Source of the DNA: Prolixibacteraceae bacterium
GTDB lineage: Bacteria > Bacteroidota > Bacteroidia > Bacteroidales > Prolixibacteraceae
DNA length: 64,000 bases
Reading direction: 5' to 3'
Assembly (NCBI GenBank): GCA_025355875.1
Contig: JANXYV010000045.1
Location: 1 to 64,000 of the forward strand
The notes under the pieces were generated by a model. The model did not search any database. It was not told the DNA's origin and saw only the letters and a list, made by a program, of their open reading frames with translations. The position numbers and the translations under genes are program-made. This document shows positions 1-64,000 of the stretch, one piece after another (the first letter of the stretch is position 1; each line of letters begins with the position of its first letter).

Positions 1-2
1 AA

Positions 3-602
3 ATAGGAGCATCGCTTACTGGTGTTATTTCAAGCACAGACAGGTTTATATTCGGGCAAAACATCAGGGAATACGACCTGGTATTGGCACAACAGGAAGA
101 ATGCCTGGAGGAAATGGGCAATTACTGCGAGAAATATTTCAAAAATGAACTGCTGTTGCTATGCACCATCCCCGGTATCCAAAAGTTGAGCGCCATGATC
201 ATCATTGCCGAACTTGGGGCCGATCTAAAAACATTTGCCACCGCAGCAGCACTGACCGGATGGGCAGGCTTGCGCCCCAGAAACGATGAGAGTGCCAAGA
301 AGATAAAAAGCCATAAAATAACAAAGGGCAATAAATACATCAGGCGGATATTGGTACAATGTGCATGGGCGGCATCGCGCCAGAAAAACTGTTGGTTAAA
401 GTCGAAGTATGAACAACTGTGCGTTCGGAAATCAAGCCGAAAGGCACTTATAGCAATTGCCCGCAAACTGTTGGTAATTATCTGGAATGTCCTTTCAAAA
501 CACGAAACTTATCGCGAATTTGTACCCAAGATTGACCCAAAGCAACGGCAAAATAAAATTGATTATTACAACAAACGGCTGCATGAGTTGCAGCTAGTAT
601 AA
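3..602 (+). CDS. IS110-family transposase, C-terminal part (5' cut by window edge)
   Basis: The frame is open from the first bases of the window, so the start lies outside; the first in-window start-like codon (TTG at 84) is probably not real. The protein shows the Transposase_20 (IS116/IS110/IS902) C-terminal domain: a helix-hairpin-like IPGIQKLSAMIIIAELG segment, then GWAGLRPRNDESAKK, a basic KITKGNKYIRRILVQCAW stretch and a helical end. In IS110 enzymes this domain helps the N-terminal DEDD nuclease domain, which is missing here, to carry out seeker/bridge-RNA-type recombination. It seems intact to its natural stop. IS110 elements lack terminal inverted repeats, so the right end of the element cannot be placed, although it probably falls within about 100 bases after the stop. 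Confidence 0.85.
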   Translation: MGASLTGVISSTDRFIFGQNIREYDLVLAQQEECLEEMGNYCEKYFKNELLLLCTIPGIQKLSAMIIIAELGADLKTFATAAALTGWAGLRPRNDESAKKIKSHKITKGNKYIRRILVQCAWAASRQKNCWLKSKYEQLCVRKSSRKALIAIARKLLVIIWNVLSKHETYREFVPKIDPKQRQNKIDYYNKRLHELQLV

Positions 603-926
603 CAGTATTCCAGAAGTCGGTTACATTTGTGGTGGTTCGTCCCCGGTTTCAAACTGACTGATATTTTTAAAGCACACGCACGTGGGTTTAGAACCCGCAG
701 AAGAAATTGTTTCAAAAACTTTCAAACTTCCAGTATCCGGAACCAAACCAGCTTCGGAGAGATATTCTTTTGACTGTCATTTGAACGTCAAAAACGAAGA
801 GTAAAGATTACCAGTTAAATACAAATTCAGTGCAAAAAGATTTATAGAGGAAATGTAATGACAATATTCGTGCCGCAGACGTTGAATCTTGCTTTACCGT
901 TCCCCTTTCCGTTCCCCTATCACGAC
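603..926. other. Gene-free stretch after the IS110 transposase
   Basis: No convincing coding frame. It should contain the right end of the IS110 element. Around 895-920 there is a short direct repeat (ccgttccccttt/ccgttcccct). Frames that run through this region towards 1130 cross the antisense strand of a tRNA gene and are not real. Confidence 0.5.
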
Positions 927-953
927 AAAAGCCGCATAAACAGCGGCTTTTTT
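927..953 (-). terminator. Rho-independent terminator of tRNA-Arg
   Basis: AAAAGCCGC and GCGGCTTTT form a 9-bp stem around a 7-nt loop just 3' of the leftward tRNA-Arg gene. On the minus strand it ends in a short T run. Confidence 0.75.
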
Positions 954-954
954 G

Positions 955-1028
955 TATCCCGGCTGGGATTCGAACCCAGGACCTACGGCTTAGAAGGCCG
1001 TTGCTCTATCCAGCTGAGCTACCGAGAC
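955..1028 (-). tRNA. tRNA-Arg (anticodon TCT)
   Basis: The minus strand folds into a full cloverleaf. The acceptor pairs GTCTCGG with CCGGGAT (two G-T wobbles), the D arm has AGCTCAGCTGGATAGAGC, the anticodon stem ACGGC/GCCGT holds loop CTTCTAA (anticodon TCT, reading AGA), and the T arm has the GGTTCGAATCC loop. The discriminator base is A and CCA is not encoded. The gene has its own promoter and terminator. Confidence 0.97.
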
Positions 1029-1045
1029 ATCCTTTTTAGCGGTTG

Positions 1046-1053
1046 CAAATATA
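1046..1053 (-). promoter_or_regulatory. -7 element (TATATTTG) of tRNA-Arg
   Basis: On the minus strand TATATTTG matches the Bacteroidota -7 consensus TAnnTTTG and lies 17 nt before the tRNA 5' end. The 15-mer TATATTTGCAACCGC is identical to the one in front of the tRNA-His gene at 14597-14611. Confidence 0.7.
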
Positions 1054-1151
1054 TGAATTTTAACGAAGCTTCATCCGGGATTTCTCATAAAATAAAAACA
1101 AGGTATCATCCCGTAGCCCCGAAAAATTAGACATCTGAAATACAGCGTATT

Positions 1152-2186
1152 CTATATCAATTCGATCCGGTTTGCCTTGCAGATCGCCTTCATTTCATCG
1201 GGCCAAATGCTCGATTGAATTTCTCCTATATGAGCTTTTCGGAGAAAATACATACATAACCGCGACTGGCCGATCCCACCACCAACCGACAAAGGCATTT
1301 CGTCGTTCAGCAATCGTTTATGCCAATACAAGTTTTTGCGATCTTCGGTTCCGGTCAATGCCAGCTGTTTTAAAAGAACTTCTTTATCAACCCGGATTCC
1401 CATCGACGATAATTCGAGCGAGGTCTCCATCACTGGATTCCATATCAGGATATCGCCGTTTAAACCTTTGCGATTGCCAATGGTAGGGGTGGTCCAGTCG
1501 TCGTAATCGGGAGCGCGGCCATCATGTTTTTCTCCTCCCGGCAAAACTCCGCCGATGCCAATAATAAATACAGCTCCGTATTTCTTTGCTGCTTCGTGTT
1601 CGCGTTCTTTGATGCTCAGCGTTGGATACGATTCTTCCAGTTCTTCCGAATGAATGAACGTAATTTCTTCGGGAAGTATCGGTTTGATCTGTGGAAAATT
1701 CTCGGCGACTATAAACTCGGTACGTAAAAGGGTCGAATAGATTTTCCGGACGATCTTCTTCAAAAAATCAAGGGTGCGCTCTTCGTTGGAAATGACCCGT
1801 TCCCAGTCCCATTGGTCGCAATACAACGAATGGATATTGGTTAGTTCCTCATCGGGACGGATGGCATTCATATCGGTATAAATTCCATAGCCATACGCAA
1901 TATTCAGATCTGCCAGGGTCATGCGTTTCCATTTGGCCAGAGAATGAACAACTTCGGCCATGTGGTCGCCCAATTCTTTCACAGGAAAAGTCACCGGACG
2001 TTCAATGCCATTGAGATCGTCGTTGACTCCTGTGCCTTTCATCACAAACAATGGCGCTGTAACCCGCCGAAGTCGCAACTCCGAAGCAAGGTCCTGCTGA
2101 AAACTGTCCTTGACCAGTTTAATCGCCTTTTCGGTCTGATTCACATCCAGCAAAGGCTGGTAGTTTTGGGGGATAAATAATTTCAT
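1152..2186 (-). CDS. asnA: Aspartate-ammonia ligase (asparagine synthetase A)
   Basis: This cytosolic enzyme makes asparagine from aspartate, ammonia and ATP. The 344-residue product starts MKLFIPQNYQPLLD and fits AsnA along its whole length: the LRLRRVTAPLFVMKGTG region, ERPVTFPV, HSLAKWKR, the DMNAIRPDE and DQWDWE active-site blocks, and GGGIGQSRLCMYFL near the C terminus, typical of class II aminoacyl-tRNA-synthetase-like folds. An in-frame extension to 2270 is possible, but it is AT-rich and unlike the family, so the ATG at 2186 is preferred. It stands alone and is divergent from the MFS gene. Confidence 0.96.
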   Translation of the reverse strand: MKLFIPQNYQPLLDVNQTEKAIKLVKDSFQQDLASELRLRRVTAPLFVMKGTGVNDDLNGIERPVTFPVKELGDHMAEVVHSLAKWKRMTLADLNIAYGYGIYTDMNAIRPDEELTNIHSLYCDQWDWERVISNEERTLDFLKKIVRKIYSTLLRTEFIVAENFPQIKPILPEEITFIHSEELEESYPTLSIKEREHEAAKKYGAVFIIGIGGVLPGGEKHDGRAPDYDDWTTPTIGNRKGLNGDILIWNPVMETSLELSSMGIRVDKEVLLKQLALTGTEDRKNLYWHKRLLNDEMPLSVGGGIGQSRLCMYFLRKAHIGEIQSSIWPDEMKAICKANRIELI

Positions 2187-2466
2187 GAATTCAAAATTTA
2201 AGTGTAAGTAGAAAATATAAAGATTTGAAATATCAACATTTCTGAACAAAAATAACAACATACCATTCAATTCTAAGTCTTTTTATTCTTTTTCGTAATC
2301 ATTTCAAGCTCATTTGTATTTTTTTTGAGCGATTTTACAAATACATGTATACTGAACAATAAAATTAAGGAACACTTTCATGTGAGAATTCTTTTCGGAC
2401 TGTTGAGAAACCGATCTGTTTCAGGAAATCACATCTAAGCAGAATTCATATTTTTACAAGGAATTT

Positions 2467-3630
2467 ATGCTAAAAAATCTACCTGCCAATACGCTTCAGT
2501 TATACCTGATCAAAACCGCCAAATGGTTTAATCTGGTCATGCCCATCGTCGTGCTGTTTTATCAGGAAAACGGACTCAGCATGTCGCAGATTTTTCTGCT
2601 GAAATCGGTATATTCCATAGCGATGGTGGTTATGGAACTTCCTTCCGGTTACCTGGCCGATGTTTGGGGTTGTCGCCGAACCATCCTTCTGGGAGCAATC
2701 CTGGGAACGATTGGAATAATGATTTACAGCTTTTCTTCGTCATTTGGCAGTTTTGTGATTGCTGAAATCATCCTTGGACTGGGATTCAGTTGTATTTCAG
2801 GAGCCGACTCTGCGATGCTCTACGATTCGCTCAAGGCAGAAAACCGGGAAAATGAATACATCAAATATGAAGGAAGGATCACTTCGGCAGGAAATTTTGC
2901 CGAGGCACTGGCTGGTGTAGCTGGTGGGTTGCTGGCTGCCATCAGCCTGAGGACTCCCTACTATTTTCAAATATTTGTCGCTGCAACCGCAATTCCGGCA
3001 GCCTTTCTACTGAAAGAACCAAAGCATATTCAGGAAAGGATCCGCCTTACCATGAAGGAAATTCTTTCGATCGTCAAACTGACCTACCAGCAAAAGGAAA
3101 TGCGGAGTGCTATCATGATTTCGTCCTTCACCGGTGCAGCAACTTTAACCTATGCATGGTTTGTTCAACCCTATTTTCAAAAAGCCGGAGTCACCGTTTC
3201 GTGGTTCGGTGTTTTATGGACTCTGCTAAATCTTACTGCCGGCGTTTTTTCGATGTATTCCTACCGGGTTGAGCGAATCCTGGGGAATAAAAATACTTTG
3301 TTGCTAATAGTAGTTTGTATTTCACTTGGATTTCTCCTGACCGCAATGGAAATTAGTCTGGCCGGAATTGCCATCCTTTTCGGCTTTTATATGATTCGCG
3401 GAATCGCTACACCCATATTGAAAGATCAGATCAATCAATATACTGATTCAAAAGTACGGGCCACCATCTTGTCGGCAAGGAATTTGGAAATCCGGGTAAT
3501 TTTCGCGGCCGTCGGCCCTGTATTGGGTTATCTCACTGACACATTTAGTCTTCAAACAGCCCTACTCATTGCCGGGATCGCCTATTTCGCAGCAGGAATG
3601 ATGAGTATTTTACCTTTCCTGAAGAAATGA
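2467..3630 (+). CDS. MFS transporter
   Basis: A 387-residue protein with about twelve hydrophobic segments. Loop 2-3 carries the MFS motif A (GYLADVWGCRRTILLG at about 59-74). A matching cytoplasmic loop joins the two halves (LKEPKHIQERIRLTMKEI, about 182-199). The length and motifs fit a drug/metabolite exporter of the inner membrane, but the substrate cannot be read from the sequence. It is a single gene, divergent from asnA and convergent with the AsmA-like gene. Confidence 0.88.
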   Translation: MLKNLPANTLQLYLIKTAKWFNLVMPIVVLFYQENGLSMSQIFLLKSVYSIAMVVMELPSGYLADVWGCRRTILLGAILGTIGIMIYSFSSSFGSFVIAEIILGLGFSCISGADSAMLYDSLKAENRENEYIKYEGRITSAGNFAEALAGVAGGLLAAISLRTPYYFQIFVAATAIPAAFLLKEPKHIQERIRLTMKEILSIVKLTYQQKEMRSAIMISSFTGAATLTYAWFVQPYFQKAGVTVSWFGVLWTLLNLTAGVFSMYSYRVERILGNKNTLLLIVVCISLGFLLTAMEISLAGIAILFGFYMIRGIATPILKDQINQYTDSKVRATILSARNLEIRVIFAAVGPVLGYLTDTFSLQTALLIAGIAYFAAGMMSILPFLKK

Positions 3631-3646
3631 TAAAAAAACATGAAAA

Positions 3647-3747
3647 GTTGTCATTTATATTCATTAAGTTCATTCATAGTCATTCGTTGTAGCACCAAGG
3701 TTGCGCATACAATTAATGACTATAAATGACGTGAAACTAATGACAAC
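3647..3747. repeat. Imperfect long inverted repeat between convergent genes
   Basis: The ends are GTTGTCATT (3647-3655) and AATGACAAC (3739-3747). Inner segments ATAGTCATT and AATGACTAT also pair, as do TTGT and ACAA near the centre, leaving an unpaired tip around agcaccaaggttgcgcat. The repeating unit is roughly ATGAC. It sits between the MFS stop and the AsmA-like stop, so it may act as a bidirectional terminator or be a dispersed element. Confidence 0.5.
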
Positions 3748-3762
3748 TGACGAGTTGAGGTT

Positions 3763-6300
3763 CTATTTAAACAGTTTCATCAGTTCGTCCCCAATCTTTT
3801 TTACCGAACCTTTAATATCTTCGATGGAAGCTTTTTTCACCTCCTGCTCAATCTGGTTGCGTGCTTTGCTCAAATCGAGCGAAACGTCCGGGTTGCTTAG
3901 CGACCCTTTCAGGATTACTGATGCTTCAACCATTTTAATATTTTGTGAACCTGGAAGAATGTCGATTCCTTTATTGATGTCCGCCCCCAAATCTTCACGG
4001 TTCACGATAAAATCCATATTCAGGTTGATTTCCCTTACAGCCGAAAGATTTCCGTAGATAGTTGCCTGTTGATCAGCTACCTTGGTTTTGAATGGATTGA
4101 GTGTCAACCGGCCATTTTCGAATTGAAATTTCGCCGTAAAATCATCAATTTTTACGTTTTTCAGCTTCTCTTTTTTGATAATTCCACGAATCTGATCAAA
4201 TACCGGTGAGTCGACAATCATTATATTTTGTGTACTTAAATTGCCCATCCCGTTCAAACTGACCGGAATCAAACTCATTTTTTCGTTCATTGCTCCTGAA
4301 AGGCTGAATTGAGAGGAGATTTTCCCCTGACTTTTTCCGGCGATTGGCATGTATCGCTGAACGGTACCGAATGACTGAAAAGCCGATGGCAAATCGACAT
4401 CCTCCAGGTTCATTTTAAGATCGAAAAGCGGTTTGTTCTCTTTGTTGCTTGTATATGAACCATTCATGGTTAGCCTTCCCTGCATGATTTCCATCGTCAG
4501 GTTTGATAGTTCCATCTTCTGTTCCTTCACTTTTACCAGTCCATTCAGATTTGAAATTGGCACATTATCATAAATAGCCCTTTGAATCGCCGACTGAAAA
4601 CTCAAGTTTAACTTTTCAGAAACGCGAAATGCGACCACCGAATCCGCTGCTGCAACTGAGCCAGCTATCGGAGAAACTGCAACTTTTTTTGTCACCTGCG
4701 GTGTGGCCACCTTTTTAGTGGGTCTCTGAATATTCGACAATTCGGAGAAATTCATAAACGTTGATTTCAACCCAAAATTTCCTTCAAGCACCTCATTTTT
4801 AAAAATATATGCCAGATAATTACTCACTTCGCCACGAAGTGAAAAATCGCTCTGCCCAATTTTTCCATCGAATTGATCGACCGTAATTTGTTTCGTGTTC
4901 GCCTTAATTTGTCCCTGACTGATTTCAACCGGCTTTGCCAACTGATTGCTTACTATTCTGAAATTCTGAAGGCTAGCTTCGCCATCAGATTGAAACTTCT
5001 CATACTGTTGTTTTTCAATGGCTGACATCCGGCCAGACAGATGCAACCGTGCTTTCATGATTCCGGTGATATCGAGACTGTCGATCGGGATAGCCTGTTT
5101 TAAGGAGGCAAAATCGATGATTCCTGAAAATGAAGCATCGATATTCGGATCGGTCATTAAATCACTGAGCAGCAAACTTAGGTTTACCGGATTGTTTTTT
5201 ATCGTAGCGTGCGCCTTGTCAACATTGACTTTCAGGAGATTTAAATCACCTTGAGGCTTGGAAATTTGTGCCGAAACCTGAATATCCCGGATACTTTCGG
5301 GAAGATTCTGATATTTAAATGAAGCGTTGGAAACCGCAAGCAGCACTTCAACTGCAGGATAAATATCTTTGTAATACAAGCCTTTCACCGAACCTTTAAA
5401 TTCGGAAGAACCATCAATTTTTGATTTTTCAAGGTATTTCTGATAGTCAGCCGGCACCAAAGCCAGGATAGTGGCAAAATCACTTTTTTCGCTTTTAAAC
5501 CCGATATCGAAAAACATGCTGTCGGATGGCATTACAAACGAACCATTGATCTCCAGAGGTAAATTATTGATAATCAAATTTCCCTTATCAAAAGTGAAAT
5601 TCATTTTTTCAAAATCCACTTTTAACAGGGTTTCTGCTTTCAGTTTGGTTTTCGAAATATATTGAACCGAATTGTATTCCAGAATAAATTCTCCGGCTTC
5701 TGCCAAAAGGTCAAAACTGGTAACCGCACCTGCAATCGTACCGTTCGATTTCAGGTTTGTATTCTTCAGCATCACTTTCATCGGTGTTTTCTGATCGGAA
5801 TAGGTCAGATTCAAATTATTTACTTCAATATCGCTCAGTTTCATTTTAAATGCTTCTCCTGACGAGGGAATCTGAGTTCGTGAAGTACCTTGAACTGGAT
5901 TCGAAGCCTTGACAATGTCCCAGTTTGATCTTCCTGAATTGTCTGTAATCAAACTAATTCTGGGTTTGTTAAAGGTCAGATTCTTTAATTCCAGTCCTTT
6001 ACTGTTCATCATTTCTGCCAGCGATATCGTGGTTGAAACTGAACCTGAACTGAAAATGGTGTCTTTTCCAAATTCATGGATGCCAACCAAACTTAAATTC
6101 CGAAGTTCCATTTCAACTTTAGGAAACTGAGAAAAAAGCGACAACTTAAAATCGGAAAAATCAACCTTTGCGTTAATCCGGCTGTTCATGGTTGACTTCA
6201 CCCTGGCAAGCAGTTGGTCTTTAAAAAAAAATGGCAGAGTGACCAGAACTCCGATGATAAGAAGGATTGATCCGGATATGATAATAACTTTTCGCTTCAC
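3763..6300 (-). CDS. AsmA-family protein
   Basis: An 845-residue protein with one N-terminal membrane anchor (about 5-27, IIISGSILLIIGVLVTLPFF) followed by a long beta-rich periplasmic part. The start has the AsmA pattern (FSDFKLSLFSQFPKVEMELRNLSL), and the C-terminal part contains the AsmA-type ending (DFTAKFQFENGRLTLNPFK, then VSLDLSKA). AsmA-like proteins are inner-membrane-anchored bridge-like proteins linked to outer-membrane lipid transport and homeostasis; that role is inferred here from the family. The stop-proximal end faces the MFS gene. The start overlaps the cinA stop by 4 bp, suggesting co-translation. Confidence 0.85.
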   Translation of the reverse strand: MKRKVIIISGSILLIIGVLVTLPFFFKDQLLARVKSTMNSRINAKVDFSDFKLSLFSQFPKVEMELRNLSLVGIHEFGKDTIFSSGSVSTTISLAEMMNSKGLELKNLTFNKPRISLITDNSGRSNWDIVKASNPVQGTSRTQIPSSGEAFKMKLSDIEVNNLNLTYSDQKTPMKVMLKNTNLKSNGTIAGAVTSFDLLAEAGEFILEYNSVQYISKTKLKAETLLKVDFEKMNFTFDKGNLIINNLPLEINGSFVMPSDSMFFDIGFKSEKSDFATILALVPADYQKYLEKSKIDGSSEFKGSVKGLYYKDIYPAVEVLLAVSNASFKYQNLPESIRDIQVSAQISKPQGDLNLLKVNVDKAHATIKNNPVNLSLLLSDLMTDPNIDASFSGIIDFASLKQAIPIDSLDITGIMKARLHLSGRMSAIEKQQYEKFQSDGEASLQNFRIVSNQLAKPVEISQGQIKANTKQITVDQFDGKIGQSDFSLRGEVSNYLAYIFKNEVLEGNFGLKSTFMNFSELSNIQRPTKKVATPQVTKKVAVSPIAGSVAAADSVVAFRVSEKLNLSFQSAIQRAIYDNVPISNLNGLVKVKEQKMELSNLTMEIMQGRLTMNGSYTSNKENKPLFDLKMNLEDVDLPSAFQSFGTVQRYMPIAGKSQGKISSQFSLSGAMNEKMSLIPVSLNGMGNLSTQNIMIVDSPVFDQIRGIIKKEKLKNVKIDDFTAKFQFENGRLTLNPFKTKVADQQATIYGNLSAVREINLNMDFIVNREDLGADINKGIDILPGSQNIKMVEASVILKGSLSNPDVSLDLSKARNQIEQEVKKASIEDIKGSVKKIGDELMKLFK

Positions 6301-7553
6301 CTTGATTGAGATTTTTCGTTTAAAATAAAGGTACGTAACAGGTTTAACGCGGTTTGTGAGGTGCGTATTATATTTCGTTCCCGGTTATGCTTAAAAATGT
6401 ATTTTTTGCTCTTCACTCCGGAAGGCCCGGCAACTGAAATCCAAACTGTCCCGACCGGTTTCTCGTCGGTTCCACCGTCCGGACCGGCAATTCCGGTTGT
6501 GGAAAGGGAATAATCGGTCCGAAGCACCTTTCGTGCCCCCTGTGCCATGGCCTCGGCAACTTGCTGACTAACTGCACCAAATTCCTGAATGATTTCTATC
6601 GGAACATTCAGCAGTTTATTTTTAATTTCGTTGGAATAAGCCACTACTCCGCCTTTAAAATAGTCCGAACTACCCGGATTGAAAGTCAGATAGTGAGCAA
6701 TATTTCCGCCGGTACAACTTTCAGCAACTGCCAGAGTCTGCGACGATTCAATCAAGATGCGGCCAATTACCAAACCCAGGTTATCATCATCAAATCCAAA
6801 AACATTTTCAGGAATAAGAATCAGTAAATCACGTACTTGTTTTTCTATTTGGGCTTCAAGCAGAGCCTGATCCAAACCGTATGCGCTTAGCCTTAAACGA
6901 ACCATCAACGGGCTTGGAAGATAAGCCAACCGAATAAAATCGGGCAAAGCACTCTCCCACCCTTCAATTTTCTCGGCAAGCATCGATTCGGGCAATCCAA
7001 TGGTCAGAACTGTTTTGTGAACAATCACCTGAGTAATTCCCATTTTTACCAGACGCGGGAAAACCTCTTCGGTCATTACCGCCTCCATTTCGAAAGGGAC
7101 GCCGGGCATTGAGATAAATATGGTGCCATTGCGCTCGAACCACATTCCTGCAGCAGTGCCCGCCGAATTGTGCAAAACGGTACAATTAGCTGGCAACAAT
7201 GCCTGATCGCGGTTCATCTGGTTGATTGCCACATTTCTTGAAGTTAAAAGAGATTGAACATGTTCAAGGACTTCAGAATGAAAAACCAGTTCCGTATTAA
7301 AAAACTCGCAAAGGCATTTTTTGGTGATATCGTCTTTGGTAGGGCCCAATCCGCCGGTAATCAGGACCAGATCAGCATTCATTTCGGCATCAGCCAATGC
7401 CTTCAGGATATGAACCTGATTGTCGTGAACCGAAGTTACCTGATATACCTCAATACCATGCAAATTTAGCTGTTGTGCCATCCAGGCCGAATTGGTATCA
7501 ACAATCTGCCCGATCAAAATTTCATCGCCAATGGTTATAATTTCTGCTTTCAT
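6297..7553 (-). CDS. cinA: CinA: MoaB-like domain plus nicotinamide-nucleotide amidohydrolase
   Basis: A 418-residue two-domain protein. The N-terminal half is a molybdopterin-binding-like fold (EIITIGDEILIGQIVDTN at 4-21, LVLITGGLGPTKDD, PGVPFEM). The C-terminal half, from about 270, is the PncC deamidase (VAESCTGG, NPGSSDYFKGGVVAYSNEIK, TTGIAGPDGG, KPVGTVWI), which converts NMN to nicotinic acid mononucleotide in pyridine-nucleotide salvage. Length is normal for the family. It overlaps the AsmA-like gene by 4 bp and follows the Ste24-like gene by 52 bp, so the three probably share a transcript. Confidence 0.95.
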   Translation of the reverse strand: MKAEIITIGDEILIGQIVDTNSAWMAQQLNLHGIEVYQVTSVHDNQVHILKALADAEMNADLVLITGGLGPTKDDITKKCLCEFFNTELVFHSEVLEHVQSLLTSRNVAINQMNRDQALLPANCTVLHNSAGTAAGMWFERNGTIFISMPGVPFEMEAVMTEEVFPRLVKMGITQVIVHKTVLTIGLPESMLAEKIEGWESALPDFIRLAYLPSPLMVRLRLSAYGLDQALLEAQIEKQVRDLLILIPENVFGFDDDNLGLVIGRILIESSQTLAVAESCTGGNIAHYLTFNPGSSDYFKGGVVAYSNEIKNKLLNVPIEIIQEFGAVSQQVAEAMAQGARKVLRTDYSLSTTGIAGPDGGTDEKPVGTVWISVAGPSGVKSKKYIFKHNRERNIIRTSQTALNLLRTFILNEKSQSR

Positions 7554-7605
7554 ATCTACTTATTTCAAGTTCCTGCTTTGGACAATTCTTAGTTTCTAAA
7601 ATTCA

Positions 7606-8841
7606 TTATTTTATCGATTTCAGCGCTTTCAGGCGTTGCAAAAGAGTTGGATGAGAATAATGAAAAAACACATAAACGGGATGTGGTCTGAGATTGCTTA
7701 AATTATTTATTGATAGTTTCTGAAGGGCCGAAGCCAATTCTCTGCCATCAAAATATTGCGCCGCAAATTGATCGGCCTGATATTCATTCTTTCTGGAAAA
7801 AACATTCATCGCCAGTCCGGTAACCATCGAAATTGGCGAATAGAGAATTCCAAAAGCAATCAGCCCAATGTGAAAGCTTGGTGTCTGAACTCCCAAGGCA
7901 GCCGACAGATCGGGGCTGCCAACGAAAAGCGAAAACAGGAAAAGAACAATTCCGGTTTGAAGAATATTCAACACTAAACTCCAGATCACATGTTTCTTTT
8001 TGTAATGACCGATTTCATGAGCCAGCACAGCAACCAATTCATTCACTGTCAAATCATTAATTAAAGTATCATACAAAACAATCCGTTTTTTGGTGCCAAA
8101 CCCGGTAAAATAGGCATTGGCCTTGGTTGAACGTTTTGAACCATCCATCACATAAATATTGTCCAGTTTAAAGCCCACTTTCCCGGAGAAATTCTCGATT
8201 GCTGCTTTCAACTCTCCTTCAGGCAAAGGCGTTTGCTTATTAAACAGCGGAACGATCAGATTCGAATAAAACAGAACCATAAACACAGAAAACGTACTGA
8301 TTACCAGCCATGCATAAATCCAAAAGCTGGAAGTGGTGAGCTGATAAAGGAAGATAATCAACGATAAAAGACCACCTCCGATGATTGCACCAACTAACCA
8401 ACCTTTCAATTTGTCGAGAATAAAAGTTTTAGGAGTGGTTTTATTGAAGCCAAATTTTTCTTCAATTACAAAGGTGTCATAAATTGAAAAAGGAGTTTGA
8501 ATCAGATCGGAAACCCAGAGAATGATACCGAAAAAGCCCAATGCAGAAAGTATCGGATGAACCGAAACGGAAAGTGCAATCTGATTGACCCAGGCAAATC
8601 CTGAAAACAAAATCATCATCAAAATCAGGACAAAGCTAAATGTAGAACTAATTGCAGAAAACCAGTGATTGGCCCTTTCGTAAGCTTGTTGTTTCCGGTA
8701 TTTTTCCTCGTCATAAATTCCCTTCACTTCCTTCGGAATCAAATCGCTCCATTGGGTTGAATTCAGATATTCCAGGAAACGTTCAAACAAAAAATCGGCC
8801 ACCAGCAAGCCAATGATAATGAAAAACAAGATTTGTGACAT
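7606..8841 (-). CDS. M48 family (Ste24-like) membrane metalloprotease
   Basis: A 411-residue multipass protein. The zinc-binding HEIGH motif lies at about 272-276 within AVLAHEIGHYKKKH, and the third ligand is in RKNEYQADQFA near residue 350. The long N-terminal part with EEKFGFNKTTPKTFILDKLK is the Ste24/CAAX protease 1 pattern. In bacteria such enzymes probably degrade or process inner-membrane proteins; the substrate is unknown. Several hydrophobic segments fit integral membrane location. Confidence 0.92.
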   Translation of the reverse strand: MSQILFFIIIGLLVADFLFERFLEYLNSTQWSDLIPKEVKGIYDEEKYRKQQAYERANHWFSAISSTFSFVLILMMILFSGFAWVNQIALSVSVHPILSALGFFGIILWVSDLIQTPFSIYDTFVIEEKFGFNKTTPKTFILDKLKGWLVGAIIGGGLLSLIIFLYQLTTSSFWIYAWLVISTFSVFMVLFYSNLIVPLFNKQTPLPEGELKAAIENFSGKVGFKLDNIYVMDGSKRSTKANAYFTGFGTKKRIVLYDTLINDLTVNELVAVLAHEIGHYKKKHVIWSLVLNILQTGIVLFLFSLFVGSPDLSAALGVQTPSFHIGLIAFGILYSPISMVTGLAMNVFSRKNEYQADQFAAQYFDGRELASALQKLSINNLSNLRPHPVYVFFHYSHPTLLQRLKALKSIK

Positions 8842-8922
8842 GGGTTCGAATTTATTCCAAAGGTAGTAAAAAGCTCTTCATCCTTCCAACTGAAGCGAAA
8901 ATCAAGGCGTAAAGCTCGTAAT

Positions 8923-9495
8923 TCAGAGGGACTCAAAATCCTTCTTGTGGTTGAGGTTATAAAATAACCGGGGATACTTTTGTTCCATATCGGTACAATC
9001 AAGATACCGGACATTCAGTTTCTCAAGTACATTCATCAGTTTGAAGTCGCCTGAAGAAATCATTTCTTCAATATGCGGCAAACAACGTTTATGATACATG
9101 GCAATCAGCGGTTCTACTCCGCCGATATGCTTTGGCACCACACAATCGTATTCCAGTCGACTGGCTATCAAAGAACTGATTAATTCATCGTTAACAAAGG
9201 GAACATCGACACTTACAACCAGATTCCACTCCGTCGATGAAGAATTCAAAACAGAATACAATCCCGAAATTGGACCAGATCCGGCAAAACAGTCTGGAAT
9301 CATTGACACATTAAAAACTGAATATTCCGGATTCTGACCACTGATGGCTAAGGTATCGCAAAAAGGTTCGATCAGGCTGATCATTCGTTTGAGCAATGGC
9401 TCGCCCTGAAACTGAAGAAGCGCTTTATCAGTACCCATCCGGCTGCTTTTTCCTCCTGCTAAAATGAATCCGGTTAATTTTTCCCTATATCTCAT
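8923..9495 (-). CDS. mobA: Molybdenum cofactor guanylyltransferase
   Basis: A 190-residue nucleotidyltransferase that adds GMP to molybdopterin. The N-terminal signature GFILAGGKSSRMGTDKALL gives the GTP-binding loop. VVSVDVPFVNDELI holds the metal-binding Asp, and GGVEPLIAMYHK is the usual substrate-site motif. The ATG at 9495 is chosen because it puts the signature at residues 9-27, as in the family; an upstream in-frame start at 9564 would add 23 unrelated residues. No other Moco genes are near. The host probably has molybdoenzymes, in keeping with its respiratory cytochromes. Confidence 0.92.
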   Translation of the reverse strand: MRYREKLTGFILAGGKSSRMGTDKALLQFQGEPLLKRMISLIEPFCDTLAISGQNPEYSVFNVSMIPDCFAGSGPISGLYSVLNSSSTEWNLVVSVDVPFVNDELISSLIASRLEYDCVVPKHIGGVEPLIAMYHKRCLPHIEEMISSGDFKLMNVLEKLNVRYLDCTDMEQKYPRLFYNLNHKKDFESL

Positions 9496-9573
9496 CTTTA
9501 TCTCCAACTGCTTTCCATTTTCAATACTATTCAAAACTAGGTAAATATTGGATGTGCCATACAACCCAACTAA

Positions 9574-9613
9574 AAAACCGGAAAGCCCACATAAAATGGC
9601 ACTTTCCGGTTTT
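9574..9613 (-). terminator. Terminator after the 9638-10474 gene
   Basis: AAAACCGGAAAG (9574-9585) pairs with CTTTCCGGTTTT (9602-9613). On the minus strand the stem is followed by a T run, so it ends the L,D-transpeptidase transcript before mobA. Confidence 0.8.
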
Positions 9614-9637
9614 CTATTTTCGTACCCAGATTCATGC

Positions 9638-10474
9638 TTAAATCCGTATGGTTACCAGCGGTTTTTTAGGTAAAGCCCGCAGTATGGCTTTTGCATCATT
9701 TTCAGGAATACTAATCAGTATTTCAGGAGTATAATTCGGCTTTTGGAGCTTCAATATCCTCGGTATCGATTTGACGATATTATTCAAATCCCGTTTAAAC
9801 TCGATGCCCTTTCCAAATTTATATTTTGACTGAGAAATGGCTAATGAATCAATTCCCTGAATATTCAAATCAATATCCCGATCAAGTTTCATGGTCCAGA
9901 AAACGTTTTCCTTCGGAAGTGAATCTTTGGGAACAGGAGTTTTGGAAGCAGTTAGAGGAGCATTTTCTTCAGCCTTTATTTCTGCAGCAGTTTTGGTTTT
10001 GGGCGCATGAATAACTTTAAAAGGATTTTTTTCAATTGAAGATACATATCTTAGGATGGTCATAGGAGTTCCGAACATGGTAAAATATACATTTCCATCC
10101 ATTCGCTTAAAGAAACCCGACGTCGAGCAATCCTGAATTTTGGATTTCATGACAACCAGTCCTTTCAATTCCATCTGAATGGTATGCTGTTCAAGATCAA
10201 TTGACAGCCCGATCGAGTCACCGGCAGCCATTTTTAATCGTGATTCAACCCATGCTTTTTCTTTCATTAAATCGATCAATGATGCATCGACGACTGAACC
10301 TTCGGCCTGGGTTTTGGCTAATTGCATACGGTCGCGTACGGCACCTATCGATAAATACGCGTAAACGCCGGTCAAACTCAAAACAGCTAAACAAAAAACT
10401 ATCAAAAAAATCTTTAACCCATAGCGTTTCTTCACAAAGAGGCTATCGAAGTCATCAGCCGAATTTTCCTTCAT
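9638..10474 (-). CDS. Unknown single-pass membrane protein next to an L,D-transpeptidase
   Basis: About 278 residues, family not recognised. A cytoplasmic start (MKENSADDFDSLFVKKRYG) precedes one transmembrane helix (about 22-42, LKIFLIVFCLAVLSLTGVYAYL) and a periplasmic part with lysine-rich linkers (KTKTAAEIKAEENAPL). Its start lies 2 bp after the L,D-transpeptidase stop, so they are co-transcribed; an alternative start at 10501 would overlap that gene. The pairing suggests a role in cell-envelope remodelling, but this is inference only. Confidence 0.7.
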   Translation of the reverse strand: MKENSADDFDSLFVKKRYGLKIFLIVFCLAVLSLTGVYAYLSIGAVRDRMQLAKTQAEGSVVDASLIDLMKEKAWVESRLKMAAGDSIGLSIDLEQHTIQMELKGLVVMKSKIQDCSTSGFFKRMDGNVYFTMFGTPMTILRYVSSIEKNPFKVIHAPKTKTAAEIKAEENAPLTASKTPVPKDSLPKENVFWTMKLDRDIDLNIQGIDSLAISQSKYKFGKGIEFKRDLNNIVKSIPRILKLQKPNYTPEILISIPENDAKAILRALPKKPLVTIRI

Positions 10475-10475
10475 A

Positions 10476-11138
10476 CTAATAAATATAAACTTTTGAACCA
10501 ATTACCAAAGTGTTGTATACCACCTCCAGATCATCATCTCCAAGCCGAACACAGCCGTGAGTTACAGACAAACCCATAAACCGTTTATAAATTGTACCGT
10601 GAATCATGAAACCATCTCCAATTTCGAGTTTATAGGCACCAAGCGTACCCGATTCGAAACGAGATGCATCACCGGGGGGAGGAATGGGCAAGCCCTCTTC
10701 AACAAACGCCCAGTTAGGCTTTGCCCATACCGGATTCGGTTGTTTCCGCTGAACTTTTCGAACTCCTTGTGGAGTATGGAAAGTATATTCCTTTTTGCTT
10801 TCTGCGGAGACCAGTTTTTCATTTTTCCCTGTCGAACACATACCATCTCGAACCAGTAGCCTATCCTTGTATAGATAAAAATGATTGTCAGAGGTGTTAA
10901 TAACAATGTAAGGTTGAATAGGAATATATTTATCTAATTTTGCCTGAAGTTTATCAATATCCTGTTGGATTGATTTCCTGTCAGCATCGTTTCCACTGCC
11001 AGCCACAGGAACCTCAGTCATGGCAGGAAGGACAATCGCTGATTCCTCCAGAGCAGGAATGGCAAAAAGCACCATCGCAGTGAAGAAAGCGGCTCCGACA
11101 ACCAATATTAGCAGATAAATAAAAAAATTACGAATCAT
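10476..11138 (-). CDS. L,D-transpeptidase (YkuD domain)
   Basis: A 220-residue protein with an N-terminal membrane anchor (FFIYLLILVVGAAFFTAMVLFAIP) and a YkuD catalytic domain. The domain begins at YIVINTSDNHFYLYKD, includes a catalytic-type histidine in FMIHGTIYKR, and has the signature SVTHGCVRLGDDD near 190-203 with the nucleophilic cysteine. These enzymes form 3-3 peptidoglycan cross-links or attach proteins to peptidoglycan in the periplasm. It is followed immediately by the unknown membrane protein gene. Confidence 0.92.
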   Translation of the reverse strand: MIRNFFIYLLILVVGAAFFTAMVLFAIPALEESAIVLPAMTEVPVAGSGNDADRKSIQQDIDKLQAKLDKYIPIQPYIVINTSDNHFYLYKDRLLVRDGMCSTGKNEKLVSAESKKEYTFHTPQGVRKVQRKQPNPVWAKPNWAFVEEGLPIPPPGDASRFESGTLGAYKLEIGDGFMIHGTIYKRFMGLSVTHGCVRLGDDDLEVVYNTLVIGSKVYIY

Positions 11139-11231
11139 AGATTTAGTTTTATCATTATAGCTGTTCTTTTTATCAATCCTATATCAATCCTAATATACCA
11201 ACTTCTTTTTCCTGAAAATGTTTCAAAAACC

Positions 11232-12365
11232 TTAAAAATCTAATCCCTCTGTCACCACTGAGAGAGGTTCAAGTGAACCAACTATTGTTACCCTCGTACC
11301 TGGACCTACCAACCTGCACAAATCATCAATATCACGGTCTCTCAGACCAACACATCCACTTGTCCAGTCGAACCCTTTTCCACCATTTCCATGAATTTCG
11401 ATCAGGCTACCAATTCCGGCACTTCTGGAGAGAATACCACTTTTCTTTTTGATTGCAAAGTTCCTTCTATCTTCAGCATTCGGATAATCCAGTAGTAAAG
11501 CCGCATGATAATTCGAATTCCCATGGGATTTTTCACTGGTAACATGATAGTTTCCTTCAGGCGTTGCCCTATCTCCATTTCGTTCTTTATGAGCCATCCA
11601 GTTTGAACCAAATTCAGCATCGTAACTGCGTATCACCTTTCCCGATTGATAAACATACAATAAATGTGCTGTTTTATCAACAAGGATTACTTTGCTTCCA
11701 CCGCGCGACGAAGAAATTGCGTCATTTACCAAACTCTTCCAATGGCCATAATCGTTAAAATAGTCGCGAAGCATTTTCCCTGCGACAGTGTTGGCATGGT
11801 TTATATATATGTCGGCCTTCTTAAAAAGAATTTCAGCTTCCTTCAACTTACCACTTTCCTGAGCAATTTTTGATTCGCTTAAAAACATTTTTGATTTATT
11901 ATGCGCATCAAAAACTGATTTAGGTAATGGCAGTTTTTTAAATAGCTTATTATATACTTCTATTTTCTTTCCCAGATTTACAAATGCATCTTCGACATTC
12001 TTACTTAAATTGTTGGCTAGTTTTATCGAGTTATCTTCAGCATCTTCCGCTTTTGATTTTGACCGTTTTGCAAACAGAATAGCCTTACTGTAATCACGAA
12101 ACAGAATGAATCTTGAGTTTTGGCGTGACCAGTTTCCCATTGCTGAATCGTACATTTGGACTGATTCTTTATACAGTTTCTCTGCATAAATATTTGCCTC
12201 TGCTTCTTTTGCAGCACTTAAAGCCTCACGTGCAAGTCTGATATCATCATTAGGTAATTGTTTTTGTGAAACGATAACAATACTTAAAGTTATTCCAAGA
12301 AAAACGATTGATAATGAAACAACAACAATCCACTTAATTACCTTCTTCTTATTCAAAACCATCAC
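11232..12365 (-). CDS. L,D-transpeptidase with helical N-terminal domain
   Basis: A 377-residue protein: short cytoplasmic start, one transmembrane anchor (about 10-31), a long alpha-helical region (about 40-205, rich in A/E/K with TPR-like or coiled-coil character) and a C-terminal YkuD domain (from SKVILVDKTAHLLYVYQSGK). The active-site region is IEIHGNGGKGFDWTSGCVGLRD, with the cysteine near residue 340. This second L,D-transpeptidase of the neighbourhood belongs to a different architecture from the one at 10476. A terminator-like hairpin lies directly upstream. Confidence 0.9.
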   Translation of the reverse strand: MMVLNKKKVIKWIVVVSLSIVFLGITLSIVIVSQKQLPNDDIRLAREALSAAKEAEANIYAEKLYKESVQMYDSAMGNWSRQNSRFILFRDYSKAILFAKRSKSKAEDAEDNSIKLANNLSKNVEDAFVNLGKKIEVYNKLFKKLPLPKSVFDAHNKSKMFLSESKIAQESGKLKEAEILFKKADIYINHANTVAGKMLRDYFNDYGHWKSLVNDAISSSRGGSKVILVDKTAHLLYVYQSGKVIRSYDAEFGSNWMAHKERNGDRATPEGNYHVTSEKSHGNSNYHAALLLDYPNAEDRRNFAIKKKSGILSRSAGIGSLIEIHGNGGKGFDWTSGCVGLRDRDIDDLCRLVGPGTRVTIVGSLEPLSVVTEGLDF

Positions 12366-12378
12366 CTTTGTATTAAAA

Positions 12379-12406
12379 AAATACCCGGGGGAAAGCCCGG
12401 GTATTT
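12379..12406 (-). terminator. Strong terminator after the lipoprotein gene
   Basis: AAATACCCGGG and CCCGGGTATTT form an 11-bp stem with a 6-nt loop. On the minus strand it is followed by a run of seven T. It ends the lipoprotein transcript only about 13 bp before the next gene's ATG, so it also occupies that gene's leader. Confidence 0.85.
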
Positions 12407-12430
12407 CAAATTATTAACTCGTCTGAGTTA

Positions 12431-13090
12431 TTATTTCTTTGCAGCTTTCTTAGGGGCTGGAGCGGCAGCTTTTGCAGGAGCAGCAGCTTTCTTAGCTGCA
12501 GGAGCACCTTTTTTAGCAATAGCTTCTTCTAATTCAGCTTTAATTGAAGTAGCTTTTTCTTTGGCAGCTTTGATTTTGTTGTTTGAACCAATCAAATCAC
12601 CATTAGCTAAAAGAGCTTCAACTTCAGTTACAGTTGTTTCAGCTACAGCAAGGTCGCTTTTAATAGCTTCCAAAGCTTCTTTACCTTCTTTGCCTCTAGG
12701 AGCCTTAGCAAGTAAAGCTGTATTTTCAGCAACTAAAGTTTTTACTTCACCAATCATAGCTTCAGTTTCAGCTTTCAATTCAACTTTACGAGCTTCTGAT
12801 TTAGCTTTAGTATCAACTGCATTCTGGCTAACCCAAGCTAAAGTAGCTTTAGATTTTGTGTAGTTTGGGAACCATTTTGCCTTAGCAACTTCAATTTTTT
12901 CGTTAGCTGATTTCATTGAATCAACCAAAGCCTGATAAGCTGCTGGAACATACAAGTCTGCACCTGCATCTTTTACTTCCTGAATAGCAGCAGTAGCTGC
13001 GTCAACTTCTGCCTGAGGAACTTTAGCGCAAGAGCTAAATAAAACTGCAATACCCATTGCTGCAATAGCAACCATTAATTTACTTTTCAT
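12431..13090 (-). CDS. Alanine/lysine-rich helical lipoprotein
   Basis: About 219 residues. A signal peptide ends in a lipobox (AVLFSSC, Cys21 from the ATG at 13090), so the mature protein should be lipid-anchored. The rest is almost wholly helical (AEVDAATAAIQEVKDAGADLYVP, KAKSEARKVELKAETEAM). It ends in a histone-H1-like tail of A, K and P (KKAAAPAKAAAPAPKKAAKK), which could bind peptidoglycan or nucleic-acid-like polyanions. The N-terminal half resembles the DUF4398-like helical lipoproteins. It lies upstream of an L,D-transpeptidase and downstream of a divergent sigma factor, so a cell-wall tether is a reasonable guess. Confidence 0.8.
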   Translation of the reverse strand: MKSKLMVAIAAMGIAVLFSSCAKVPQAEVDAATAAIQEVKDAGADLYVPAAYQALVDSMKSANEKIEVAKAKWFPNYTKSKATLAWVSQNAVDTKAKSEARKVELKAETEAMIGEVKTLVAENTALLAKAPRGKEGKEALEAIKSDLAVAETTVTEVEALLANGDLIGSNNKIKAAKEKATSIKAELEEAIAKKGAPAAKKAAAPAKAAAPAPKKAAKK

Positions 13091-13294
13091 ACTCAATTTT
13101 TAATTTTGGTTTTCTCTAAAAAATATTAACTTCTAATATAACTAAAACTTCTATAAATTTTTATTTTTACAATCAAATAGAACCATTACTTTCAGCCAAA
13201 TTTACCATTGTGACGAAGGTTTCCGGAGAAGTAACACAACTTTAAATGATTTTTTCAAAATAATTTTGATATCACATATTTTCAATTCGTTTAA

Positions 13295-13870
13295 ATGTCC
13301 ATAAAAAACAAATATCATCATAAATCGGATGAGGAAATGGTTCACCTACTGATGGATTCAGGGAATCAGGAACTATATGAAGTACTATACTCACGCTATT
13401 TTAAAAAAGTTAAAGACAAATGTTTCAGTTTTTTAAAAGACAGCAAACAGTCTGAAGAGTTTGCCAACGATATTTTGACCAAAGCATATGAAAAAATTCC
13501 AGGGTTTAAAGGAAACTCTTCATTTTCTTCCTGGCTTTATTCAATAACCTATAACTATTGTATCGATTATTTAAGGGTAAAGAAGAAACTTCACTATCCA
13601 AACTGGAATAATAGTAATGAAATTCCTGAAATTATCGATGAATCGGAAGCAGATTTTGAAGAAGCAAGCTATGAAAATCTGCTGACCATTCTTGATTTAG
13701 TTCATCCTGAAGAAAAAGTTCTGCTTTTAATGAAGTATCAGGACAACCTTCCCATAAAACAAATTGCCAAAACTTTAAGAATTAGTGAAGATGCAGTTAA
13801 GATGAGATTAAAAAGGGCAAGGACCCGGGTTATATATATGTACAAGCAAAAGTATAATCCGATTAATTAA
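13295..13870 (+). CDS. ECF-type RNA polymerase sigma factor
   Basis: A 191-residue sigma-70 family protein of the extracytoplasmic-function class. Region 2 spans about 25-95 (LYSRYFKKVKDKCFSFLKD, then SFSSWLYSITYNYCIDYLR for promoter melting). Region 4 spans about 125-180 (LLMKYQDNLPIKQIAKTLRI, then SEDAVKMRLKRAR as recognition helix). No anti-sigma gene follows. It is divergent from the lipoprotein gene at 12431-13090, which may be a target. Confidence 0.93.
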   Translation: MSIKNKYHHKSDEEMVHLLMDSGNQELYEVLYSRYFKKVKDKCFSFLKDSKQSEEFANDILTKAYEKIPGFKGNSSFSSWLYSITYNYCIDYLRVKKKLHYPNWNNSNEIPEIIDESEADFEEASYENLLTILDLVHPEEKVLLLMKYQDNLPIKQIAKTLRISEDAVKMRLKRARTRVIYMYKQKYNPIN

Positions 13871-14002
13871 ATCATCACCAAAAGCGTTACTATTGATGTC
13901 TTTTACCGTCTACAAGTGTAGTATGGTTTGGAATATCAAAGCACAATTTGTTCTAAACTGATGCAATTAACCTAACTAAATCCGGATCAATTTATAGAAT
14001 TC

Positions 14003-14401
14003 ATGAAAAACATTTTAAGTAAAATATTCAAATTTTCAACGGTTTCAATGCCTGAAGCGGTAAAGAATTCATTTTCTGAAAAATTCGGGGATTCTATTAA
14101 TGTTGAATGGCTTCAAACAGACGATTTTTTTGAAGCCATTTTTTATCATGAAGAGATTGAACACATTGCGCATTTCGATTCAACTGGCAAACTGCTTAAT
14201 TTAAAGAAGAACCTTTCAATTCACGCTGTTCCGCAGCACATTAAAGATAAAGCACTTGAACATGGAGAATTGATGAATGTGATTGAAATTAGTGAAGCTG
14301 AAATTGTAGGGTACGAACTCATCGTTCGTGACGAAGCTCTCATTCGGTTTTCGATGTTAATGAATGAAAAAGGCGGCTTAATTCATAAATGCAAGCTATA
14401 A
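14003..14401 (+). CDS. Hypothetical protein, possible PepSY-like fold
   Basis: 132 residues, no signal peptide. Two repeats of a beta-beta-helix pattern can be made out: PEAVKNSFSEKFGDSINVEWLQTDDFFEAIFYHEEI and VPQHIKDKALEHGELMNVIEISEAEIVGYELIVRDE. This is the arrangement of PepSY-like (DUF2874-type) domains, though those are usually secreted. It is 132 bp downstream of the sigma factor gene and in the same direction. No function can be assigned. Confidence 0.65.
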   Translation: MKNILSKIFKFSTVSMPEAVKNSFSEKFGDSINVEWLQTDDFFEAIFYHEEIEHIAHFDSTGKLLNLKKNLSIHAVPQHIKDKALEHGELMNVIEISEAEIVGYELIVRDEALIRFSMLMNEKGGLIHKCKL

Positions 14402-14596
14402 AAGAGTCTACATCGCGAAGCTTTTCCTTTTCAACTTAACCATCTGTTCCTAACATTCTTCCCTACAAATATTTATCAAAATTCTTATCTAAATTGGATT
14501 AAATTTCGTTTTTCTGAGCTATTTCTGAATTACCTAAAAATTGAAATCTTAAGGAAAATCGCGCTAAGACTGTTGCACATCTAATAAATTTAATAC

Positions 14597-14604
14597 TATA
14601 TTTG
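14597..14604 (+). promoter_or_regulatory. -7 element (TATATTTG) of tRNA-His
   Basis: Matches TAnnTTTG and lies 19 nt before the tRNA 5' end. A TTGC at about 14572 is at the right distance for a -33 element. The extended 15-mer equals the one at the tRNA-Arg gene. Confidence 0.7.
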
Positions 14605-14623
14605 CAACCGCAAAAAGAAACAC

Positions 14624-14698
14624 GGTGGTTGTAGCTCAGCTGGTTAGAGCACTGGATTGTGGTTCCAGGGGTCGTGGGTTCAAATCCCATCATCCACC
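14624..14698 (+). tRNA. tRNA-His (anticodon GTG)
   Basis: Cloverleaf with anticodon stem CTGGA/TCCAG and loop TTGTGGT (anticodon GTG), D arm AGCTCAGCTGGTTAGAGC, and T arm GTGGGTTCAAATCCCAT. The 5' G at 14624 pairs with C73, the extra G-1 that marks histidine tRNAs. The acceptor GTGGTTG/CATCCAC appears to have one T-T mismatch. CCA is not encoded. Confidence 0.96.
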
Positions 14699-14706
14699 CA
14701 ACAAAA

Positions 14707-14745
14707 AAAAACCCAATTAACATGATTACAGTTAGTTGGGTTTTT
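14707..14745 (+). terminator. Terminator of tRNA-His
   Basis: AAAAACCCAATTAAC pairs with GTTAGTTGGGTTTTT and a T-rich tract follows. It starts 8 nt after the tRNA. Confidence 0.8.
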
Positions 14746-14777
14746 ATTTTGACTCACCTCTATCCAAAATTATCGGA

Positions 14778-17588
14778 TTATTCTACATTTTCTTCCGGTT
14801 CGGTAACACTACCTTTCTTTGATTCCGAATACCAGGCTCCGGCAATGAGAGCAATAATTAAAACAACGGCAACGTAAAGTGCATTTGGAATTGGTGGCGG
14901 ATCTCCCTGACCATAGGAATGCATTCCTGACAAGTAGTAATTCACACCAAAGAAAGTCATCAAGACTGAAGCCAAACCAACAATAGCAAGACTGCTCAAT
15001 GAAAAAATGCTTTTCATGCCAGGGACTTTTCTCAAATGCAGAATAATTGTATAAACAAGCACCGTAACCAATGCCCAAGTTTCTTTTGGGTCCCAGCCCC
15101 AGTACCTTCCCCAGGATTCATTGGCCCAAACCCCTCCAATAAATGAACCAATGGTAAGCATCAAAAGCCCGATCATTAAAGCCATTTCAATGATAAAGGA
15201 AATCTCCAGGATGGTTAAACCTATGTTTTTTTCATTCTTCTTGTTACTTAAAATCATTAATATCAGGTTGAGGATTCCAAGCAAAGCGCCCATTGCCAGA
15301 AATCCGTAACTGGCCGTGATAATAGCCACATGAACCACCAACCAATAGGATTTCAGAACCGGGACCAGGTTAGTTATTTCAGGATTCATCCAGCTCATTC
15401 CTGCTACAAAAAGGATAATGGAAGACAAGATAGTCGTTACTGCCAAAGAAATCGGTGACCTTTTCTTAAAGATAAATCCAGACAAACTTGTTGCCCATCC
15501 TACATAAATCATGGTTTCGTAGCCATTGCTCCATGGTGCATGACCCGCAATATACCAACGGAGCGAAAGACCTCCGGTATAAAACAGAAAGGCGAGGAAA
15601 ACCGATGTAGTCCCTACCTTCAGTAACATGTCGAAACGCGCAGCAGGCTTAAATATGAGCATGAAATGAACTATCAGCAAAACCAGACCAAGCAAAGCAT
15701 AAATTTTGGCCAGTTTTCCGAATATATTCCACTCATTATAAACAATTTCAAGATTGATTTTTGTTTGCGACGGAATAATATCAGCTCCATAACTTGCCTG
15801 GTATTTTTTAATGTAGCCCAGAAACTCCTGTGGTTTCGACCAGTTTCCTGAAAGAACAGAATTGTTGTATTCGGTATAATACAACAATAGTATTTTGCTG
15901 GCGAAATCGAGTTCCTCCTTTTTCATGGTGCTCGGAAGACCCGAATAGGTCACCCATGATTTATGTTCATCGTTCGGAACCGGGAAGATTTTCAAAAAAT
16001 CCCCTTTAAATATCTGATAACAAATATTTACCCGTTCATCAACATTCATGATCTCCTTGTCATACTTACTCCGAAGGGTTTGCTTCTTCGAATAGGTTTC
16101 CTGAACCAGATCATTCATACGATAATTTCCGGACTGATCAAAAAGCTGCGCAAAAGAAATCAGGTCGCCCGAAATGCCTAAATTTTTCTGAAGTTCAGGA
16201 TTAGCAACCTTGATGATCGGGATATTCTTCCATTTATCAGGATTTGCGCTCATTTCCAGAAAAAACTCAACGGAAGACATTCCGTCCCATTGATCTTTCT
16301 TGGCAATTTTCCTTAACAGATCGGAGGCCAGCGTGCTGATTGGTTCAATTCGACCCTGATGATCCTGAACCAGTAATTTTCCAAATGATTCAATATGCGT
16401 TTTTTTGGATGATGAACTTTCAGTTGCTTGTACCGAATTTGTCCAGCCAAACCCTGAAATAATCAATCCAATGAGGAGGATTTTTGTCGATTTTCGCGTC
16501 GCCTGAAGTTTGGAACTTAAACGGATTAAAGTCTGGAACCGGCTACCACGAATAAAAACAGTAAAAACCATTCCTAAAGTCATCAAAAAATAACCCAGAT
16601 AGGAAATCAATGTTCCCCAGTAATCCTGATTGACCGAAAGTATGGTTCCCATTTCATCCTTATCAAAAGAAGACTGAAAGAAACGATAACCATTATATTT
16701 CAAAATGTTGTTCATAAATATACGAAAAGGGCGTTCTATTTTCAGAGCCGGATCTTTTAAAGTAATTTCGCTGGCATAAGACGATGGACTCATCGATCCC
16801 GGATAGCGTTCAAGCTGAAAATCCCGAAGGTAAATACTGAAGGGCAGTTCGCGGATGACTGAACCATACGAAATGCTTATCTCCATTCCATTGATAGAGC
16901 AGGTCACCGGATTACTCACGACTCCATCGCGTCCAAAAACATTGATATGCTTCACTTCATTCCCTGAAGTAATTTTAGCAGTAAAGGCATCCAGTCCTTC
17001 CTGTCCCCTCGCAACCGGCATCTGAACCAATGAAGATACCGCTTTCCCACTCGCATCTGGCATAATAGTTTCGGATGCATTTGGGACAAATATTTCATTC
17101 TCGACGGCTAACTTTTTTCCATCCAATTCTATTGTTTTGCTGTAATGATTGTTTGTATTGGGAGTAAAATTGACTTTGGTCATTTCTGAAACTTCTTTAC
17201 CTGAAACAGAAGCCTTCAGAACGATGAAACTTGCATCAGAAACGACCTGGTTGGTTGACTCCCCTTCCCGGATGTGCATACTTCCTTCAAAACCAAAGTA
17301 TCGGGTAACGCCTGCACCAATGATGATAACAATGAAAGCCAGATGAAAAAGGAGGATTGCCCATTTCTTTCGCGACACGAGTTTGTATCTGAACACACTA
17401 CCGGCAAGGTTCACCATCCCGACAAAAAGGAGCAACTCGAACCACCAGGACTGATAAATAAGTGCCTGAGCGGTAATCGTACCGTAATCGTTTTCTATTA
17501 AGGTGGCATAGGCTATGCTGATGGCAAACAACATGAGTAGTATTACGCTAAAAAACATCGAAAATAAAAATGATGCTATTCTCTTCAT
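14778..17588 (-). CDS. Fused cytochrome c biogenesis protein (ResB/CcsB plus CcsA)
   Basis: A 936-residue inner-membrane protein that exports haem and attaches it to CxxCH motifs of apocytochromes c (System II). The N-terminal half is ResB-like: several membrane helices, a large periplasmic part, and KKWAILLFHLAFIVIIIGAG. The C-terminal third is CcsA-like with about eight helices and the tryptophan-rich signature WGRYWGWDPKETWALV at about 824-839, plus haem-ligand histidines in WYIAGHAPWSNGYE and HSYGQG. The fusion is common in Bacteroidota. It lies beside at least seven cytochrome genes whose products need it. Confidence 0.95.
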   Translation of the reverse strand: MKRIASFLFSMFFSVILLMLFAISIAYATLIENDYGTITAQALIYQSWWFELLLFVGMVNLAGSVFRYKLVSRKKWAILLFHLAFIVIIIGAGVTRYFGFEGSMHIREGESTNQVVSDASFIVLKASVSGKEVSEMTKVNFTPNTNNHYSKTIELDGKKLAVENEIFVPNASETIMPDASGKAVSSLVQMPVARGQEGLDAFTAKITSGNEVKHINVFGRDGVVSNPVTCSINGMEISISYGSVIRELPFSIYLRDFQLERYPGSMSPSSYASEITLKDPALKIERPFRIFMNNILKYNGYRFFQSSFDKDEMGTILSVNQDYWGTLISYLGYFLMTLGMVFTVFIRGSRFQTLIRLSSKLQATRKSTKILLIGLIISGFGWTNSVQATESSSSKKTHIESFGKLLVQDHQGRIEPISTLASDLLRKIAKKDQWDGMSSVEFFLEMSANPDKWKNIPIIKVANPELQKNLGISGDLISFAQLFDQSGNYRMNDLVQETYSKKQTLRSKYDKEIMNVDERVNICYQIFKGDFLKIFPVPNDEHKSWVTYSGLPSTMKKEELDFASKILLLYYTEYNNSVLSGNWSKPQEFLGYIKKYQASYGADIIPSQTKINLEIVYNEWNIFGKLAKIYALLGLVLLIVHFMLIFKPAARFDMLLKVGTTSVFLAFLFYTGGLSLRWYIAGHAPWSNGYETMIYVGWATSLSGFIFKKRSPISLAVTTILSSIILFVAGMSWMNPEITNLVPVLKSYWLVVHVAIITASYGFLAMGALLGILNLILMILSNKKNEKNIGLTILEISFIIEMALMIGLLMLTIGSFIGGVWANESWGRYWGWDPKETWALVTVLVYTIILHLRKVPGMKSIFSLSSLAIVGLASVLMTFFGVNYYLSGMHSYGQGDPPPIPNALYVAVVLIIALIAGAWYSESKKGSVTEPEENVE

Positions 17589-17666
17589 GACTAAGATTTA
17601 GAATAAAAATGAGGAAAGAAAACCTTTGCTTGTTGTGCTGAATTTACTAACCAATATACAATCAAA

Positions 17667-17703
17667 AAAATTCCTTTGTTTTATTGAAAAACAAAGGAAT
17701 TTT
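17667..17703 (-). terminator. Terminator after the c554-like cytochrome gene
   Basis: AAAATTCCTTTGTTTT pairs with AAAACAAAGGAATTTT around a tiny loop. On the minus strand a T run follows. Confidence 0.85.
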
Positions 17704-17725
17704 TAAAAATCAAACTACGCTGAGA

Positions 17726-18220
17726 TTACTTCTTTGCAGTCGGATCATTATGGGCAATTTTAGCCGAATATTCTTTGAAATTGAAGCCTTTGTAGTTCGG
17801 GCTTTGTTCATTGTGGCATTTTTTACAAACTTTTTCATCGGGCATAACCAAACCTTTAGCCATAGCTGCTTTTTGGTCTTTCATCACAGTGGCCACTTTA
17901 TACAAACTGCCTGGTCCATGACACGATTCACATGAAACACCTTCTTCAACAGTAATCGAAGCGATTAAACTCTGATCAGCTCCTGCTGCAGTTGAATGGC
18001 ATTTTAAACATTTTGGATTCTTGACATCGGCACCCTTTAAAGAGGCCATAGCTTTGGCGTGAGGACTTGCCAGCCATTTGTTGTACTGTTCGCCTTTTTC
18101 AGCCTTATTGTGGCACATTTTACATTTGGCCGCTCCGATATACTGAGCACCTTGCGCATTTACCATGGCGATGGAAAACATAACCATACCAAGTAAAAAG
18201 ATAATTTTTTTGAAGTTCAT
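17726..18220 (-). CDS. Tetrahaem cytochrome c554-like protein
   Basis: 164 residues with a cleavable signal peptide (about 1-22, ending MVNAQG) and four CxxCH motifs: CKMCH (33), CLKCH, CESCH and CKKCH. The spacing and the sequence GVSCESCHGPGSLY match the cytochrome c554 family, a soluble periplasmic electron carrier. It follows the NapC/NirT-type gene with its own terminator. A degenerate copy of the TTGACA/TGTCAA palindrome lies about 115 bp before the start. Confidence 0.9.
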   Translation of the reverse strand: MNFKKIIFLLGMVMFSIAMVNAQGAQYIGAAKCKMCHNKAEKGEQYNKWLASPHAKAMASLKGADVKNPKCLKCHSTAAGADQSLIASITVEEGVSCESCHGPGSLYKVATVMKDQKAAMAKGLVMPDEKVCKKCHNEQSPNYKGFNFKEYSAKIAHNDPTAKK

Positions 18221-18327
18221 GGTAGCTGTTGTTTAATGATTAAAAAATATTTTACGGGTTAAACTATATTTCCGTGCTTTCTTTGAACAAAAATGCGGTT
18301 ATTTTTCCTCTTCTCAAAAATATTTCG

Positions 18328-18343
18328 ATTAATATTTGTCAAT
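18328..18343. promoter_or_regulatory. Degenerate Crp/Fnr-type palindrome upstream of the c554-like gene
   Basis: ATTAATA-tt-TGTCAAT: the right half is identical to the palindromes at 19925 and 27524, while the left half matches at 5 of 7 positions. It is centred about 115 bp upstream of the ATG at 18220. Confidence 0.35.
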
Positions 18344-18350
18344 ACAAAAA

Positions 18351-19853
18351 TTAATAAAGTTGTGCGTGGCAACTTGAGCAGAGATCGGTCTTCCAGGATT
18401 CATCAACATCAACCGGATGCTTAAAATCAAGCGGTTCAAGCGACTTGGAATACTCCATATTCCCCGGATTTCCCTGTGCCAGGATGGTATGACATAAATT
18501 GCAGTCTTTTGAAATCACCTTTCCTGAAGCGGTTTTATGCCGGTCGTTGTGGCACCTGAAACAACCGTCCGATTCCATGTGCCCAATATTGTTGGGGTAT
18601 GCTTTCCAACTGGCCTTCATGAAAGGGAAAATATTCCGGGAATAACCGTTTTGGATTTCAACTATGGCAGCTTCAATATCAGCCTTCTTTGCTGTTGCCA
18701 AATCAGGATGTTTGGTTTGATAGAAGTCTGTGACTTGTTTCCGGATGGCCATAAATGCCGTGTCTTTGGTAGAGTAGTCCTTATAAAGCACTTTCATCGC
18801 CACTTCTTTGATTCCGGGAAGGGCCGTCGAAATTTTTCCTTCACTCATCGACTTATCCACAAAATTTTGCGGTGTCCGGTAGTTATGAGCCGGCCTGTTG
18901 TGACAATCCAGACAATCCATCACACGGGTTTCAAGCGAATCAAGCTTTGCCTGACTCAAGGTATTTTCACTGTCATTATAGATTTCAACCACTCCGGTTT
19001 TTGTATTGGTATATTTCACCCATGGGATCACCTGTCGGTTTGGAGAAGTTGTCTTGTATTCAATCCTGACATCAGGGCTGATGTGTTGATGAATCCCCTT
19101 TTCAAATCCGTTGACAGTCATTTTTGAACTGGTTTTCATCTGCAAATTAATGGTCACCGCGGTGTTGGTTTCGTCGGCAAGGAAGGTTTCCTTGATCTTC
19201 ATCTTCCGGTCATAGAATTTCTCAGGCCAATGGCATTGTTCACAAGTTTCCCTGGCCGGACGCAGGTTGGCAATCGGTGTTGGGATCGGATTTGGGTATT
19301 TTTTTGCCAGTACCGAATAAACCTGGTACATGCCCGACAATTTACTTTTCACATACCAGCTGGCGCCAGAACCAACATGGCATTCGACGCAGGCAACCCG
19401 CTCGTGCGAGGAACCCTGGTAAGTAGTATATTCCGGTTCCATTACGTTATGGCAAAGCTTACCGCAAAAAGGAACGGATTCAGTAATATGAAAGGCTTCA
19501 TAACTACCAATAGATGAAATTATTATCAGAAATATCGTACCAAAAATAAAAATCATGGTAGCATTGCGGGTAGCAACATTATTGAAGTTGAGTACCGGCC
19601 AATTGGTTTCCAGTCCTGCTGCTTCGGCCTTCCTGGTTTGGCTGCGGTTCAACCGCATCCCAATAGGAATCATTATTAATCCGCCAATCATGATGACCGG
19701 AAGTACCATATAGATAAACAAGCCGATATAATCGCCGCCGAAGTCAAAAAATGAATTGAGAAGCATTAACGAAATAATGACTGCCATGTTAAAAATAGCC
19801 AGAACCGCACCTATGATGGACACCCAGTTTTTTATCGATGAAGGTAGTTTCAT
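18351..19853 (-). CDS. NapC/NirT-type multihaem cytochrome c
   Basis: 500 residues. Three hydrophobic segments (about 11-33, 43-67, 98-118) anchor it in the inner membrane, then the chain becomes periplasmic. Haem sites: one CX3CH (CGKLCH, 130-135) and six CxxCH (CVECH, CEQCH, CLDCH, CFRCH, CNLCH, CSSCH). CGKLCHNVMEPEYTTYQ followed by HERVACVECHVGSGASW is the NapC/NirT domain, which takes electrons from menaquinol and passes them to periplasmic cytochromes. The rest of the protein is longer than NapC (about 200 residues), adding haems. A perfect palindrome is centred 81 bp upstream. Confidence 0.9.
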   Translation of the reverse strand: MKLPSSIKNWVSIIGAVLAIFNMAVIISLMLLNSFFDFGGDYIGLFIYMVLPVIMIGGLIMIPIGMRLNRSQTRKAEAAGLETNWPVLNFNNVATRNATMIFIFGTIFLIIISSIGSYEAFHITESVPFCGKLCHNVMEPEYTTYQGSSHERVACVECHVGSGASWYVKSKLSGMYQVYSVLAKKYPNPIPTPIANLRPARETCEQCHWPEKFYDRKMKIKETFLADETNTAVTINLQMKTSSKMTVNGFEKGIHQHISPDVRIEYKTTSPNRQVIPWVKYTNTKTGVVEIYNDSENTLSQAKLDSLETRVMDCLDCHNRPAHNYRTPQNFVDKSMSEGKISTALPGIKEVAMKVLYKDYSTKDTAFMAIRKQVTDFYQTKHPDLATAKKADIEAAIVEIQNGYSRNIFPFMKASWKAYPNNIGHMESDGCFRCHNDRHKTASGKVISKDCNLCHTILAQGNPGNMEYSKSLEPLDFKHPVDVDESWKTDLCSSCHAQLY

Positions 19854-19924
19854 GAAAAGAATTTAATGAAATAGCATTATGAATTGAATTCGCAAGTTTA
19901 GTAAAAACAGGCAAAATTCACCAC

Positions 19925-19944
19925 AAATTGACAAGTGTCAATTT
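19925..19944. promoter_or_regulatory. 20-bp perfect palindrome, candidate Crp/Fnr operator
   Basis: AAATTGACA-ag-TGTCAATTT, a perfect inverted repeat centred 81 bp before the NapC/NirT-type start. The core TTGAC-N4-GTCAA has the 5-4-5 layout of FNR-family boxes. A second perfect core lies at 27524-27539. Confidence 0.6.
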
Positions 19945-20034
19945 TGCGCGTCATCGTATTAAATTTCAATTATTTATCAGTTGCTGCGAGAAATTGTTCA
20001 GGAGATTTTCCGGTTTCCCCGATCATCCCATCCA

Positions 20035-22839
20035 TCAATGAAACAACAATGAATAAATAATCAGAAGAACAAGGATGATTCCGGTAAAGAGGAAAACATA
20101 ACCAAAAAACTTCACCGTCTTCATACGCCGGTCGGTAAACCGGGTCTCCGAAACGACTTCCTGCAATCTTCCTGATTTCTCGAGTTGTTCAAATTCTCGT
20201 GGACGGTCTTCCTTGTATTCGTCAATCTGAACTTTTCCCGTGAAAATGACGGTATCCATCGGAAAGGCTTCAGGACGAAGATGAGTATTGAAGAAATGGA
20301 TCGTAAAAATAAATCCTACCGCCAGCAGCGCCTCGTCGCTATGGATGATTTGAGCCACATTGATCAGCCAGCCAGGGCAAATCCTGGTAAAGAATACAGG
20401 GAACCACAAAACCAGACCGGTTGATCCAATAACCACAACCCCCCAGAATACCGCCATATAGTCAAATTTTTCCCAATAGGTCCATTTCCCATACGATGGC
20501 CGTGAACCTCTTCCAACAAACCATTTCACCGAAGCCCAGAAATCTTTGATATCCTGAACATTAAACATGAGCGAATTCTTTCCGAAGATAAAATCCATCA
20601 TGCTCAGTCTTTTTTCTGCTTTCAGTTTAAACAAAGAATAAACATGGTAGGAAAAATAACCGAAAGTAATCACAGCAGCAAAACGGTGGATGACTCCGGC
20701 ATGATATGCTCCGCCAATTAATTTTACAAAAAACTTGGCCCATTCCATATAGGCAAACTTCAGCAACATGCCCGTAAAAGCGAGAGATAAAAAGCTGATG
20801 ATGACAAAAATATGGGTGATGCTCTGGCTCCTTGTAAAACGTCGCACATATACTTTTTCGCCGACGTCTTTCGCATGCGCTTTCTTTTTCCGCATGGCAT
20901 CAATCGAACGGGGCAGCCACAGAAGGGTATGAAGTCCAAAGAACAAAAACACACTCACCAATAGGCTTGTCATGGCCCAGAAAGTATAATACAGCCAGGG
21001 GAATTTACTCTTGTTCGAATGGGTGGCATGAGTAAGATATCCGGTGAATTTCTTATTGGCATCGGCATGGCATTTCTGACAGGTGGCCACAATATTCTGA
21101 GGAGCAATAGATGATTTTGGATTGTGCCTGTTCAGGATATTGTGCGCCCCGTGGCAATCGGAACAGCGCGCTGCCTGCAAATAACCAAGCTGATAAACTT
21201 TGCCGTGATAGGTTTCAAGATAGGTTTCGGCCAGTTTGGAATGACATTTACCGCACTGCACGGTAATTTCGGCCATGAATTTATCCTTGTGAACTTCCGA
21301 CATGTTGTGCGCAGTGTGGCAGGTTTCGCAGGTAGGATATTTCACATCGCCCTTATCGGCAATATATGAATGGTCGCTGGAAATGTATTCGTTATAAATT
21401 CCTTTGTGGCAGTTTCCGCAGGTTGACGGAATATTTTTTGGATTCACCGATGACCGCGGATCGGAGGCCTTCAGTTGTGAATGCGCCGTGTGACAGTCGG
21501 TACAAACTGCCGCCGATAATAATCCTTTCTCAGCAAGGCTTCTTCCATGCACGCTTTGCGAATAATCATTGAATGCATCAATTTCGTGCAGGTTCGTCCC
21601 TTCCACCGCTTTTCCGCCTTTTCGGTGACATTCGCCGCAAAGTTTTGGAATCGATGACCGATATGTTCGTGAACTTTCATCCGATTTCGGTTTCACCAGA
21701 TGGCTTCCATGGCAATCGGTACAATACGGAGCATTTTCCTTTTTGTCGAAATATGCCTGACCGTGACCACTAGCAAAATAGATATCCGATTCAGCAGCAT
21801 GGCAGGCAGAACAGTCAACCTTCCCGGCTGTTTCGCATGGACGTGAAAGATGGATCGTTACATCGGAATGACATTTCACGCAGGTGATGTTTTTATGGGT
21901 GGACGCAGCCAGATCGCCAACTTCAACTTTCAGGGAAACTATCTTATTGTTGACGGTTTTGTGAGTTTCAGAATTGGCATGGCATTTCAGACAGGTATTA
22001 TCAGAAATGGTAGAAATGAGGTTCTTCAACTCAACTTTATGGGGTGGATGGCACGAAGTACAGGCCGGGATTGCACCTGGTTTCTTCTCCCACAATTCTT
22101 TATTGATCACTTTGGTGTGCACATCTTCAATCCTTGCGTGGCATTGCATACAGGTAGCTGCAATGTTCTGAGGCGCTATGCTGGAAGACACATTGGTATG
22201 AGGCAAAATCAGATGGTTGCCATGACAATTGTTACAGGTGGCCGAAACAATCAAACCTTTTTTGTACAGGCCTTGTCCGTGAATGCCTTCACTGTAATTT
22301 TCAAGGATATTGTGCTCCGAAATATTGTATGCCCGAGCAACCGGCGCGCCTTCCTTATGGCACGAACCGCATAAGACAGGAATATTCATCTTATAGGTCC
22401 GCGATTTCGGATCGGCTGATTTCAGGATTTCGTGAGTCCCATGACATTCTTTGCACGTTGGGGCAAACTTCTCGTTGGCCAGAAATGCACGTCCGTGAAC
22501 ACCACGAAGGTATTTGTCCTTGGCATCAGCATGGCACGAGCCACAATCAACCGGTGCGAGAGTCTCCGGATGCGGAAAGTCGGCCACAGCAGCTTCTTTA
22601 TGGCAGGAGGCGCAAGTCACACTTTTGTGGACCGAATGTTCCAAAGCGTTTGCAGGCACATACCTGGAAACTTTTTTCCCCGGTTTGGAAGAAGTCAAGG
22701 ATGGATCGTTGTGACAGGTCAGACAATCATCGTTGGTTTGTGCCGATGAAGTAAAAATTCCAGCGAATATCAACACAATAAACATCGCGGTTAAACGAAA
22801 TACCCTATGCATTTTATAAGACTTAAAATATCCTGTCAT
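20035..22839 (-). CDS. 19-haem cytochrome c fused to a membrane cytochrome b561-like domain
   Basis: 934 residues. After a signal peptide (about 1-34) come nineteen CxxCH motifs, from CLTCH at about 39 to CQKCH at about 586, arranged in repeating units of the type CxxCHGxHxI ... SSIAPQNI. From about 605 the chain has several membrane helices with histidines typical of di-haem cytochrome b561 (IIHSDEALLAVGFIFTIHFFNTH near the end, AGVIHRFAAVITFGYFSYHVYSLF before it). The architecture implies quinol oxidation or reduction in the membrane coupled to a periplasmic haem wire. No catalytic reductase domain is visible. It is the last gene of the operon with 22896-23519 and 23521-24459. Confidence 0.9.
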   Translation of the reverse strand: MTGYFKSYKMHRVFRLTAMFIVLIFAGIFTSSAQTNDDCLTCHNDPSLTSSKPGKKVSRYVPANALEHSVHKSVTCASCHKEAAVADFPHPETLAPVDCGSCHADAKDKYLRGVHGRAFLANEKFAPTCKECHGTHEILKSADPKSRTYKMNIPVLCGSCHKEGAPVARAYNISEHNILENYSEGIHGQGLYKKGLIVSATCNNCHGNHLILPHTNVSSSIAPQNIAATCMQCHARIEDVHTKVINKELWEKKPGAIPACTSCHPPHKVELKNLISTISDNTCLKCHANSETHKTVNNKIVSLKVEVGDLAASTHKNITCVKCHSDVTIHLSRPCETAGKVDCSACHAAESDIYFASGHGQAYFDKKENAPYCTDCHGSHLVKPKSDESSRTYRSSIPKLCGECHRKGGKAVEGTNLHEIDAFNDYSQSVHGRSLAEKGLLSAAVCTDCHTAHSQLKASDPRSSVNPKNIPSTCGNCHKGIYNEYISSDHSYIADKGDVKYPTCETCHTAHNMSEVHKDKFMAEITVQCGKCHSKLAETYLETYHGKVYQLGYLQAARCSDCHGAHNILNRHNPKSSIAPQNIVATCQKCHADANKKFTGYLTHATHSNKSKFPWLYYTFWAMTSLLVSVFLFFGLHTLLWLPRSIDAMRKKKAHAKDVGEKVYVRRFTRSQSITHIFVIISFLSLAFTGMLLKFAYMEWAKFFVKLIGGAYHAGVIHRFAAVITFGYFSYHVYSLFKLKAEKRLSMMDFIFGKNSLMFNVQDIKDFWASVKWFVGRGSRPSYGKWTYWEKFDYMAVFWGVVVIGSTGLVLWFPVFFTRICPGWLINVAQIIHSDEALLAVGFIFTIHFFNTHLRPEAFPMDTVIFTGKVQIDEYKEDRPREFEQLEKSGRLQEVVSETRFTDRRMKTVKFFGYVFLFTGIILVLLIIYSLLFH

Positions 22840-22895
22840 AATCTCCCCTGTTTGTAAAAGTCCAATGAAACTATTTTGGGTTCATTCCGGAATTC

Positions 22896-23519
22896 TTAAT
22901 GAACCTGATGCCATCCGGTGATGATGCTTTTGAAATTCTCAAGCGGCGATTTACCGATTGAGGCAATATAAAGGTGAATAATCAAAAATACGGAAATAAA
23001 AAAACCCATGGTTGCATGAAGTATCGCGGTTACAAAGACTCCACTGACAGTATATACCTTATCAATGATTACTTCAGGAAATAAAAGCGCAATACCTGTG
23101 ATGATTACGATCGGAACAGCCATATACATGACCATGATGTAGGAATATTTCTGAAGCGGATTAAACTTTCTCTTTTCAGAAAGCGGAAACGGCGCCTTCA
23201 TTCCGTGAAACATGCCCCAGGCATAGTAATAGGCCTGTTGCATCGGCTTATTCAAAAAACCTTTCGGCTTTACGATATAAAATTGACCATTCCGGGTAAA
23301 CAAATTTCCGGCGAAATAGACCAGGTAACTGAGCATCACCAAAATACCAGCCAGGTTATGAAGTTTTACAATCGTGTTAAAAGCAAGAATTTGAGATGAT
23401 TCAATGCTCGATTGCATCGAGATGCCGGTGAAGATTAAGGTTAGAATCCCGATTGCATTTAATCCGTGCCAGATTCTTAGCCAGACCGGATAAAAATAAA
23501 GTTTTTGGGCCGAGTCCAT
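22896..23519 (-). CDS. Cytochrome b561-like membrane subunit
   Basis: 207 residues with four to five transmembrane helices and histidines in helices as expected for haem b ligation: RIWHGLNAIG near the start, IVKLHNLAGILVM, and ILHATMGFFISVFLIIHLYIAS. It resembles the b-type subunit of formate dehydrogenase or Ni/Fe hydrogenase and probably exchanges electrons between menaquinone and periplasmic cytochromes. The start at 23519 (MDSAQKLYFYP) follows the preceding stop by one base, so translation is probably coupled to the 7-haem cytochrome. Confidence 0.88.
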   Translation of the reverse strand: MDSAQKLYFYPVWLRIWHGLNAIGILTLIFTGISMQSSIESSQILAFNTIVKLHNLAGILVMLSYLVYFAGNLFTRNGQFYIVKPKGFLNKPMQQAYYYAWGMFHGMKAPFPLSEKRKFNPLQKYSYIMVMYMAVPIVIITGIALLFPEVIIDKVYTVSGVFVTAILHATMGFFISVFLIIHLYIASIGKSPLENFKSIITGWHQVH

Positions 23520-23520
23520 T

Positions 23521-24459
23521 TTATTTCTTTTTAATAATTCTGAATAAACTGTGTATGATAATTCCGGCCAGTACAAGAAGGAAGATCACAATACTTGCCA
23601 ATTTTAAAATGGGGCTCTGATGTGTCCCTATAACATAGGATTCGTTGGCCAGTACCATCTTTATTCCACCCTCGGCAGCCCGTTTTTGCAGATTCTCATA
23701 TTTATACAAGGATGCTTTTAACCGCGAATCGGCGCTGTGACATTCAAGACATTTCCTGAGTGCTTTTGTCTTGGGAAGGATATTGTGCGAAACCTTTAAA
23801 CTGTCGAGCACTTCGGTATGACATTCGATGCACCGTACATTCGTAAAATGCAATTCCTGATTGGGCAACCACGAGTGGATCTGAACCAGTTTTGGATTTT
23901 CGTGTCCCGAAACCAACTGATATTTTTTCATATCGTTGTGACACGAAAGGCACATTTTATTGCTGTAATCAACAATTTCCAGTACATTATCGCTTTTTCG
24001 GGCAGTAGCCACATAGGTATGCTGACTGTGGCATTTCGAACAGGAAAAGTTATCGCCGTATACCTTATAATGAACGCTCTTTTTAAACTCCTCTTCAATT
24101 CGTTCAAAATAATAGGTTGCAAATGATGCGTCTCCACCATGGCAATCGAGACAGGTGCTCATAGGTTCCAGTTTCAAGTTGCCATTGTGCGGATAGGTTC
24201 CATATTCTGAAGAATGACAATCGGTACAGTCGAATTGCTGGTGAACCCCATGTGACATAGCCACCGTGTCAAGAATAAAATAGGGATTCATCAACCTTTT
24301 ATCCTCCTTTCCCTTCACGGTATTCAGGAACGAATAGGTTTGCTGTGAATGACACTTTAAACATTTGTGATGTTTGGCATTCTGATAGGATTGGGCATCG
24401 CTAAGGCCGGGATTGAATAAAAGAAGAACAAACAGAAATACAATGAAACGAAAATTCAT
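23521..24459 (-). CDS. Seven-haem cytochrome c with C-terminal membrane anchor
   Basis: 312 residues: signal peptide (about 1-22, ending LSDAQS), seven CxxCH motifs (CLKCH at 33, CTDCH, CLDCH, CSKCH, CLSCH, CIECH, CLECH), and a C-terminal helix (about 285-305, ILKLASIVIFLLVLAGIIIHSLF) with a KKK stop-transfer end. It should sit on the periplasmic face of the inner membrane and pair with the b561 subunit encoded one base downstream. First gene of a three-gene operon carrying 26 CxxCH motifs in total. Confidence 0.9.
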   Translation of the reverse strand: MNFRFIVFLFVLLLFNPGLSDAQSYQNAKHHKCLKCHSQQTYSFLNTVKGKEDKRLMNPYFILDTVAMSHGVHQQFDCTDCHSSEYGTYPHNGNLKLEPMSTCLDCHGGDASFATYYFERIEEEFKKSVHYKVYGDNFSCSKCHSQHTYVATARKSDNVLEIVDYSNKMCLSCHNDMKKYQLVSGHENPKLVQIHSWLPNQELHFTNVRCIECHTEVLDSLKVSHNILPKTKALRKCLECHSADSRLKASLYKYENLQKRAAEGGIKMVLANESYVIGTHQSPILKLASIVIFLLVLAGIIIHSLFRIIKKK

Positions 24460-24541
24460 TTTTAAGACTTTAAATTGATCTTAGCTGAAAAACTGATTTG
24501 GACCTGAACACTTTGATTAGATTGATTTCAATAAAAAAGTA

Positions 24542-24584
24542 AAAAATGGTAATTTCCTGATGAACCAGAAGAATTACCATTTTT
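24542..24584 (-). terminator. Terminator between the DUF5777 gene and the cytochrome operon
   Basis: AAAAATGGTAATT pairs with AATTACCATTTTT, with A/T runs on both sides. It ends leftward transcripts coming from 25529. Confidence 0.75.
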
Positions 24585-24614
24585 ACCTATTTATTAAATT
24601 CAAACCTTTAAAAA

Positions 24615-25529
24615 TCAAAATCCCCAAAGTCTGGTAATCACAAAACCAAATGACAACCCACTTGAATTAATCTCATTTTGGTTCCACATGATGTTATCCT
24701 GTGGCAACAACGATTGGGTTGAAGCGATGAACATCTGGAAAGCATGCGTACCGGTAGAAACTTCGTATCCAAAAGCGATACTTGGCTTTGGAGGATTGAC
24801 AAATTCGGTGTGTTCCGAAATTCCGGAAATCTTCAAAGGCATATCATAGTTAAAAATGATGGATCCCATCGGAGTGACTTTGATGCGGCCATTCACATGA
24901 ACACCCAGTTTGTCATGGTCGTATTCAGGTTTCACAGCATTATAATGTGTGAAACTTAAAGCAGCCTGAAGTGAGAATTCCTTGCAGAATTTGCGGCTGA
25001 CAATCAGTTCGGAGAAGTAGCTTAAACGGTCGCCGAATGCATATGGGCGTATCGCGCCAACATATGATCCTGCCTGAATGGTATCCAAACCGCCAATATC
25101 ACTTCCGTCAATACCAATATTACCATAAAAAGTCAGCGAAACAGGCATGGTATTTTTCCGGGTTTGCTCCAAAATGTTGTATTTGAGATTAACGTCAGTC
25201 ATCATATACCTTTTTGTGATTCCGGCTCCAATCTGAAGATTTTTAACAGGAACATAGTTTAACGCCAGCCTGATGTTTGCTGATCCGTAAAGACCATACA
25301 AATCTTTCATCTTATTATCCATGGTTCCGAATTTATGCTGAATGCCAAATTCGAGGGTCTTCACCGCAGGAATAACGGTTGTTTGCGCGTCAATCAGGTA
25401 GCCACTTTCGAAAACACCATTTACAGGATAATCTTTTGCTTTCACTGCGACAGAGTCAGTTTTACTCTGAGCAAAAGAATAGCTTGTTATGAGGGCAAAA
25501 AGAATTATAGATAGAATATTTTTTTTCAT
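24615..25529 (-). CDS. DUF5777-family outer-membrane beta-barrel protein
   Basis: 304 residues with a signal peptide (about 1-20, ending SFAQS) and regularly alternating hydrophobic residues typical of beta strands (ANIRLALNYVPVKNLQIGAGITKRYM, VSLTFYGNIGI), ending in an aromatic residue (RLWGF) as outer-membrane barrels do. The pattern fits DUF5777, a Bacteroidota barrel family seen beside multihaem cytochromes. Here it lies between a mono-haem lipoprotein gene and the cytochrome operon, so a conduit for electrons or substrate across the outer membrane is possible but unproven. Confidence 0.8.
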   Translation of the reverse strand: MKKNILSIILFALITSYSFAQSKTDSVAVKAKDYPVNGVFESGYLIDAQTTVIPAVKTLEFGIQHKFGTMDNKMKDLYGLYGSANIRLALNYVPVKNLQIGAGITKRYMMTDVNLKYNILEQTRKNTMPVSLTFYGNIGIDGSDIGGLDTIQAGSYVGAIRPYAFGDRLSYFSELIVSRKFCKEFSLQAALSFTHYNAVKPEYDHDKLGVHVNGRIKVTPMGSIIFNYDMPLKISGISEHTEFVNPPKPSIAFGYEVSTGTHAFQMFIASTQSLLPQDNIMWNQNEINSSGLSFGFVITRLWGF

Positions 25530-25553
25530 TTTAGCGAGTATTAAATGTTTGCT

Positions 25554-25943
25554 CTAATTATTTTTTGCACCTTCCTTGATCCACTGCAGTATCATCGCAT
25601 ATTCGGAGGAGGTATAACCTTTCCAGGAATGTTTGCTCGATCCGGGGAAAGTTAAAATTGTGCTGGTCTCCGGAGTAGGCAAATTAACAAGACTTGGGAC
25701 TATCTGTGTATACGCGTTGGTCGGCGTCAAATCAGGCATTTGTCCGCCTGGTTTATGGCACTGGGTACATTTGTCGGCAGTAGAAAAAATTGGTGCGACC
25801 TGTGTTGCGAAGCTGACCGGATTACCGCCATTATCAACAGGAGGAACATAATCAGGCAAAATAAAATCGTAGGTGCAGCCACTCATGAACAGCGCAAACA
25901 CTAAAAAGCAAAAAAACATTGAACGTTTCTTCATAATGCTCAT
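25554..25943 (-). CDS. Mono-haem cytochrome c lipoprotein
   Basis: 129 residues. A lipoprotein signal ends in LFMSGC (Cys22 or so), followed by a single CxxCH (CTQCHKPGGQMPDLTP) and a short c-type fold with GAKNN at the end. The segment YTSSEYAMILQWIKEGA matches the C-terminal helix of small mono-haem cytochromes. The gene may start at the ATG at 25934 rather than 25943. It precedes the DUF5777 barrel gene by 24 bp, so they are probably co-transcribed. Confidence 0.82.
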   Translation of the reverse strand: MSIMKKRSMFFCFLVFALFMSGCTYDFILPDYVPPVDNGGNPVSFATQVAPIFSTADKCTQCHKPGGQMPDLTPTNAYTQIVPSLVNLPTPETSTILTFPGSSKHSWKGYTSSEYAMILQWIKEGAKNN

Positions 25944-25961
25944 TATTAAGGGTTATACTAA

Positions 25962-25990
25962 AAAAGGCTTCCAAATATAGGAAGCCTTTT
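25962..25990 (-). terminator. Terminator after the collagen-like multihaem gene
   Basis: AAAAGGCTTCC and GGAAGCCTTTT form an 11-bp stem around AAATATA. On the minus strand it ends in a T run. Confidence 0.85.
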
Positions 25991-26009
25991 CTATATTTTA
26001 TCGATTTAT

Positions 26010-27371
26010 TTATTTCAGGATTGCAATTGTATTCTTCAGCAATGCCCGGGTGTATTTATAATTGTGAATTCCCAAACTGTAATCTCTCAAACACAACTGG
26101 AAGTTCAAGCAAGCGCCATATTGTGCATTGGTCAAACTCAGTTTTGGAAAAGTCAGGTTCAGCGCTTTCTGGTCAGCAGTCCATGATCCAGATGGAGCTG
26201 GATTCTGGAAAGTACCTGAAGGATTTTCAGCTGCAAAACCTGGATTATTAACTGGATCGTAAACATTCAGATAACCGTCGTAATTGTTCTTGGTAATACC
26301 AACCCATAAATTGGTTGAAGTCGAATTCCTGTTCATGATTTCAACACCGCCAACAGATAATTTAGCAGCAAGATCCATCAGCAATTGTTGAATGTCTGTA
26401 CGTGGGTTAACCCAGAAATTTGGATTTTTTGCATCAATTGGACTTGCGTGACATCCGGCTGCATTACAGGTAGTAAAGTTGCCAACTGCATTAAAGGAGT
26501 GTCCGCCAGCTCTTCCAACCATCGGACTTTTACCGCCATCGGCGCCCATGTGACAAGCCTGACAAGAGGCTACTGAAGTATGTGCTGAATTTGTGTAAGC
26601 TTCAGACCCGGCAAATTCAACACCACCCATACCAGCGTATACAGCACCTATAGCGCCATAATGAACGTGCATACGGTAACTTGGGCGAACAATATTGGTT
26701 TTTGCCTTATCATTATCTGAATCATATGCCAAAACAGTTGGATTAGCAGCAACTCCCACATAGTCCTGAACATTACCAGTCTGAAGGTTAGTCTGTGGGC
26801 GTGGCTGGTGACATTTAACGCAAAGGTTGCTGATTCCGCCATCGGCTTTCAAATCGATCGTTTTTGCACCGGCCCACATGGTCATTGGAACAGGAGCAAC
26901 AGTAGTTAATTTTGGAAGATCGGTTGAGGTATAAGTTGTATGGATTGAACTGTGACAAGTTGAACATCCGATTCTACCCACTGAAGCCGAAGCATCGGTA
27001 GCATAGTCGTTTTTGAAAAATCCCGGTTTAGTAGGATCCGGACTAAAGGTCACCGGAGTATTATGCGCAACCACATATTTAAATGCTTCCTGAGCATGGC
27101 AAGGAGAACATCCGGTATTACCCGATTCAGAGAAGGCAGCTTCGCCATACTCATGTTTCGAAAACTGGAACTGGGTTGCAATCAAATCAACCGAAGTAGG
27201 GTTGTGACACATTTTACAGGTTTCATTGGCATCAACACCATTTGTACCATTTGCACCGGCAGCTCCGGTGGCACCATCTTTACCGGCAGGTCCTTCTTTC
27301 ACACAGGAAGGTGCGATACACATGACAACACATGCAATAAGCAATAGGCGGGAATAACTTTTAAGTTTCAT
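26010..27371 (-). CDS. Multihaem cytochrome c lipoprotein with collagen-like linker
   Basis: 453 residues. A lipobox (CIAPSC, Cys23) is followed by seven Gly-X-Y triplets (27-47, GPAGKDGATG...) and then haem sites: five CxxCH (CKMCH at 52, CSPCH, CSTCH, CVKCH, CQACH) and one CX4CH (CNAAGCH). RPSYRMHVHYGAIGAVYAGMGG and further histidines could supply distal ligands. A collagen-like stalk directly after the lipid anchor suggests surface display or a spacer to the outer membrane. It has its own terminator and a perfect TTGACA-tt-TGTCAA box 160 bp upstream. Confidence 0.88.
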   Translation of the reverse strand: MKLKSYSRLLLIACVVMCIAPSCVKEGPAGKDGATGAAGANGTNGVDANETCKMCHNPTSVDLIATQFQFSKHEYGEAAFSESGNTGCSPCHAQEAFKYVVAHNTPVTFSPDPTKPGFFKNDYATDASASVGRIGCSTCHSSIHTTYTSTDLPKLTTVAPVPMTMWAGAKTIDLKADGGISNLCVKCHQPRPQTNLQTGNVQDYVGVAANPTVLAYDSDNDKAKTNIVRPSYRMHVHYGAIGAVYAGMGGVEFAGSEAYTNSAHTSVASCQACHMGADGGKSPMVGRAGGHSFNAVGNFTTCNAAGCHASPIDAKNPNFWVNPRTDIQQLLMDLAAKLSVGGVEIMNRNSTSTNLWVGITKNNYDGYLNVYDPVNNPGFAAENPSGTFQNPAPSGSWTADQKALNLTFPKLSLTNAQYGACLNFQLCLRDYSLGIHNYKYTRALLKNTIAILK

Positions 27372-27523
27372 AAAATAAGTATGTTAAGATTACTAAATAT
27401 TCAATCGTTGCCTTGATGAGCAACTGGTTTTACACTTGGCTAAAATAGAAGTCTTAAATATTTATTTCAGAAACCCGCTATTGATGTTTTCGAGTTCTTG
27501 TGCTGATTAAACCCAATCAATTC

Positions 27524-27539
27524 ATTGACATTTGTCAAT
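27524..27539. promoter_or_regulatory. Perfect palindrome, candidate Crp/Fnr operator
   Basis: ATTGACA-tt-TGTCAAT, the same core as at 19925-19944. It lies between the Crp/Fnr regulator gene and the collagen-like multihaem gene, centred 160 bp before the latter's ATG. Confidence 0.6.
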
Positions 27540-27559
27540 CGGAAAAGGCAAAAAAAAAG

Positions 27560-28285
27560 TCAACCTTTTTTACTGATTTTTATAAGTGATTCTTCGTCAA
27601 GAATATGAATGTTGCTCCCGTCAACTGAGATGATATTGGATGATTTGAATTCCTTCAGAATCCGGATAAAACTCTCCATAGTCATACCAGACATATCGGC
27701 CAATTCCTGACGTGAAAGCCGCGTATTGAAAGGATTGGCGAGAAAAATTTCATTCTTCAGATAGAGCAGTAAATCGGCAACGCGGCCTGGCATATATTTC
27801 TGTGTTATCCCCACCAGGTTGTTCAGCATCTGAATATTCTGGCGGTTGTTCAGCTTCAGAAGTTCGAAAGCAAACTGACTGTTGCTCGATACCAATTCAT
27901 AAATTTTGTCAGAGTCGATAAAACAGCAGTCGACCTCAGTAACAGCCTGAACTGTAAAATGTCTCACTTCGTCGATAAACAGTCCACCACCTGTAAGTAT
28001 TGCATGCGTAGACACCAATCGTAGAATAAGCTTCTTATCGCCTTCACCTTCGGCCATAATCTTTGCCAATCCACGTTTGATGCAAACAATATGACTGGCC
28101 GAAGTATTTTGTTTTAAGATGGTTTCACCGGCATTGAAATGAATGTGCCTTTTCTCTTTGACCATCAATTCAAGTTCTTCTGTAGTAAGGCAGTTGAAAA
28201 TATTATCGTCGCCGTCGTTAAAACATCGTGCACAACAACGATCCTTACAATTTGCACACGCTTCCTCAATTCTTCTTGGCTCCAT
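27560..28285 (-). CDS. Crp/Fnr-family regulator with N-terminal cysteine cluster
   Basis: 241 residues. The N terminus carries cysteines at 10, 13, 17, 18, 21 and 32 (CANCKDRCCARCF), then a cyclic-nucleotide-like beta-barrel (about 38-150; HFNAGETILKQN, then IKRGLAKI) and a C-terminal winged helix (about 175-235) with recognition region LSRQELADMSGMTMESFIRILKEFK. Cysteines at the N terminus are where FNR binds its oxygen-sensing [4Fe-4S] cluster, so a redox or NO sensor is plausible. Its position at the head of the cytochrome region and the nearby palindromes suggest that it controls these genes. Confidence 0.9.
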   Translation of the reverse strand: MEPRRIEEACANCKDRCCARCFNDGDDNIFNCLTTEELELMVKEKRHIHFNAGETILKQNTSASHIVCIKRGLAKIMAEGEGDKKLILRLVSTHAILTGGGLFIDEVRHFTVQAVTEVDCCFIDSDKIYELVSSNSQFAFELLKLNNRQNIQMLNNLVGITQKYMPGRVADLLLYLKNEIFLANPFNTRLSRQELADMSGMTMESFIRILKEFKSSNIISVDGSNIHILDEESLIKISKKG

Positions 28286-28322
28286 AAACTAAGGTTTGAA
28301 GGTACATTACTGTGAAATAAAT

Positions 28323-28338
28323 GATCAATTTTTTGATC
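28323..28338. promoter_or_regulatory. Palindrome upstream of the Crp/Fnr gene
   Basis: GATCAA-tttt-TTGATC is a perfect inverted repeat centred about 45 bp before the regulator's ATG. It could be an autoregulatory site, though its half-sites face opposite to the TTGAC...GTCAA boxes. Confidence 0.35.
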
Positions 28339-28712
28339 GGTAAAGATGCAAAAAGATACTGAAACTATTCAACTATGCAAATGAAAACATATCTGGCTGG
28401 AAAAGTTTCAGCAATCAGGAATTTAAACTGATAAAGTCCTGATCATTAATGGGTTCAGGACTTTTTCAGATAAGTTGAAAGAAATTATTTCGTGGAGCTG
28501 GCGGGAGATTCAAAACCCCTCTAAGCCCTTCATTCTAAATACTTCAAAAAACGTATTATGTGTATGTTCTAAGTTTGAATGGTATTTGGTCGTGTACCTG
28601 TTATATAATGTGTATGTCATCGAAACTGCCTATTCATTGTAGTGAATTTATATCAGTTAGTTTTCAAACACAATCTTTATTTGGTCAATATCAACGGATT
28701 TACGCCTATGGA
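28339..28712. other. Gene-free chromosome/prophage junction region
   Basis: No coding frame supported. A strong hairpin at 28433-28464 (AAAGTCCTGA/TCAGGACTTT, then TT) could terminate transcription in either direction. The left boundary of the prophage probably lies between here and 29.1 kb, but no attachment-site repeat can be verified because the right end is outside the window. Confidence 0.45.
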
Positions 28713-29087
28713 CTACCCGCAGTTTACTTGTGGAATTCTATTTTCACCTTTCAGTGCTGCTATTGTTTCTTCTTTCGATGCTACCAAGGCCCTGTTTAGC
28801 CTGTTAATTTCTGCTTGCATGGCTGCACAGTTGGCGCATGGTCCGTTTGCTGCGTTCAGTATTTCTTCTGCAACTAAGATTTTTGCCTGCTTTTCTTCCC
28901 GATCAAAGTAATAGGCTATTGGTTTTTCAAAAAAGTCTGCAATCTTCTCTACATCATCCGGAGTAAGATTTTCCTTTTCAAGCCGATCTATCAGCGTGCT
29001 ATTGGCTATACCCATAAATTTGGATAGAGTCGTCTTTGCAGTTCTCTGAAAACTTATACTCGAATGTATCTTATTGTAATTCAGCAT
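28713..29087 (-). CDS. HTH repressor-like protein
   Basis: 124 residues. The N-terminal half (about 12-60) looks like a Cro/CI-type helix-turn-helix (KTTLSKFMGIANSTLIDRLEKENLTPDDVEKIADFF, then PIAYYF). The C-terminal half is a predicted coiled coil with a CANC pair (about 83-86) that could bind metal or form disulphides. It is leftward while all following prophage genes are rightward, the usual position of a lysogeny repressor. Direct repeats in the divergent promoter region could be operators. Confidence 0.7.
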   Translation of the reverse strand: MLNYNKIHSSISFQRTAKTTLSKFMGIANSTLIDRLEKENLTPDDVEKIADFFEKPIAYYFDREEKQAKILVAEEILNAANGPCANCAAMQAEINRLNRALVASKEETIAALKGENRIPQVNCG

Positions 29088-29113
29088 ATATTATTTAGAT
29101 TTAATACAAATAA

Positions 29114-29143
29114 ACAGAATCATGTAATTTTTATTTACAGAAT
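29114..29143. promoter_or_regulatory. Direct repeats in the divergent promoter region
   Basis: ACAGAAT occurs at 29114-29120 and 29137-29143, 23 bp apart (about two helical turns), in the AT-rich gap between the leftward repressor-like gene and the first rightward gene. These are candidate repressor operators. Confidence 0.3.
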
Positions 29144-29204
29144 GCCGTAAATTCAATCAGACTTTCGTAATATTGTATCAGAAAGATAATATAATTCTAA
29201 GGAA

Positions 29205-29390
29205 ATGAAAACAGTAAATAGGATGAAACTTTTGGCACAGAAAAACGACGATAATGTGAATGCGTCGGTGCCTACCGAATTGAAAGCCCTGGTGAAAGAA
29301 CAGGCCGGATGCGACAATATGAATGTGTCGCAGTGGATGAAACTGGCATTGATAGAAAAATTGGAGAGATGTGAAATAGAAGTAGAGTAA
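29205..29390 (+). CDS. Small protein, possibly ribbon-helix-helix-like
   Basis: 61 residues: VNASVPTELKALVKEQAG, then MNVSQWMKLALIEKLERCE. A short strand followed by two helices is the shape of ribbon-helix-helix DNA-binding proteins, but no family is certain. It is the first rightward prophage gene and could play a Cro-like role. A terminator follows. Confidence 0.55.
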   Translation: MKTVNRMKLLAQKNDDNVNASVPTELKALVKEQAGCDNMNVSQWMKLALIEKLERCEIEVE

Positions 29391-29398
29391 AAAACAAA

Positions 29399-29437
29399 AA
29401 ACCCCCGCTTAAATCTTGGCGGACCTTAGCGGGGTTT
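29399..29437 (+). terminator. Terminator after the first rightward prophage gene
   Basis: AACCCCCGCT and AGCGGGGTT enclose a loop of about 18 nt. The stem is GC-rich and flanked by A and T runs. Confidence 0.65.
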
Positions 29438-29457
29438 AATAATTTAATCTATTGGTT

Positions 29458-30009
29458 ATGACTGTTAAACGAAATTTAACGCAAAATGTTCCGGCAGGTA
29501 TATTTTCAGGTATCGAAGCCTTTTGGTATCAGGAAGAAAAATGGGTAATCGCCCACGGAACTACTTATCGCTTCCACGAAGCCCCATCAACCATCCAGCA
29601 ACAAATTTGGAAAGCCTTTTACAACGATAAGCAATCGTTGGCATACCTGGCTAAAATCGGCTTAAGCAAACACAGCGAAGTTTTTGACCGGTGGTACCAG
29701 TGTGTAGTTGGTGGATTAGATCATATACCCGATTTCGGACAGAAATTGATTCCGGATGCCTATAACAACATGTGTGACGATATGCAATGCCCTCACCGTG
29801 GACGATTATGTGGATGTGCATCTGGCTTAAAGAATATTGAGGTTGAAACGATTGCCGCGTTGAAATCGGCTAAAAATATGGAGCAGGCAGCAGAGGCAAT
29901 TCACGTATCGTTGCCAGCCATAAAATCTCGTGTTGCAATAATGCACGAAAAATTACATGTATCGAATTCGGTAGCCATGATGGCTCGTGCTTCTGAATTA
30001 GGTGTTTGA
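29458..30009 (+). CDS. LuxR/GerE-type HTH regulator of prophage
   Basis: 183 residues. The first 115 residues match no family I recognise (FSGIEAFWYQEEKWVIAHG, then SLAYLAKIGL). They are followed by a cysteine-rich bridge (CDDMQCPHRGRLCGCASG, four Cys and one His, possible metal site) and a C-terminal LuxR/GerE-like HTH (about 127-180: VETIAALKSAKNMEQAAEAIHVSLPAIKSRVAIMHEKLHV). Translation from the ATG at 29458 is preferred over an upstream TTG. It is followed by three hairpins and an initiator tRNA. Confidence 0.7.
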   Translation: MTVKRNLTQNVPAGIFSGIEAFWYQEEKWVIAHGTTYRFHEAPSTIQQQIWKAFYNDKQSLAYLAKIGLSKHSEVFDRWYQCVVGGLDHIPDFGQKLIPDAYNNMCDDMQCPHRGRLCGCASGLKNIEVETIAALKSAKNMEQAAEAIHVSLPAIKSRVAIMHEKLHVSNSVAMMARASELGV

Positions 30010-30023
30010 TTGATAAAGCAGTA

Positions 30024-30060
30024 CTGGCCGCTGCCACTCAAAAATGGCCAGCGTTCTTTT
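30024..30060 (+). terminator. Terminator after the LuxR-type gene
   Basis: CTGGCC (30024-30029) pairs with GGCCAG (30046-30051), and TTCTTTT follows. Two further hairpins, GCCCCGGA/TCCGGGGC (30078-30107) and TGGAGCAT/ATGCTCCA (30114-30152), lie before the tRNA. Confidence 0.5.
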
Positions 30061-30193
30061 GTGAATCCACTTATATAGCCCCGGATAGTTTGGTTATTCT
30101 CCGGGGCACACGATGGAGCATATTTCAAAGCTAGTAATTGAACCATGCTCCAGATCAGATTATCAGTCCTGAGAATGATACTCTGACCTTTTA

Positions 30194-30212
30194 CCCTGAG
30201 CATGTCGAAGGG
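30194..30212. repeat. REP-like palindrome (CTGAGC...GTCGAAG family)
   Basis: CCCTGAGCATGTCGAAGGG, one copy of the short repeat family found at about nine loci in the prophage. It lies 7 bp before the tRNA. Confidence 0.7.
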
Positions 30213-30219
30213 AAACATT

Positions 30220-30293
30220 CGCGAGGTAGAGCAGTCCGGTAGCTCGTAGGGCTCATAACCCTGAAGTCGCAGGTTCAAATCCTGCCCTCGCAA
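30220..30293 (+). tRNA. Initiator tRNA-fMet (anticodon CAT)
   Basis: The sequence folds into a cloverleaf whose acceptor is CGCGAGG/CCTCGCA. The C1-A72 mismatch is the hallmark of bacterial initiator tRNA. The anticodon stem carries GGG...CCC flanking CTCATAA, and the T arm is GCAGGTTCAAATCCTGC. The discriminator is A and CCA is not encoded. No TATATTTG promoter of the host tRNA type is seen directly upstream. It lies between early genes of the prophage. Confidence 0.93.
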
Positions 30294-30392
30294 CAACGGT
30301 GGAAGAAGCAAATCGGGGTAGAATCCTTATCGGTGCCCCGATTATCACCAATTTTTTTAACAAACAGCGTCCCCACGCCAAAACCAAAAACT

Positions 30393-30608
30393 ATGTATGT
30401 CGAAATTGTTAATCCAAATCCAGATCAAAGACAAGTGCGACTCGCACTGCAGGATTTGACCATCGATGAACTTGAGCTGATACAAAGCAGCCTGGTAACT
30501 CTCAAAGAACATTCGCTTCAGGATGCTGAAACATTTAAGGAACCGCGCAAGATGGTGGTTGAAATGTTTCAGAAAATTGACCAGGAACTTGTAAACGCAC
30601 GATCATGA
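30393..30608 (+). CDS. Small early prophage protein
   Basis: 71 residues (MYVEIVNPNPDQRQVRLALQDLTIDELELIQSSL...), helical after a short strand, no family recognised. The ATG at 30393 is preferred because an upstream start at 30333 would add a proline-rich, unlikely leader. It overlaps the next gene by 4 bp (ATGA), showing coupling. Confidence 0.65.
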   Translation: MYVEIVNPNPDQRQVRLALQDLTIDELELIQSSLVTLKEHSLQDAETFKEPRKMVVEMFQKIDQELVNARS

Positions 30609-30814
30609 CCATACTTCAAATTAAAGTAACCAACCACGGCGCCTCCATTATACTTGGTGGCGACATGACAGCCATTGCCCGCGAAATCGGACATCTGGCA
30701 TTCGAAAATGAAGAGTTTGCACTGGCTATCAACTTGGCCATGATCCCGATAAACGAACAGATTACTGCCATCAGGCTGCGTGACGAACTAATTGGAATGA
30801 TTAAGAACCCTTAG
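30605..30814 (+). CDS. Small early prophage protein
   Basis: 69 residues (MTILQIKVTNHGASIILGGDMTAIAREIGHLAFE...), a beta hairpin followed by helices; not recognised. The start overlaps the previous stop in ATGA and the next gene starts 3 bp after its stop, so it is part of a tight early operon. Confidence 0.65.
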   Translation: MTILQIKVTNHGASIILGGDMTAIAREIGHLAFENEEFALAINLAMIPINEQITAIRLRDELIGMIKNP

Positions 30815-30816
30815 CC

Positions 30817-31107
30817 ATGTTTGCCCAGGAAGCCCGTGCATATATCGAGAAACTGATTCGCCTTCAGAAGAAAATTGAAGAAAAAGGTTATCGATACATT
30901 GACCACGGAGCGGTTATCCAGGCCCGAAGACACCTTAAAAGTCAGCTTGAGTTTTATCCCTACGAAACTGACGATAAAATGCGCCGGTTCTGGGATCATC
31001 ACCAGGATGAAATACGCGGACTGATCCCCAGCCAATCACACCGCTGCTACAAAAAACTAATGACCGAATTTATTAACCTTCAAAATCAAGAACATGTTAT
31101 TACCTGA
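30817..31107 (+). CDS. Early prophage protein, function unknown
   Basis: 96 residues, charged and helical (FAQEARAYIEKLIRLQKKIEEKGYRYIDHGAVIQARRHL). No signal peptide or known domain. It overlaps the following gene by 14 bp. Confidence 0.65.
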   Translation: MFAQEARAYIEKLIRLQKKIEEKGYRYIDHGAVIQARRHLKSQLEFYPYETDDKMRRFWDHHQDEIRGLIPSQSHRCYKKLMTEFINLQNQEHVIT

Positions 31108-31417
31108 GCACAAATTTCTGATTGAGAAAATCTCGACCGAACACACCAGTAAATCCGGTAACAGTTACCGCGAAGTTATCCTAAAAAAGAGTGCCCCTAC
31201 CGATGAGTTTGGCGACCCTGTTGGGAAAGACGACTTATTTAAAATTACAGTCTGGGAAAAACACTTTGACAAGCTTACCGGATTAAACCCTGGCGATAAG
31301 GTGTTGGTGCAATTGTACTGCAACGGCTCTGAAACGATTGATCAAAACAGCAAAATCTACTACGCTGTGAATTTCACAATCAGACAAATCAAACTTTTCG
31401 CTCCAATTACCAAATAG
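31094..31417 (+). CDS. OB-fold protein, DUF3127/SSB-like
   Basis: 107 residues with an oligonucleotide-binding pattern: SKSGNSYREVILKKSAPTDEFG, FKITVWEKHFDKL, GDKVLVQLYCNGSE, YYAVNFTIRQIKLF. Spacing fits the Bacteroidota DUF3127 family, taken to bind single-stranded DNA. It lies upstream of the DGR and the primase-helicase, so a part in phage DNA replication is likely. Family placement is by pattern only. Confidence 0.65.
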   Translation: MLLPEHKFLIEKISTEHTSKSGNSYREVILKKSAPTDEFGDPVGKDDLFKITVWEKHFDKLTGLNPGDKVLVQLYCNGSETIDQNSKIYYAVNFTIRQIKLFAPITK

Positions 31418-31419
31418 CC

Positions 31420-31806
31420 ATGAAACTCACCAAAACAGACCACAACGAGCAATCTCTCCGGATGGACCGCGAAACAACTTACTTGATTCGCGAAGCTTTT
31501 GGAGCCATGCTCGACCATCAGGTTGGATCGGTCGAAATGCGCGACCGTGCGCTAGAGATCAAACGAATGCTCGAAGATCCTGACCGGGAAGATCGCCCTG
31601 CACTATTTCAGAAAACACACGGCATTTTGATGAATTGCCCCGATTGCGCCGGTACGAGGCTTGAAAAGCATGTCCCCTACGATCGAAATGAAGATCCGGA
31701 ATACAACGATTGTGAAACATGCAAGGGAACCGGACAATTATACCTCGAAATCATCCGAAAGGGATACGTTCCGACCGATTACCACCGCCGAAAACTGACC
31801 AAATGA
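31420..31806 (+). CDS. Zinc-ribbon protein with two CxxCxG motifs
   Basis: 128 residues. The N-terminal 60 are helical (NEQSLRMDRETTYLIREAFGAML). The C-terminal part has CPDCAGTR and CETCKGTGQ, the paired motifs of DnaJ-type zinc fingers, so one zinc ion is expected. No J domain is present. It overlaps the next gene by 4 bp (ATGA). Confidence 0.7.
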   Translation: MKLTKTDHNEQSLRMDRETTYLIREAFGAMLDHQVGSVEMRDRALEIKRMLEDPDREDRPALFQKTHGILMNCPDCAGTRLEKHVPYDRNEDPEYNDCETCKGTGQLYLEIIRKGYVPTDYHRRKLTK

Positions 31807-31985
31807 AACTGAAGTTAATTGTATTGGTGATGTTACTGTCGGGCTGTGCAGCCACAAAACACCGGGTTAGTAAACATCACAACCGGATAGAACAGCAAAT
31901 GCAGCAATATCATGAGGGAGAAACCTCCTATCAGAACTGGGATCGACGTCCGCAAGGTCACTGGCCAGTTCAATTTTTATACTGA
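31803..31985 (+). CDS. Small lipoprotein
   Basis: 60 residues from the ATG at 31803: KLKLIVLVMLLSGC is a lipoprotein signal (Cys15), followed by a short polar chain (AATKHRVSKHHNRIEQQMQQYHEG). It could be a phage surface or exclusion lipoprotein, or a spanin-like piece. No holin or endolysin lies beside it, so a lysis role is unsupported. Confidence 0.6.
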   Translation: MKLKLIVLVMLLSGCAATKHRVSKHHNRIEQQMQQYHEGETSYQNWDRRPQGHWPVQFLY

Positions 31986-32009
31986 AAATTAACCTATAAG
32001 TTAATTCTG

Positions 32010-32207
32010 ATGCCAAAACTCGATAAAATATTCACGCTGGAGGTCACTCCGGAACAATTCCTTCGCAACTGCACGAAAGAGGAATTGATTGAAACTGATT
32101 TGCTCCTGAATTCTCCCAGCTATCAAAAAACAATGTACGGAACCTATACTGCAGAAGCAGCTTCAAAAAAGAAATTGAATGTTAACCAATTAATAAAAAC
32201 AATTTAA
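32010..32207 (+). CDS. Small hypothetical protein upstream of DGR targets
   Basis: 65 residues (FTLEVTPEQFLRNCTKEELIETDLLLNSPSYQKTMYG...). Not recognised. It ends 4 bp before the first DGR target and belongs to the same transcript. Confidence 0.6.
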   Translation: MPKLDKIFTLEVTPEQFLRNCTKEELIETDLLLNSPSYQKTMYGTYTAEAASKKKLNVNQLIKTI

Positions 32208-32211
32208 AAAC

Positions 32212-32688
32212 ATGGAATTAAAACTTAAAAAAACAACAGCAAAAAAATTGTATCCTGAAGCTCCAGCGTGGTTTCAGAAAGTATTAACCGAAACTTTTGG
32301 TGACGAAATTTTTAAAAAGCGTGAGTTCACCAACATCAAAACATTCGCGGATGCCTGCGAGGAATGTGAAACTTCTGAAGAAAAGTTCAATGAACTGTTC
32401 GGACACATCGGATTAAGCGATGATACCATTGCTTACGAGAAAATGAAGATTGTTGTGAAAGCTATTAACCAGGGATGGATTCCTGATTGGAACAACTCTA
32501 ATCAATACAAATACTGGCCATACTTCAAGCTGTCTTCCGGTTTCGGTTTTTCGTTCTCGTATTACTACTTCGCTTACGCGGTTACGGCTGTCGGCTCTCG
32601 CCTTTGCTTTGAAACAGAGGAGAAATGCAAATATGCAGCAACGCAATTTATTGATATCTACGAACAATTCTTAACCATTAAAAAATAA
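32212..32688 (+). CDS. DGR target protein 1
   Basis: 158 residues, no signal peptide or membrane segment. The N-terminal 100 residues are mixed helix (WFQKVLTETFGD, then TFADACEECETS). Then comes WIPDWNNSNQYKYWPYFK and the variable segment encoded by VR1 (about 107-133, from SSGFGFS to GSRLCF), followed by a constant C-terminal helix (CKYAATQFIDIYEQFL). A variable segment inside the chain, 25 residues from the end, differs from targets in which the repeat ends the gene. It is a paralogue of the next gene (shared WxPDWNxS, KYxP, SSGFGFS, VGSRLC). The biological ligand is unknown. Confidence 0.85.
   Translation: MELKLKKTTAKKLYPEAPAWFQKVLTETFGDEIFKKREFTNIKTFADACEECETSEEKFNELFGHIGLSDDTIAYEKMKIVVKAINQGWIPDWNNSNQYKYWPYFKLSSGFGFSFSYYYFAYAVTAVGSRLCFETEEKCKYAATQFIDIYEQFLTIKK
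32530..32610 (+). repeat. DGR variable repeat VR1
   Basis: Aligns without gaps to 33138-33218. Of 24 adenines in the template, 19 are replaced here; all 57 other positions are identical. This adenine-only pattern is direct evidence of mutagenic retrohoming. Confidence 0.96.
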
Positions 32689-32693
32689 AAACC

Positions 32694-33104
32694 ATGGCTA
32701 AAAAATCGCAAAAAACAGTTGAAGACAAATTCGATTTCAGAACAATTAAATCGTTTGAAGATGCCTGCGCTAAGGAAAATATTGATCCAACCGCTCTTCC
32801 TGATGTATCGATGATCCCGGAGGATCTTCGCAAACCAATCGTTTCAGCCTATAAGCTGATGATCATCTTCAGAGCAATTAATAACGGATGGCGTCCGGAC
32901 TGGAACAAATCATCGCAAGGCAAATACTATCCTTGGTACGGGGTTCTGTCTTCCGGTTTCGGTTTTTCGGGCTCGCGTTACATCTACGATTACACGCTTA
33001 CGTGTGTCGGCTCTCGCCTTTGCACTGATACCTCAGAAAAGGCCCTGTATATAGCCGATCAGTTCAAGACTGAATACCAGGAATACTTCCTGTACAGCGA
33101 ATAA
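32694..33104 (+). CDS. DGR target protein 2
   Basis: 136 residues, paralogous to the preceding gene and separated from it by 5 bp. Basic start (MAKKSQKTVEDKFDFRTIKSFEDACAKEN), then WRPDWNKSSQGKYYPWYGV, the variable segment from VR2 (about 84-111, SSGFGFSGSRYIYDYTLTC...), and a constant end (ALYIADQFKTEYQEYFL). No signal peptide. Residues facing the variable segment include aromatic and serine/glycine positions, consistent with a binding surface. Template DNA lies 31 bp after the stop. Confidence 0.85.
   Translation: MAKKSQKTVEDKFDFRTIKSFEDACAKENIDPTALPDVSMIPEDLRKPIVSAYKLMIIFRAINNGWRPDWNKSSQGKYYPWYGVLSSGFGFSGSRYIYDYTLTCVGSRLCTDTSEKALYIADQFKTEYQEYFLYSE
32943..33026 (+). repeat. DGR variable repeat VR2
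   Basis: Aligns without gaps to 33135-33218 (offset 192). Sixteen of 24 template adenines are changed and no other base differs. Confidence 0.96.
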
Positions 33105-33134
33105 AATAAAAGGTTGTGCGCCGCGATGCTGTTA

Positions 33135-33218
33135 GTTCTGTCTTCCAGTTTCAGTTTTTCGAACTCGAATTACAACTACGATAACACGAATACGAATGTC
33201 AGCTCTCACCTATGCAAT
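33135..33218 (+). repeat. DGR template repeat (TR), non-coding
   Basis: The 84-bp donor for both variable repeats. It is rich in AAC/AAT/TAC codons in the target frame (S, N, Y, D, T positions), the expected design in which adenines mark codons to be randomised. No coding frame crosses it. It lies 31 bp after target gene 2 and 116 bp before the reverse transcriptase. The TR region plus the hairpin at 33273-33297 probably forms the template RNA. Confidence 0.95.
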
Positions 33219-33272
33219 TCTGCGATGCAAACCTTGCCAACAGTGCAAAAAATAAAGTGATTTTAATGGGCG

Positions 33273-33297
33273 CTGGTAGTTAAGCGAAAGCGACCAG
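33273..33297 (+). other. Nested hairpin with GAAA tetraloop between TR and reverse transcriptase
   Basis: CTGGT (33273-33277) pairs with ACCAG (33293-33297). Inside it GC-GAAA-GC forms a GNRA-type tetraloop stem. This could be a structural part of the DGR template RNA that primes or positions the reverse transcriptase. Confidence 0.45.
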
Positions 33298-33310
33298 TAA
33301 AAAGCAAAGG

Positions 33311-33328
33311 CCTTTCGACGGGCTCAGG
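33311..33328. repeat. REP-like palindrome before the DGR reverse transcriptase
   Basis: CCTTTCGACGGGCTCAGG, a member of the CTTCGAC...GCTCAG family, ends 6 bp before the ATG at 33335. Confidence 0.7.
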
Positions 33329-33334
33329 AACCAC

Positions 33335-34291
33335 ATGAAAAGAATCGGAAATCTATATAAACAAATTTATAGCATGGAAAACCTCCAGTTGGCCGATGCG
33401 ATTGCCCGGAAGGGTAAATTGAAACAGCCTGGAGTAATCGAGCATGACCGGAACCGGGAAGGTAACATTCAAAAACTGCATGAAATGCTGAAGGATAAAA
33501 CCTATCAAACGTCAGAATATACCACGTTTACCATTTTTGAACCCAAAGAGCGCCTGATCTTCCGGTTGCCATATTTCCCTGACCGGATCACCCATCACGC
33601 GGTGATGAACGTTTTGGAGCCAATTTTTGTGTCCGTATTTACGGCTGATACTTACAGTTGCATTAAGGGCAAAGGCATCCATGCTGCGGCCAATGCAGTG
33701 AAACGTGCGCTAAAAGATGTTCCCGGAACACAATACTGCCTGAAGCTCGATATCCGTAAGTTTTACCCGAATGTGGATCATGAGACCCTGAAGCAACTGC
33801 TCCGGAGAAAATTCAAGGACAATGACCTATTGTGGCTGCTCGATGAGATAATTGACAGCACGGAAGGACTACCGATCGGCAACTACTTAAGCCAGTATTT
33901 CGCCAACTTTTACCTGAGCTATTTTGATCATTGGATAAAAGAGGACCTCCGGGTAAAGTACTATTTCCGCTATGCTGATGATCTGGTAATTCTTTCCGAC
34001 AGTAAACCTAAACCTTATTTACATCAGTTGCTTGCCGAAATCAGAACGTACCTGAACTCCAGGCTGAAACTAACCGTCAAAGGAAACTACCAGGTGTTCC
34101 CAGTTGATTCGAGAGGCATCGACTTTGTTGGATATGTATTCCGGCACACGCATGTCCTTCTCCGGAAGAGCATCAAACAGAACTTTGCACGTATGCTGAA
34201 AACCCGGCGAAATGGCCAATCAATTGCATCATACAACGGATGGGCAGCGCACTGCAACAGCAAAAACCTGATGAAAAAATTACTTGCATGA
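33335..34291 (+). CDS. DGR reverse transcriptase
   Basis: 318 residues. It copies the template RNA with adenine infidelity, and the cDNA replaces the variable repeats. Seen in sequence: the DGR-type start (MKRIGNLYKQIYSMENLQLADAIARKGK), palm motif LDIRKFYPN (catalytic Asp near 139), motif 4 IGNYLSQ (181-187), which matches the DGR-specific [I/V/L]GxxxSQ, and catalytic YADD (213-216). The thumb region ends at NSKNLMKKLLA. Size is usual for the family. No avd-like accessory gene lies between TR and this gene. The next gene overlaps its stop in ATGA. Confidence 0.96.
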   Translation: MKRIGNLYKQIYSMENLQLADAIARKGKLKQPGVIEHDRNREGNIQKLHEMLKDKTYQTSEYTTFTIFEPKERLIFRLPYFPDRITHHAVMNVLEPIFVSVFTADTYSCIKGKGIHAAANAVKRALKDVPGTQYCLKLDIRKFYPNVDHETLKQLLRRKFKDNDLLWLLDEIIDSTEGLPIGNYLSQYFANFYLSYFDHWIKEDLRVKYYFRYADDLVILSDSKPKPYLHQLLAEIRTYLNSRLKLTVKGNYQVFPVDSRGIDFVGYVFRHTHVLLRKSIKQNFARMLKTRRNGQSIASYNGWAAHCNSKNLMKKLLA

Positions 34292-34599
34292 ACACCTTTA
34301 GTCAGTTCAACATCAAAATCGAGAGCCAGGCTTTTGAAGGCGATAAAATCAAGATGTCGCGAATTCTGAACCGTGAAATTGTGGTCCATCATTTCAAACT
34401 GGAAGACTCAAAAGTGAAATCATTTCAGGAGAAAGGAACCGGAAAATGTTTGCACCTGCAGATATCGTTTGACAGTCGAAAACATGTTGTTTTTACCAGT
34501 TCGACGGGATTGATTGAGGTGATCCAGAAGATTCCGGAGAATGGATTTCCGTTCTCAACTACTATAGTTGAAGAGAACGACCGATACTTATTTACCTAA
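34288..34599 (+). CDS. Unknown protein translationally coupled to the DGR reverse transcriptase
   Basis: 103 residues from the ATG at 34288, which overlaps the reverse transcriptase stop (ATGA). Sequence: FNIKIESQAFEGDKIKMSRILNREIVVHHFKLEDSKV, then KCLHLQISFDSRKHVVFTSSTGLIEVIQKIP. The mostly beta pattern could be an OB-like fold, but no family is recognised. Coupling makes it a candidate accessory factor of the DGR, or simply the next early gene. Confidence 0.65.
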   Translation: MNTFSQFNIKIESQAFEGDKIKMSRILNREIVVHHFKLEDSKVKSFQEKGTGKCLHLQISFDSRKHVVFTSSTGLIEVIQKIPENGFPFSTTIVEENDRYLFT

Positions 34600-34611
34600 C
34601 AATTAGAACCA

Positions 34612-34833
34612 ATGAAAGATTTACATCTCAAGTATAAAAACGAAACTGGACTATCTGTTGTGAAAGAAATTGAAGTTGAATCGGCAGATTTTATTCCAAA
34701 TCGTCTGGTTGTCCAAACGAAGGATATTGATTACCCAATTAATCCTGAGGGATGGGAAAATCCAAAGTTAGTATTGCCAGCTAAGGAATATGTCGAATGG
34801 CTTGAATCACAACTTGAAATAAATATATCATGA
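34612..34833 (+). CDS. Hypothetical prophage protein
   Basis: 73 residues (DLHLKYKNETGLSVVKEIEV, then YVEWLESQLEINIS). Not recognised. It overlaps the next gene by 4 bp. Confidence 0.6.
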   Translation: MKDLHLKYKNETGLSVVKEIEVESADFIPNRLVVQTKDIDYPINPEGWENPKLVLPAKEYVEWLESQLEINIS

Positions 34834-35213
34834 TCATCTACTACAACGACCGGCCACTGAAGCTGATCCCGAAAAAGTACAGCAAGATCCAGAATATAAC
34901 TGATTACCTGGAAGACTTCGATAACATCAGGCTTGATGAAATTGAGCGCAAACATTTAGACATGCGCCTGTTTACGCTGGCTGTCGAAAACTTCATGATG
35001 CTCTTATATCTAAGCGAGCCATTGGTTTACGAGCAAATTGAAAATGCAAAGCCGGTTTCAGCCTCCAGAGTTCGCAATAACGAAGGATTGATTGAATACA
35101 GGTTGGTGATGAGCAATAATCTTTCGGTGCTATGCGATTACGAAGTTTATTCGCTTTCGCCGGTAAAGTCAAAAATTCCCAGAGAACAGGTCGAACAATT
35201 AAAAATCTTCTGA
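34830..35213 (+). CDS. Hypothetical prophage protein
   Basis: 127 residues (IIYYNDRPLKLIPKKYSKIQNITDYLEDFDNIRLDEIERKH...). No signal peptide or known domain. It is co-translated with the preceding gene through a 4-bp overlap. Confidence 0.6.
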   Translation: MIIYYNDRPLKLIPKKYSKIQNITDYLEDFDNIRLDEIERKHLDMRLFTLAVENFMMLLYLSEPLVYEQIENAKPVSASRVRNNEGLIEYRLVMSNNLSVLCDYEVYSLSPVKSKIPREQVEQLKIF

Positions 35214-35261
35214 CCCTTTCCCCAGATTCATATTTAATATAAAAATTGTAATTCAGAAACC

Positions 35262-35582
35262 ATGATTCAGCACGGAGTACCTAATCATTCCTTTTTTGCC
35301 ATCGCGCAACCAATTTCTGTAGTAACGCCAACGGTTCAATTATTGGATGAAGGCTATGTTAAACCATCGCTCGACCTTCAGGATCCAAACTCACAAGTGA
35401 AATTTCAGGCTGAATTACAAGATACCTGGACCGTTGAAACTTCGGAATTTGAATGTATGAATTCCTTTTGCCTGCTCACATATGGCATCGAAGCAAAAAA
35501 ACTCCTGAAGGTGCTTGAAAAGCGATACCCTGAAATTCAGCAAACGCAAAAAGTCCGTTTCCTGCTCTTGAAGAAAATCTAA
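35262..35582 (+). CDS. Hypothetical prophage protein
   Basis: 106 residues (HGVPNHSFFAIAQPISVVTPTVQLL, then FNLKECMNSF-like middle). No family recognised. It lies 27 bp before the primase-helicase gene. Confidence 0.55.
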   Translation: MIQHGVPNHSFFAIAQPISVVTPTVQLLDEGYVKPSLDLQDPNSQVKFQAELQDTWTVETSEFECMNSFCLLTYGIEAKKLLKVLEKRYPEIQQTQKVRFLLLKKI

Positions 35583-35609
35583 CAATTACCTTGCTCAACT
35601 ACCACCAGA

Positions 35610-38591
35610 ATGAAATATATTGAATCTGATAAAATTTTAGAGGCGACCAGTCACGGTCTGGATGTCTTCAGGCATTACTTCCCGGGAGAAGATTTGACAA
35701 ACCCAAAGCATAAATTTAAAGAACGTAAAGACGAAAAATCAGCATCGGCAGCGATAACCCTGTTTAAAGGGCAATGGCGAATAACCGATTTTGGCAATCA
35801 ATCGGTTATAAATAGCCTGAATTGTATTGCTTATGTGATGTACCGAGAATCGCTGATGTACATCGACGCTTTGCGTTTCATCGAGGAAGTGATAGTGCGT
35901 CACGAAATTGAGAGCTCAGGATTTAAAAAACCAATTTACGCCGCTGAATACTCCTGGCGCGAAGTTGAAGCTTCGGATAAAAAAGGCGAATACTCGTTTG
36001 TTTACAAGAACCATGCCTCGGATAAAGATCTGGCATCTATAGGCCGGTATGTTACTGCTGAATTGATGGAAGACTTTAAAATAAAATCGGTTGAATCATA
36101 TTCGCTCTGCTCATACTCTGATAAGTACAAACGCGATATCGTTCACACCTTTAAGTCAACCGACGATTACCCGATTTTTGTTTTAGCCGGTGATAAGTTT
36201 CAGAAGATTTATAAGCCGCACGAACCTGATAAAAAATTTCGGTTCAGTTATGCCGGGAAGAAACCGGCGAACTACATTTTTGGACTCGACCGGCTGAAAC
36301 GCGTGGAAAATGAATTTGTTGATGAAAAGGGAGAATATGACTACAAAGGATCGGAATTCAAAACCCCACACCTGAAGGACCTGATCCGTTGCTCCGGAGA
36401 ATCGGACGCGCTGAACCTGGCATCAATTGGATGTCATGTTTACTGGCTCAATTCTGAATCGGCTAACATGGACAAGCAACAATTTGCCGAACTGGATGAC
36501 ATGTGCGAAAATCATTACCAGCTGATGGATCTGGATGATACTGGTAAGCGCATGGCCATGGAATTCGCGCACAAACACATGAACCTTTATACCATTCATC
36601 TTCCGGAGTGGCTGAAGCTAAAAAAAGACTGGAGGGGAAATCCGTGTAAAGATGTGAAGGATTTCATCAACATTGCCGGTGCCGACATGGATGAAACCAT
36701 GCACCAGTTTGGAGTATTGAAGCGCCGGTCGTTCCAGATGAAATTTTGGCAAAAAAAGATCGAGGAAACCAAAGGGGTGAAGGTGGTAAATTATAACCTG
36801 AACCTTGAAAACTTCTATTACTTCCTTGAATCGAACGGGTTTTATGTGACTGACTCGAAGTACCACCGGAAGGCCGGTTATTGTTATGCCAAGATTGAAG
36901 GCAAAACGGTAGAGCTGATCAATCCGGAGCAAATCAAGAAAATAGTGAAGCGTTTCACAAAAAACTGGATCCGGAGCAAGAACCTGCTCGATGAAGTTGC
37001 CATTCTCAATAAAATCAATTCAAGCAACCAGATTTCGGAAAACAACCTGCAGGAATTGAAGGATATTGAACTGGAGTTCAGAAACCATAAGAAAGGATTG
37101 GAATGGCTACATTTTAAGAATGGATCGCTGCGGATTACTCAGGATAAAATTGAGAAGGTGAAGCATGATGATGTCGCCAACTTTATCCTGGGAAAATTGG
37201 ATATAAACGACACCATTATTTCGCACCTGGTCGATCAAAACATCAGGCTGGAGGCAACACCGGCCATTGAAATTGAACCGACAAAAGAGTATGGCGCTTT
37301 GCTCGACCGGCTGAAGAATGCCAAAACAACCGAAGAGCGTGAAAACATCAATGTGGAAGCAGCTAATTTTCCGGAACTGGACCGTTACCAGGTTACAACC
37401 AACGATGAAGAATTTATCTGGATCCAATTCCTGAAGGATTTGGCTCACATTTACTGGAGGAAGGATCTTGAAGATAAAAAGGAGCTGACCGATGAAGAAA
37501 AGAAAGAGCAAAACCTTCTCCTGGTCAATCTGATGTTTGTGCTTGGATATATGACGGCACAATTCAAAAATCCCGGAAAACCGTGGTTGGCTTTTCTTCA
37601 GGACTTGAAGATATCAGACATTGGCCAATCATCAGGTCGCTCCGGAAAATCGCTTCTGACGGTTGCCATGAGTAAAACCCGGCCATCGTTTTATATTGGC
37701 GGCCGCCGAAAAGACATCACCGAAAAAACAGAGTTCATTTACGACGGTTACACCCGTTTTCACAACTTCATTGAGGTAGATGACTTGTACGAATTTGCCG
37801 AATTTAATTTTTTCTATACCCAGGTGACCGGGAAGAGGGAAGTGAACTCGAAACACATTTCTAAACAGATCCTCGATTACGATGAATCGGGCAAGATGCT
37901 GATCAGTTCAAACTTTGAGCTTCAGAATACCGACAACTCAACCATTGCCCGTATCCTGAACGCTGCTGTATCTGATTACTATCACGAGAAGACGAAATAC
38001 AACGATTACCGTGAAACCCGCTCTCCGCTCTCGAAATATGGCCGAATGCTGTTTGATGAGTTCACCGAAGAGGAATGGAATAAGTTTTACAATTTCATGG
38101 CTTACTGCATCCAGCTGCAGATGCGCTTCTTTAAAATTCAGCCGCCAATGGCCAACCTCGAAAAACGACAATTGCGCCGCTTAATGATCAAAGGAGTGTC
38201 GAAGGATGAAGAGTTTTTTAAATGGGCCAATTTGTACTTCATGATCCCTCCGGATCCACGGCCAGATATCAGTCCGGAAGAGCATGGATATTTCAATATT
38301 TTGATTATCCGGGAGACAGCATTTAAGAACTTTAAAGAGACACTAACCGACCTGCAGGAGAAGAAATTCAAGGCTGGCCAGTTTAAACAATCGGTTGAAG
38401 CCTGGTGCGAATATTACGGTTACGAACTCAATCCGCTGCCAATGTGTACCGGGAAAAATGCTTCTGAAGAACGCAGGATACTGAAAACCATCGACGGCAA
38501 AACAACCGAGTGTTTTTATATCTCAACCACACCGCTTCAGATTGGAGAGGATGAACTTACACCAGATGAAGAAGAAAATTTACCATTCTAA
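35610..38591 (+). CDS. Phage TOPRIM primase-helicase
   Basis: 993 residues. The N-terminal region (about 1-110) resembles the CHC2-type primase start (KGQWRITDFGNQSVINSLNCIAYVMY) without a clear zinc knuckle. A TOPRIM-like centre has CSGESDALNLASIG (Glu near 262) and QLMDLDDTGKR (near 305), the metal-binding acid residues. The C-terminal half is a P-loop helicase with Walker A SGRSGKSLLTV (about 675-685) and a Walker B-like FIEVDDLYEF (about 720). It should open and prime the phage origin, for which the AT-rich repeats at 39.6-39.9 kb are a candidate. Confidence 0.85.
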   Translation: MKYIESDKILEATSHGLDVFRHYFPGEDLTNPKHKFKERKDEKSASAAITLFKGQWRITDFGNQSVINSLNCIAYVMYRESLMYIDALRFIEEVIVRHEIESSGFKKPIYAAEYSWREVEASDKKGEYSFVYKNHASDKDLASIGRYVTAELMEDFKIKSVESYSLCSYSDKYKRDIVHTFKSTDDYPIFVLAGDKFQKIYKPHEPDKKFRFSYAGKKPANYIFGLDRLKRVENEFVDEKGEYDYKGSEFKTPHLKDLIRCSGESDALNLASIGCHVYWLNSESANMDKQQFAELDDMCENHYQLMDLDDTGKRMAMEFAHKHMNLYTIHLPEWLKLKKDWRGNPCKDVKDFINIAGADMDETMHQFGVLKRRSFQMKFWQKKIEETKGVKVVNYNLNLENFYYFLESNGFYVTDSKYHRKAGYCYAKIEGKTVELINPEQIKKIVKRFTKNWIRSKNLLDEVAILNKINSSNQISENNLQELKDIELEFRNHKKGLEWLHFKNGSLRITQDKIEKVKHDDVANFILGKLDINDTIISHLVDQNIRLEATPAIEIEPTKEYGALLDRLKNAKTTEERENINVEAANFPELDRYQVTTNDEEFIWIQFLKDLAHIYWRKDLEDKKELTDEEKKEQNLLLVNLMFVLGYMTAQFKNPGKPWLAFLQDLKISDIGQSSGRSGKSLLTVAMSKTRPSFYIGGRRKDITEKTEFIYDGYTRFHNFIEVDDLYEFAEFNFFYTQVTGKREVNSKHISKQILDYDESGKMLISSNFELQNTDNSTIARILNAAVSDYYHEKTKYNDYRETRSPLSKYGRMLFDEFTEEEWNKFYNFMAYCIQLQMRFFKIQPPMANLEKRQLRRLMIKGVSKDEEFFKWANLYFMIPPDPRPDISPEEHGYFNILIIRETAFKNFKETLTDLQEKKFKAGQFKQSVEAWCEYYGYELNPLPMCTGKNASEERRILKTIDGKTTECFYISTTPLQIGEDELTPDEEENLPF

Positions 38592-38602
38592 ATGAGTTAA
38601 TT

Positions 38603-38818
38603 ATGTATGATTTGAAAAGCATATTGCCAGATGGTTTTAAAATCGTTCCTGCCACACGAGCATGTGAAGGATGTGTATTCCTGATTGAAGCTCCGGATCG
38701 GATATGCAAAATCACACGCGACCTGGATCTGATGGATCTGGCCGTTGATATCGACGCACATTTTAAAGTGAATTGCTATAAAAACAAGATTGTTTACCAA
38801 GTAAAAACCAAATTATGA
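38603..38818 (+). CDS. Hypothetical prophage protein
   Basis: 71 residues with cysteines in TRACEGCVFL and DRICKI that could bind metal. Overlaps the next gene by 4 bp (ATGA). Confidence 0.55.
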   Translation: MYDLKSILPDGFKIVPATRACEGCVFLIEAPDRICKITRDLDLMDLAVDIDAHFKVNCYKNKIVYQVKTKL

Positions 38819-39132
38819 AACGACACTTCATCCAGGTACAGAGCTACCAAACGAAAAACAAGGCTCAGGCAAAAGCTCAGGAATACGTTAATAAATACGA
38901 CGATTGCCTGATTGATGATGAAAAACTCAAAGAACTAATCGCTGACATTCAGCACAGGATCGAAGAGATTAATATTGCATTTCCCAGGTGCCAGGATATC
39001 CGGCTTTCACTTACATCATTTACAGATGGTCACCAAAGTATTTCGGTGGAAGGTAATTTTCACATGAGTATTACGGAAGTTAAGAGGTATGAATTAAGCC
39101 AGGAACATGAAAGTAGATTTCTTCAGCAATAA
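38815..39132 (+). CDS. Hypothetical prophage protein
   Basis: 105 residues (RHFIQVQSYQTKNKAQAKAQEYVN, then IEEINIAFPRCQDIRLSL). Not recognised. It overlaps the following gene by 26 bp. Confidence 0.55.
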   Translation: MKRHFIQVQSYQTKNKAQAKAQEYVNKYDDCLIDDEKLKELIADIQHRIEEINIAFPRCQDIRLSLTSFTDGHQSISVEGNFHMSITEVKRYELSQEHESRFLQQ

Positions 39133-39325
39133 CGAGCAACTGGCGCCAACGGTAGGCAATTACCTATTTAGCCAGGAATGCAGTTTGATCATGAACGGTC
39201 AATACATCGAGCAGGATAGGCAATGGTACCAGGTAACCGGCCAGACTATTCCGGATGATAAAGAATCGGCTCTCGCAGTATTCTTAAATCCGGTACCGAA
39301 ACGACCAACGATAATACAAGTATAG
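39107..39325 (+). CDS. Hypothetical prophage protein
   Basis: 72 residues (KVDFFSNNEQLAPTVGNYLFSQE, then RQWYQVTGQTIPDDKESALAVFL). Last gene of the early/replication block; no known domain. Confidence 0.5.
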   Translation: MKVDFFSNNEQLAPTVGNYLFSQECSLIMNGQYIEQDRQWYQVTGQTIPDDKESALAVFLNPVPKRPTIIQV

Positions 39326-39488
39326 CGCTCACACCATAGCAACCGCAGCCAGATCCCGCAAGGGTCTGGCTTTTTTAATTCAGTCCGGGCATGAATACCA
39401 GCCAACATGGAAACACTCCCCAAAGCCCGGAAACAGCCATTCAGAACATTACACCCGGACACCAAATCAATCCCCGCTCCGCGCAGCT

Positions 39489-39555
39489 GCCTTCGACAAG
39501 CTCAGGCACCGCTGCGCAATACGCCGGCCCCTGAGCGCGAAGCAGTCGAAGGGGC
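39489..39555. repeat. Pair of REP-like palindromes
   Basis: GCCTTCGACAAGCTCAGGC (39489-39507) is followed by GCCCCTGAGCGCGAAGC (39527-39543), which continues AGTCGAAGGGGC. The two copies are in opposite orientation and can form hairpins alone or with each other. Confidence 0.75.
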
Positions 39556-39621
39556 TATAACTAAAAAATTAGTTGATTTTCAACCGCTTTCCCCTCCCCT
39601 TCAACCCCAATTTTTAATATA

Positions 39622-39896
39622 TATTTGTAATCTGTAATTTTATATATATTATTCGAATAATCAATTAGATACAGGCTTACAAAAAAATTACAAACTCATT
39701 TTTTTTTTGTAATTTAAATAAAGTGTAAAGGAGAAAAATTGCTTCTTAGCGCAGAAATTACAGAAATTACAGAAAATATCATGTTTTGTAAGTATTGATA
39801 ATCAGACAATTACAAAATAGCATAAAATAGGTTTGTAATTTGTAAATAACATATAATCAATACTTTATATCATGGAAAATACCTAAATTACAAACT
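39622..39896. repeat. Iteron-like cluster of AATTACA(A/G) motifs
   Basis: About eight copies in both orientations: TTTGTAATCTGTAATTTT (around 39622-39642), AAATTACAAACT (39685-39696), TTTTGTAATTT (39706-39716), GAAATTACAGAAATTACAG (39753-39772), ACAATTACAAAAT (39807-39819), GTTTGTAATTTG (39831-39842) and AAATTACAAACT (39885-39896). The cluster is very AT-rich and follows the primase-helicase gene. It is a candidate replication origin or repressor-binding region. Confidence 0.55.
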
Positions 39897-40024
39897 TTTG
39901 GAGTTTTTCGCCCAAAAAATTTGGGTATGGTTTTTTTTCGTTTCGATTAACAAAATAAAATACTATTTTAGCGGAGCTTCTTCTGCCGGTTTTAAAGTTC
40001 AACCTTTAAACCCGGAATATATCC

Positions 40025-40543
40025 ATGATAAAAAACCCAAAATTCACTCCAAAACCACAGGTTACCATTTCGCTTGAGCCCATTTTGGAAGCTTTCCTCC
40101 GGTTTGTTTTTAAAACACCCGCCGATCAGGAGGCCATCAACATCAACATTCAAAAGGATCTGGGTAAACTAATACACTCTCACGTTCACTCCTCTCATTG
40201 TTTCAGGAAAAGTCCTTCTTTACTAAATCCGGTTACCGTTATTTTACCGGTGAATAAAATAAATCATCACGGAGTTCTAACCGGGTTTCTGTGGATTGAT
40301 GACTGGGGCATTCAGAAAATTGAAAATGCTGTTGAATACGAATATAAAAAGTGGATCGACCGCAGGTTTGAAAACGGATATCGGAAGAACCACAAACAAA
40401 AGGCAATTATAGAAGCAATTTTGAGAGGCCTGAATGTGAGAAACAATTGCGCCAATTTCGATGCAATTAAAAAAATTGACTACCGAAACGTGAGAAAAGA
40501 AGAAGAATTGCGTTTTGAAGCGTTGTTAGAGCCTGAATATTAG
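40025..40543 (+). CDS. Hypothetical prophage protein
   Basis: 172 residues (PQVTISLEPILEAFLRFVFKTPADQEA..., then YRKNHKQKAIIEAILRGLNV). The middle contains HSHVHSSHCF, with several His and one Cys. No known family. First gene after the iteron-like region, so it probably belongs to the late block. Confidence 0.6.
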   Translation: MIKNPKFTPKPQVTISLEPILEAFLRFVFKTPADQEAININIQKDLGKLIHSHVHSSHCFRKSPSLLNPVTVILPVNKINHHGVLTGFLWIDDWGIQKIENAVEYEYKKWIDRRFENGYRKNHKQKAIIEAILRGLNVRNNCANFDAIKKIDYRNVRKEEELRFEALLEPEY

Positions 40544-40607
40544 ATCAATATAAAATTATTTAATCCTTTTTGTAAAAAAAGGATGCAAAAACGATTAAAA
40601 AACAGCC

Positions 40608-40994
40608 ATGAACAGCGCAGTAATTACAAATATTGAGTACCGGTTACCAGGTGACCAGGAATTCATCAGTATTGATTTTATTCCGGAGTCGGGAAAATTC
40701 AATGAAGAGCCGAAACGGACCAGTTCCGGAATAGTTTATAACACAACGGTTGATTTCAATATTGCCGGATTGACTGTTATTGTTGATGAACTGATAAAAA
40801 AACTCCAAAACCGAAAAGCGTATTTTAAAATTACCGATTCAACCGGCTTAATTTTTTGTGTTGGTACCGAAATTTTTCCGGCACGGCTTTCAGCTAAATC
40901 GGCGCTGGATGGTTCGCCAGGAGCATTCAGGGGCTACCGCTGTACAATTGTTCAAAATTCTACAACCGGATGCATAGTTATGGAATTGATTTGA
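40608..40994 (+). CDS. Hypothetical prophage protein, probable virion part
   Basis: 128 residues, beta-rich (VITNIEYRLPGDQEFISIDFIPESG, then FRGYRCTIVQNSTTGCIVMEL). No signal peptide. It precedes the prohead protease, a place often held by head or tail-completion proteins; this is inference from position. Confidence 0.55.
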   Translation: MNSAVITNIEYRLPGDQEFISIDFIPESGKFNEEPKRTSSGIVYNTTVDFNIAGLTVIVDELIKKLQNRKAYFKITDSTGLIFCVGTEIFPARLSAKSALDGSPGAFRGYRCTIVQNSTTGCIVMELI

Positions 40995-41061
40995 GATCAA
41001 AGTCCTTTATTTAGCCTCACTTCTATTGTAAAGTTGTAATGTGAATTTAAGCATTGCAACT

Positions 41062-42126
41062 ATGCCCAAAAAGTATTATTCAGTCCAAAACAAAACTTCA
41101 GATTCGGTTGATATTCTGATTTACGGCGTTATCGGCGAAAGCTGGTACCAGGAATCAGTTACAGCAAGGCAATTTATTGCCGATCTGAAATCGTTGGAGA
41201 AAGATTATAAGCGGATCAACGTCCGGATCAATTCTCCGGGCGGATCTGTTTGGGACGGATTTGCCATTTTCAATGCTCTCCGCAATTCTACGACCGAAAT
41301 TCACCTTTACAATGATGGCCTATGCGCTTCAATGGCTTTCGTAATTCTTGAAAGTATTCCTAAAAAAAATATCCATTGGGCTGACAATGCTCTTGGAATG
41401 GTTCATAGTGCCAGTACCGGAGCCTGGGGAAATGTACAGGACATTGAGCAGGTTTTAGAAATGCTTAAGAAGGTTGATGAAAGCTTAATTACTTGTCTGG
41501 AAACTAATGGATCAAAAACAAAAGATGAAATAAGAACTACTTATTTCGATTATAAAGACCATTTTTTAAATGCCGAAGAAGCTTTATCTGAAGGCTTTAC
41601 AGGTGTGATTGAAAAGGGAAGCCTTAAGGTTTCGGACAAAATTACCTCGTTAACTCACGACCAGGTAATTGATCAATTTAACAAGATGGTTAAGAACAGA
41701 ACCATATTAGACAAATGGTTCTCAAATGCGTACGATTTATTCTCACCAAATTCAGAAATAGATATGGACATTAAAGTACTCGCGAAAGCCTGCGGGTTGT
41801 CTGATAAGGCAACTGAACAGGAAGTTCTCGACTGGATCGAAGAACATGGTAAGCCGGTTGATGAAGCCGGGGAAACCGAAGAAACTGAAGAAGTGGAAGA
41901 AACCGAAGAGGAAGAAACCACCGAAGAAACTGAAGAGCTTGATCCAAAAGATCAGGAGATTGCAGACCTTAAAGCACAGTTGGCCGCTAAAAACAAAGCC
42001 CCTGGAGCTAAAGATAAAAAGGTAGTTAAACCTACCGATTCGAAATCTACTGCTGTAAAAGATTCTTTCAAAACCTACTCGGATGCGAAAGCCACATTTG
42101 ATGCAGTGAATGACCTCTTTAAATAA
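41062..42126 (+). CDS. ClpP-like prohead protease with acidic C-terminal region
   Basis: 354 residues. The N-terminal 210 form a ClpP/S14 fold: RINSPGGSVWDGFAIFNALR, catalytic Ser90 in LCASMAFVI and His115 in GMVHSAS. Phages use such enzymes to process the scaffold and capsid during head maturation. From about 270 the chain is extremely acidic (runs of E and T) and then lysine-rich, which suggests a fused or self-encoded scaffold. The ATG at 41062 is chosen over a GTG at 41041. The major capsid gene starts 18 bp downstream. Confidence 0.85.
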   Translation: MPKKYYSVQNKTSDSVDILIYGVIGESWYQESVTARQFIADLKSLEKDYKRINVRINSPGGSVWDGFAIFNALRNSTTEIHLYNDGLCASMAFVILESIPKKNIHWADNALGMVHSASTGAWGNVQDIEQVLEMLKKVDESLITCLETNGSKTKDEIRTTYFDYKDHFLNAEEALSEGFTGVIEKGSLKVSDKITSLTHDQVIDQFNKMVKNRTILDKWFSNAYDLFSPNSEIDMDIKVLAKACGLSDKATEQEVLDWIEEHGKPVDEAGETEETEEVEETEEEETTEETEELDPKDQEIADLKAQLAAKNKAPGAKDKKVVKPTDSKSTAVKDSFKTYSDAKATFDAVNDLFK

Positions 42127-42144
42127 TCTCTAAAAATTTTAGAT

Positions 42145-43116
42145 ATGCCTACTGTATCACATGTTGAACTGAACAAAGCAGCCCAGAAGTTTCGGAAGGA
42201 GCTGCTTATTATGGCAGTGCTTGGATTGGCTGACACCCTCCAGCACATGACCTTGCGCACTGGCGTTCGCTACAAAGAAACCGTTGGTGAATTGAGCGGA
42301 CCTGTTGAATTGATGCCATACACCGGCCTTCTGGAAAACGATGGCTATGAAGAAGATGGAATCGCCATCGCTGGACGTGATCTGGAAACTTTCCTGGGTC
42401 AGGCCGTTAAGTATTTTGATCCGAATACCTTGATTTCGTCGCTCTACGGAGCTGCTGTGACCAAAGGATCTGGTTTGGAAACCCTGGACATCAACCAAGC
42501 CATTTTGACTTTGATGATGCGCAAAATTTCCGGCGGACTGAATAAGTCGATTTTTAACGGTGTGCGCAATGCTGCCGGTAAAACAACCTCTACCCTGTTC
42601 AATGGGTTCGATAAAATCACTGCCCTCGAAATTGCCGGTGGTGGTGTTGCCGTGGCAAAAAACAACCTGTTCGAATTTTCGGCAGCCATCGATAAGACGA
42701 ATGCACTTGATGCCTTGAAGGCCATCGACCGCGCTTGCTCGGATGAGTTGAAATCTGAAGCCCGTAAAATCCTCATGCCCTGGGAAGTATACAATGCCTA
42801 CAACGATGATTACCAAATCACCGTTGGTTCAGCGCCTTACAACAAGGAATTTCAGAAAACCTTCCTTGAAGGCTCGAACAATATGTGTGAGTTGGTTCCG
42901 CTTATTGGCAAAAAAGATGCTCCATACCTCCAGATTACAACCAAAGAGAATTCGCTTGTTGGCGTTAATCAGGTTGGTGAAGAAGAAAAAATTGAAGTGC
43001 GCAGGGGAGACAATCCTTTCAAACTTCAGTTTGTAACTACGATGTTCTTCGGAACTCAGTTTGAAACCATCAGCCCTGAAAAACTCATGGTTGGTAAATT
43101 TCATGTAGGAGCATAG
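42145..43116 (+). CDS. Major capsid protein (inferred)
   Basis: 323 residues (VSHVELNKAAQKFRKELLIMAVLG, then GVRYKETVGELSGPVELMPY; C-terminal RRGDNPFKLQFVTTMFFGTQFET). Its size, its position right after the ClpP-type protease and a mixed fold ending in beta strands fit an HK97-fold capsid subunit, although no family motif is diagnostic by eye. Codon usage is GC-richer than that of its neighbours, as expected for a highly expressed gene. Confidence 0.7.
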   Translation: MPTVSHVELNKAAQKFRKELLIMAVLGLADTLQHMTLRTGVRYKETVGELSGPVELMPYTGLLENDGYEEDGIAIAGRDLETFLGQAVKYFDPNTLISSLYGAAVTKGSGLETLDINQAILTLMMRKISGGLNKSIFNGVRNAAGKTTSTLFNGFDKITALEIAGGGVAVAKNNLFEFSAAIDKTNALDALKAIDRACSDELKSEARKILMPWEVYNAYNDDYQITVGSAPYNKEFQKTFLEGSNNMCELVPLIGKKDAPYLQITTKENSLVGVNQVGEEEKIEVRRGDNPFKLQFVTTMFFGTQFETISPEKLMVGKFHVGA

Positions 43117-43119
43117 ACC

Positions 43120-43680
43120 ATGTCAGATAATTTTTCAAACTTAGACTGGGTTGACGGGCAAGTGTCTGTCCCTGGTATTTACCCGGTACTTTACTACACC
43201 TCCAAGAATTCAATTACTGGTTGGCCACAGTTTGCAGCAGATCCTGCAACTCCTGCAGCTGCGGTAACACTGGCCGGTGACTTTACTTTGGATGCGCTGA
43301 AGAAGTGGAAACGGGTTAACTGTATTGATTTGGAAAGTGAACCAACTTCGGAACAGCAAGGCGAAGTACGTTGTAAAACGTATGCAAACAAGCTGAAAGT
43401 GGTTGTTTCATTGACTAACGAAGAAGCTACCGCAATGGCTAAAGAAGCTGCAAATACTGATTTGGTTTGGTTATTTCAGGAACGCGATTCGGGAAAATTC
43501 CGGGTTGCCGGATCTGAAAAATTCATGACCATTACCAAGGTTACTCTGAATATTGGTAGTTCGCCAACTTCCAAAAAAGGTTGTACCATTGAAATTGAGG
43601 CTGTGGATGTATGTCCATTCCCATTCTACGATGGGTTGATTACTGATGACGACGGGATTGTTAATCCGGCTGATGGATAG
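43120..43680 (+). CDS. Virion structural protein, unknown
   Basis: 186 residues starting 3 bp after the capsid stop. GIYPVLYYTSKNSITGWP, then CKTYANKLKVVVSLTNEEATAMAKEA and a C-terminal CTIEIEAVDVCPFPFYDG. Beta-rich with no membrane segment. By position it could be a head decoration or connector, or a major tail protein. A terminator follows, closing this operon. Confidence 0.6.
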   Translation: MSDNFSNLDWVDGQVSVPGIYPVLYYTSKNSITGWPQFAADPATPAAAVTLAGDFTLDALKKWKRVNCIDLESEPTSEQQGEVRCKTYANKLKVVVSLTNEEATAMAKEAANTDLVWLFQERDSGKFRVAGSEKFMTITKVTLNIGSSPTSKKGCTIEIEAVDVCPFPFYDGLITDDDGIVNPADG

Positions 43681-43699
43681 TAACCAAAACTTATATCTG

Positions 43700-43727
43700 A
43701 AAAGGCAGGTCTTAGGATCTGCCTTTT
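43700..43727 (+). terminator. Terminator after the capsid block
   Basis: AAAAGGCAG (43700-43708) pairs with CTGCCTTTT (43719-43727), and CTTTTC follows. Confidence 0.8.
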
Positions 43728-43740
43728 CTTTTCCCGGTAA

Positions 43741-43780
43741 CTGAGCGTTCGACTGAGCTTACGCCGAAGTCCTGTCGAAG
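43741..43780. repeat. REP-like palindromes
   Basis: CTGAGCGTTCGACTGAGC followed by CCTGTCGAAG: two diverged units of the CTGAGC/GTCGAAG family between the terminator and the next gene. Confidence 0.65.
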
Positions 43781-43831
43781 TTTGTCCTTCGCTGGTAATT
43801 ACCGGACAACTACCTTCAAAATAAAAAAGTT

Positions 43832-44683
43832 ATGGAACTAAAAGCATGGTTTGAAGAAAAGGATTACGGAATTGGCGTAGCTCTGTTTGGCCAATTATCG
43901 AAAAACAGGATTTTGTATCAAAACCTGAGCCGGAAGCACAATCCGGAAAAGCTGGAGTATGAACTTCGGAAAATTGCCAAAGAAAAAGGCATTACAATCG
44001 AAGAACCCACTTCGACAAGCTCAGTGGTCGAAGCTGCGGTGGCTGAGTCTATCGAAGCCCATAGCGACCAGGTGATTGACCTGATGAATGCTGATCAGAA
44101 ACCTGATGATCTGGTAAAAGAAAAGCTGGATGAACTTGAGTCAGGTGCTGATGAGATTGTTGCTGATAAGATTTCTGAATTTGAATCACAGGTTGAAGAA
44201 ATCATGTCGGGCAAACTGGAAGTGATCCGCAATGGCCGAAAAGTTAAGTTAGAAGATCTATCTACCGAAATGCAAGCCCGTTGGAATCAGAATAAAGATT
44301 CGTACAAAGAAATCCGCGTACTTCATGAAAAACTGAAGCTGATGGAGAATGCCACTCCGGAAGACCGACAACCTTTGACTCAACGCATATGCGACCTTGA
44401 TGATCAGATTCGGGATAATTGGGCTGAAATTGATGCTTGGGTAAAAGAACCCACTTCGACAAGCTCAGTGGGCGATGCTCCGGTGATCGACTACAAACGT
44501 ATACTGGCAAACCGGAAATACATCAGTACTAACCTGAAGAAATTACCGGAACAAACCGATCCGGTTAAATCGGCTCAGGTTGTTGCTGAACTTCAGAAAC
44601 GTTTCGATGAAATTAAAGCTTCAGGAGAAGCCGTTTCTTCTGAAACGATTGAAGAACTTACGAAAGCCGGTGTAAAATGCTAG
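43832..44683 (+). CDS. Acidic helical protein containing REP-derived peptides
   Basis: 283 residues, charged and mostly helical (MELKAWFEEKDYGIGVALFGQLSKN, then ELRKIAKEKG). Two copies of the peptide EPTSTSSV (about 60-67 and 208-215) and one of AESIEA are encoded by REP-like DNA (44006-44059, 44450-44472) inserted without breaking the frame. No known domain. It lies between the capsid block and the terminase genes and overlaps the next start by 7 bp. Confidence 0.65.
   Translation: MELKAWFEEKDYGIGVALFGQLSKNRILYQNLSRKHNPEKLEYELRKIAKEKGITIEEPTSTSSVVEAAVAESIEAHSDQVIDLMNADQKPDDLVKEKLDELESGADEIVADKISEFESQVEEIMSGKLEVIRNGRKVKLEDLSTEMQARWNQNKDSYKEIRVLHEKLKLMENATPEDRQPLTQRICDLDDQIRDNWAEIDAWVKEPTSTSSVGDAPVIDYKRILANRKYISTNLKKLPEQTDPVKSAQVVAELQKRFDEIKASGEAVSSETIEELTKAGVKC
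44006..44059. repeat. REP-like pair inside a coding frame
   Basis: CCCACTTCGACAAGCTCAG (44006-44024) and GGCTGAGTCTATCGAAGCC (44041-44059), in opposite orientation, coding for EPTSTSSV and AESIEA. Confidence 0.75.
44450..44472. repeat. REP-like palindrome inside a coding frame
   Basis: CCCACTTCGACAAGCTCAG followed by TGGG. Its first 19 bases equal those at 44006 and are in the same reading frame, giving EPTSTSSV again. Confidence 0.75.
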
Positions 44684-45186
44684 AAAACGTCCGGCGACTC
44701 ATTAAACCTTTGGCCTGCTCGAAAGTGCAGGCCTATTTTTCATCCGAATTTCAGCTTTATCACTTGCTTGAGTTTATCCTGGAACAAACCGGATCGGCAA
44801 ACCTGGTACTGACTACTTTTTCAGTATCGGAAGAGTTTGTGAGAAAGCTGGTCCAGATGAAAAATAGTGGTTTAATCAGTTGCCTGGCGATCGTAGCCGA
44901 TCACCGTACAGCGGTAAAAGCACTTCGGTTAACGTTGTTCACCAACAACATTTCCGAAGAGCTTTTATTGGGCAATAACCACGCTAAGGTTCTGCTGATT
45001 CAGAATAAGGACTGGAAAGTATCGGTTGTAACCAGTCAGAACCAAACGCGTGGAAATCGGATAGAATGTGGAATGATCTGTACTTTGCCTGAAATTTATG
45101 ATGATCTGTTAAGTGATGTTCAGAGAGAACAAAAGAAAATGATTGATGCCAATGCCATATTCGCCGGAACAACTGGAGAAGATTAA
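44677..45186 (+). CDS. Phospholipase D-like domain protein
   Basis: 169 residues. A Rossmann-like PLD half-domain is visible: LVLTTFSVSEEFVRKLVQM, then the HxK motif in GNNHAKVLLIQNKD (His102, Lys104), then VTSQNQTRGNRIECGMI where PLD enzymes carry the S/N and E/D residues. Only one HxK is present, so two subunits would be needed for an active site. PLD-like proteins include nucleases and lipid-hydrolysing enzymes. A phosphodiesterase with unknown substrate is the most that can be said. It overlaps its neighbours, so it belongs to the packaging operon. Confidence 0.7.
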   Translation: MLENVRRLIKPLACSKVQAYFSSEFQLYHLLEFILEQTGSANLVLTTFSVSEEFVRKLVQMKNSGLISCLAIVADHRTAVKALRLTLFTNNISEELLLGNNHAKVLLIQNKDWKVSVVTSQNQTRGNRIECGMICTLPEIYDDLLSDVQREQKKMIDANAIFAGTTGED

Positions 45187-45427
45187 AGAACTCGCCTCAC
45201 AACTGATGCGCCCGGATCATATTGCTTTGTTGCTTGAGGTAGATCCGGAAGAGTTCAAACGAAAAATAAAGCACAAAGGCAGTGATGTTTACCGGGCTTA
45301 TGAAACCGGAAAAGCTGAAACGATACTGGAGCTTAGAAAACAAGAAATCAAACTGGCAAAACTTGGTAGCCCGTTGGCGGTTGACATGGTTCACCGCTTC
45401 ATAGTTGACCAGGAAGAAAATGAATAA
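45152..45427 (+). CDS. HTH-type small protein upstream of terminase
   Basis: About 91 residues (PYSPEQLEKIKELASQLMRPDHIALLLEVDPEEFKRKI..., then LAKLGSPLAVDMVHRFIV). The SQLMRPDHIALLLEV segment looks like an HTH of small-terminase type. The start is uncertain: ATGs at 45146 and 45152 both lie inside the preceding gene. It overlaps the next start by 8 bp. Confidence 0.6.
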   Translation: MPYSPEQLEKIKELASQLMRPDHIALLLEVDPEEFKRKIKHKGSDVYRAYETGKAETILELRKQEIKLAKLGSPLAVDMVHRFIVDQEENE

Positions 45428-46022
45428 TATGCCACGCCCATCGACTTTAGACAATTGCAGTAAGTATCTGTACACTGATATCGATCAGGTACCGGTAACC
45501 TACCAGGAGCGAATAAAGCGCATCAGGGTAGGTTATACGCATTGGTATGAATTCCCTACTAAAACCATCCCAGATATTCGGGACCATCTAATGAATGAAT
45601 TCGATATTGCAAGGACGACTGCATATGAAGATATCGAGATTATTAAAATACTATTAGGCAATATCAAAAACCCCGAAAAGGAATGGATCAGATACCAGGT
45701 TAATGCCATGTGTGATGCCGCCTTTAAAATGGCCAAAAAGCAAAAAGATCCCAAAGCCATGGTTATGGCAGCCGATAAAAAAGGTAAATATAATTTGGTT
45801 GATAAACCGAGTGTTGATCCACTTCCATTTGATGAAATAGCAACGCAGCAATTTGAGCCTACCGATGATCCTACGGTACTTGGACTAAAGAAAGATCCGG
45901 AGATAAGGGAAAAGAAGCGCAAAATGCTTGAAAAGTATATGAACGATATTGAGATAATTGATGTGCCTTACGAAGAAATGATAAAAGATGCCAGCGATAC
46001 CGAAGAAACAGATATACTTTAA
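45420..46022 (+). CDS. Terminase small subunit-like protein (inferred)
   Basis: 200 residues with a central HTH-like segment (TKTIPDIRDHLMNEFDIARTTAYEDIEIIKILLG) and a charged C-terminal helix (REKKRKMLEKYMNDIEIIDV). Its place directly before the large terminase, with a 35-bp overlap, and its DNA-binding-like middle support a role in recognising phage DNA for packaging. Family membership is not certain. Confidence 0.65.
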   Translation: MNNMPRPSTLDNCSKYLYTDIDQVPVTYQERIKRIRVGYTHWYEFPTKTIPDIRDHLMNEFDIARTTAYEDIEIIKILLGNIKNPEKEWIRYQVNAMCDAAFKMAKKQKDPKAMVMAADKKGKYNLVDKPSVDPLPFDEIATQQFEPTDDPTVLGLKKDPEIREKKRKMLEKYMNDIEIIDVPYEEMIKDASDTEETDIL

Positions 46023-47616
46023 TGATCCACAACTGGAGTTCATGTATACCGGAGCGCACACTTCAGTGATAGCCGGTGGCCGTCGTTTAGGTAAATCACA
46101 TGGATTCGCTGCACCGTTCATTTTAAGAAACGTTCAGTCCATGCCGCGTTCAACGGGTGCAATTGTCGGTAGTACTTATCTGCAGATCCTGTCCAGAACA
46201 TTGCCGGGTACTCTTCAGGCGCTGGAGATGTTCGGTTACAAACGTGACGTTCATTACTATATTGGTCATAAGCCTGATCCAAAAGTTAATTTTCAAAAGC
46301 CAATCATAGATCCTGCAAGCTATGAACATGCAATGATTTGGTATAATGGCACAATAGTCCGGTTTATAACCCAGGATCGACCTGGATCTTCCAACTCATT
46401 AACCCTCGATTGGCTTTCACTCGATGAAGCTAAATTCCTGAAATTTCAGAAGCTGAAGGAAGAAACATTCCCGGCCAATGGAGGGTTCAAAGGTCATTTT
46501 GGGAATTGTCCGCATCATCATGGTATGCTGATCATTTCCGATATGCCAACGACTAAAGCCGGGAGCTGGTTTCTGACCTATAAGGATAAGCAGGATACTG
46601 AACTGATAGAAACCATTCATAGCCTGATTTACGAGCGCTGGGAGGTTCAGCAACGCATGAAACTGGATCCAAAACCGTATCACGCAACCTATCTGCGTGA
46701 ACTCGATATTGCCCTGGCTAAACTTCGAAGTGTAGCTGTTTATTACCGTGAATGGTCCAGTATTGAAAATTTGTTGCTCCTGGGTGAGCGATACATCAAA
46801 CAAATGAAGCGGGATCTTCCGCCACTCGTATTCCAAACCTCGATACTTTGCAAGAAGATCAACAATCAGAAGGATAACTTCTATGCAGCAATGTCTGAAG
46901 CTGTTCACTACTACGATTGCTTTGATAACAGTTATCTGGATAGTCTTGATTATAAATATACTGACAAGAATGACAATTGCCTTCAGGATGGCGACCTAGA
47001 TAGAGATAAACCCATTTGCATAGCATTTGATTACAATGCAAACATCAATTGGCTCGTATGTGGGCAACGTCAGGGAGTAAAGATGAAGACACTGAAGTCA
47101 TTCTATGTGAAGTATGAACGAAAGGTTCGGGAGCTGGTTCAGGACTTCTGCAATTACTATCGATATCACAATAAACGTGAGGTCATCTACTACTATGATA
47201 ACACCGCACTTGGCACTAACTATGCCGTTGGCGACGATGACTTTGCATCTGTTATTTGCTCAGAGTTTGAGCGGCTTGGATGGTCTGTTAACCGGGTACA
47301 CCTTGGTAACCCTATGCCACACAAGGATAAACACATGATGATCTTTCAGGCAATGAAGGGACAGCGTTGGCTGTTCCCATTGTTTAATAAGCCAAACAAT
47401 GAAGCTCTTCTCTTGGCGATGGAATCAACAGGCATCCGCATTGGTGCTGATGGATTCAAGAAAGATAAGTCAGGAGAGAAGCTATCCGAATCTGAAGAAG
47501 ATTTGCTTCAGCATCGCACCGATGGAACTGATGCCTGGGATACCCTGTTCATAGGCATGAATAAGTTTGCTGTCAACGATGAGTATGATGATTCAATCAT
47601 CAGCATCTTCGGGTAA
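45988..47616 (+). CDS. Terminase large subunit
   Basis: 542 residues. This is the ATPase and nuclease motor that fills the capsid. Walker A is in VIAGGRRLGKSHG (30-37), and Walker B with catalytic Glu is in LTLDWLSLDEAKF (near 145). The C-terminal nuclease part has acid residues in CIAFDYNANINWLV (near 347), REVIYYYDNTA and HRTDGTDAWDTLF. All key positions of TerL are present and the length is normal. It overlaps the small-subunit-like gene. Confidence 0.9.
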   Translation: MPAIPKKQIYFNDPQLEFMYTGAHTSVIAGGRRLGKSHGFAAPFILRNVQSMPRSTGAIVGSTYLQILSRTLPGTLQALEMFGYKRDVHYYIGHKPDPKVNFQKPIIDPASYEHAMIWYNGTIVRFITQDRPGSSNSLTLDWLSLDEAKFLKFQKLKEETFPANGGFKGHFGNCPHHHGMLIISDMPTTKAGSWFLTYKDKQDTELIETIHSLIYERWEVQQRMKLDPKPYHATYLRELDIALAKLRSVAVYYREWSSIENLLLLGERYIKQMKRDLPPLVFQTSILCKKINNQKDNFYAAMSEAVHYYDCFDNSYLDSLDYKYTDKNDNCLQDGDLDRDKPICIAFDYNANINWLVCGQRQGVKMKTLKSFYVKYERKVRELVQDFCNYYRYHNKREVIYYYDNTALGTNYAVGDDDFASVICSEFERLGWSVNRVHLGNPMPHKDKHMMIFQAMKGQRWLFPLFNKPNNEALLLAMESTGIRIGADGFKKDKSGEKLSESEEDLLQHRTDGTDAWDTLFIGMNKFAVNDEYDDSIISIFG

Positions 47617-48064
47617 TTACCCCCACGCGCACGATCCCACACACCAACCGTCTTATTTAGAATCATTCTAAGCTATTGGCATATTACGGCCTCGGGGGGG
47701 GTGGGTAATTACTTTTTGCGGCTCAGGGCGGTGCAGGGTCTTTATCAAGACAGATCAAACTTTTTGAAAGTTTGAGCAAATTTTTTATTTGATGTTCAAC
47801 AACATAGCGTTTAAATCCCCGGAAATCAATTAAATCAGGCTTAGATAACTTTTTTGATCAAAAAATACAGATCAAAAAACCTAGTTCAAATAAACTGCAA
47901 AATTCAATTAATATTTATCCTAATACTCAATAATTCAATTATTTGCAAAATTTAAACCTATTGCACAGGTCAATAAATTGTTGTAAATTAGTAGTAGAAA
48001 ATGAGAGGGAAACCAATCAGATTCGACCCAAATCCATTTTTATTTAACATTTAAAAATTAATTT
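47617..48064. other. 450-bp gene-free region after the terminase
   Basis: No supported coding frame. CAAACTTT-ttg-AAAGTTTG (47756-47774) is a perfect hairpin followed by a T-rich tract, a likely terminator. A run of eight G lies near 47693-47700. GTGGGTAATTAC at about 47699-47711 and GGGTAATTACCCCCAC at 47612-47627 are partly complementary. The last 100 bp are AT-rich and probably hold the promoter of the next gene. Confidence 0.5.
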
Positions 48065-48541
48065 ATGGAATCACAGAAAGTAAATGTGCCAACGGCACAG
48101 AATGGGAAAGCTACACCCAAGCCAGAAACCGCAGTTAAAATGCTGCCAGTTGCAACCGGAAAACCGGAAGCCAAAGAACCAACCCCCGAGGAACTAAAAA
48201 AAGTAATCGAGGACCTGAACAAAAGGCTTTCAGCCATTCCTCAGGATCTTAAAACAAGGGTTGAATATTTCAGCAAGAAAAACGAACTTATTAGGAGACT
48301 TTCCAAACTGGATGCAGACAAAGAAAGCCTTTCAAAACACCTGGACTACCTTTCAGAAATTGCCACAGCTAACGAGTTTGAAACTGAAGATTTTAATCTG
48401 AATATTGAATTTGGTAACAAGTACAATAAAACCGCTGTGTATACCCTGAAAAACCCGCTTATTATTGGCGAATTGATCAGTTTTATTATTGGTCGTGTAG
48501 ATGCAAAAAGGGAAGTATTGAAAAAGGAAATCGAAGCCTAG
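48065..48541 (+). CDS. Hypothetical coiled-coil protein
   Basis: 158 residues. A low-complexity, proline/lysine-rich start (about 1-40) is followed by a helical segment (LKKVIEDLNKRLSAI, then VEYFSKKNELIRRLSKLDADKESLSKHLDYL). No known domain. It is the first gene after the gene-free stretch. Confidence 0.6.
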   Translation: MESQKVNVPTAQNGKATPKPETAVKMLPVATGKPEAKEPTPEELKKVIEDLNKRLSAIPQDLKTRVEYFSKKNELIRRLSKLDADKESLSKHLDYLSEIATANEFETEDFNLNIEFGNKYNKTAVYTLKNPLIIGELISFIIGRVDAKREVLKKEIEA

Positions 48542-48615
48542 TAAAAACAGAAAGGGGGATCCCTCCCCCTTTCACCCAAATTTTTATTTAACATCCAAAT
48601 TAAAATTCAGACATC

Positions 48616-49038
48616 ATGAGCAAAGATATAGATTCAACCCGAAAAGAACAATATTTGAAGAAAAGAAAAGAATTGATTGAGCTTTCACGATTTATCCGCT
48701 TAGGTGTAAAATCCGGCGCTTACGACAGTGTTAACGAAGGATTGAAAGAAATCTATCAGGAGACTAACCCAGAAATTGAGGAGTTTAAAACTTTTTTTCA
48801 ATGGAAGGAAGAAGGCGCAACAGTGCGCAAAGGTCAAACCGCTTTTCTGATCTGGGGGCAACCTCGTAAAGGTTCACAAGTACCGGAAGGTACAACCGAG
48901 CCGGAAGAATATAAATACTGGCCGCTTTGTTACCTGTTTGCAAATACACAGGTTTATAAACCGGAACCGGCCACAGAACCAGAGCAACAACCAGAACTAG
49001 AGCAGGAACTTGCAACGGTTTCGGGCGATGAATATTAA
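48616..49038 (+). CDS. ArdC N-terminal-like protein
   Basis: 140 residues. The central part (FKTFFQWKEEGATVRKGQTAFLIWGQPRK, then PLCYLFANTQV) follows the pattern of the ArdC N-terminal domain, which binds single-stranded DNA in plasmid and phage antirestriction proteins. The metalloprotease-like half of full ArdC is absent. The C terminus is glutamate-rich (ATEPEQQPELEQEL). Assigned by pattern only. Confidence 0.55.
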   Translation: MSKDIDSTRKEQYLKKRKELIELSRFIRLGVKSGAYDSVNEGLKEIYQETNPEIEEFKTFFQWKEEGATVRKGQTAFLIWGQPRKGSQVPEGTTEPEEYKYWPLCYLFANTQVYKPEPATEPEQQPELEQELATVSGDEY

Positions 49039-49372
49039 TTGAAAGTATTAATTTGCGCAAAGGCTTAGTTTTTTTTACAACGTTTTTTGAGATATAGCCA
49101 TTCGGACAATACCGGAGAATCTGAAAAAACACGGGTTTAGAGTTTGTACCATAACAATCCGCAGGGGTGGCTTGTTTGCCATTCCCCGGCGCGCTCAATT
49201 CGGAGTTCCGTGCCTCCAGGCTTCGCCTTATTTCCTTCGTCAATGTTTCCTTCCTACGTCAGTAAACCGGCACTCTACCGATCTTTATTTGTTTGATTTT
49301 TGACGATTCAATTTGAAAAATATTGAACCTTACAAAAAAAATGTACCAGAACCGGAGGTTTTCCTTTAAATA

Positions 49373-49403
49373 TTTGCAAGTAGTAGAAATATAGTTATCT
49401 TTG
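49373..49403 (+). promoter_or_regulatory. Promoter of hicAB
   Basis: TTTG (49373-49376), a 19-bp spacer and TATCTTTG (49396-49403) match the Bacteroidota TTTG-N19-TAnnTTTG consensus. The hicA ATG is 33 bp further. Confidence 0.75.
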
Positions 49404-49435
49404 TTCTGTAGTTAATCATTTAGTTCTTCAACATT

Positions 49436-49621
49436 ATGAAGTTTTCAGAATTAAGAAACATCCTCGAAAAAGCAGGGTGTTACATTAAGCGGAACGGTTC
49501 TAACCACGACTTGTATCACAGCCCTAAAACTGGAGAAACATTCCCGGTTGGCAGGCATCAGTCGAAAGAAGTACCGACCGGAACATTAAACAAAATTTTT
49601 AAACAGGCAGGGGTTAAATAA
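49436..49621 (+). CDS. hicA: HicA-type toxin
   Basis: 61 residues, the usual size of HicA mRNA interferases with a double-stranded-RNA-binding-like fold. KFSELRNILEKAGCYIKRNGSNHDLYHSP carries the conserved histidine (His24) in GSNH. HicA cleaves mRNA and is neutralised by HicB, encoded 22 bp downstream. It has its own promoter. Confidence 0.93.
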   Translation: MKFSELRNILEKAGCYIKRNGSNHDLYHSPKTGETFPVGRHQSKEVPTGTLNKIFKQAGVK

Positions 49622-49643
49622 CCCCTGCTTTAAAACATTGAAT

Positions 49644-50048
49644 ATGAAAGTAAAAGTAATTATTGAGCGCGGCACCGATGGTTTTTATTCGGCCTATATG
49701 GATGAAGACCGTTTTGATTTTGGACTGAACGGACAGGGCGATACTGTGCAAGAAGCAAAGAAAGATTTTTTGGTAGCATACCAGGAAATGAAGGAAATGA
49801 AGGAAGAAGAAGGCGCTGAAATGCCTTTGCTTGAATATGATTTTGAGTACGATGTTGATTCGTTCCTCAATTATTACGCGGGTATTTTATCTAAATCGGG
49901 TTTGGAACGGATTACCGGGATTAACCAGAAACAATTGTGGCATTACTCGTCGGGCAAACGCAAACCAAGTAAAAACACGGTAATGAAAATACAACAGGGG
50001 CTGCATAAATTTGCCGAAGAATTGCAACAGGTGCAATTTGTTGATTAA
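49644..50048 (+). CDS. hicB: HicB-type antitoxin
   Basis: 134 residues. An N-terminal partial RNase H-like fold (IIERGTDGFYSAYMDEDRF, GQGDTVQEAKKDFLVAYQEM) binds the toxin. A C-terminal XRE-type HTH (GLERITGINQKQLWHYSSGKRKPSKNTVMKIQQGL) binds the operator. The ATG at 49644 is preferred to a TTG at 49638. A terminator follows, so hicAB forms a closed unit. Confidence 0.92.
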   Translation: MKVKVIIERGTDGFYSAYMDEDRFDFGLNGQGDTVQEAKKDFLVAYQEMKEMKEEEGAEMPLLEYDFEYDVDSFLNYYAGILSKSGLERITGINQKQLWHYSSGKRKPSKNTVMKIQQGLHKFAEELQQVQFVD

Positions 50049-50078
50049 CTACAATTCTGAAAATTATTGCTCCTGATT

Positions 50079-50107
50079 AGCCTCGCAGAAATGTGAGGCT
50101 TTTTTTT
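50079..50107 (+). terminator. Terminator of hicAB
   Basis: AGCCTCGCA and TGTGAGGCT pair, followed by seven or more T. Confidence 0.85.
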
Positions 50108-50169
50108 GTTTATGGCTTGATTTGTATTATTATTTCAGCGTATATTGCAGAAACCAAAAAATCAATTAA

Positions 50170-50781
50170 ATGAAAAAACTATTAATACTGTTTACTTTTT
50201 TTACTTCTATCGTTATTTGCTCTTGTACCGTTGATGATGTAGGTGAAACTCACGTCACATCACTTGGTTGGTTATTGATAGTTGGTTTGCCTATTCTATT
50301 TGTATTTATGGTGAAAAGTGGACAAAAGAATAAGGTAAAAACTGATGCTTTTTTGGCAAAAAGAGGAATAAAACAAACCGATATTGTTCCTTATGGAACT
50401 TATGTAGGCGGGCATCCTGATGCTGATGAAAACATAAACTATGCTGTTATATATCCAAAAGATAAAAAGCTGATAATTGCGAAACAGTTACATGAATCAA
50501 TCCCTCCGGAAGACAAGGTTTCTATTGTAATTACCTCAATTAAAGATATTACAGTTGAAGATGCTTCCTCAATTGAAAAAAAAGTAACCTTGGGGCGCGT
50601 ATTGTTAACCGGAGTTTTTGCTTTGGCATGGCGTAAAAGCAAGAAGAATGAATTAGCTTTTGTTTCTATCGATTGGAATGATGGGAAATTTAATCATTCC
50701 ACATTATTTAGTTTTGAAGGTAAAGATGCTATGCAAAAAGCCAATACAGCACGTAATAAGTTAATTAAAATAGCAAGATAA
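50170..50781 (+). CDS. Membrane lipoprotein, unknown
   Basis: 203 residues. A lipoprotein-type signal (LLILFTFFTSIVICSC, Cys19) is followed by a second hydrophobic helix (about 31-52, LGWLLIVGLPILFVFMV) and a soluble part rich in beta strands (NYAVIYPKDKKLIIAKQL, then VSIVITSIKDITVEDAS) resembling a PH-like or DUF4429-like domain. It sits between hicAB and the RHH/KilA-N pair. As a lysogen-expressed membrane protein it could block superinfection, but that is inference. Confidence 0.65.
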   Translation: MKKLLILFTFFTSIVICSCTVDDVGETHVTSLGWLLIVGLPILFVFMVKSGQKNKVKTDAFLAKRGIKQTDIVPYGTYVGGHPDADENINYAVIYPKDKKLIIAKQLHESIPPEDKVSIVITSIKDITVEDASSIEKKVTLGRVLLTGVFALAWRKSKKNELAFVSIDWNDGKFNHSTLFSFEGKDAMQKANTARNKLIKIAR

Positions 50782-50808
50782 AACCGCAATTATCCGCTTT
50801 ACCCAACA

Positions 50809-50835
50809 AAAAACCCGCTCACTCAGCGGGTTTTT
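50809..50835. terminator. Bidirectional terminator
   Basis: AAAAACCCGCT and AGCGGGTTTTT form an 11-bp stem between the convergent lipoprotein and RHH genes. It ends both transcripts and includes the RHH stop codon. Confidence 0.85.
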
Positions 50836-50977
50836 CTTTTTCTTCTTGCTTATCCTTCATGTGCTTTTGCAAAACCATTTCCACGTAGTTGTTAACGGTT
50901 CTAAAATCTTCCTTTGCTTCCTTCTTGATGAATTCTAAAAGCTCCGAGTCTAAGCGAATGGTCAGTGATTCTTTCAT
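50819..50977 (-). CDS. Ribbon-helix-helix DNA-binding protein
   Basis: 52 residues, leftward. MKESLTIRLDSELLEFIKKE gives the DNA-contacting strand and first helix, followed by DFRTVNNYVEMVLQKHM as the second helix, the typical Arc/MetJ/ParD fold. The C terminus is charged (KDKQEEKEKPAE). It is divergent from the KilA-N gene, and a perfect 14-bp-arm palindrome lies between the two, so it probably represses one or both. Confidence 0.8.
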   Translation of the reverse strand: MKESLTIRLDSELLEFIKKEAKEDFRTVNNYVEMVLQKHMKDKQEEKEKPAE

Positions 50978-51033
50978 AGTATAAAATTTGAACACAAATG
51001 TAATAAAATAAATAAATAAAAAAACACATTAAA

Positions 51034-51068
51034 AATATTATTACAATCGCTTGCATTGTAATAATATT
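51034..51068. promoter_or_regulatory. 35-bp operator-like palindrome
   Basis: AATATTATTACAAT (51034-51047), 7-bp spacer, ATTGTAATAATATT (51055-51068): a perfect inverted repeat. It overlaps the expected -33 region of the rightward promoter, so a bound protein would block the KilA-N gene. Confidence 0.75.
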
Positions 51069-51072
51069 GTTT

Positions 51073-51080
51073 TAAATTTG
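51073..51080 (+). promoter_or_regulatory. -7 element (TAAATTTG) of the KilA-N gene
   Basis: Matches TAnnTTTG. The -33 position (about 51050) has CTTG and falls inside the palindrome. The ATG lies 27 bp downstream. Confidence 0.6.
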
Positions 51081-51107
51081 CTCATCATTAATCTAAATAC
51101 AGTTAGT

Positions 51108-51665
51108 ATGAACATTCAAATTTTTAAGTATGATGATGTTGAGATCGAATTCGATTTCCGTCAAGGCAAAAACATGATGGTAAATGCCACTGAAATGGCA
51201 AATGCTTTCGGCAAAAAAGTGACTCACTTTTTAGAAAATGAGAACACTGAAAATTTCATTTTGGCATGTTTAAATAGTCGGAATTCCGACTTTTTGGGCG
51301 TTAAAAATCGTGAAGATTTAGTGTATGGAAAGCAAAAATCCGGCACTTGGATGCACCGTATTTTAGCACTAAAATTTGCCGCCTGGTTAAATCCAGATTT
51401 CGAAGTTTGGGTTTACTACACTATTGACCGGCTTCTTTATGAATTTGCCAACGAAATTGAAGAATCAATTAGCGAATCGATTTTACTTCAACGCGAACAA
51501 GACACCATTAAAAACAAACTGGCAAAAGAAAGTCCTGAATTTATGGAGTATTTGAGTATCGAGCAAAAAATCATCAATTCAAAGAATCGCCGTCGCAACG
51601 CTACAATCAACCGGTTCAGGGAGCGAACAGCCGATTTATTCTCAAACACCAACGTACAGAATTAA
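51108..51665 (+). CDS. KilA-N domain protein
   Basis: 185 residues from the ATG at 51108. The KilA-N domain occupies about 12-110: IEFDFRQGKNMMVNATEMANAFGKK, KSGTWMHRILALKFAAWLNPDFEVWVY. KilA-N proteins of phages are DNA-binding regulators or toxins, and P1 KilA kills its host when overproduced. The C terminus is a basic helix (NKLAKESPEFMEYL, then NSKNRRRNATINRFRERT). It is controlled from a promoter overlapped by the operator-like palindrome. The ORF could begin upstream at 51051, but this lies before the promoter. Confidence 0.85.
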   Translation: MNIQIFKYDDVEIEFDFRQGKNMMVNATEMANAFGKKVTHFLENENTENFILACLNSRNSDFLGVKNREDLVYGKQKSGTWMHRILALKFAAWLNPDFEVWVYYTIDRLLYEFANEIEESISESILLQREQDTIKNKLAKESPEFMEYLSIEQKIINSKNRRRNATINRFRERTADLFSNTNVQN

Positions 51666-51672
51666 AAACAAC

Positions 51673-51715
51673 AATCCCCCGGGTCTCAGGTGTTTAGACC
51701 ACCTGCCGGGGGATT
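51673..51715 (+). terminator. Stable hairpin after the KilA-N gene
   Basis: AATCCCCCGG pairs with CCGGGGGATT, and CAGGTG/CACCTG pair inside. No long T run follows, but position and strength fit transcript end formation. Confidence 0.6.
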
Positions 51716-51748
51716 CATTAAAAAGTATAAATTTAACACATCAAAAGT

Positions 51749-52006
51749 ATGAAAAATCAGGAAGTAAAAACCAATATTGAAGTTGGAGGTGTAATACTAA
51801 CCGAAAAAGCAATTTATAGACTTAAAATTCTTCAGGAACACGATAACGAAGGTATCGATCACATGAGTAAAATTGTTCAGATGGGAATACGCGCTATCGT
51901 TCATAACCTAGATAATTACGAGCCTGACGAAATAAAGAAAATACAATGTGTATTAACCGATTTATCCTATGTTTGCGATTGGATTGAAGATTTACAAAAG
52001 CCATGA
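51749..52006 (+). CDS. Hypothetical prophage protein
   Basis: 85 residues, helical (GVILTEKAIYRLKILQEHDNEGIDHMSK, then IQCVLTDLSYVCDWIEDLQ). Not recognised. Its stop overlaps the next start in ATGA. Confidence 0.55.
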   Translation: MKNQEVKTNIEVGGVILTEKAIYRLKILQEHDNEGIDHMSKIVQMGIRAIVHNLDNYEPDEIKKIQCVLTDLSYVCDWIEDLQKP

Positions 52007-52134
52007 CCCCAGCCGAATACAAAACCCGCCTGTTTTCGTTGCTTGATCAACTTAAACAGGAGCTTCAGCCACACGAGCGCGAAGCCATTACCGAAGAAAT
52101 AAAGGAAATAATTGAAGCACTGATCCCTGATTAA
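52003..52134 (+). CDS. Small helical protein
   Basis: 43 residues (MTPAEYKTRLFSLLDQLKQE, then EREAITEEIKEIIEALIPD), amphipathic helix-turn-helix-like hairpin. It overlaps the preceding stop by 4 bp (ATGA), which supports real translation. Below the length at which most gene callers report. Confidence 0.5.
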   Translation: MTPAEYKTRLFSLLDQLKQELQPHEREAITEEIKEIIEALIPD

Positions 52135-52138
52135 AAAA

Positions 52139-52217
52139 AAGTGCCTAGAGTTCGGAATGCCGAGAGCGCCTAAAGTTGGATTTACTTTAGGCACTTCGCA
52201 TTTTAGGCGCTCCGAAC
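52139..52217 (+). other. Element with mutually exclusive hairpins
   Basis: GCCTAAAGT (52168-52176) can pair with ACTTTAGGC (52184-52192). Alternatively GCGCCTAAA (52166-52174) pairs with TTTAGGCGC (52202-52210), extended by GTTCGGA (52150-52156) with TCCGAAC (52211-52217). AAGTGCCTA (52139-52147) can also pair with TTAGGCACTT near 52187-52196. The competing stems lie about 60 bp before the gene that precedes the portal gene. Confidence 0.5.
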
Positions 52218-52274
52218 TTCTTAACCTGTCCTTTCTCCGCCCTTCTCCCCGCACTATCTTTCTAAAAAAAAGAT

Positions 52275-52499
52275 ATGCTGCACCTGGCACAAGCACGAAA
52301 AATTATTGAGAGCCATCAGCCCTTTTCCTGTTCATTCTGGAAGAAGAACGGCGAAATTGTACATGCCCAAAACGTGGTATGCACCAGCTCTTACTTTCAC
52401 GGCAACACCTTTAACCTCAAATTTCTCGATTCCGAAGAATTCAGGAAAGTAAAGGCCGTGCTCATTTTCAACGTATGCGACGAGGAGGTATTTGTATGA
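52275..52499 (+). CDS. Hypothetical prophage protein before portal
   Basis: 74 residues (ARKIIESHQPFSCSFWKKNGEIVHAQNVVCTS, then VLIFNVCDEEVFV), beta-rich. Not recognised. The portal start overlaps its stop in ATGA. Confidence 0.55.
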   Translation: MLHLAQARKIIESHQPFSCSFWKKNGEIVHAQNVVCTSSYFHGNTFNLKFLDSEEFRKVKAVLIFNVCDEEVFV

Positions 52500-53926
52500 G
52501 AACGACACCAGGCATGAGAAAACCACCTGCGCCACCTAAGCCGCGTTCGGTGGCTGAGCCTGTCGAAGCCGATTTCGCTTCTTTCGGGGTGCATGTTATC
52601 CAAGGCGTAAACGATAAGTTTGGTTCAATCATCACCGAAGACACCAAACGCATTTTCGATTACGAGGAAGTAAAGCCGGTGAAGGCAAAAGAAGGTTTCC
52701 GGGGTTACGTTCCCTGGGGCTCAGATAACGAACAGCCGCTTCAGATACTCGAAAAAATCAGGGATGACGAAGTGATGTCATCAAACATGTGGTTCAATAT
52801 AACTACTGGTTATGGCCGCGGATTCAAGGTAACCAAGCCTGATGGAACTCCGGTAACTGATGAAGCCATCCGTAAGTTTTTCAGGCGCAACAACATGACC
52901 AAATTATGGCTCGAACAGTTTACCGACATCAAGCATTTCTATTTTTCGGTGCTGGTCATTATCCTGGATACTGAAGGGAAACAGATCGTACAGATCCGGC
53001 ACAAAGAAGCGGTGAATTGCCGGTTCGAAACCTGCGATCCGGAAACCGGAAACATTGAACATGTTTTCTATGCAAACTGGAAATCTAAGCCTAAAGATGA
53101 TGAGATTGAAGCCATCCCATTGCTCGAAATGGATGATCCGATCACTGATTTATTAGTTCGCCTGGGAATTGAACCGAATGATGATGGCGAAACTCAGAAA
53201 CAAACGACTGAACGCAAATTCGCGATCGTGAACCGGATCCCGACTGCAGGCGAAAAGTATTACCCGTTCCCATACTACTGCTCTACCTTCAATTCAGGCT
53301 GGGCAAAGTTGAAAGCCATGATTCCGGTGGCTAAAGTGGCTCAAATGACCAACGGAATGGTGATTAAATACCTGGTAGAGTTGCACAAGGATTATTTCTA
53401 TAAACTCTGCGAAGGCGAAGGGATTACCGACCCGATAAAAAAGAAGGAGCGCCGGAAACTGGAAATCGAAAACATTAAAAACTTCCTCTCCGGAATCGAC
53501 AATCAGAATAAATCATGGTTCTCCACTTACTACATCGATCCGAATGGAAAAGAACAAAAGATGGTTCGCATCGAGCTCCTGGATAAGGACAAAGCGGGAG
53601 GCGACTACATCGAAGATTCGGAAGAAGCGGCCAACATCGTTTCGTATGCCATGGGCGTTCACCCCTCGCTGATCGGAAGCTCTCCGGGCAAAAACAAATC
53701 GATTAACGGCACCGAAGCCAGGGAACTGTTCACGATGAAGCAAGCGCTTGAGCGCCCAACCCGCGACATCATGATTGCACCTTATTACCTCCTGAATGAG
53801 GTGAATAAATGGGATTTGGAATATGACATTCCAGATCTGATGCTCACCACGCTCGACCAGAAAACCGATGCCAAAGTAGTAAGTACCAAGGACGGCCTCC
53901 CCAACCCCTCCGAAGGAGGGGCTTAA
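52496..53926 (+). CDS. Phage portal protein
   Basis: 476 residues. Portals form the ring at one capsid vertex through which DNA passes. Seen: PWGSDNEQPLQILEKIRDDEVMSSNMWFNITTGYGRGF, a long insert, QMTNGMVIKYLVELH, and a C-terminal helix GTEARELFTMKQALERPTRDIMIAPYYLLNEV. That pattern (a clip/wing followed by a helical stem) fits Bacteroidota phage portals. Two oddities: AEPVEA near residue 20 is encoded by a REP-like repeat, and the last residues (GLPNPSEGGA) and the stop lie inside a GC-rich palindrome. Confidence 0.75.
   Translation: MRTTPGMRKPPAPPKPRSVAEPVEADFASFGVHVIQGVNDKFGSIITEDTKRIFDYEEVKPVKAKEGFRGYVPWGSDNEQPLQILEKIRDDEVMSSNMWFNITTGYGRGFKVTKPDGTPVTDEAIRKFFRRNNMTKLWLEQFTDIKHFYFSVLVIILDTEGKQIVQIRHKEAVNCRFETCDPETGNIEHVFYANWKSKPKDDEIEAIPLLEMDDPITDLLVRLGIEPNDDGETQKQTTERKFAIVNRIPTAGEKYYPFPYYCSTFNSGWAKLKAMIPVAKVAQMTNGMVIKYLVELHKDYFYKLCEGEGITDPIKKKERRKLEIENIKNFLSGIDNQNKSWFSTYYIDPNGKEQKMVRIELLDKDKAGGDYIEDSEEAANIVSYAMGVHPSLIGSSPGKNKSINGTEARELFTMKQALERPTRDIMIAPYYLLNEVNKWDLEYDIPDLMLTTLDQKTDAKVVSTKDGLPNPSEGGA
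52552..52570. repeat. REP-like palindrome inside the portal gene
   Basis: GGCTGAGCCTGTCGAAGCC, in frame, coding for AEPVEA. Confidence 0.75.
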
Positions 53927-53930
53927 AAAG
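53895..53930. repeat. GC-rich palindrome at the portal stop
   Basis: CCTCCCCAACCCCTCC-gaa-GGAGGGGCTTAAAAAG. The repeat encodes the end of the portal protein and its TAA. Confidence 0.75.
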
Positions 53931-53953
53931 AAGAAATAAAATTCTGCATAAAT

Positions 53954-54025
53954 ATGAAATACAACTTAATTACGGAGCGCCCAAACTCCCTCTCCTTTGG
54001 AGAGGGCTGGGGTGAGGCTATATGA
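53954..54025 (+). CDS. Possible 23-residue leader peptide
   Basis: MKYNLITERPNSLSF... ends at a TGA that overlaps the ATG of the next gene (54022). Two thirds of it is encoded by the GC-rich palindrome at 53980-54018. It may be a translated leader that couples to the following gene, or chance. Confidence 0.3.
   Translation: MKYNLITERPNSLSFGEGWGEAI
53980..54018. repeat. GC-rich palindrome before the 54022 gene
   Basis: CCAAACTCCCTCTCC-ttt-GGAGAGGGCTGGGGTGAGGC, the same family as 53895-53930. It ends 3 bp before the start codon. Confidence 0.7.
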
Positions 54026-54873
54026 TACTCAGAACAATTGATCAACTGAAAATCGTTGTGCCAACCATCATCGAGATGGATGAATTCAGCGATTTTGAAC
54101 CTTACGTCCGGAGCGCCGAACTGTGGATTAAAAACCAGGTACTTGGTAAAGATCTTTATGATTTGGTAAACGCACTTACCGATCCGGTGGCTGAGTCAGT
54201 CGAAGCCGATTTGCTTTTGCTTTGCAGGTCAGTAATCGGAAATCATGCCTATTGGGATGCTATTCCTTTTCTGGATCTCATACATACCAACAATGGATTT
54301 GCTGTTATTTCGGCAACAAACAAAGTTCCGGCCAGTAAAGAGCGCGTTGAGCGCCTTCGCGAACAGTGCCTGATCAGGAGGGATTCTGAAGTTGAATTAT
54401 TGATTGCTTTTCTGGAAGATCATCCCGATTATCACGATGACTGGAAATCTTCACCGGCCTATTCGGTAATGACCGACTGCCTGATCCGTACCGCTACCGA
54501 ACTGGCACAATATGGAAATTGGGAAGGAACCCGCCGCGATTTCCTGAAACTTAGGCCAAAGCTGATTCAGGAAACGATGACCCGACTGGAGCCGGTATTC
54601 TCGAAAGATTACATCGACGAATTAATAGAAAAGCAACGTGACGGTGATGTAACTAATGGCGACCTAAAGATAATTGTTCTCCTGAAGTATGCCCTTGGAT
54701 CGCTGATCAATGGTAATACCGAAGCTGCTGCTAAAATTGCCGGTGATGCTCTGCGCTACATCGACAATCATTCTGCCGATTTCGCAACCTACGCCGCCAG
54801 TGGCGAATACCTGGCCCGGATGGCAGCCGATTACGTGAATACTACTGATGCCAAAATCTTTTCAAGCCTGTAG
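54022..54873 (+). CDS. DUF6712-like head-tail connector protein (inferred)
   Basis: 283 residues. The N-terminal third (TIDQLKIVVPTIIEMDEFSDFEPYVRSAELWIKNQVLGKDLYDLV) has the pattern of DUF6712 proteins of Bacteroidota phages, which resemble head-tail connectors. The rest is helical. The position after the portal gene agrees with this. DPVAESVEADL near residue 56 is encoded by a REP-like repeat (54189-54207). Confidence 0.65.
   Translation: MILRTIDQLKIVVPTIIEMDEFSDFEPYVRSAELWIKNQVLGKDLYDLVNALTDPVAESVEADLLLLCRSVIGNHAYWDAIPFLDLIHTNNGFAVISATNKVPASKERVERLREQCLIRRDSEVELLIAFLEDHPDYHDDWKSSPAYSVMTDCLIRTATELAQYGNWEGTRRDFLKLRPKLIQETMTRLEPVFSKDYIDELIEKQRDGDVTNGDLKIIVLLKYALGSLINGNTEAAAKIAGDALRYIDNHSADFATYAASGEYLARMAADYVNTTDAKIFSSL
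54189..54207. repeat. REP-like palindrome inside a coding frame
   Basis: GGCTGAGTCAGTCGAAGCC, coding for AESVEA. Confidence 0.75.
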
Positions 54874-54911
54874 CCCCACCCCAACCCTCCCCAAAGGGGA
54901 GGGCTTAAAAA
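54873..54911. repeat. GC-rich palindrome after the 54022 gene
   Basis: GCCCCACCCCAACCCTCCCC-aaa-GGGGAGGGCTTAAAAA, between the stop at 54873 and the next start at 54921. Confidence 0.75.
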
Positions 54912-54920
54912 AACGCAACG

Positions 54921-55781
54921 ATGAAAATTATAGATAAAAAACAACAGAATAGTTCTTCCTCCTCCCCCTCGGGGAGGCCGGGTGGGGCTCTTAGGCTTTT
55001 TATCCCTGAAAAGTTGAGTGAATTGTCTCCCGATCAGCTTCGGTATATTTCTCGCCTTTACCTGATGGGCTATTCTGAAACTGAATTCCTGGTGAAAGCG
55101 CTGTTTTATCTCACCGGATTAAAATTGCTCCCTTCGATACGCTACGCTACTCAGGGAGCGGCGCTGCCTGAGCGCGAAGCAGTCGAAGGCGGGTCGTACT
55201 GGTGTACTCATGATTCGATGAAAAAGCCGTTTGTTCTGGATGCCAATCAGATTTCAGAAATGAAAAAAGCGGTCGATTATCTTCTCCAGTCTGATGAAGT
55301 AAAGCCGTTATCCTGGATCGGTTTTGCCCGTGCGCGTCAGTACCGACTGTATAACGCCACTTTCGAAGAATACCTGATGGCCGAAAACTATTATTTCGCC
55401 TATATCGAGACAAAAAAGGATGAACACCTGGATAACCTGATATCGTGCCTTTATCGTCGGCCATGGCACCAGTGGAATGCTGAAAAGATACAGAAGCGGG
55501 CCAAACAGTTCCGGAATGTGGATCCAGCAATAAAATACACGGTTTTTATGTGGTACATCGGGTTCAGAACCTACGTTCCCAAACGCTGCAAAGCCTTATT
55601 TTCTTCGAAAGGTTCAGGAAAAAGGAGGCCATTCAACCCGCGCGAATACATTAACGGTATGATTCATCAGTTGAACAATGGTGACATCACCATTAAAGAA
55701 AAGCTCCTGAAGCAACCCATTTGGGATGCCCTCGACGAACTGGAACAACGTGCCATCGACTTTGAATCGAGCCTCCCCTAA
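54921..55781 (+). CDS. Hypothetical tail-module protein with repeat-encoded segments
   Basis: 286 residues, no known domain. Mostly helical (EKLSELSPDQLRYISRLYLMGYSETEFLVKALFYL, then FEEYLMAENYYFAYIETKKDEHLDNLISCLYRRPWHQWN). Three parts come from repeats: SSSSPSGRPGGA near residue 11-22 (GC-rich palindrome), SIRYATQGAALPEREAVEGG near 73-92 (REP-like pair) and the end SLP plus the stop (palindrome at 55770). The uninterrupted frame suggests that the insertions are tolerated. Confidence 0.65.
   Translation: MKIIDKKQQNSSSSSPSGRPGGALRLFIPEKLSELSPDQLRYISRLYLMGYSETEFLVKALFYLTGLKLLPSIRYATQGAALPEREAVEGGSYWCTHDSMKKPFVLDANQISEMKKAVDYLLQSDEVKPLSWIGFARARQYRLYNATFEEYLMAENYYFAYIETKKDEHLDNLISCLYRRPWHQWNAEKIQKRAKQFRNVDPAIKYTVFMWYIGFRTYVPKRCKALFSSKGSGKRRPFNPREYINGMIHQLNNGDITIKEKLLKQPIWDALDELEQRAIDFESSLP
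54953..54989. repeat. GC-rich palindrome inside the 54921 gene start
   Basis: TTCTTCCTCCTCCCCC-tc-GGGGAGGCCGGGTGGGGCT, coding for SSSSPSGRPGGA. Confidence 0.75.
55130..55190. repeat. REP-like pair inside the 54921 gene
   Basis: CCCTTCGATACGCTACG followed by CTACTCAGGG, then GCCTGAGCGCGAAGC followed by AGTCGAAGGC (55166-55190). The second unit equals the one at 39528-39550 apart from the flanks. Confidence 0.75.
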
Positions 55782-55806
55782 CCCCTCCGAAGGAGGGGGA
55801 TAAAAA
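55770..55806. repeat. GC-rich palindrome at the stop of the 54921 gene
   Basis: CCTCCCCTAACCCCTCC-gaa-GGAGGGGGATAAAAAC. The stop codon (TAA at 55779-55781) lies inside it. Confidence 0.7.
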
Positions 55807-55833
55807 CGCTACTTTCAACGAAAAATCAAAAAT

Positions 55834-56364
55834 ATGACAAGTATAAACAACAACGGAGGTTCTTCCTCCTCCCCTTCGGGGAGGCCGGGTGGGGCTTTCG
55901 ATCCAATTCAATACATGCAGGCGCTTCATTCAAAACTGAAGCTCACGAACTCCAAATATAAGTTTTGCCGGGTTTCAGGAGTCAACGCCCTGGAAGAAGT
56001 ATTGGAAAACTTCAAAAAAGCAAAATACTTTTTTGCGGTCGACGACAGCCAGGACGGGGTTACTTTCCGATCAAGTGGCGCTTATTTCGAACGCAAACAG
56101 TATTCGGTTTACGTGTTGGGCCGTGCCGATTATGGCAACATGGACCAACGCGAAGAGATTTTATCTGAAGCAAAAACAATCTTCCGGAGCATCCTATCCC
56201 GCCTGATCAAAGATAAGCTGACAATTCCTGTACTTTCGGCCGAAAACATCCGGTTCTTCGAGGTCCCACCCGCGTTCGCTTTCGGCACTTCCGGCCTGTA
56301 CTTCATTTTCACCATTGAGCAACCCGTAAATCTCATATTTGATGCCGCAGAATGGACAAGTTGA
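55834..56364 (+). CDS. Tail-completion-like protein
   Basis: 176 residues. After a repeat-encoded start (MTSINNNGGSSSSPSGRPGGA) comes an alpha/beta protein (PIQYMQALHSKLKLTNSKYKFCRVSGVNALEEVLENFKKAKYFFAVDD, then YSVYVLGRADYGNMDQREEILSEAKTIFRSIL). The pattern is that of small tail-terminator or neck proteins. Position between connector-like genes and the tape measure agrees. Overlaps the next gene by 23 bp. Confidence 0.55.
   Translation: MTSINNNGGSSSSPSGRPGGAFDPIQYMQALHSKLKLTNSKYKFCRVSGVNALEEVLENFKKAKYFFAVDDSQDGVTFRSSGAYFERKQYSVYVLGRADYGNMDQREEILSEAKTIFRSILSRLIKDKLTIPVLSAENIRFFEVPPAFAFGTSGLYFIFTIEQPVNLIFDAAEWTS
55860..55896. repeat. GC-rich palindrome inside the 55834 gene start
   Basis: TTCTTCCTCCTCCCC-tt-CGGGGAGGCCGGGTGGGGCTT, coding for SSSSPSGRPGGA as in the preceding gene. 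Confidence 0.75.
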
Positions 56365-56887
56365 TATTAACGCAACACTCGGCGCTTGGGCAAGCATTGT
56401 AATACAGAAATTTCATGCAAAAATTACTGAGCTGAAGATTTATGACAAGGGGAATCTCGATCATTCATTAATGCAGGAATTACTTGTCAATGCCGGGGTC
56501 GATATTGATAAAATCGAATTCAGCTTCAAACTTTACGGTATTTTTGTTGACATGGGCGTTGGAAAGGAGATTTCAAAAAGAAATTCAGGCGATCTCGGAT
56601 ATACTCCAACCCGACAACCTAAAGAATGGTTTTCAAAGAAATATTACGGGCAAGTGATGAAGCTGCGCGAGATACTGATAGAAAAGTACTCAAAAGCAAT
56701 CACATTCTCGATGATAAATACGCTACAAGCCGATTTAGATCAGCGTTTTAACGATAGATTAACCGCTCGTACAGTATCAAATCTCAGGTCGGTTCGTTAC
56801 AGAGAGGTAACAAACAACCGTAGTATGAGAAATTATAGGAAGGGTTTGGGTGGATATTTTTATGATGGTGTGTGGAAATCAGTGTAA
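56342..56887 (+). CDS. Tail-module protein, unknown
   Basis: 181 residues from the ATG at 56342. DINATLGAWASIVIQKFHAKITELKIYDKGNLDHSLMQELLVN begins the chain and a basic end (NNRSMRNYRKGLGGYFYDGVWKSV) closes it. By place it could be an HK97 gp10-type or neck protein. No diagnostic motif. Confidence 0.55.
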   Translation: MPQNGQVDINATLGAWASIVIQKFHAKITELKIYDKGNLDHSLMQELLVNAGVDIDKIEFSFKLYGIFVDMGVGKEISKRNSGDLGYTPTRQPKEWFSKKYYGQVMKLREILIEKYSKAITFSMINTLQADLDQRFNDRLTARTVSNLRSVRYREVTNNRSMRNYRKGLGGYFYDGVWKSV

Positions 56888-56903
56888 TATTGCATGTTTT
56901 CAC

Positions 56904-56911
56904 TATATTTG
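56904..56911 (+). promoter_or_regulatory. -7 element (TATATTTG) of the accessory cassette
   Basis: A TAnnTTTG match 15 bp before the ATG of the 24-residue peptide and 16 bp after the preceding stop; it marks the left edge of a separately transcribed cassette. Confidence 0.55.
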
Positions 56912-56926
56912 ATAAAAATTACAGCA

Positions 56927-57001
56927 ATGGAATTCCTGGTAATATTTCTGATTTTCTTCTTCCTGATCACCTTTTCAGGTGGCGCATTAAGTAAAAAATA
57001 A
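56927..57001 (+). CDS. 24-residue hydrophobic membrane peptide
   Basis: MEFLVIFLIFFFLITFSGG followed by ALSKK: a single transmembrane helix with a lysine end, encoded 15 bp after a good promoter element. Such peptides can act as holin-like or type I toxin-like membrane disruptors, but nothing here proves it. No antisense RNA promoter was recognised. Confidence 0.4.
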   Translation: MEFLVIFLIFFFLITFSGGALSKK

Positions 57002-57200
57002 AAGGGCAGTTGCCCGTCTGGAACAATAATGTATAACCCGGTTGGTTTTCCTTTGGCATCCCACTTCTTACCTTTCTGCCATAATCATTCAGAATATATA
57101 GAAAAGATTAAATCATAAACCTTTAGATTTTAAATTTGTTAATAAAATTGAAAAACTTCTTAAAGAATCACTTTTTTATATCTTATATTAATCTTTCTCG

Positions 57201-57208
57201 TATATTTG
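57201..57208 (+). promoter_or_regulatory. -7 element (TATATTTG) before the DUF5678-like gene
   Basis: A TAnnTTTG match 29 bp before the ATG at 57238. Confidence 0.6.
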
Positions 57209-57237
57209 AACGCTTGGATTTGCAAAACACTGTAACT

Positions 57238-57474
57238 ATGCTTGAAAAGGAATTTAAATATTACCTGGATCATCAACAAGAACTTGTTGAAAAGTACAAT
57301 GGAAAGACGCTGGTCATCGTTGGAGAGGAAGTAGTTGGTATTTACGATTCTGAAGCTGCTGCATATTTTGATAGCATCACTAAATATCAGCCTGGTACTT
57401 TTCTTGTACAAAATTGTTCTCCTGGAGCTGAATCATACACTCAAACTTTCCACTCAAGAGTAATATTCGCATAA
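57238..57474 (+). CDS. DUF5678-like small protein
   Basis: 78 residues (MLEKEFKYYLDHQQELVEKYNG, then KTLVIVGEEVVGIYDSEAAAYFDSITKYQPGTFLVQ). The arrangement fits DUF5678. A longer frame upstream (from 57136) is AT-rich and would include the promoter, so the ATG at 57238 is used. The family often sits beside small retropepsin-like protease genes, as here (11 bp spacing). Its role is unknown. Confidence 0.7.
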   Translation: MLEKEFKYYLDHQQELVEKYNGKTLVIVGEEVVGIYDSEAAAYFDSITKYQPGTFLVQNCSPGAESYTQTFHSRVIFA

Positions 57475-57484
57475 ATCATAAAAT

Positions 57485-58027
57485 ATGACGGATATTCATG
57501 CACTTTCAACCGGACCTCACGGTTTATTAAATCAAATTGTTACTGATATTGAAATTAAAAACCCTTTCACTGGTGCTATTCTTAAAACCCATGCAATTTG
57601 GGATACAGGAGCAACAAATACTGTTGTAACTGAACAGACTGCGCAAAATGTTGGATTAATCTCAATTGGTAAAACTAATGTTGCTGGAGTTCATGGCCAC
57701 AAAACGGTTAACCGGTATTTTGTCAATGTTACTTTAAATAATAAAAGTATTTCCCTCGACCTTTCAGTAACTGAATGTTCAGCATTGTCCTCCGATGGCT
57801 CGATCGGTGTTTTAATTGGAATGGATATAATCAATCGCGGCGATTTTGCGATCACAAACTATAACGGCAACACAATCATGTCATTCAGGGTGCCATCTAT
57901 CCAGGAAATTGACTTTGTAAAGGGCATAAACCAATCAAAACCATTAGTAAGTGCAAAATTAACTTCCAGAAACGATCCTTGCCATTGCGGAAGTGGTAAA
58001 AAATTTAAAAACTGCCACGGAAAATAA
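57485..58027 (+). CDS. Retropepsin-like aspartic protease with C-terminal SEC-C motif
   Basis: 180 residues, no signal peptide. An aspartyl-protease half-domain carries the active-site triad Asp40-Thr41-Gly42 in AIWDTGATNTVV and the later hydrophobic-glycine block GVLIGMDIINRGDF. As with retroviral proteases it would work as a homodimer. The C terminus (about 162-180) is a SEC-C zinc-binding motif (DPCHCGSGKKFKNCHG), known from SecA, where it binds SecB and the ribosome. The combination suggests delivery of the protease to a protein or ribosomal partner. Follows the DUF5678-like gene by 10 bp; a terminator follows. Confidence 0.85.
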   Translation: MTDIHALSTGPHGLLNQIVTDIEIKNPFTGAILKTHAIWDTGATNTVVTEQTAQNVGLISIGKTNVAGVHGHKTVNRYFVNVTLNNKSISLDLSVTECSALSSDGSIGVLIGMDIINRGDFAITNYNGNTIMSFRVPSIQEIDFVKGINQSKPLVSAKLTSRNDPCHCGSGKKFKNCHGK

Positions 58028-58036
58028 ATAATCACA

Positions 58037-58060
58037 AAACCTGCAAACGCAGGTTTTTTT
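58037..58060 (+). terminator. Terminator of the retropepsin cassette
   Basis: AAACCTGC-aaac-GCAGGTTT followed by a T run, 10 bp after the protease stop. Confidence 0.85.
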
Positions 58061-58141
58061 ATTTTAATGTGATACTGTCCTTTCCTTACTATTCATCGCT
58101 TCTTACTTTCCGTCATTCAATCATTTCGTAATTCATGATGT

Positions 58142-61100
58142 ATGGCAACCCTTAACGAAGAAGCCCGGATTCCGGTCTATATTAACGACGAACAGGCAAA
58201 ATCAGCCCTTAAAAATCTTCAAAATGAGGCTGATAAATGGAAAAAAAAGATGTACGAAGCCATGGAAGGTGGCGATATGAAAGGCATGAAAGATGCTGAA
58301 CGTGAACTGAAGAATGTGAATAAACAGGCAGCAGAGCTTAAACGCGAAGCTTTTGATGTCAATAAGGTCTTGAGCAACATTTCTGATGTTTCAATGAAAG
58401 ACCTGAAAAAAGCATTGCAGGCGGTTAACCGCGAAATTGACGGACTGAACCGAAATTCAAAGGAATATGCCGCGCTTCAGGAAAAGGCAAAATTGCTTCG
58501 TACCGAAATGTACAATGTAAACGGCGCTTTGCGCGAACAACGCGGGTTCTTCAGTAAAGCCGCCGATTTTGCAAACCGGTACTGGAGCATCATTGGCGCC
58601 GGGGCCGCTTCACTTACCGGCGTTGTATTGGGTTTGAAACAAGTAGTTCAAGCTCACAACGATTTCGAAGAGCGGGTAAGCAACCTTTCTGCCTTAACAG
58701 GTCTAACCGGTGAAAAACTCGATTGGTTGAGCCAAAAGGCAAAATATTTATCGACATCGGTTATCGAGGGTGGCATACGGATTAAATCTGCCGCACAGGA
58801 TATTGTCGATGCTTATACTAAAATGGGTTCGGCACGCCCCGAGCTGCTTAAGAACAAAGAAGACCTTGCAGCGGTTACCCAGGAAGCCCTTATACTCGCC
58901 GCCGCCTCTAAAATGGACGCTGTTCCGGCCATCGATGCCGTGGCCGCCTCAATGAATCAATTTAACCTGGGCGCTGATCAGGCCCGTCGCATCATCAATG
59001 TGCTGGGAGCCGGAGCGCTCGAAGGAAGCGCTGAAATTGCCGATATTACTGAATCGTTGAAAAACGTGGGTACGGTTGCTTCCGATTCGAACATGAGCCT
59101 CGAAGAAACCGTTGCCGCTATCGAAGTTTTGGGCGAAAAGCAACTCAAGCAGGCCGAAGCCGGTACAAAAATGCGCGGAGCTCTCCTCAAGATGAAAGAA
59201 GCGCAGATTGGCTACGCTTCCGGTACGTTTAATCTTCGCGATGCATTGGTTGAAGCTAATACGAAGTTGAACAGCATGTCGAACGATATGCAACGCGATG
59301 CATACAAGGCTAAAATATTCGGAATCGAAAACCAGACCGTTGGTACAATTCTGATTCAAAACATCGACAAATACGACAAACTTACAACCGCTGTAACCGG
59401 GACCAACGTAGCCATTCAACAGGCAACGGTTAACAGCGACAACAATAATGCAAAGCTGGCACAGGCACAAAACCGGATCAACGTTACCGCCATTGCACTG
59501 GGCGAAAAATTGGCGCCTGCCTTAATAGCCGTAACCGGATGGACAGGCAGATCACTGGCTGCACTGTCGTACCTGGTTGATGTGGTTACAAAATACAGCG
59601 GGGTAATTATTACAACTACTTCAGCTATTATTGGATATACTGTTGCAACGAAACTGGCAGCACTGTGGGAAATGCGTAATAATGAACAAAAAGGCATTGG
59701 ACTTGCGTTGACTAAACTCAAAGTATTCTGGCACGGTGTGGAACGAGGCGCATTATTGCTGTCGGCAGCAGCTCAGGCCTTGCTTACCGGCAATACAGTT
59801 AGAGCTACAGCGGCCATGCGTCTTTTCAATATCGAGACAAAGATGAATCCCCTGGGATTAATTATTGGATTAATTACCGCTGCTGTCGTTGCTCTCGCAA
59901 TGTATTCTCGTGGTCTTACAGCAGCTCAGCAAGCCCAAAAAGCCGTCAACGAAGTGAATATTGAGGCTCAAAAAGCTATGGTTGAAGAAAAAATAAAAGT
60001 CGAACAGTTGCTTAAAATTGCGAAAAATGAAAATTTATCCAAAGAAACCCGGTTAAAAGCAATCAAAGACTTGAACGAAATTTCACCGGAATACCTGGGC
60101 AATCTCACACTTGAAAAAATCAACACCGACGAGGCCAAAAAGGCGACTGATATCTACATCGAATCGATTAAAAAGAAAGCCAAAGCGCAGGCAGAGTTTC
60201 AAAAACTGGTCGAAATTGATAAAGAACTGATCGATTTAGAGAACGGCAAAGGTGCTGAACCTACATTTTGGCAAAATGCCTGGAATATGGCCACATCTGC
60301 CGGAAATGCCGCCGTATATGCCGGAAAGTCAACCATTACAGCCCTTAACAACATTGACGAAAAAACAAAAGCTCTGCTTTTGACTAAAAAGAAACTTACT
60401 GAACAGATGGATAATGAAAATACTACCACTAATCCGTCTGGTTCCGGTAAAAACCCGGAAGGGGAAATTACAGCCGCTCAGGACCTTGTTAAAGCGAAGG
60501 AACTGGAACTGGAGAATGCCAAAGCCATCATTGCCACTACACCCGCCGAAGTTGCCGCTCGAAACAAGAAGATCGAAGCGATTCAGAATGAAATAAATAA
60601 GCTCAATCAACTTGGAACATCGAAGGAAGGAAAGGGAGATGATCCTATAATTAAAAAGAAGATTGAAGACGCTGAAGCCGCCAACTATGCCGAAATGGCC
60701 GCGATTAAGAAACGCCATCTCGAAGGCAAAACAAACGAGGATGAGTACAACGGCGAAATGCTTGCTCAGGAATTGAAGTTTTTGACCGATAAACTTTCGA
60801 TCTACAAAAAAGGGTCGAAAGAATACGAGGAGACTTACATGCAGTCGCTCGAAGCTCAGTTGAAAGCTCAGGAAGATGCTGATAAAAAAACCGAAGAGGA
60901 AAAGAAGAAGTCGCTTAAAAAAGAATTGGATGATCTTGACAATCAGCAAAAATCCGAACTTGCTTTACTGAAAAAGGATGCACTTGCAAAAGGCTTTTCC
61001 GAAGAAGAAACCAATGCTTTGCTGATTAACAAAGAAATTGAGTTTCTCAACAAAAAATTAATTCTCGAGCAAAAATATGGTCAGGACACGGTTGAAACCA

Positions 61101-62077
61101 CAGCAGCCATTACTGCTAAAATAAACGAACTGGCCGAAAATGCCGTGAAAGGTGATGAAGATCGGGCAAAAGAATTGGCCGATCTCAAAAAGAAATATCT
61201 CGATGAAGAGGTATTGGCGAAAGAAGAAAAAGTCAATGATCTGGCTTCATTGGATAAATTATACCAGTCCGGATCAATTAAATCATACGAAGAATATCAG
61301 CGGCTAAAAACAGAGATTAACAAAAAATACGAACAAAGCCGATTACAGAAAGCAATAGAATTCGGTAAAAAAGCTCAGCAATTTGTTTCGCTGGGCTCAA
61401 ATTTAGTGCAGTCATTAATGGATGCTGAATTGTCTAAGGCTGGAGACAACGAAGCAAAGAAAGCCCAAATCAAAAAAAAATATGCTAATGCTCAGTTTCT
61501 GATGGCTGCCAGTGAAATCGTTGTGAATACTGCAGTCGCAATTATGCAGGGTTTTGCACAATTAGGGCCAATCGGTGGCGCAATCGCTGCAGTAATACTT
61601 GGAGCTACAGGCGCTGTGCAGTTAGGAGTCGCCAATAAAGAGCGTCAAAAAATGCAAGGTTTCTCTGATGGCGGCTTCACCAGTCCAGGTGGCAAGTACC
61701 AACCGGCTGGCATTGTCCATGCCGGAGAATACGTGATACCGCAGGAAGGGGTAAACAACGCACAATTGCAGCCTGTTATCGATCTAATGGAAATTGCCCG
61801 GCGCAATGGTTCCCTTGCCCGATTGGATCTTCGCCCGGTGATGATGTCGGTACAATCCGGGAAAAGTTATTCCTCCGGAGGACCAACCAGCGCCCAAACA
61901 ACATCCGGATCGCCAATCAATATTTTATCTTCCGGATCCGGCATGACTGATGCCCAGCTCAATCGGTTGAATGCAATTCTTGACCGGCTCGAATCCAAAG
62001 AGTTTTCTATTGACGTGGAAACTTACGAGCGCAAGCGCGATAACTGGAAGAAAACCACATCAGGAGGGCTGAAATAG
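58142..62077 (+). CDS. Tail tape measure protein
   Basis: 1311 residues. It sets tail length and takes part in DNA injection. A coiled N-terminal part (about 15-145) is followed by a hydrophobic segment (WSIIGAGAASLTGVVLG, about 150-166), then the TMP core (FEERVSNLSALTGLTGEKLDWLSQKAKYLS, SMNQFNLGADQARRIINVLGAGALEGSAEIADI, MSLEETVAAIEVLGEKQLKQAEAG). More hydrophobic stretches (about 480-500, 570-590, 1115-1160) and a long charged coiled coil (about 780-1110) follow. Such a length predicts a tail of roughly 200 nm if the usual 1.5 angstrom per residue holds. Confidence 0.92.
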   Translation: MATLNEEARIPVYINDEQAKSALKNLQNEADKWKKKMYEAMEGGDMKGMKDAERELKNVNKQAAELKREAFDVNKVLSNISDVSMKDLKKALQAVNREIDGLNRNSKEYAALQEKAKLLRTEMYNVNGALREQRGFFSKAADFANRYWSIIGAGAASLTGVVLGLKQVVQAHNDFEERVSNLSALTGLTGEKLDWLSQKAKYLSTSVIEGGIRIKSAAQDIVDAYTKMGSARPELLKNKEDLAAVTQEALILAAASKMDAVPAIDAVAASMNQFNLGADQARRIINVLGAGALEGSAEIADITESLKNVGTVASDSNMSLEETVAAIEVLGEKQLKQAEAGTKMRGALLKMKEAQIGYASGTFNLRDALVEANTKLNSMSNDMQRDAYKAKIFGIENQTVGTILIQNIDKYDKLTTAVTGTNVAIQQATVNSDNNNAKLAQAQNRINVTAIALGEKLAPALIAVTGWTGRSLAALSYLVDVVTKYSGVIITTTSAIIGYTVATKLAALWEMRNNEQKGIGLALTKLKVFWHGVERGALLLSAAAQALLTGNTVRATAAMRLFNIETKMNPLGLIIGLITAAVVALAMYSRGLTAAQQAQKAVNEVNIEAQKAMVEEKIKVEQLLKIAKNENLSKETRLKAIKDLNEISPEYLGNLTLEKINTDEAKKATDIYIESIKKKAKAQAEFQKLVEIDKELIDLENGKGAEPTFWQNAWNMATSAGNAAVYAGKSTITALNNIDEKTKALLLTKKKLTEQMDNENTTTNPSGSGKNPEGEITAAQDLVKAKELELENAKAIIATTPAEVAARNKKIEAIQNEINKLNQLGTSKEGKGDDPIIKKKIEDAEAANYAEMAAIKKRHLEGKTNEDEYNGEMLAQELKFLTDKLSIYKKGSKEYEETYMQSLEAQLKAQEDADKKTEEEKKKSLKKELDDLDNQQKSELALLKKDALAKGFSEEETNALLINKEIEFLNKKLILEQKYGQDTVETTAAITAKINELAENAVKGDEDRAKELADLKKKYLDEEVLAKEEKVNDLASLDKLYQSGSIKSYEEYQRLKTEINKKYEQSRLQKAIEFGKKAQQFVSLGSNLVQSLMDAELSKAGDNEAKKAQIKKKYANAQFLMAASEIVVNTAVAIMQGFAQLGPIGGAIAAVILGATGAVQLGVANKERQKMQGFSDGGFTSPGGKYQPAGIVHAGEYVIPQEGVNNAQLQPVIDLMEIARRNGSLARLDLRPVMMSVQSGKSYSSGGPTSAQTTSGSPINILSSGSGMTDAQLNRLNAILDRLESKEFSIDVETYERKRDNWKKTTSGGLK

Positions 62078-62081
62078 GAAA

Positions 62082-62112
62082 GCGTCATCCCGAACTTGTT
62101 TCGGGATCTGTC
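62082..62112. repeat. Palindromic repeat (GTCATCCCGAAC type)
   Basis: GTCATCCCGAA-ctt-GTTTCGGGATC: a different short palindrome from the two families above, in the gap between the tape measure and the next gene. Confidence 0.6.
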
Positions 62113-62172
62113 CTTTTCCAACCCTGCCCACCTCCTTAAATTAGTCAATAGTAAATCGTAAAATTGGATATC

Positions 62173-63735
62173 ATGATCATTACTCTTCCCGGTGGAGCAT
62201 CCCAGGCATGGGGATCCGAAATCCTGATCAATATTACCGAGGCCATTGCGCCGGTTGAATCCGAAAACTACCAGGTCATCATCCGGATGAGCAAAATGGA
62301 TGGTGAAACGGTCGAAAGGGTGGTTTTGCTGAGTGCTGAATGGCCGGACAGCGAAGGAAACGTAAGCGTTGATGTTTCGCCCAACATCAGGTCGGCAGGA
62401 ACATATCGCGTTGAGTTTGGCGAAACGTATTACCCGATTGTGAATGGCGAAACCGGAAACCTGGATGGCGGTATGCTGCCCGAGCTGACTGTTGATCTGG
62501 AGATCGTGAACTCGGTAATCATCGAAACCGTTGATTACACCATCCCTGGAGGAGCAGTTCAGCTATCGGGTAACCCGGTAGTGATCAACGCGAAAACCAC
62601 GGCCTTGAATATGGCCGGAAAAACCAATTATAAACGCGCCTTAAAAGTATCTTGCGAGGCACTAATTGGCAACCCACTCATTGAAGAGATTACTCCGGCT
62701 GTGGCACAATCAGGCTACGAATCCATTTTTGATGTTTCCGGACTGGTCGATCAGCCAGCCGTGTACGATTTTTCGTTTCCGGCCGTTGGAGTGGTCACCG
62801 ACCACCGGGCGCTGGAGCTGAATGTGGCGCTCGATGTGGGCGAAATTTACCTCGATACCAACGGCGACCGGCAGGTAAGTTGGCAATCACTTGCTCCGGA
62901 ATCGAATACCATCCGTATCCTGAAAGGTTTCCTGCGCCCTTACGAGTTGGCCAAACTCGAAGAACTGGGGCGGAATTTCAATTCGGAGTACATCAACAAA
63001 GGCTGGTTCCTGACCCATTTGCCCGATTCGATGGTGGTTTCGCCCACGCAGGTGGTAAAATTGTGGTATCTGAGCAAGTTTACAGGGATGGTTCAGGCTG
63101 AGTGGCATTGCAACGTAACCCAAATGACCAATTACGGAGCGCATACCTATACTTATTTGAAAGGCGATTGTAACCTGGACCCGGCCAGCGGATTGCTTGA
63201 GTTCAACATCAACCCGCAGTTCATGGGATTCATCCAAACGGTTACCGACCAGTACCCTATCCTGAATTATTCGTTCTGGCTCGAAAAAAAGAGCGACCAC
63301 ACGAAGATTTCCGAAAGCCGGACCTTTGTGGTCAATAACGATTACCACGAGCAAAGCCACACGTTTTATTACGTCAATCCGCTATCAGGCATCGACTGCA
63401 TTTGGCTTCACGGCGAATACACCGAAGGGCTGAAGACCGAAAAGGAAACCGGTTACAAACCGATACCGTTTGGCTCCGGAACAAAAGTGCCCGGACTGAA
63501 AACCGTTTCGACCAGTGGCCAACGCTCCTGGAAACTGAATACTGGTTACAAGTCGCGTGAAGAGATACTCGCGTTGCGCGATTTTCTCGAAAGCCGCGAA
63601 TGCTGGATGGTCGACAATGACCAGCCTAGTCGCCTGATCCCGGTCATCATCGAAGCTGCCGACTATGTATTGTTTGATAGCATGCCCGATTTTATCCCGA
63701 ACCTCCAAATAAAAATACAGGAGGCACACCGGTAA
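62173..63735 (+). CDS. Distal tail or baseplate-like protein (inferred)
   Basis: 520 residues, beta-rich throughout (MIITLPGGASQAWGSEILINITEAI, then YRVEFGETYYPIV). The first 230 residues include two repeats of an IPGGAxxxxGxxxxINxxxTA pattern, suggesting tandem immunoglobulin-like domains. It follows the tape measure, the usual position of distal tail proteins. A TTG at 62164 could also start it. Confidence 0.65.
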   Translation: MIITLPGGASQAWGSEILINITEAIAPVESENYQVIIRMSKMDGETVERVVLLSAEWPDSEGNVSVDVSPNIRSAGTYRVEFGETYYPIVNGETGNLDGGMLPELTVDLEIVNSVIIETVDYTIPGGAVQLSGNPVVINAKTTALNMAGKTNYKRALKVSCEALIGNPLIEEITPAVAQSGYESIFDVSGLVDQPAVYDFSFPAVGVVTDHRALELNVALDVGEIYLDTNGDRQVSWQSLAPESNTIRILKGFLRPYELAKLEELGRNFNSEYINKGWFLTHLPDSMVVSPTQVVKLWYLSKFTGMVQAEWHCNVTQMTNYGAHTYTYLKGDCNLDPASGLLEFNINPQFMGFIQTVTDQYPILNYSFWLEKKSDHTKISESRTFVVNNDYHEQSHTFYYVNPLSGIDCIWLHGEYTEGLKTEKETGYKPIPFGSGTKVPGLKTVSTSGQRSWKLNTGYKSREEILALRDFLESRECWMVDNDQPSRLIPVIIEAADYVLFDSMPDFIPNLQIKIQEAHR

Positions 63736-63737
63736 AA

Positions 63738-63777
63738 GCCCCCTCTAAATCTCCCCCGAAGGGTGAGACTTTAAAAA
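63738..63777. repeat. GC-rich palindrome after the 62173 gene
   Basis: GCCCCCTCTAAATCTCCCCC-gaa-GGGTGAGACTTTAAAAAC, a diverged member of the gene-junction family. Confidence 0.6.
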
Positions 63778-63823
63778 CGCTTTGAACAACGATTATGAAA
63801 TTTGTAAAAGAAATATCCCAACT

Positions 63824-63905
63824 CACCCCGCGCCCCGGTAAACCGGGACTTTGCCCCTCTCTCTGAAGAGAGGGGCGGAGTGGCCGCTTGCGGACACCGG
63901 GGTGA
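63824..63905. repeat. Composite GC-rich repeat before the last gene
   Basis: ACCCCGCGCCCCGGT-aa-ACCGGGAC, then GCCCCTCTCTC-tga-AGAGAGGGGC, then a tail CGGACACCGGGGTGAG that pairs with the first part (CTCACCCCGC). It is a nested hairpin array of the same style as at 53.9-55.9 kb. A short frame from the ATG at 63795 stops inside it. Confidence 0.65.
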
Positions 63906-63929
63906 GTACATTTAAAAATACCATTAAGT

Positions 63930-64000
63930 ATGAGAAACTTACGCAGTTTGCTCGATATGTGGCCCGACCCTCGAATGAAGGAAACCATCCGGAGCCTGTG
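63930..64000 (+). CDS. Next tail gene, start only
   Basis: MRNLRSLLDMWPDPRMKETIRSL, open to the window end. Too short to identify. Same direction as the tail module. Confidence 0.55.
   Translation, partial: MRNLRSLLDMWPDPRMKETIRSL

Follow-up and report, generated by a model that had tools for sequence, protein, structure and literature searches.

Several diversity-generating retroelements (DGRs) described in phages resemble the locus analysed here in part. The DGR of crAssphage LMMB carries a reverse transcriptase (RT) of lineage 3, for which CLec3 proteins are the usual targets, and its order is target, template repeat (TR), RT, with no avd gene (PMC7290462). Our locus shares this order and its RT is 49% identical to that of LMMB; its variable repeats (VRs), like those described for lineage 3, end in an SRLC-type homing region, but the single target of LMMB is a tail-collar protein of 486 aa, with VRs described as lacking the SRLC residues (PMC7290462), whereas here two small sister targets each contain an internal VR. 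The nd4 and nd12 phage DGRs with tentaclins likewise serve two target genes from one TR, but these targets have two different topologies, both with C-type lectin domains (PMC10743442). The Bacuni phage DGR of Bacteroides uniformis is also a two-target element of a Bacteroidota phage, but is described with Avd present, DUF1566/fimbrial-tip-type targets and the VR at the 3' end (PMC8143477). Shared with Bordetella phage BPP-1 are adenine-only transfer from TR to VR and a homing site that differs between the two repeats, of whose five mismatches in BPP-1 we find four off the TR adenines. BPP-1 has Avd and a single tail target, while the present locus has two small targets and no Avd-type family in its neighbouring ORFs (10 searched against Pfam, 6 against NCBIfam). 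The Avd accessory protein is absent from some DGRs.

The element belongs to what looks like a prophage, in a bacterium of the Bacteroidota (probably Prolixibacteraceae), within a window (the whole stretch of DNA analysed) of 64,000 nucleotides. Its features are as follows.

32212..32688, + strand: target gene T1, 158 aa; N-terminal helical extension and T2-like core; VR1 internal, followed by 25 codons
32530-32610, + strand: VR1, inside T1; 19 of 19 differences on TR adenines
32694..33104, + strand: target gene T2, 136 aa; paralogous to T1, with 25 codons after VR2
32946-33026, + strand: VR2, inside T2; 16 of 16 differences on TR adenines
33138-33218, + strand: TR, between T2 and the RT gene; 81 bases, 24 of them A
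33147 and 33153 (33147..33153), + strand: two CAG adenines of the TR; G in both VRs and nearly all relatives
33162-33196, + strand: core adenines of the TR (n=17)
33201..33212, + strand: TR 3' end; CAG adenine 33201 (G) and homing-site (IMH*) adenines 33208 (CAC to CGC) and 33212 (CTA to CTT, synonymous)
33219..33334, + strand: TR-RT spacer; conserved, with covarying helices and a weak Rfam RT-17 match
33335..34291, + strand: DGR reverse transcriptase, 318 aa, with IGNYLSQ and YADD motifs; intact
34288..34599, + strand: small gene, 103 aa, overlapping the RT stop; phrog_19665

An earlier note on this DNA had proposed that one template aligns without gaps to two repeats and differs from them at adenines only, and over 81 bases this is what we find. 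VR1 departs from the TR at 10 T, 7 G and 2 C, and VR2 at 8 G, 5 T and 3 C, every difference falling on a TR adenine (chance of this, 2.8e-14 and 2.2e-11, respectively). The 84-base template span it gave is right for VR2, whose match reaches three bases further upstream (32943 against 33135), but not for VR1, where 32527-32529 mismatch and the span contains 22 differences. The VRs sit within open target genes and the TR is intergenic; an A-masked TR, exact at non-A bases, matched three places in the 5.18 Mb genome, all in this locus, revealing no further VR, and the reversed control pattern gave 0 matches. Twelve of the 17 core adenines are changed in VR1 and 10 in VR2. At 33147, 33153, 33201, 33208 and 33212 both VRs and nearly all relatives carry the same non-A base (in relatives 352/354 at 33201, 323/327 at 33208 and 228/228 at 33212). 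Two of these five fixed differences lie in the 3' homing site, and three are an A before G. The IMH of the VRs (CGCCTTTGC) differs from the IMH* of the TR (CACCTATGC), a difference fixed in relatives of a site whose role in homing is putative. Adenines 33216 and 33217 are 3' of the homing site and there VR1 encodes Phe and VR2 Thr; among relatives, RLC precedes F in 49 of the 63 upstream targets and T in 46 of the 62 last ones, and from these sequences the identity of this residue looks gene-specific. Five differences per VR are fixed, and a further two in VR1 and one in VR2 look gene-specific, rather than random diversification.

The gene adjoining the TR contains both RT motifs that the note had read there and matches PF00078 (E 1.2e-18) and phrog_1423 (E 5e-129), which together with the TR/VR pair upholds the assignment as a DGR with two tandem target genes. 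The spacer consensus fold, from a 30-sequence alignment, shows two-sided changes in 5 of 14 pairs, and the Rfam RNA RT-17 matches weakly at 33230-33308 of the spacer, over its full model length (28.0 bits, E 0.032, under the gathering score of 40.4). Viral contigs contain 403 RT relatives and genome contigs 89, and 80 from each set were kept. TR and VR are present in 266 of 291 loci examined, and in 19 of the 25 without them the RT is at most 521 bases from the locus start; 2 of 267 TR/VR matches were dropped, the TR or VR not being upstream of the RT. We term class 1 those loci with a TR below 96 bases and RT identity above 50%, and the remainder class 2. The RT clusters (204/228) derive from ungapped identity and may be too many. 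When 61 genomes from the genus, family and order to which the host belongs were searched, 30 had an RT match (E<=0.001), mostly weak and not necessarily to a DGR. The small gene 3' of the RT matches phrog_19665 at E 1.5e-10 (searched with the longer ORF 34240-34599), and where a class-1 locus extends far enough to contain it, its family lies directly 3' of the RT in 211 of 222 loci, compared with 12 of 38 class-2 loci (stop-to-stop ORFs, not dereplicated); it is possibly an accessory of this DGR.

Among the relatives, an adenine before G has a strongly preferred outcome. Across 184 mini-target loci, homing site excluded, CAG becomes CGG in 897 of 921 cases (~97%), and in 43 other related loci CAG goes to G in 79 of 85. 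This context table leaves out L154 (class 2 by length, with target-family ORFs present), and its second set includes six class-1 entries that lack a target-family ORF; the repeat finder penalises non-A mismatches, making identity at non-A bases partly built in, but at A it gives no outcome base an advantage. The loci tabulated are related, not independent, and all VRs are survivors of selection on protein and homing. Most CAG adenines are located in the repeat flanks, where a homology requirement could also fix them. An A before G flanked by mutated adenines on both sides is G in 45/51 and 60/69 cases, that is 105 of 120 in all (88%), such inner cases being fewer and less strict than the flank sites; also less strict are TAG and GAG before the homing site (G in 38/55 and 19/30). 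The second A goes to C in 203 of 1079 AAT but 31 of 945 AAC. AAT and AAC encode the same residues, yet differ in this rate.

The BPP-1 lineage behaves differently. In 51 distinct loci collected with the BPP-1 query alone, homing sites included, CAG goes to G in 6/13 and GAG in 9/23, the rest keeping A; overall an adenine before G, few as these are (n=38), stays A in 23/38 and becomes G in 15/38; AAC goes to C in 60/500. We infer that the RT of our locus and its relatives reads A before G as G, and that the rule would be inherent to this enzyme. In the literature we found a single systematic map relating DGR errors to sequence context, and it concerns BPP-1 (PMC12875486).

It is possible, though we think it doubtful, that the fixed sites are instead discriminators outside the transferred tract, comprising a BPP-1-like 3' homing site and a never-overwritten 5' counterpart. 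The 3' end conforms to this, as within the homing site CAC and TAT are fixed (302/310 G and 216/224 T) while elsewhere they are mixed (76/208 G and 5/55 T), and BPP-1 offers a precedent in a 21-bp direction-setting element (PMC3240598) with five mismatches. The 5' CAG sites speak against it: where the TR base at column 33 is not A the VR follows the TR, with 0/207 mismatches (partly by construction of the finder), and A before G within the diversified tract behaves no differently. We accordingly gave up this explanation for the AG sites and retain it for the 3' homing site.

A less likely view is that protein-level selection fixed the A-to-G sites, the fold needing Gly, Gly, Gly and Arg and other variants being lost. 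Four of the five fixed changes in this locus are indeed non-synonymous (three S to G and one H to R), and T2 residues G106 and R108 are invariant across 60 target sequences. This reading is weakened because fourfold-degenerate sites behave alike: with reading frames set by alignment, the TCA-type CAG at column 33 is G in 161 of 164, class-2 GCA becomes GCG in 14/14, and the homing-site CTA becomes CTT in 222/222. A-to-I editing was also discarded, since CTA to CTT is an A to T change. An RT decoding rule, with a separate homing site, remains our preferred account of the fixed sites.

The two targets are small sister proteins. Both match phrog_11581, annotated as of unknown function (T1 E 2.2e-27, T2 E 6.5e-26), and their profiles align to each other over 125 columns (hhalign prob 100, E 2.3e-63). 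Neither could be assigned to a family in Pfam at E<=1 or in NCBIfam at E<=0.1, PDB sequence searches gave nothing usable, T2 has no tblastn match among 50,697 phage records at E 1e-3, and the third target of one relative has none in 72,556 plasmids. AlphaFold2 models (pLDDT 85.3 for T1 and 82.0 for T2, with low confidence in the VR part, block means 61-77) consist of helices and one hairpin; no C-type lectin fold was detected in them, nor, with the same low VR confidence, a PDB match at E<=0.001, and in the viral structure library T2, the one target searched, has eight matches at E<=0.001, all to uncharacterised proteins. The randomised codons (six AAY and five of TAC, GAT and ACG type) are predicted to fall in the β-hairpin of both proteins. 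The sole part common to T1/T2 and the tail-class targets is the VR cassette of 25-26 residues, which alone matches class-2 targets at prob 92-93. It is not C-terminal here, 25 codons following VR1 and VR2 compared with 1-8 residues in 36 class-2 targets.

We consider it improbable, still more so than protein-level selection, that this is an ordinary tropism-switching DGR acting on receptor-binding proteins of the tail. In several DGR clades the phage targets are usually tail proteins (PMC8144416), and related RTs of named phages adjoin tail or unnamed genes. Nevertheless, in two-VR loci T1 measures 134-166 aa (52/53) and T2 119-158 aa (53/57), against 258-514 aa for class-2 targets (35/36, stop-to-stop), and T1 and T2 map to the early/replication region, in the interval that separates a repressor-like gene from those for the head. 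In relatives the genes a few kb away are primase-like (L002), DnaB-like (L113) or for replication initiation (L125), and L104 and L108 have transposase and transposition ATPase-like genes within a few kb, so that the targets of several relatives are located early. Counting against this location is L108, which also has a head-morphogenesis-like gene ~4.3 kb downstream, on the opposite strand. We infer that T1 and T2 would be intracellular binders, perhaps directed against host defence factors.

Adenine-only variation among close relatives, the test the earlier note had named for its claim that the element is or was recently active, is evident in relatives of this prophage, if not in the prophage itself. 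In 12 close pairs 185 of 190 VR differences fall on template adenines, these accounting for 467 of the 1606 sites compared; adenines before G changed in 0 of 47 cases and other adenines in 185 of 420. The pairs have RT DNA at least 93% identical; 24 were found, 12 were comparable, and several share loci and are not independent. Among near-identical RTs with more than one VR compared (seven pairs), exactly one VR changed in five and two in two; this single-VR change in 5/7 indicates that the VRs are rewritten independently. A defunct remnant with VRs that have stopped changing is very hard to reconcile with these adenine differences and with RT, T1 and T2 that are all open and full length, and activity, present or recent, is borne out by the same two observations.

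The anatomy of TR and VRs, the adenine-only variation in close pairs, the context table, the difference from the BPP-1 lineage and the early position of the targets in several relatives are the observed core of our account: probably, this is a functional Avd-less DGR in an apparent Bacteroidota prophage, with an RT context rule and small, early, paired targets that are putative intracellular binders. In the sequence of events we propose, the RT would copy the TR RNA together with its structured spacer, making errors at adenines, and the resulting cDNA would overwrite VR1 or VR2, mostly singly, as far as a 3' homing site that is not the same in the two kinds of repeat. The next template base would set the error, A before G giving G, A before C almost no C, and A before A or T a mixture. 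The TR may then carry A or G before G with the same outcome, a tolerance that would explain three of the five fixed differences, the other two belonging to the homing site. We give about even chances to the fuller reading, in which a next-base decoding rule is built into this RT lineage and a mobile VR cassette has entered a small unrelated scaffold, doubled and early-controlled, most likely a rapidly varying intracellular binder.

In the literature covered, which did not extend to Wu 2018, Handa 2021 or the supplements of Roux 2021, we met neither an AG rule nor tandem targets of this small, early kind; one of the 24 clusters of Roux 2021 may already correspond to the target family. A second lineage with the opposite AC preference and near-deterministic AG would show the DGR error spectrum evolving with the template. 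If the rule is true, template adenines fall into three kinds (random, decoded and homing-site), and fixed and varied protein sites can be written side by side in one template. The counting of DGR diversity would be corrected, as a changed adenine is not always a diversified one, and an early, small, paired non-tail target would widen the uses of phage hypermutation beyond receptor binding.

The window, which is the start of contig C137 in a genome of 5.18 Mb and 230 contigs, carries a DGR of the Avd-less type, with its components in linear order as follows:

32212-32688, + strand, target gene T1 (ORF)
32694-33104, + strand, target gene T2 (ORF)
33138-33218, + strand, template repeat TR (from the repeat alignment)
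116 bases, + strand, spacer between TR and RT
33335-34291, + strand, reverse transcriptase RT (ORF)
34288-34599, + strand, small gene directly after the RT, overlapping its stop

The earlier note had read a complete DGR here from adenine-only differences, and rightly so: VR1 differs from the TR at 19 positions and VR2 at 16, every one on a template adenine (chance 2.8e-14 and 2.2e-11, respectively), and the adenine-masked TR occurs three times genome-wide, each time within the DGR locus. Two targets per se are not new, such DGRs being put at about 13% of DGR cassettes in PMC10743442.

Related RTs are present in 403 stretches of viral contigs and 89 of genome contigs, from which the best 80 of each were retained; with two further viral queries and nine named phage records, 291 loci were examined, duplicates between queries being counted. 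The nearest RTs among named bacterial genomes are those of Prolixibacteraceae MAGs, 90% and 88% identical. A TR and at least one VR are found in 266 of the 291 loci, and in 19 of the 25 loci lacking them the RT lies no more than 521 bases from the locus start. Six loci (L036, L152, L219, L220, L231 and L194) have an RT, at least 900 bases upstream and no detected TR/VR pair, and are possibly decayed, distant-template or missed cases. Class-1 loci (TR below 96 bases, RT identity above 50%) number 227 entries, 190 of them distinct, with RTs 55-100% identical; 177 have a pair of VRs, 27 have three and 23 a single one. The 38 class-2 loci have RTs 35-69% identical, mostly longer TRs and, in 36, a single VR. 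At least two target-family ORFs are present in 188 of the 198 class-1 loci with more than 1500 bases before the RT (one in 6, none in 4), and no such ORF in 37 of the 38 class-2 loci. One genome of the same genus (G010, contig C92) has two related RTs about 39 kb apart (24425-25369 and 64042-64986; 88% and 49% identical), which may reflect either two prophages or a single phage with a DGR at each place.

The suggestion that the element is or was recently active was examined by comparing close relatives, and the DGR is alive in them. Twelve of the 24 pairs whose RT genes are at least 93% identical in DNA were comparable, and 185 of their 190 VR differences fall on template adenines, which make up 467 of 1606 sites. 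Seven of the pairs have all but identical RTs and at least two VRs to compare. Exactly one VR has changed, by 9-13 positions, in five of the seven (L276/L277, L042/L043, L041/L043, L007/L008, L037/L045), and two in the others (L073/L103, L041/L042), indicating that a homing event usually alters a single target. L041, L042 and L043 each have three VRs and three target genes, these near-identical contigs varying in one or two genes. Adenines before G differ at 0 of 47 sites in the close pairs, versus 185 of 420 others (P 1e-11, the pairs sharing loci and so not being independent).

Across the 190 distinct class-1 loci the template adenines are bimodal. Core adenines are retained as A in 15-68% of VRs, no base exceeding 68%, whereas in ten near-end columns (33, 36, 42, 90, 97-102) A is retained in 0-4% and one other base reaches at least 91%. 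When adenines of the 184 loci with target-family ORFs are sorted by neighbouring bases, with the homing site at the 3' end of the repeat kept apart, CAG becomes G in 897/921, TAG in 38/55 and GAG in 19/30 outside that site. CAC gives G in 76/208 in the body but 302/310 in the homing site, and TAT gives T in 5/55 and 216/224, respectively; the homing site is therefore position-bound, as known from BPP-1 (PMC3240598), while the AG effect tracks context. Before-G adenines flanked on both sides by mutated adenines still become G (45/51; 60/69 in the other 43 loci), as do those at fourfold-degenerate sites (column 33, 161/164; class-2 GCA to GCG, 14/14). These surviving VRs, as distinct from cDNA, suggest that the AG rule would reside in the RT.

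A second bias is independent of the protein, as any change at the second A leaves AAT and AAC encoding the same residues. That A becomes C in 203/1079 AAT versus 31/945 AAC (P 2e-30), in 163/842 versus 26/738 in frame, in the core only and with one locus per RT cluster, and, in the same direction, in 73/238 versus 6/76 in class 2. Unlike this lineage, the 51 distinct loci found with the BPP-1 RT show no such gap (C in 4/51 versus 60/500), and there CAG gives G in 6/13 and GAG in 9/23, the rest keeping A; with four loci of another query added the counts are AAT 10/70, AAC 66/520, CAG 6/13 and GAG 9/26. For the BPP-1 enzyme in E. coli, PMC12875486 gives G misincorporation of 26.8% at NAC, 0.08% at NAG and 2.5% at NAT, so that the AC behaviour of the window lineage is the opposite. 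The same paper proposes slippage followed by a second use of the preceding template base. This agrees with the AG rule, since a G used twice would place C opposite A and yield G.

In the window, VR1 and VR2 carry the same base at each of the CAG adenines (33147, 33153, 33201) and homing-site adenines (33208, 33212), and 33216 and 33217, beyond the homing site, look gene-specific. The diversified part comprises 17 core adenines, 12 changed in VR1 and 10 in VR2. The spacer, with two-sided changes in 5 of 14 consensus pairs across 30 aligned relatives and a below-threshold match to Rfam RT-17, is a conserved RNA. The family of the gene after the RT occupies the same place in 211 of the 222 class-1 loci with room, a position suggesting an accessory of the DGR.

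The surrounding region is an apparent prophage. The DGR locus starts about 3.1 kb beyond a weakly repressor-similar gene on the opposite strand (28713-29087), and downstream lie genes for a head protease (41041-42126), terminase (45988-47616) and tape-measure protein (58142-62077); lying between repressor-like and head genes, the DGR is in the early or replication region and not among tail genes. Between this repressor-like gene and the DGR lies a tRNA-Met gene (30220-30294), which may belong to the phage or mark an integration site. The host part of the contig encodes multihaem cytochromes of MtrC/MtrF-like type (20035-27371) and a fused ResB/cytochrome c assembly protein (14778-17588), which suggests extracellular or periplasmic electron transfer by the host. 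Annotation of 20 neighbouring proteins from 8 relative loci revealed, within a few kb in class 1, primase-like (L002), DnaB-like (L113), replication-initiation (L125), transposase and transposition ATPase-like (L104, L108), and ParB-like and replisome-organiser-like (L074) genes, with a DNA methyltransferase gene in L057 and a head-morphogenesis-like gene on the opposite strand of L108, some 4.3 kb downstream. As these replication and transposition neighbours are of several sorts, the same cassette rides the early regions of different phage types.

T1 and T2 are paralogous (hhalign E 2.3e-63) and small, the class-1 loci with two VRs encoding T1 of 134-166 aa (52/53) and T2 of 119-158 aa (53/57), and both VRs of the window are followed by 25 further codons. 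In contrast, the 36 class-2 targets examined stop-to-stop are 258-514 aa, except one 90-aa ORF, and end 1-8 residues beyond the VR. Only 25-26 residues, exactly the VR cassette ending VGSRLC, can be aligned between the two kinds (probability 92-93), as would be expected of one VR cassette on two scaffolds. Searches of Pfam and NCBIfam gave no family for T1 and T2, and solved structures gave no match by sequence (best E 0.13) or fold (best E 4.3); the two do match PHROG families of unknown function, chiefly phrog_11581. AlphaFold2 predicts a single β-hairpin bearing the VR, itself of low confidence, surrounded by helices, and the T2 fold is common to eight uncharacterised viral proteins at E<=0.001. 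In L064, L069, L021 and L033 the open T2 frame extends well upstream and crosses VR1 in a different frame, probably because VR sequence contains few stops.

A virion or surface role for T1 and T2 is possible. As they are small, early, paired and hypervariable, and no export or membrane segment was seen in them by eye, their likeliest role, at a little under an even chance, is to bind, inside the cell, a host ligand that itself varies and may be a defence protein. As far as we have seen within the literature searched, this lineage-specific error code and an early, small target pair with internal VRs are new.
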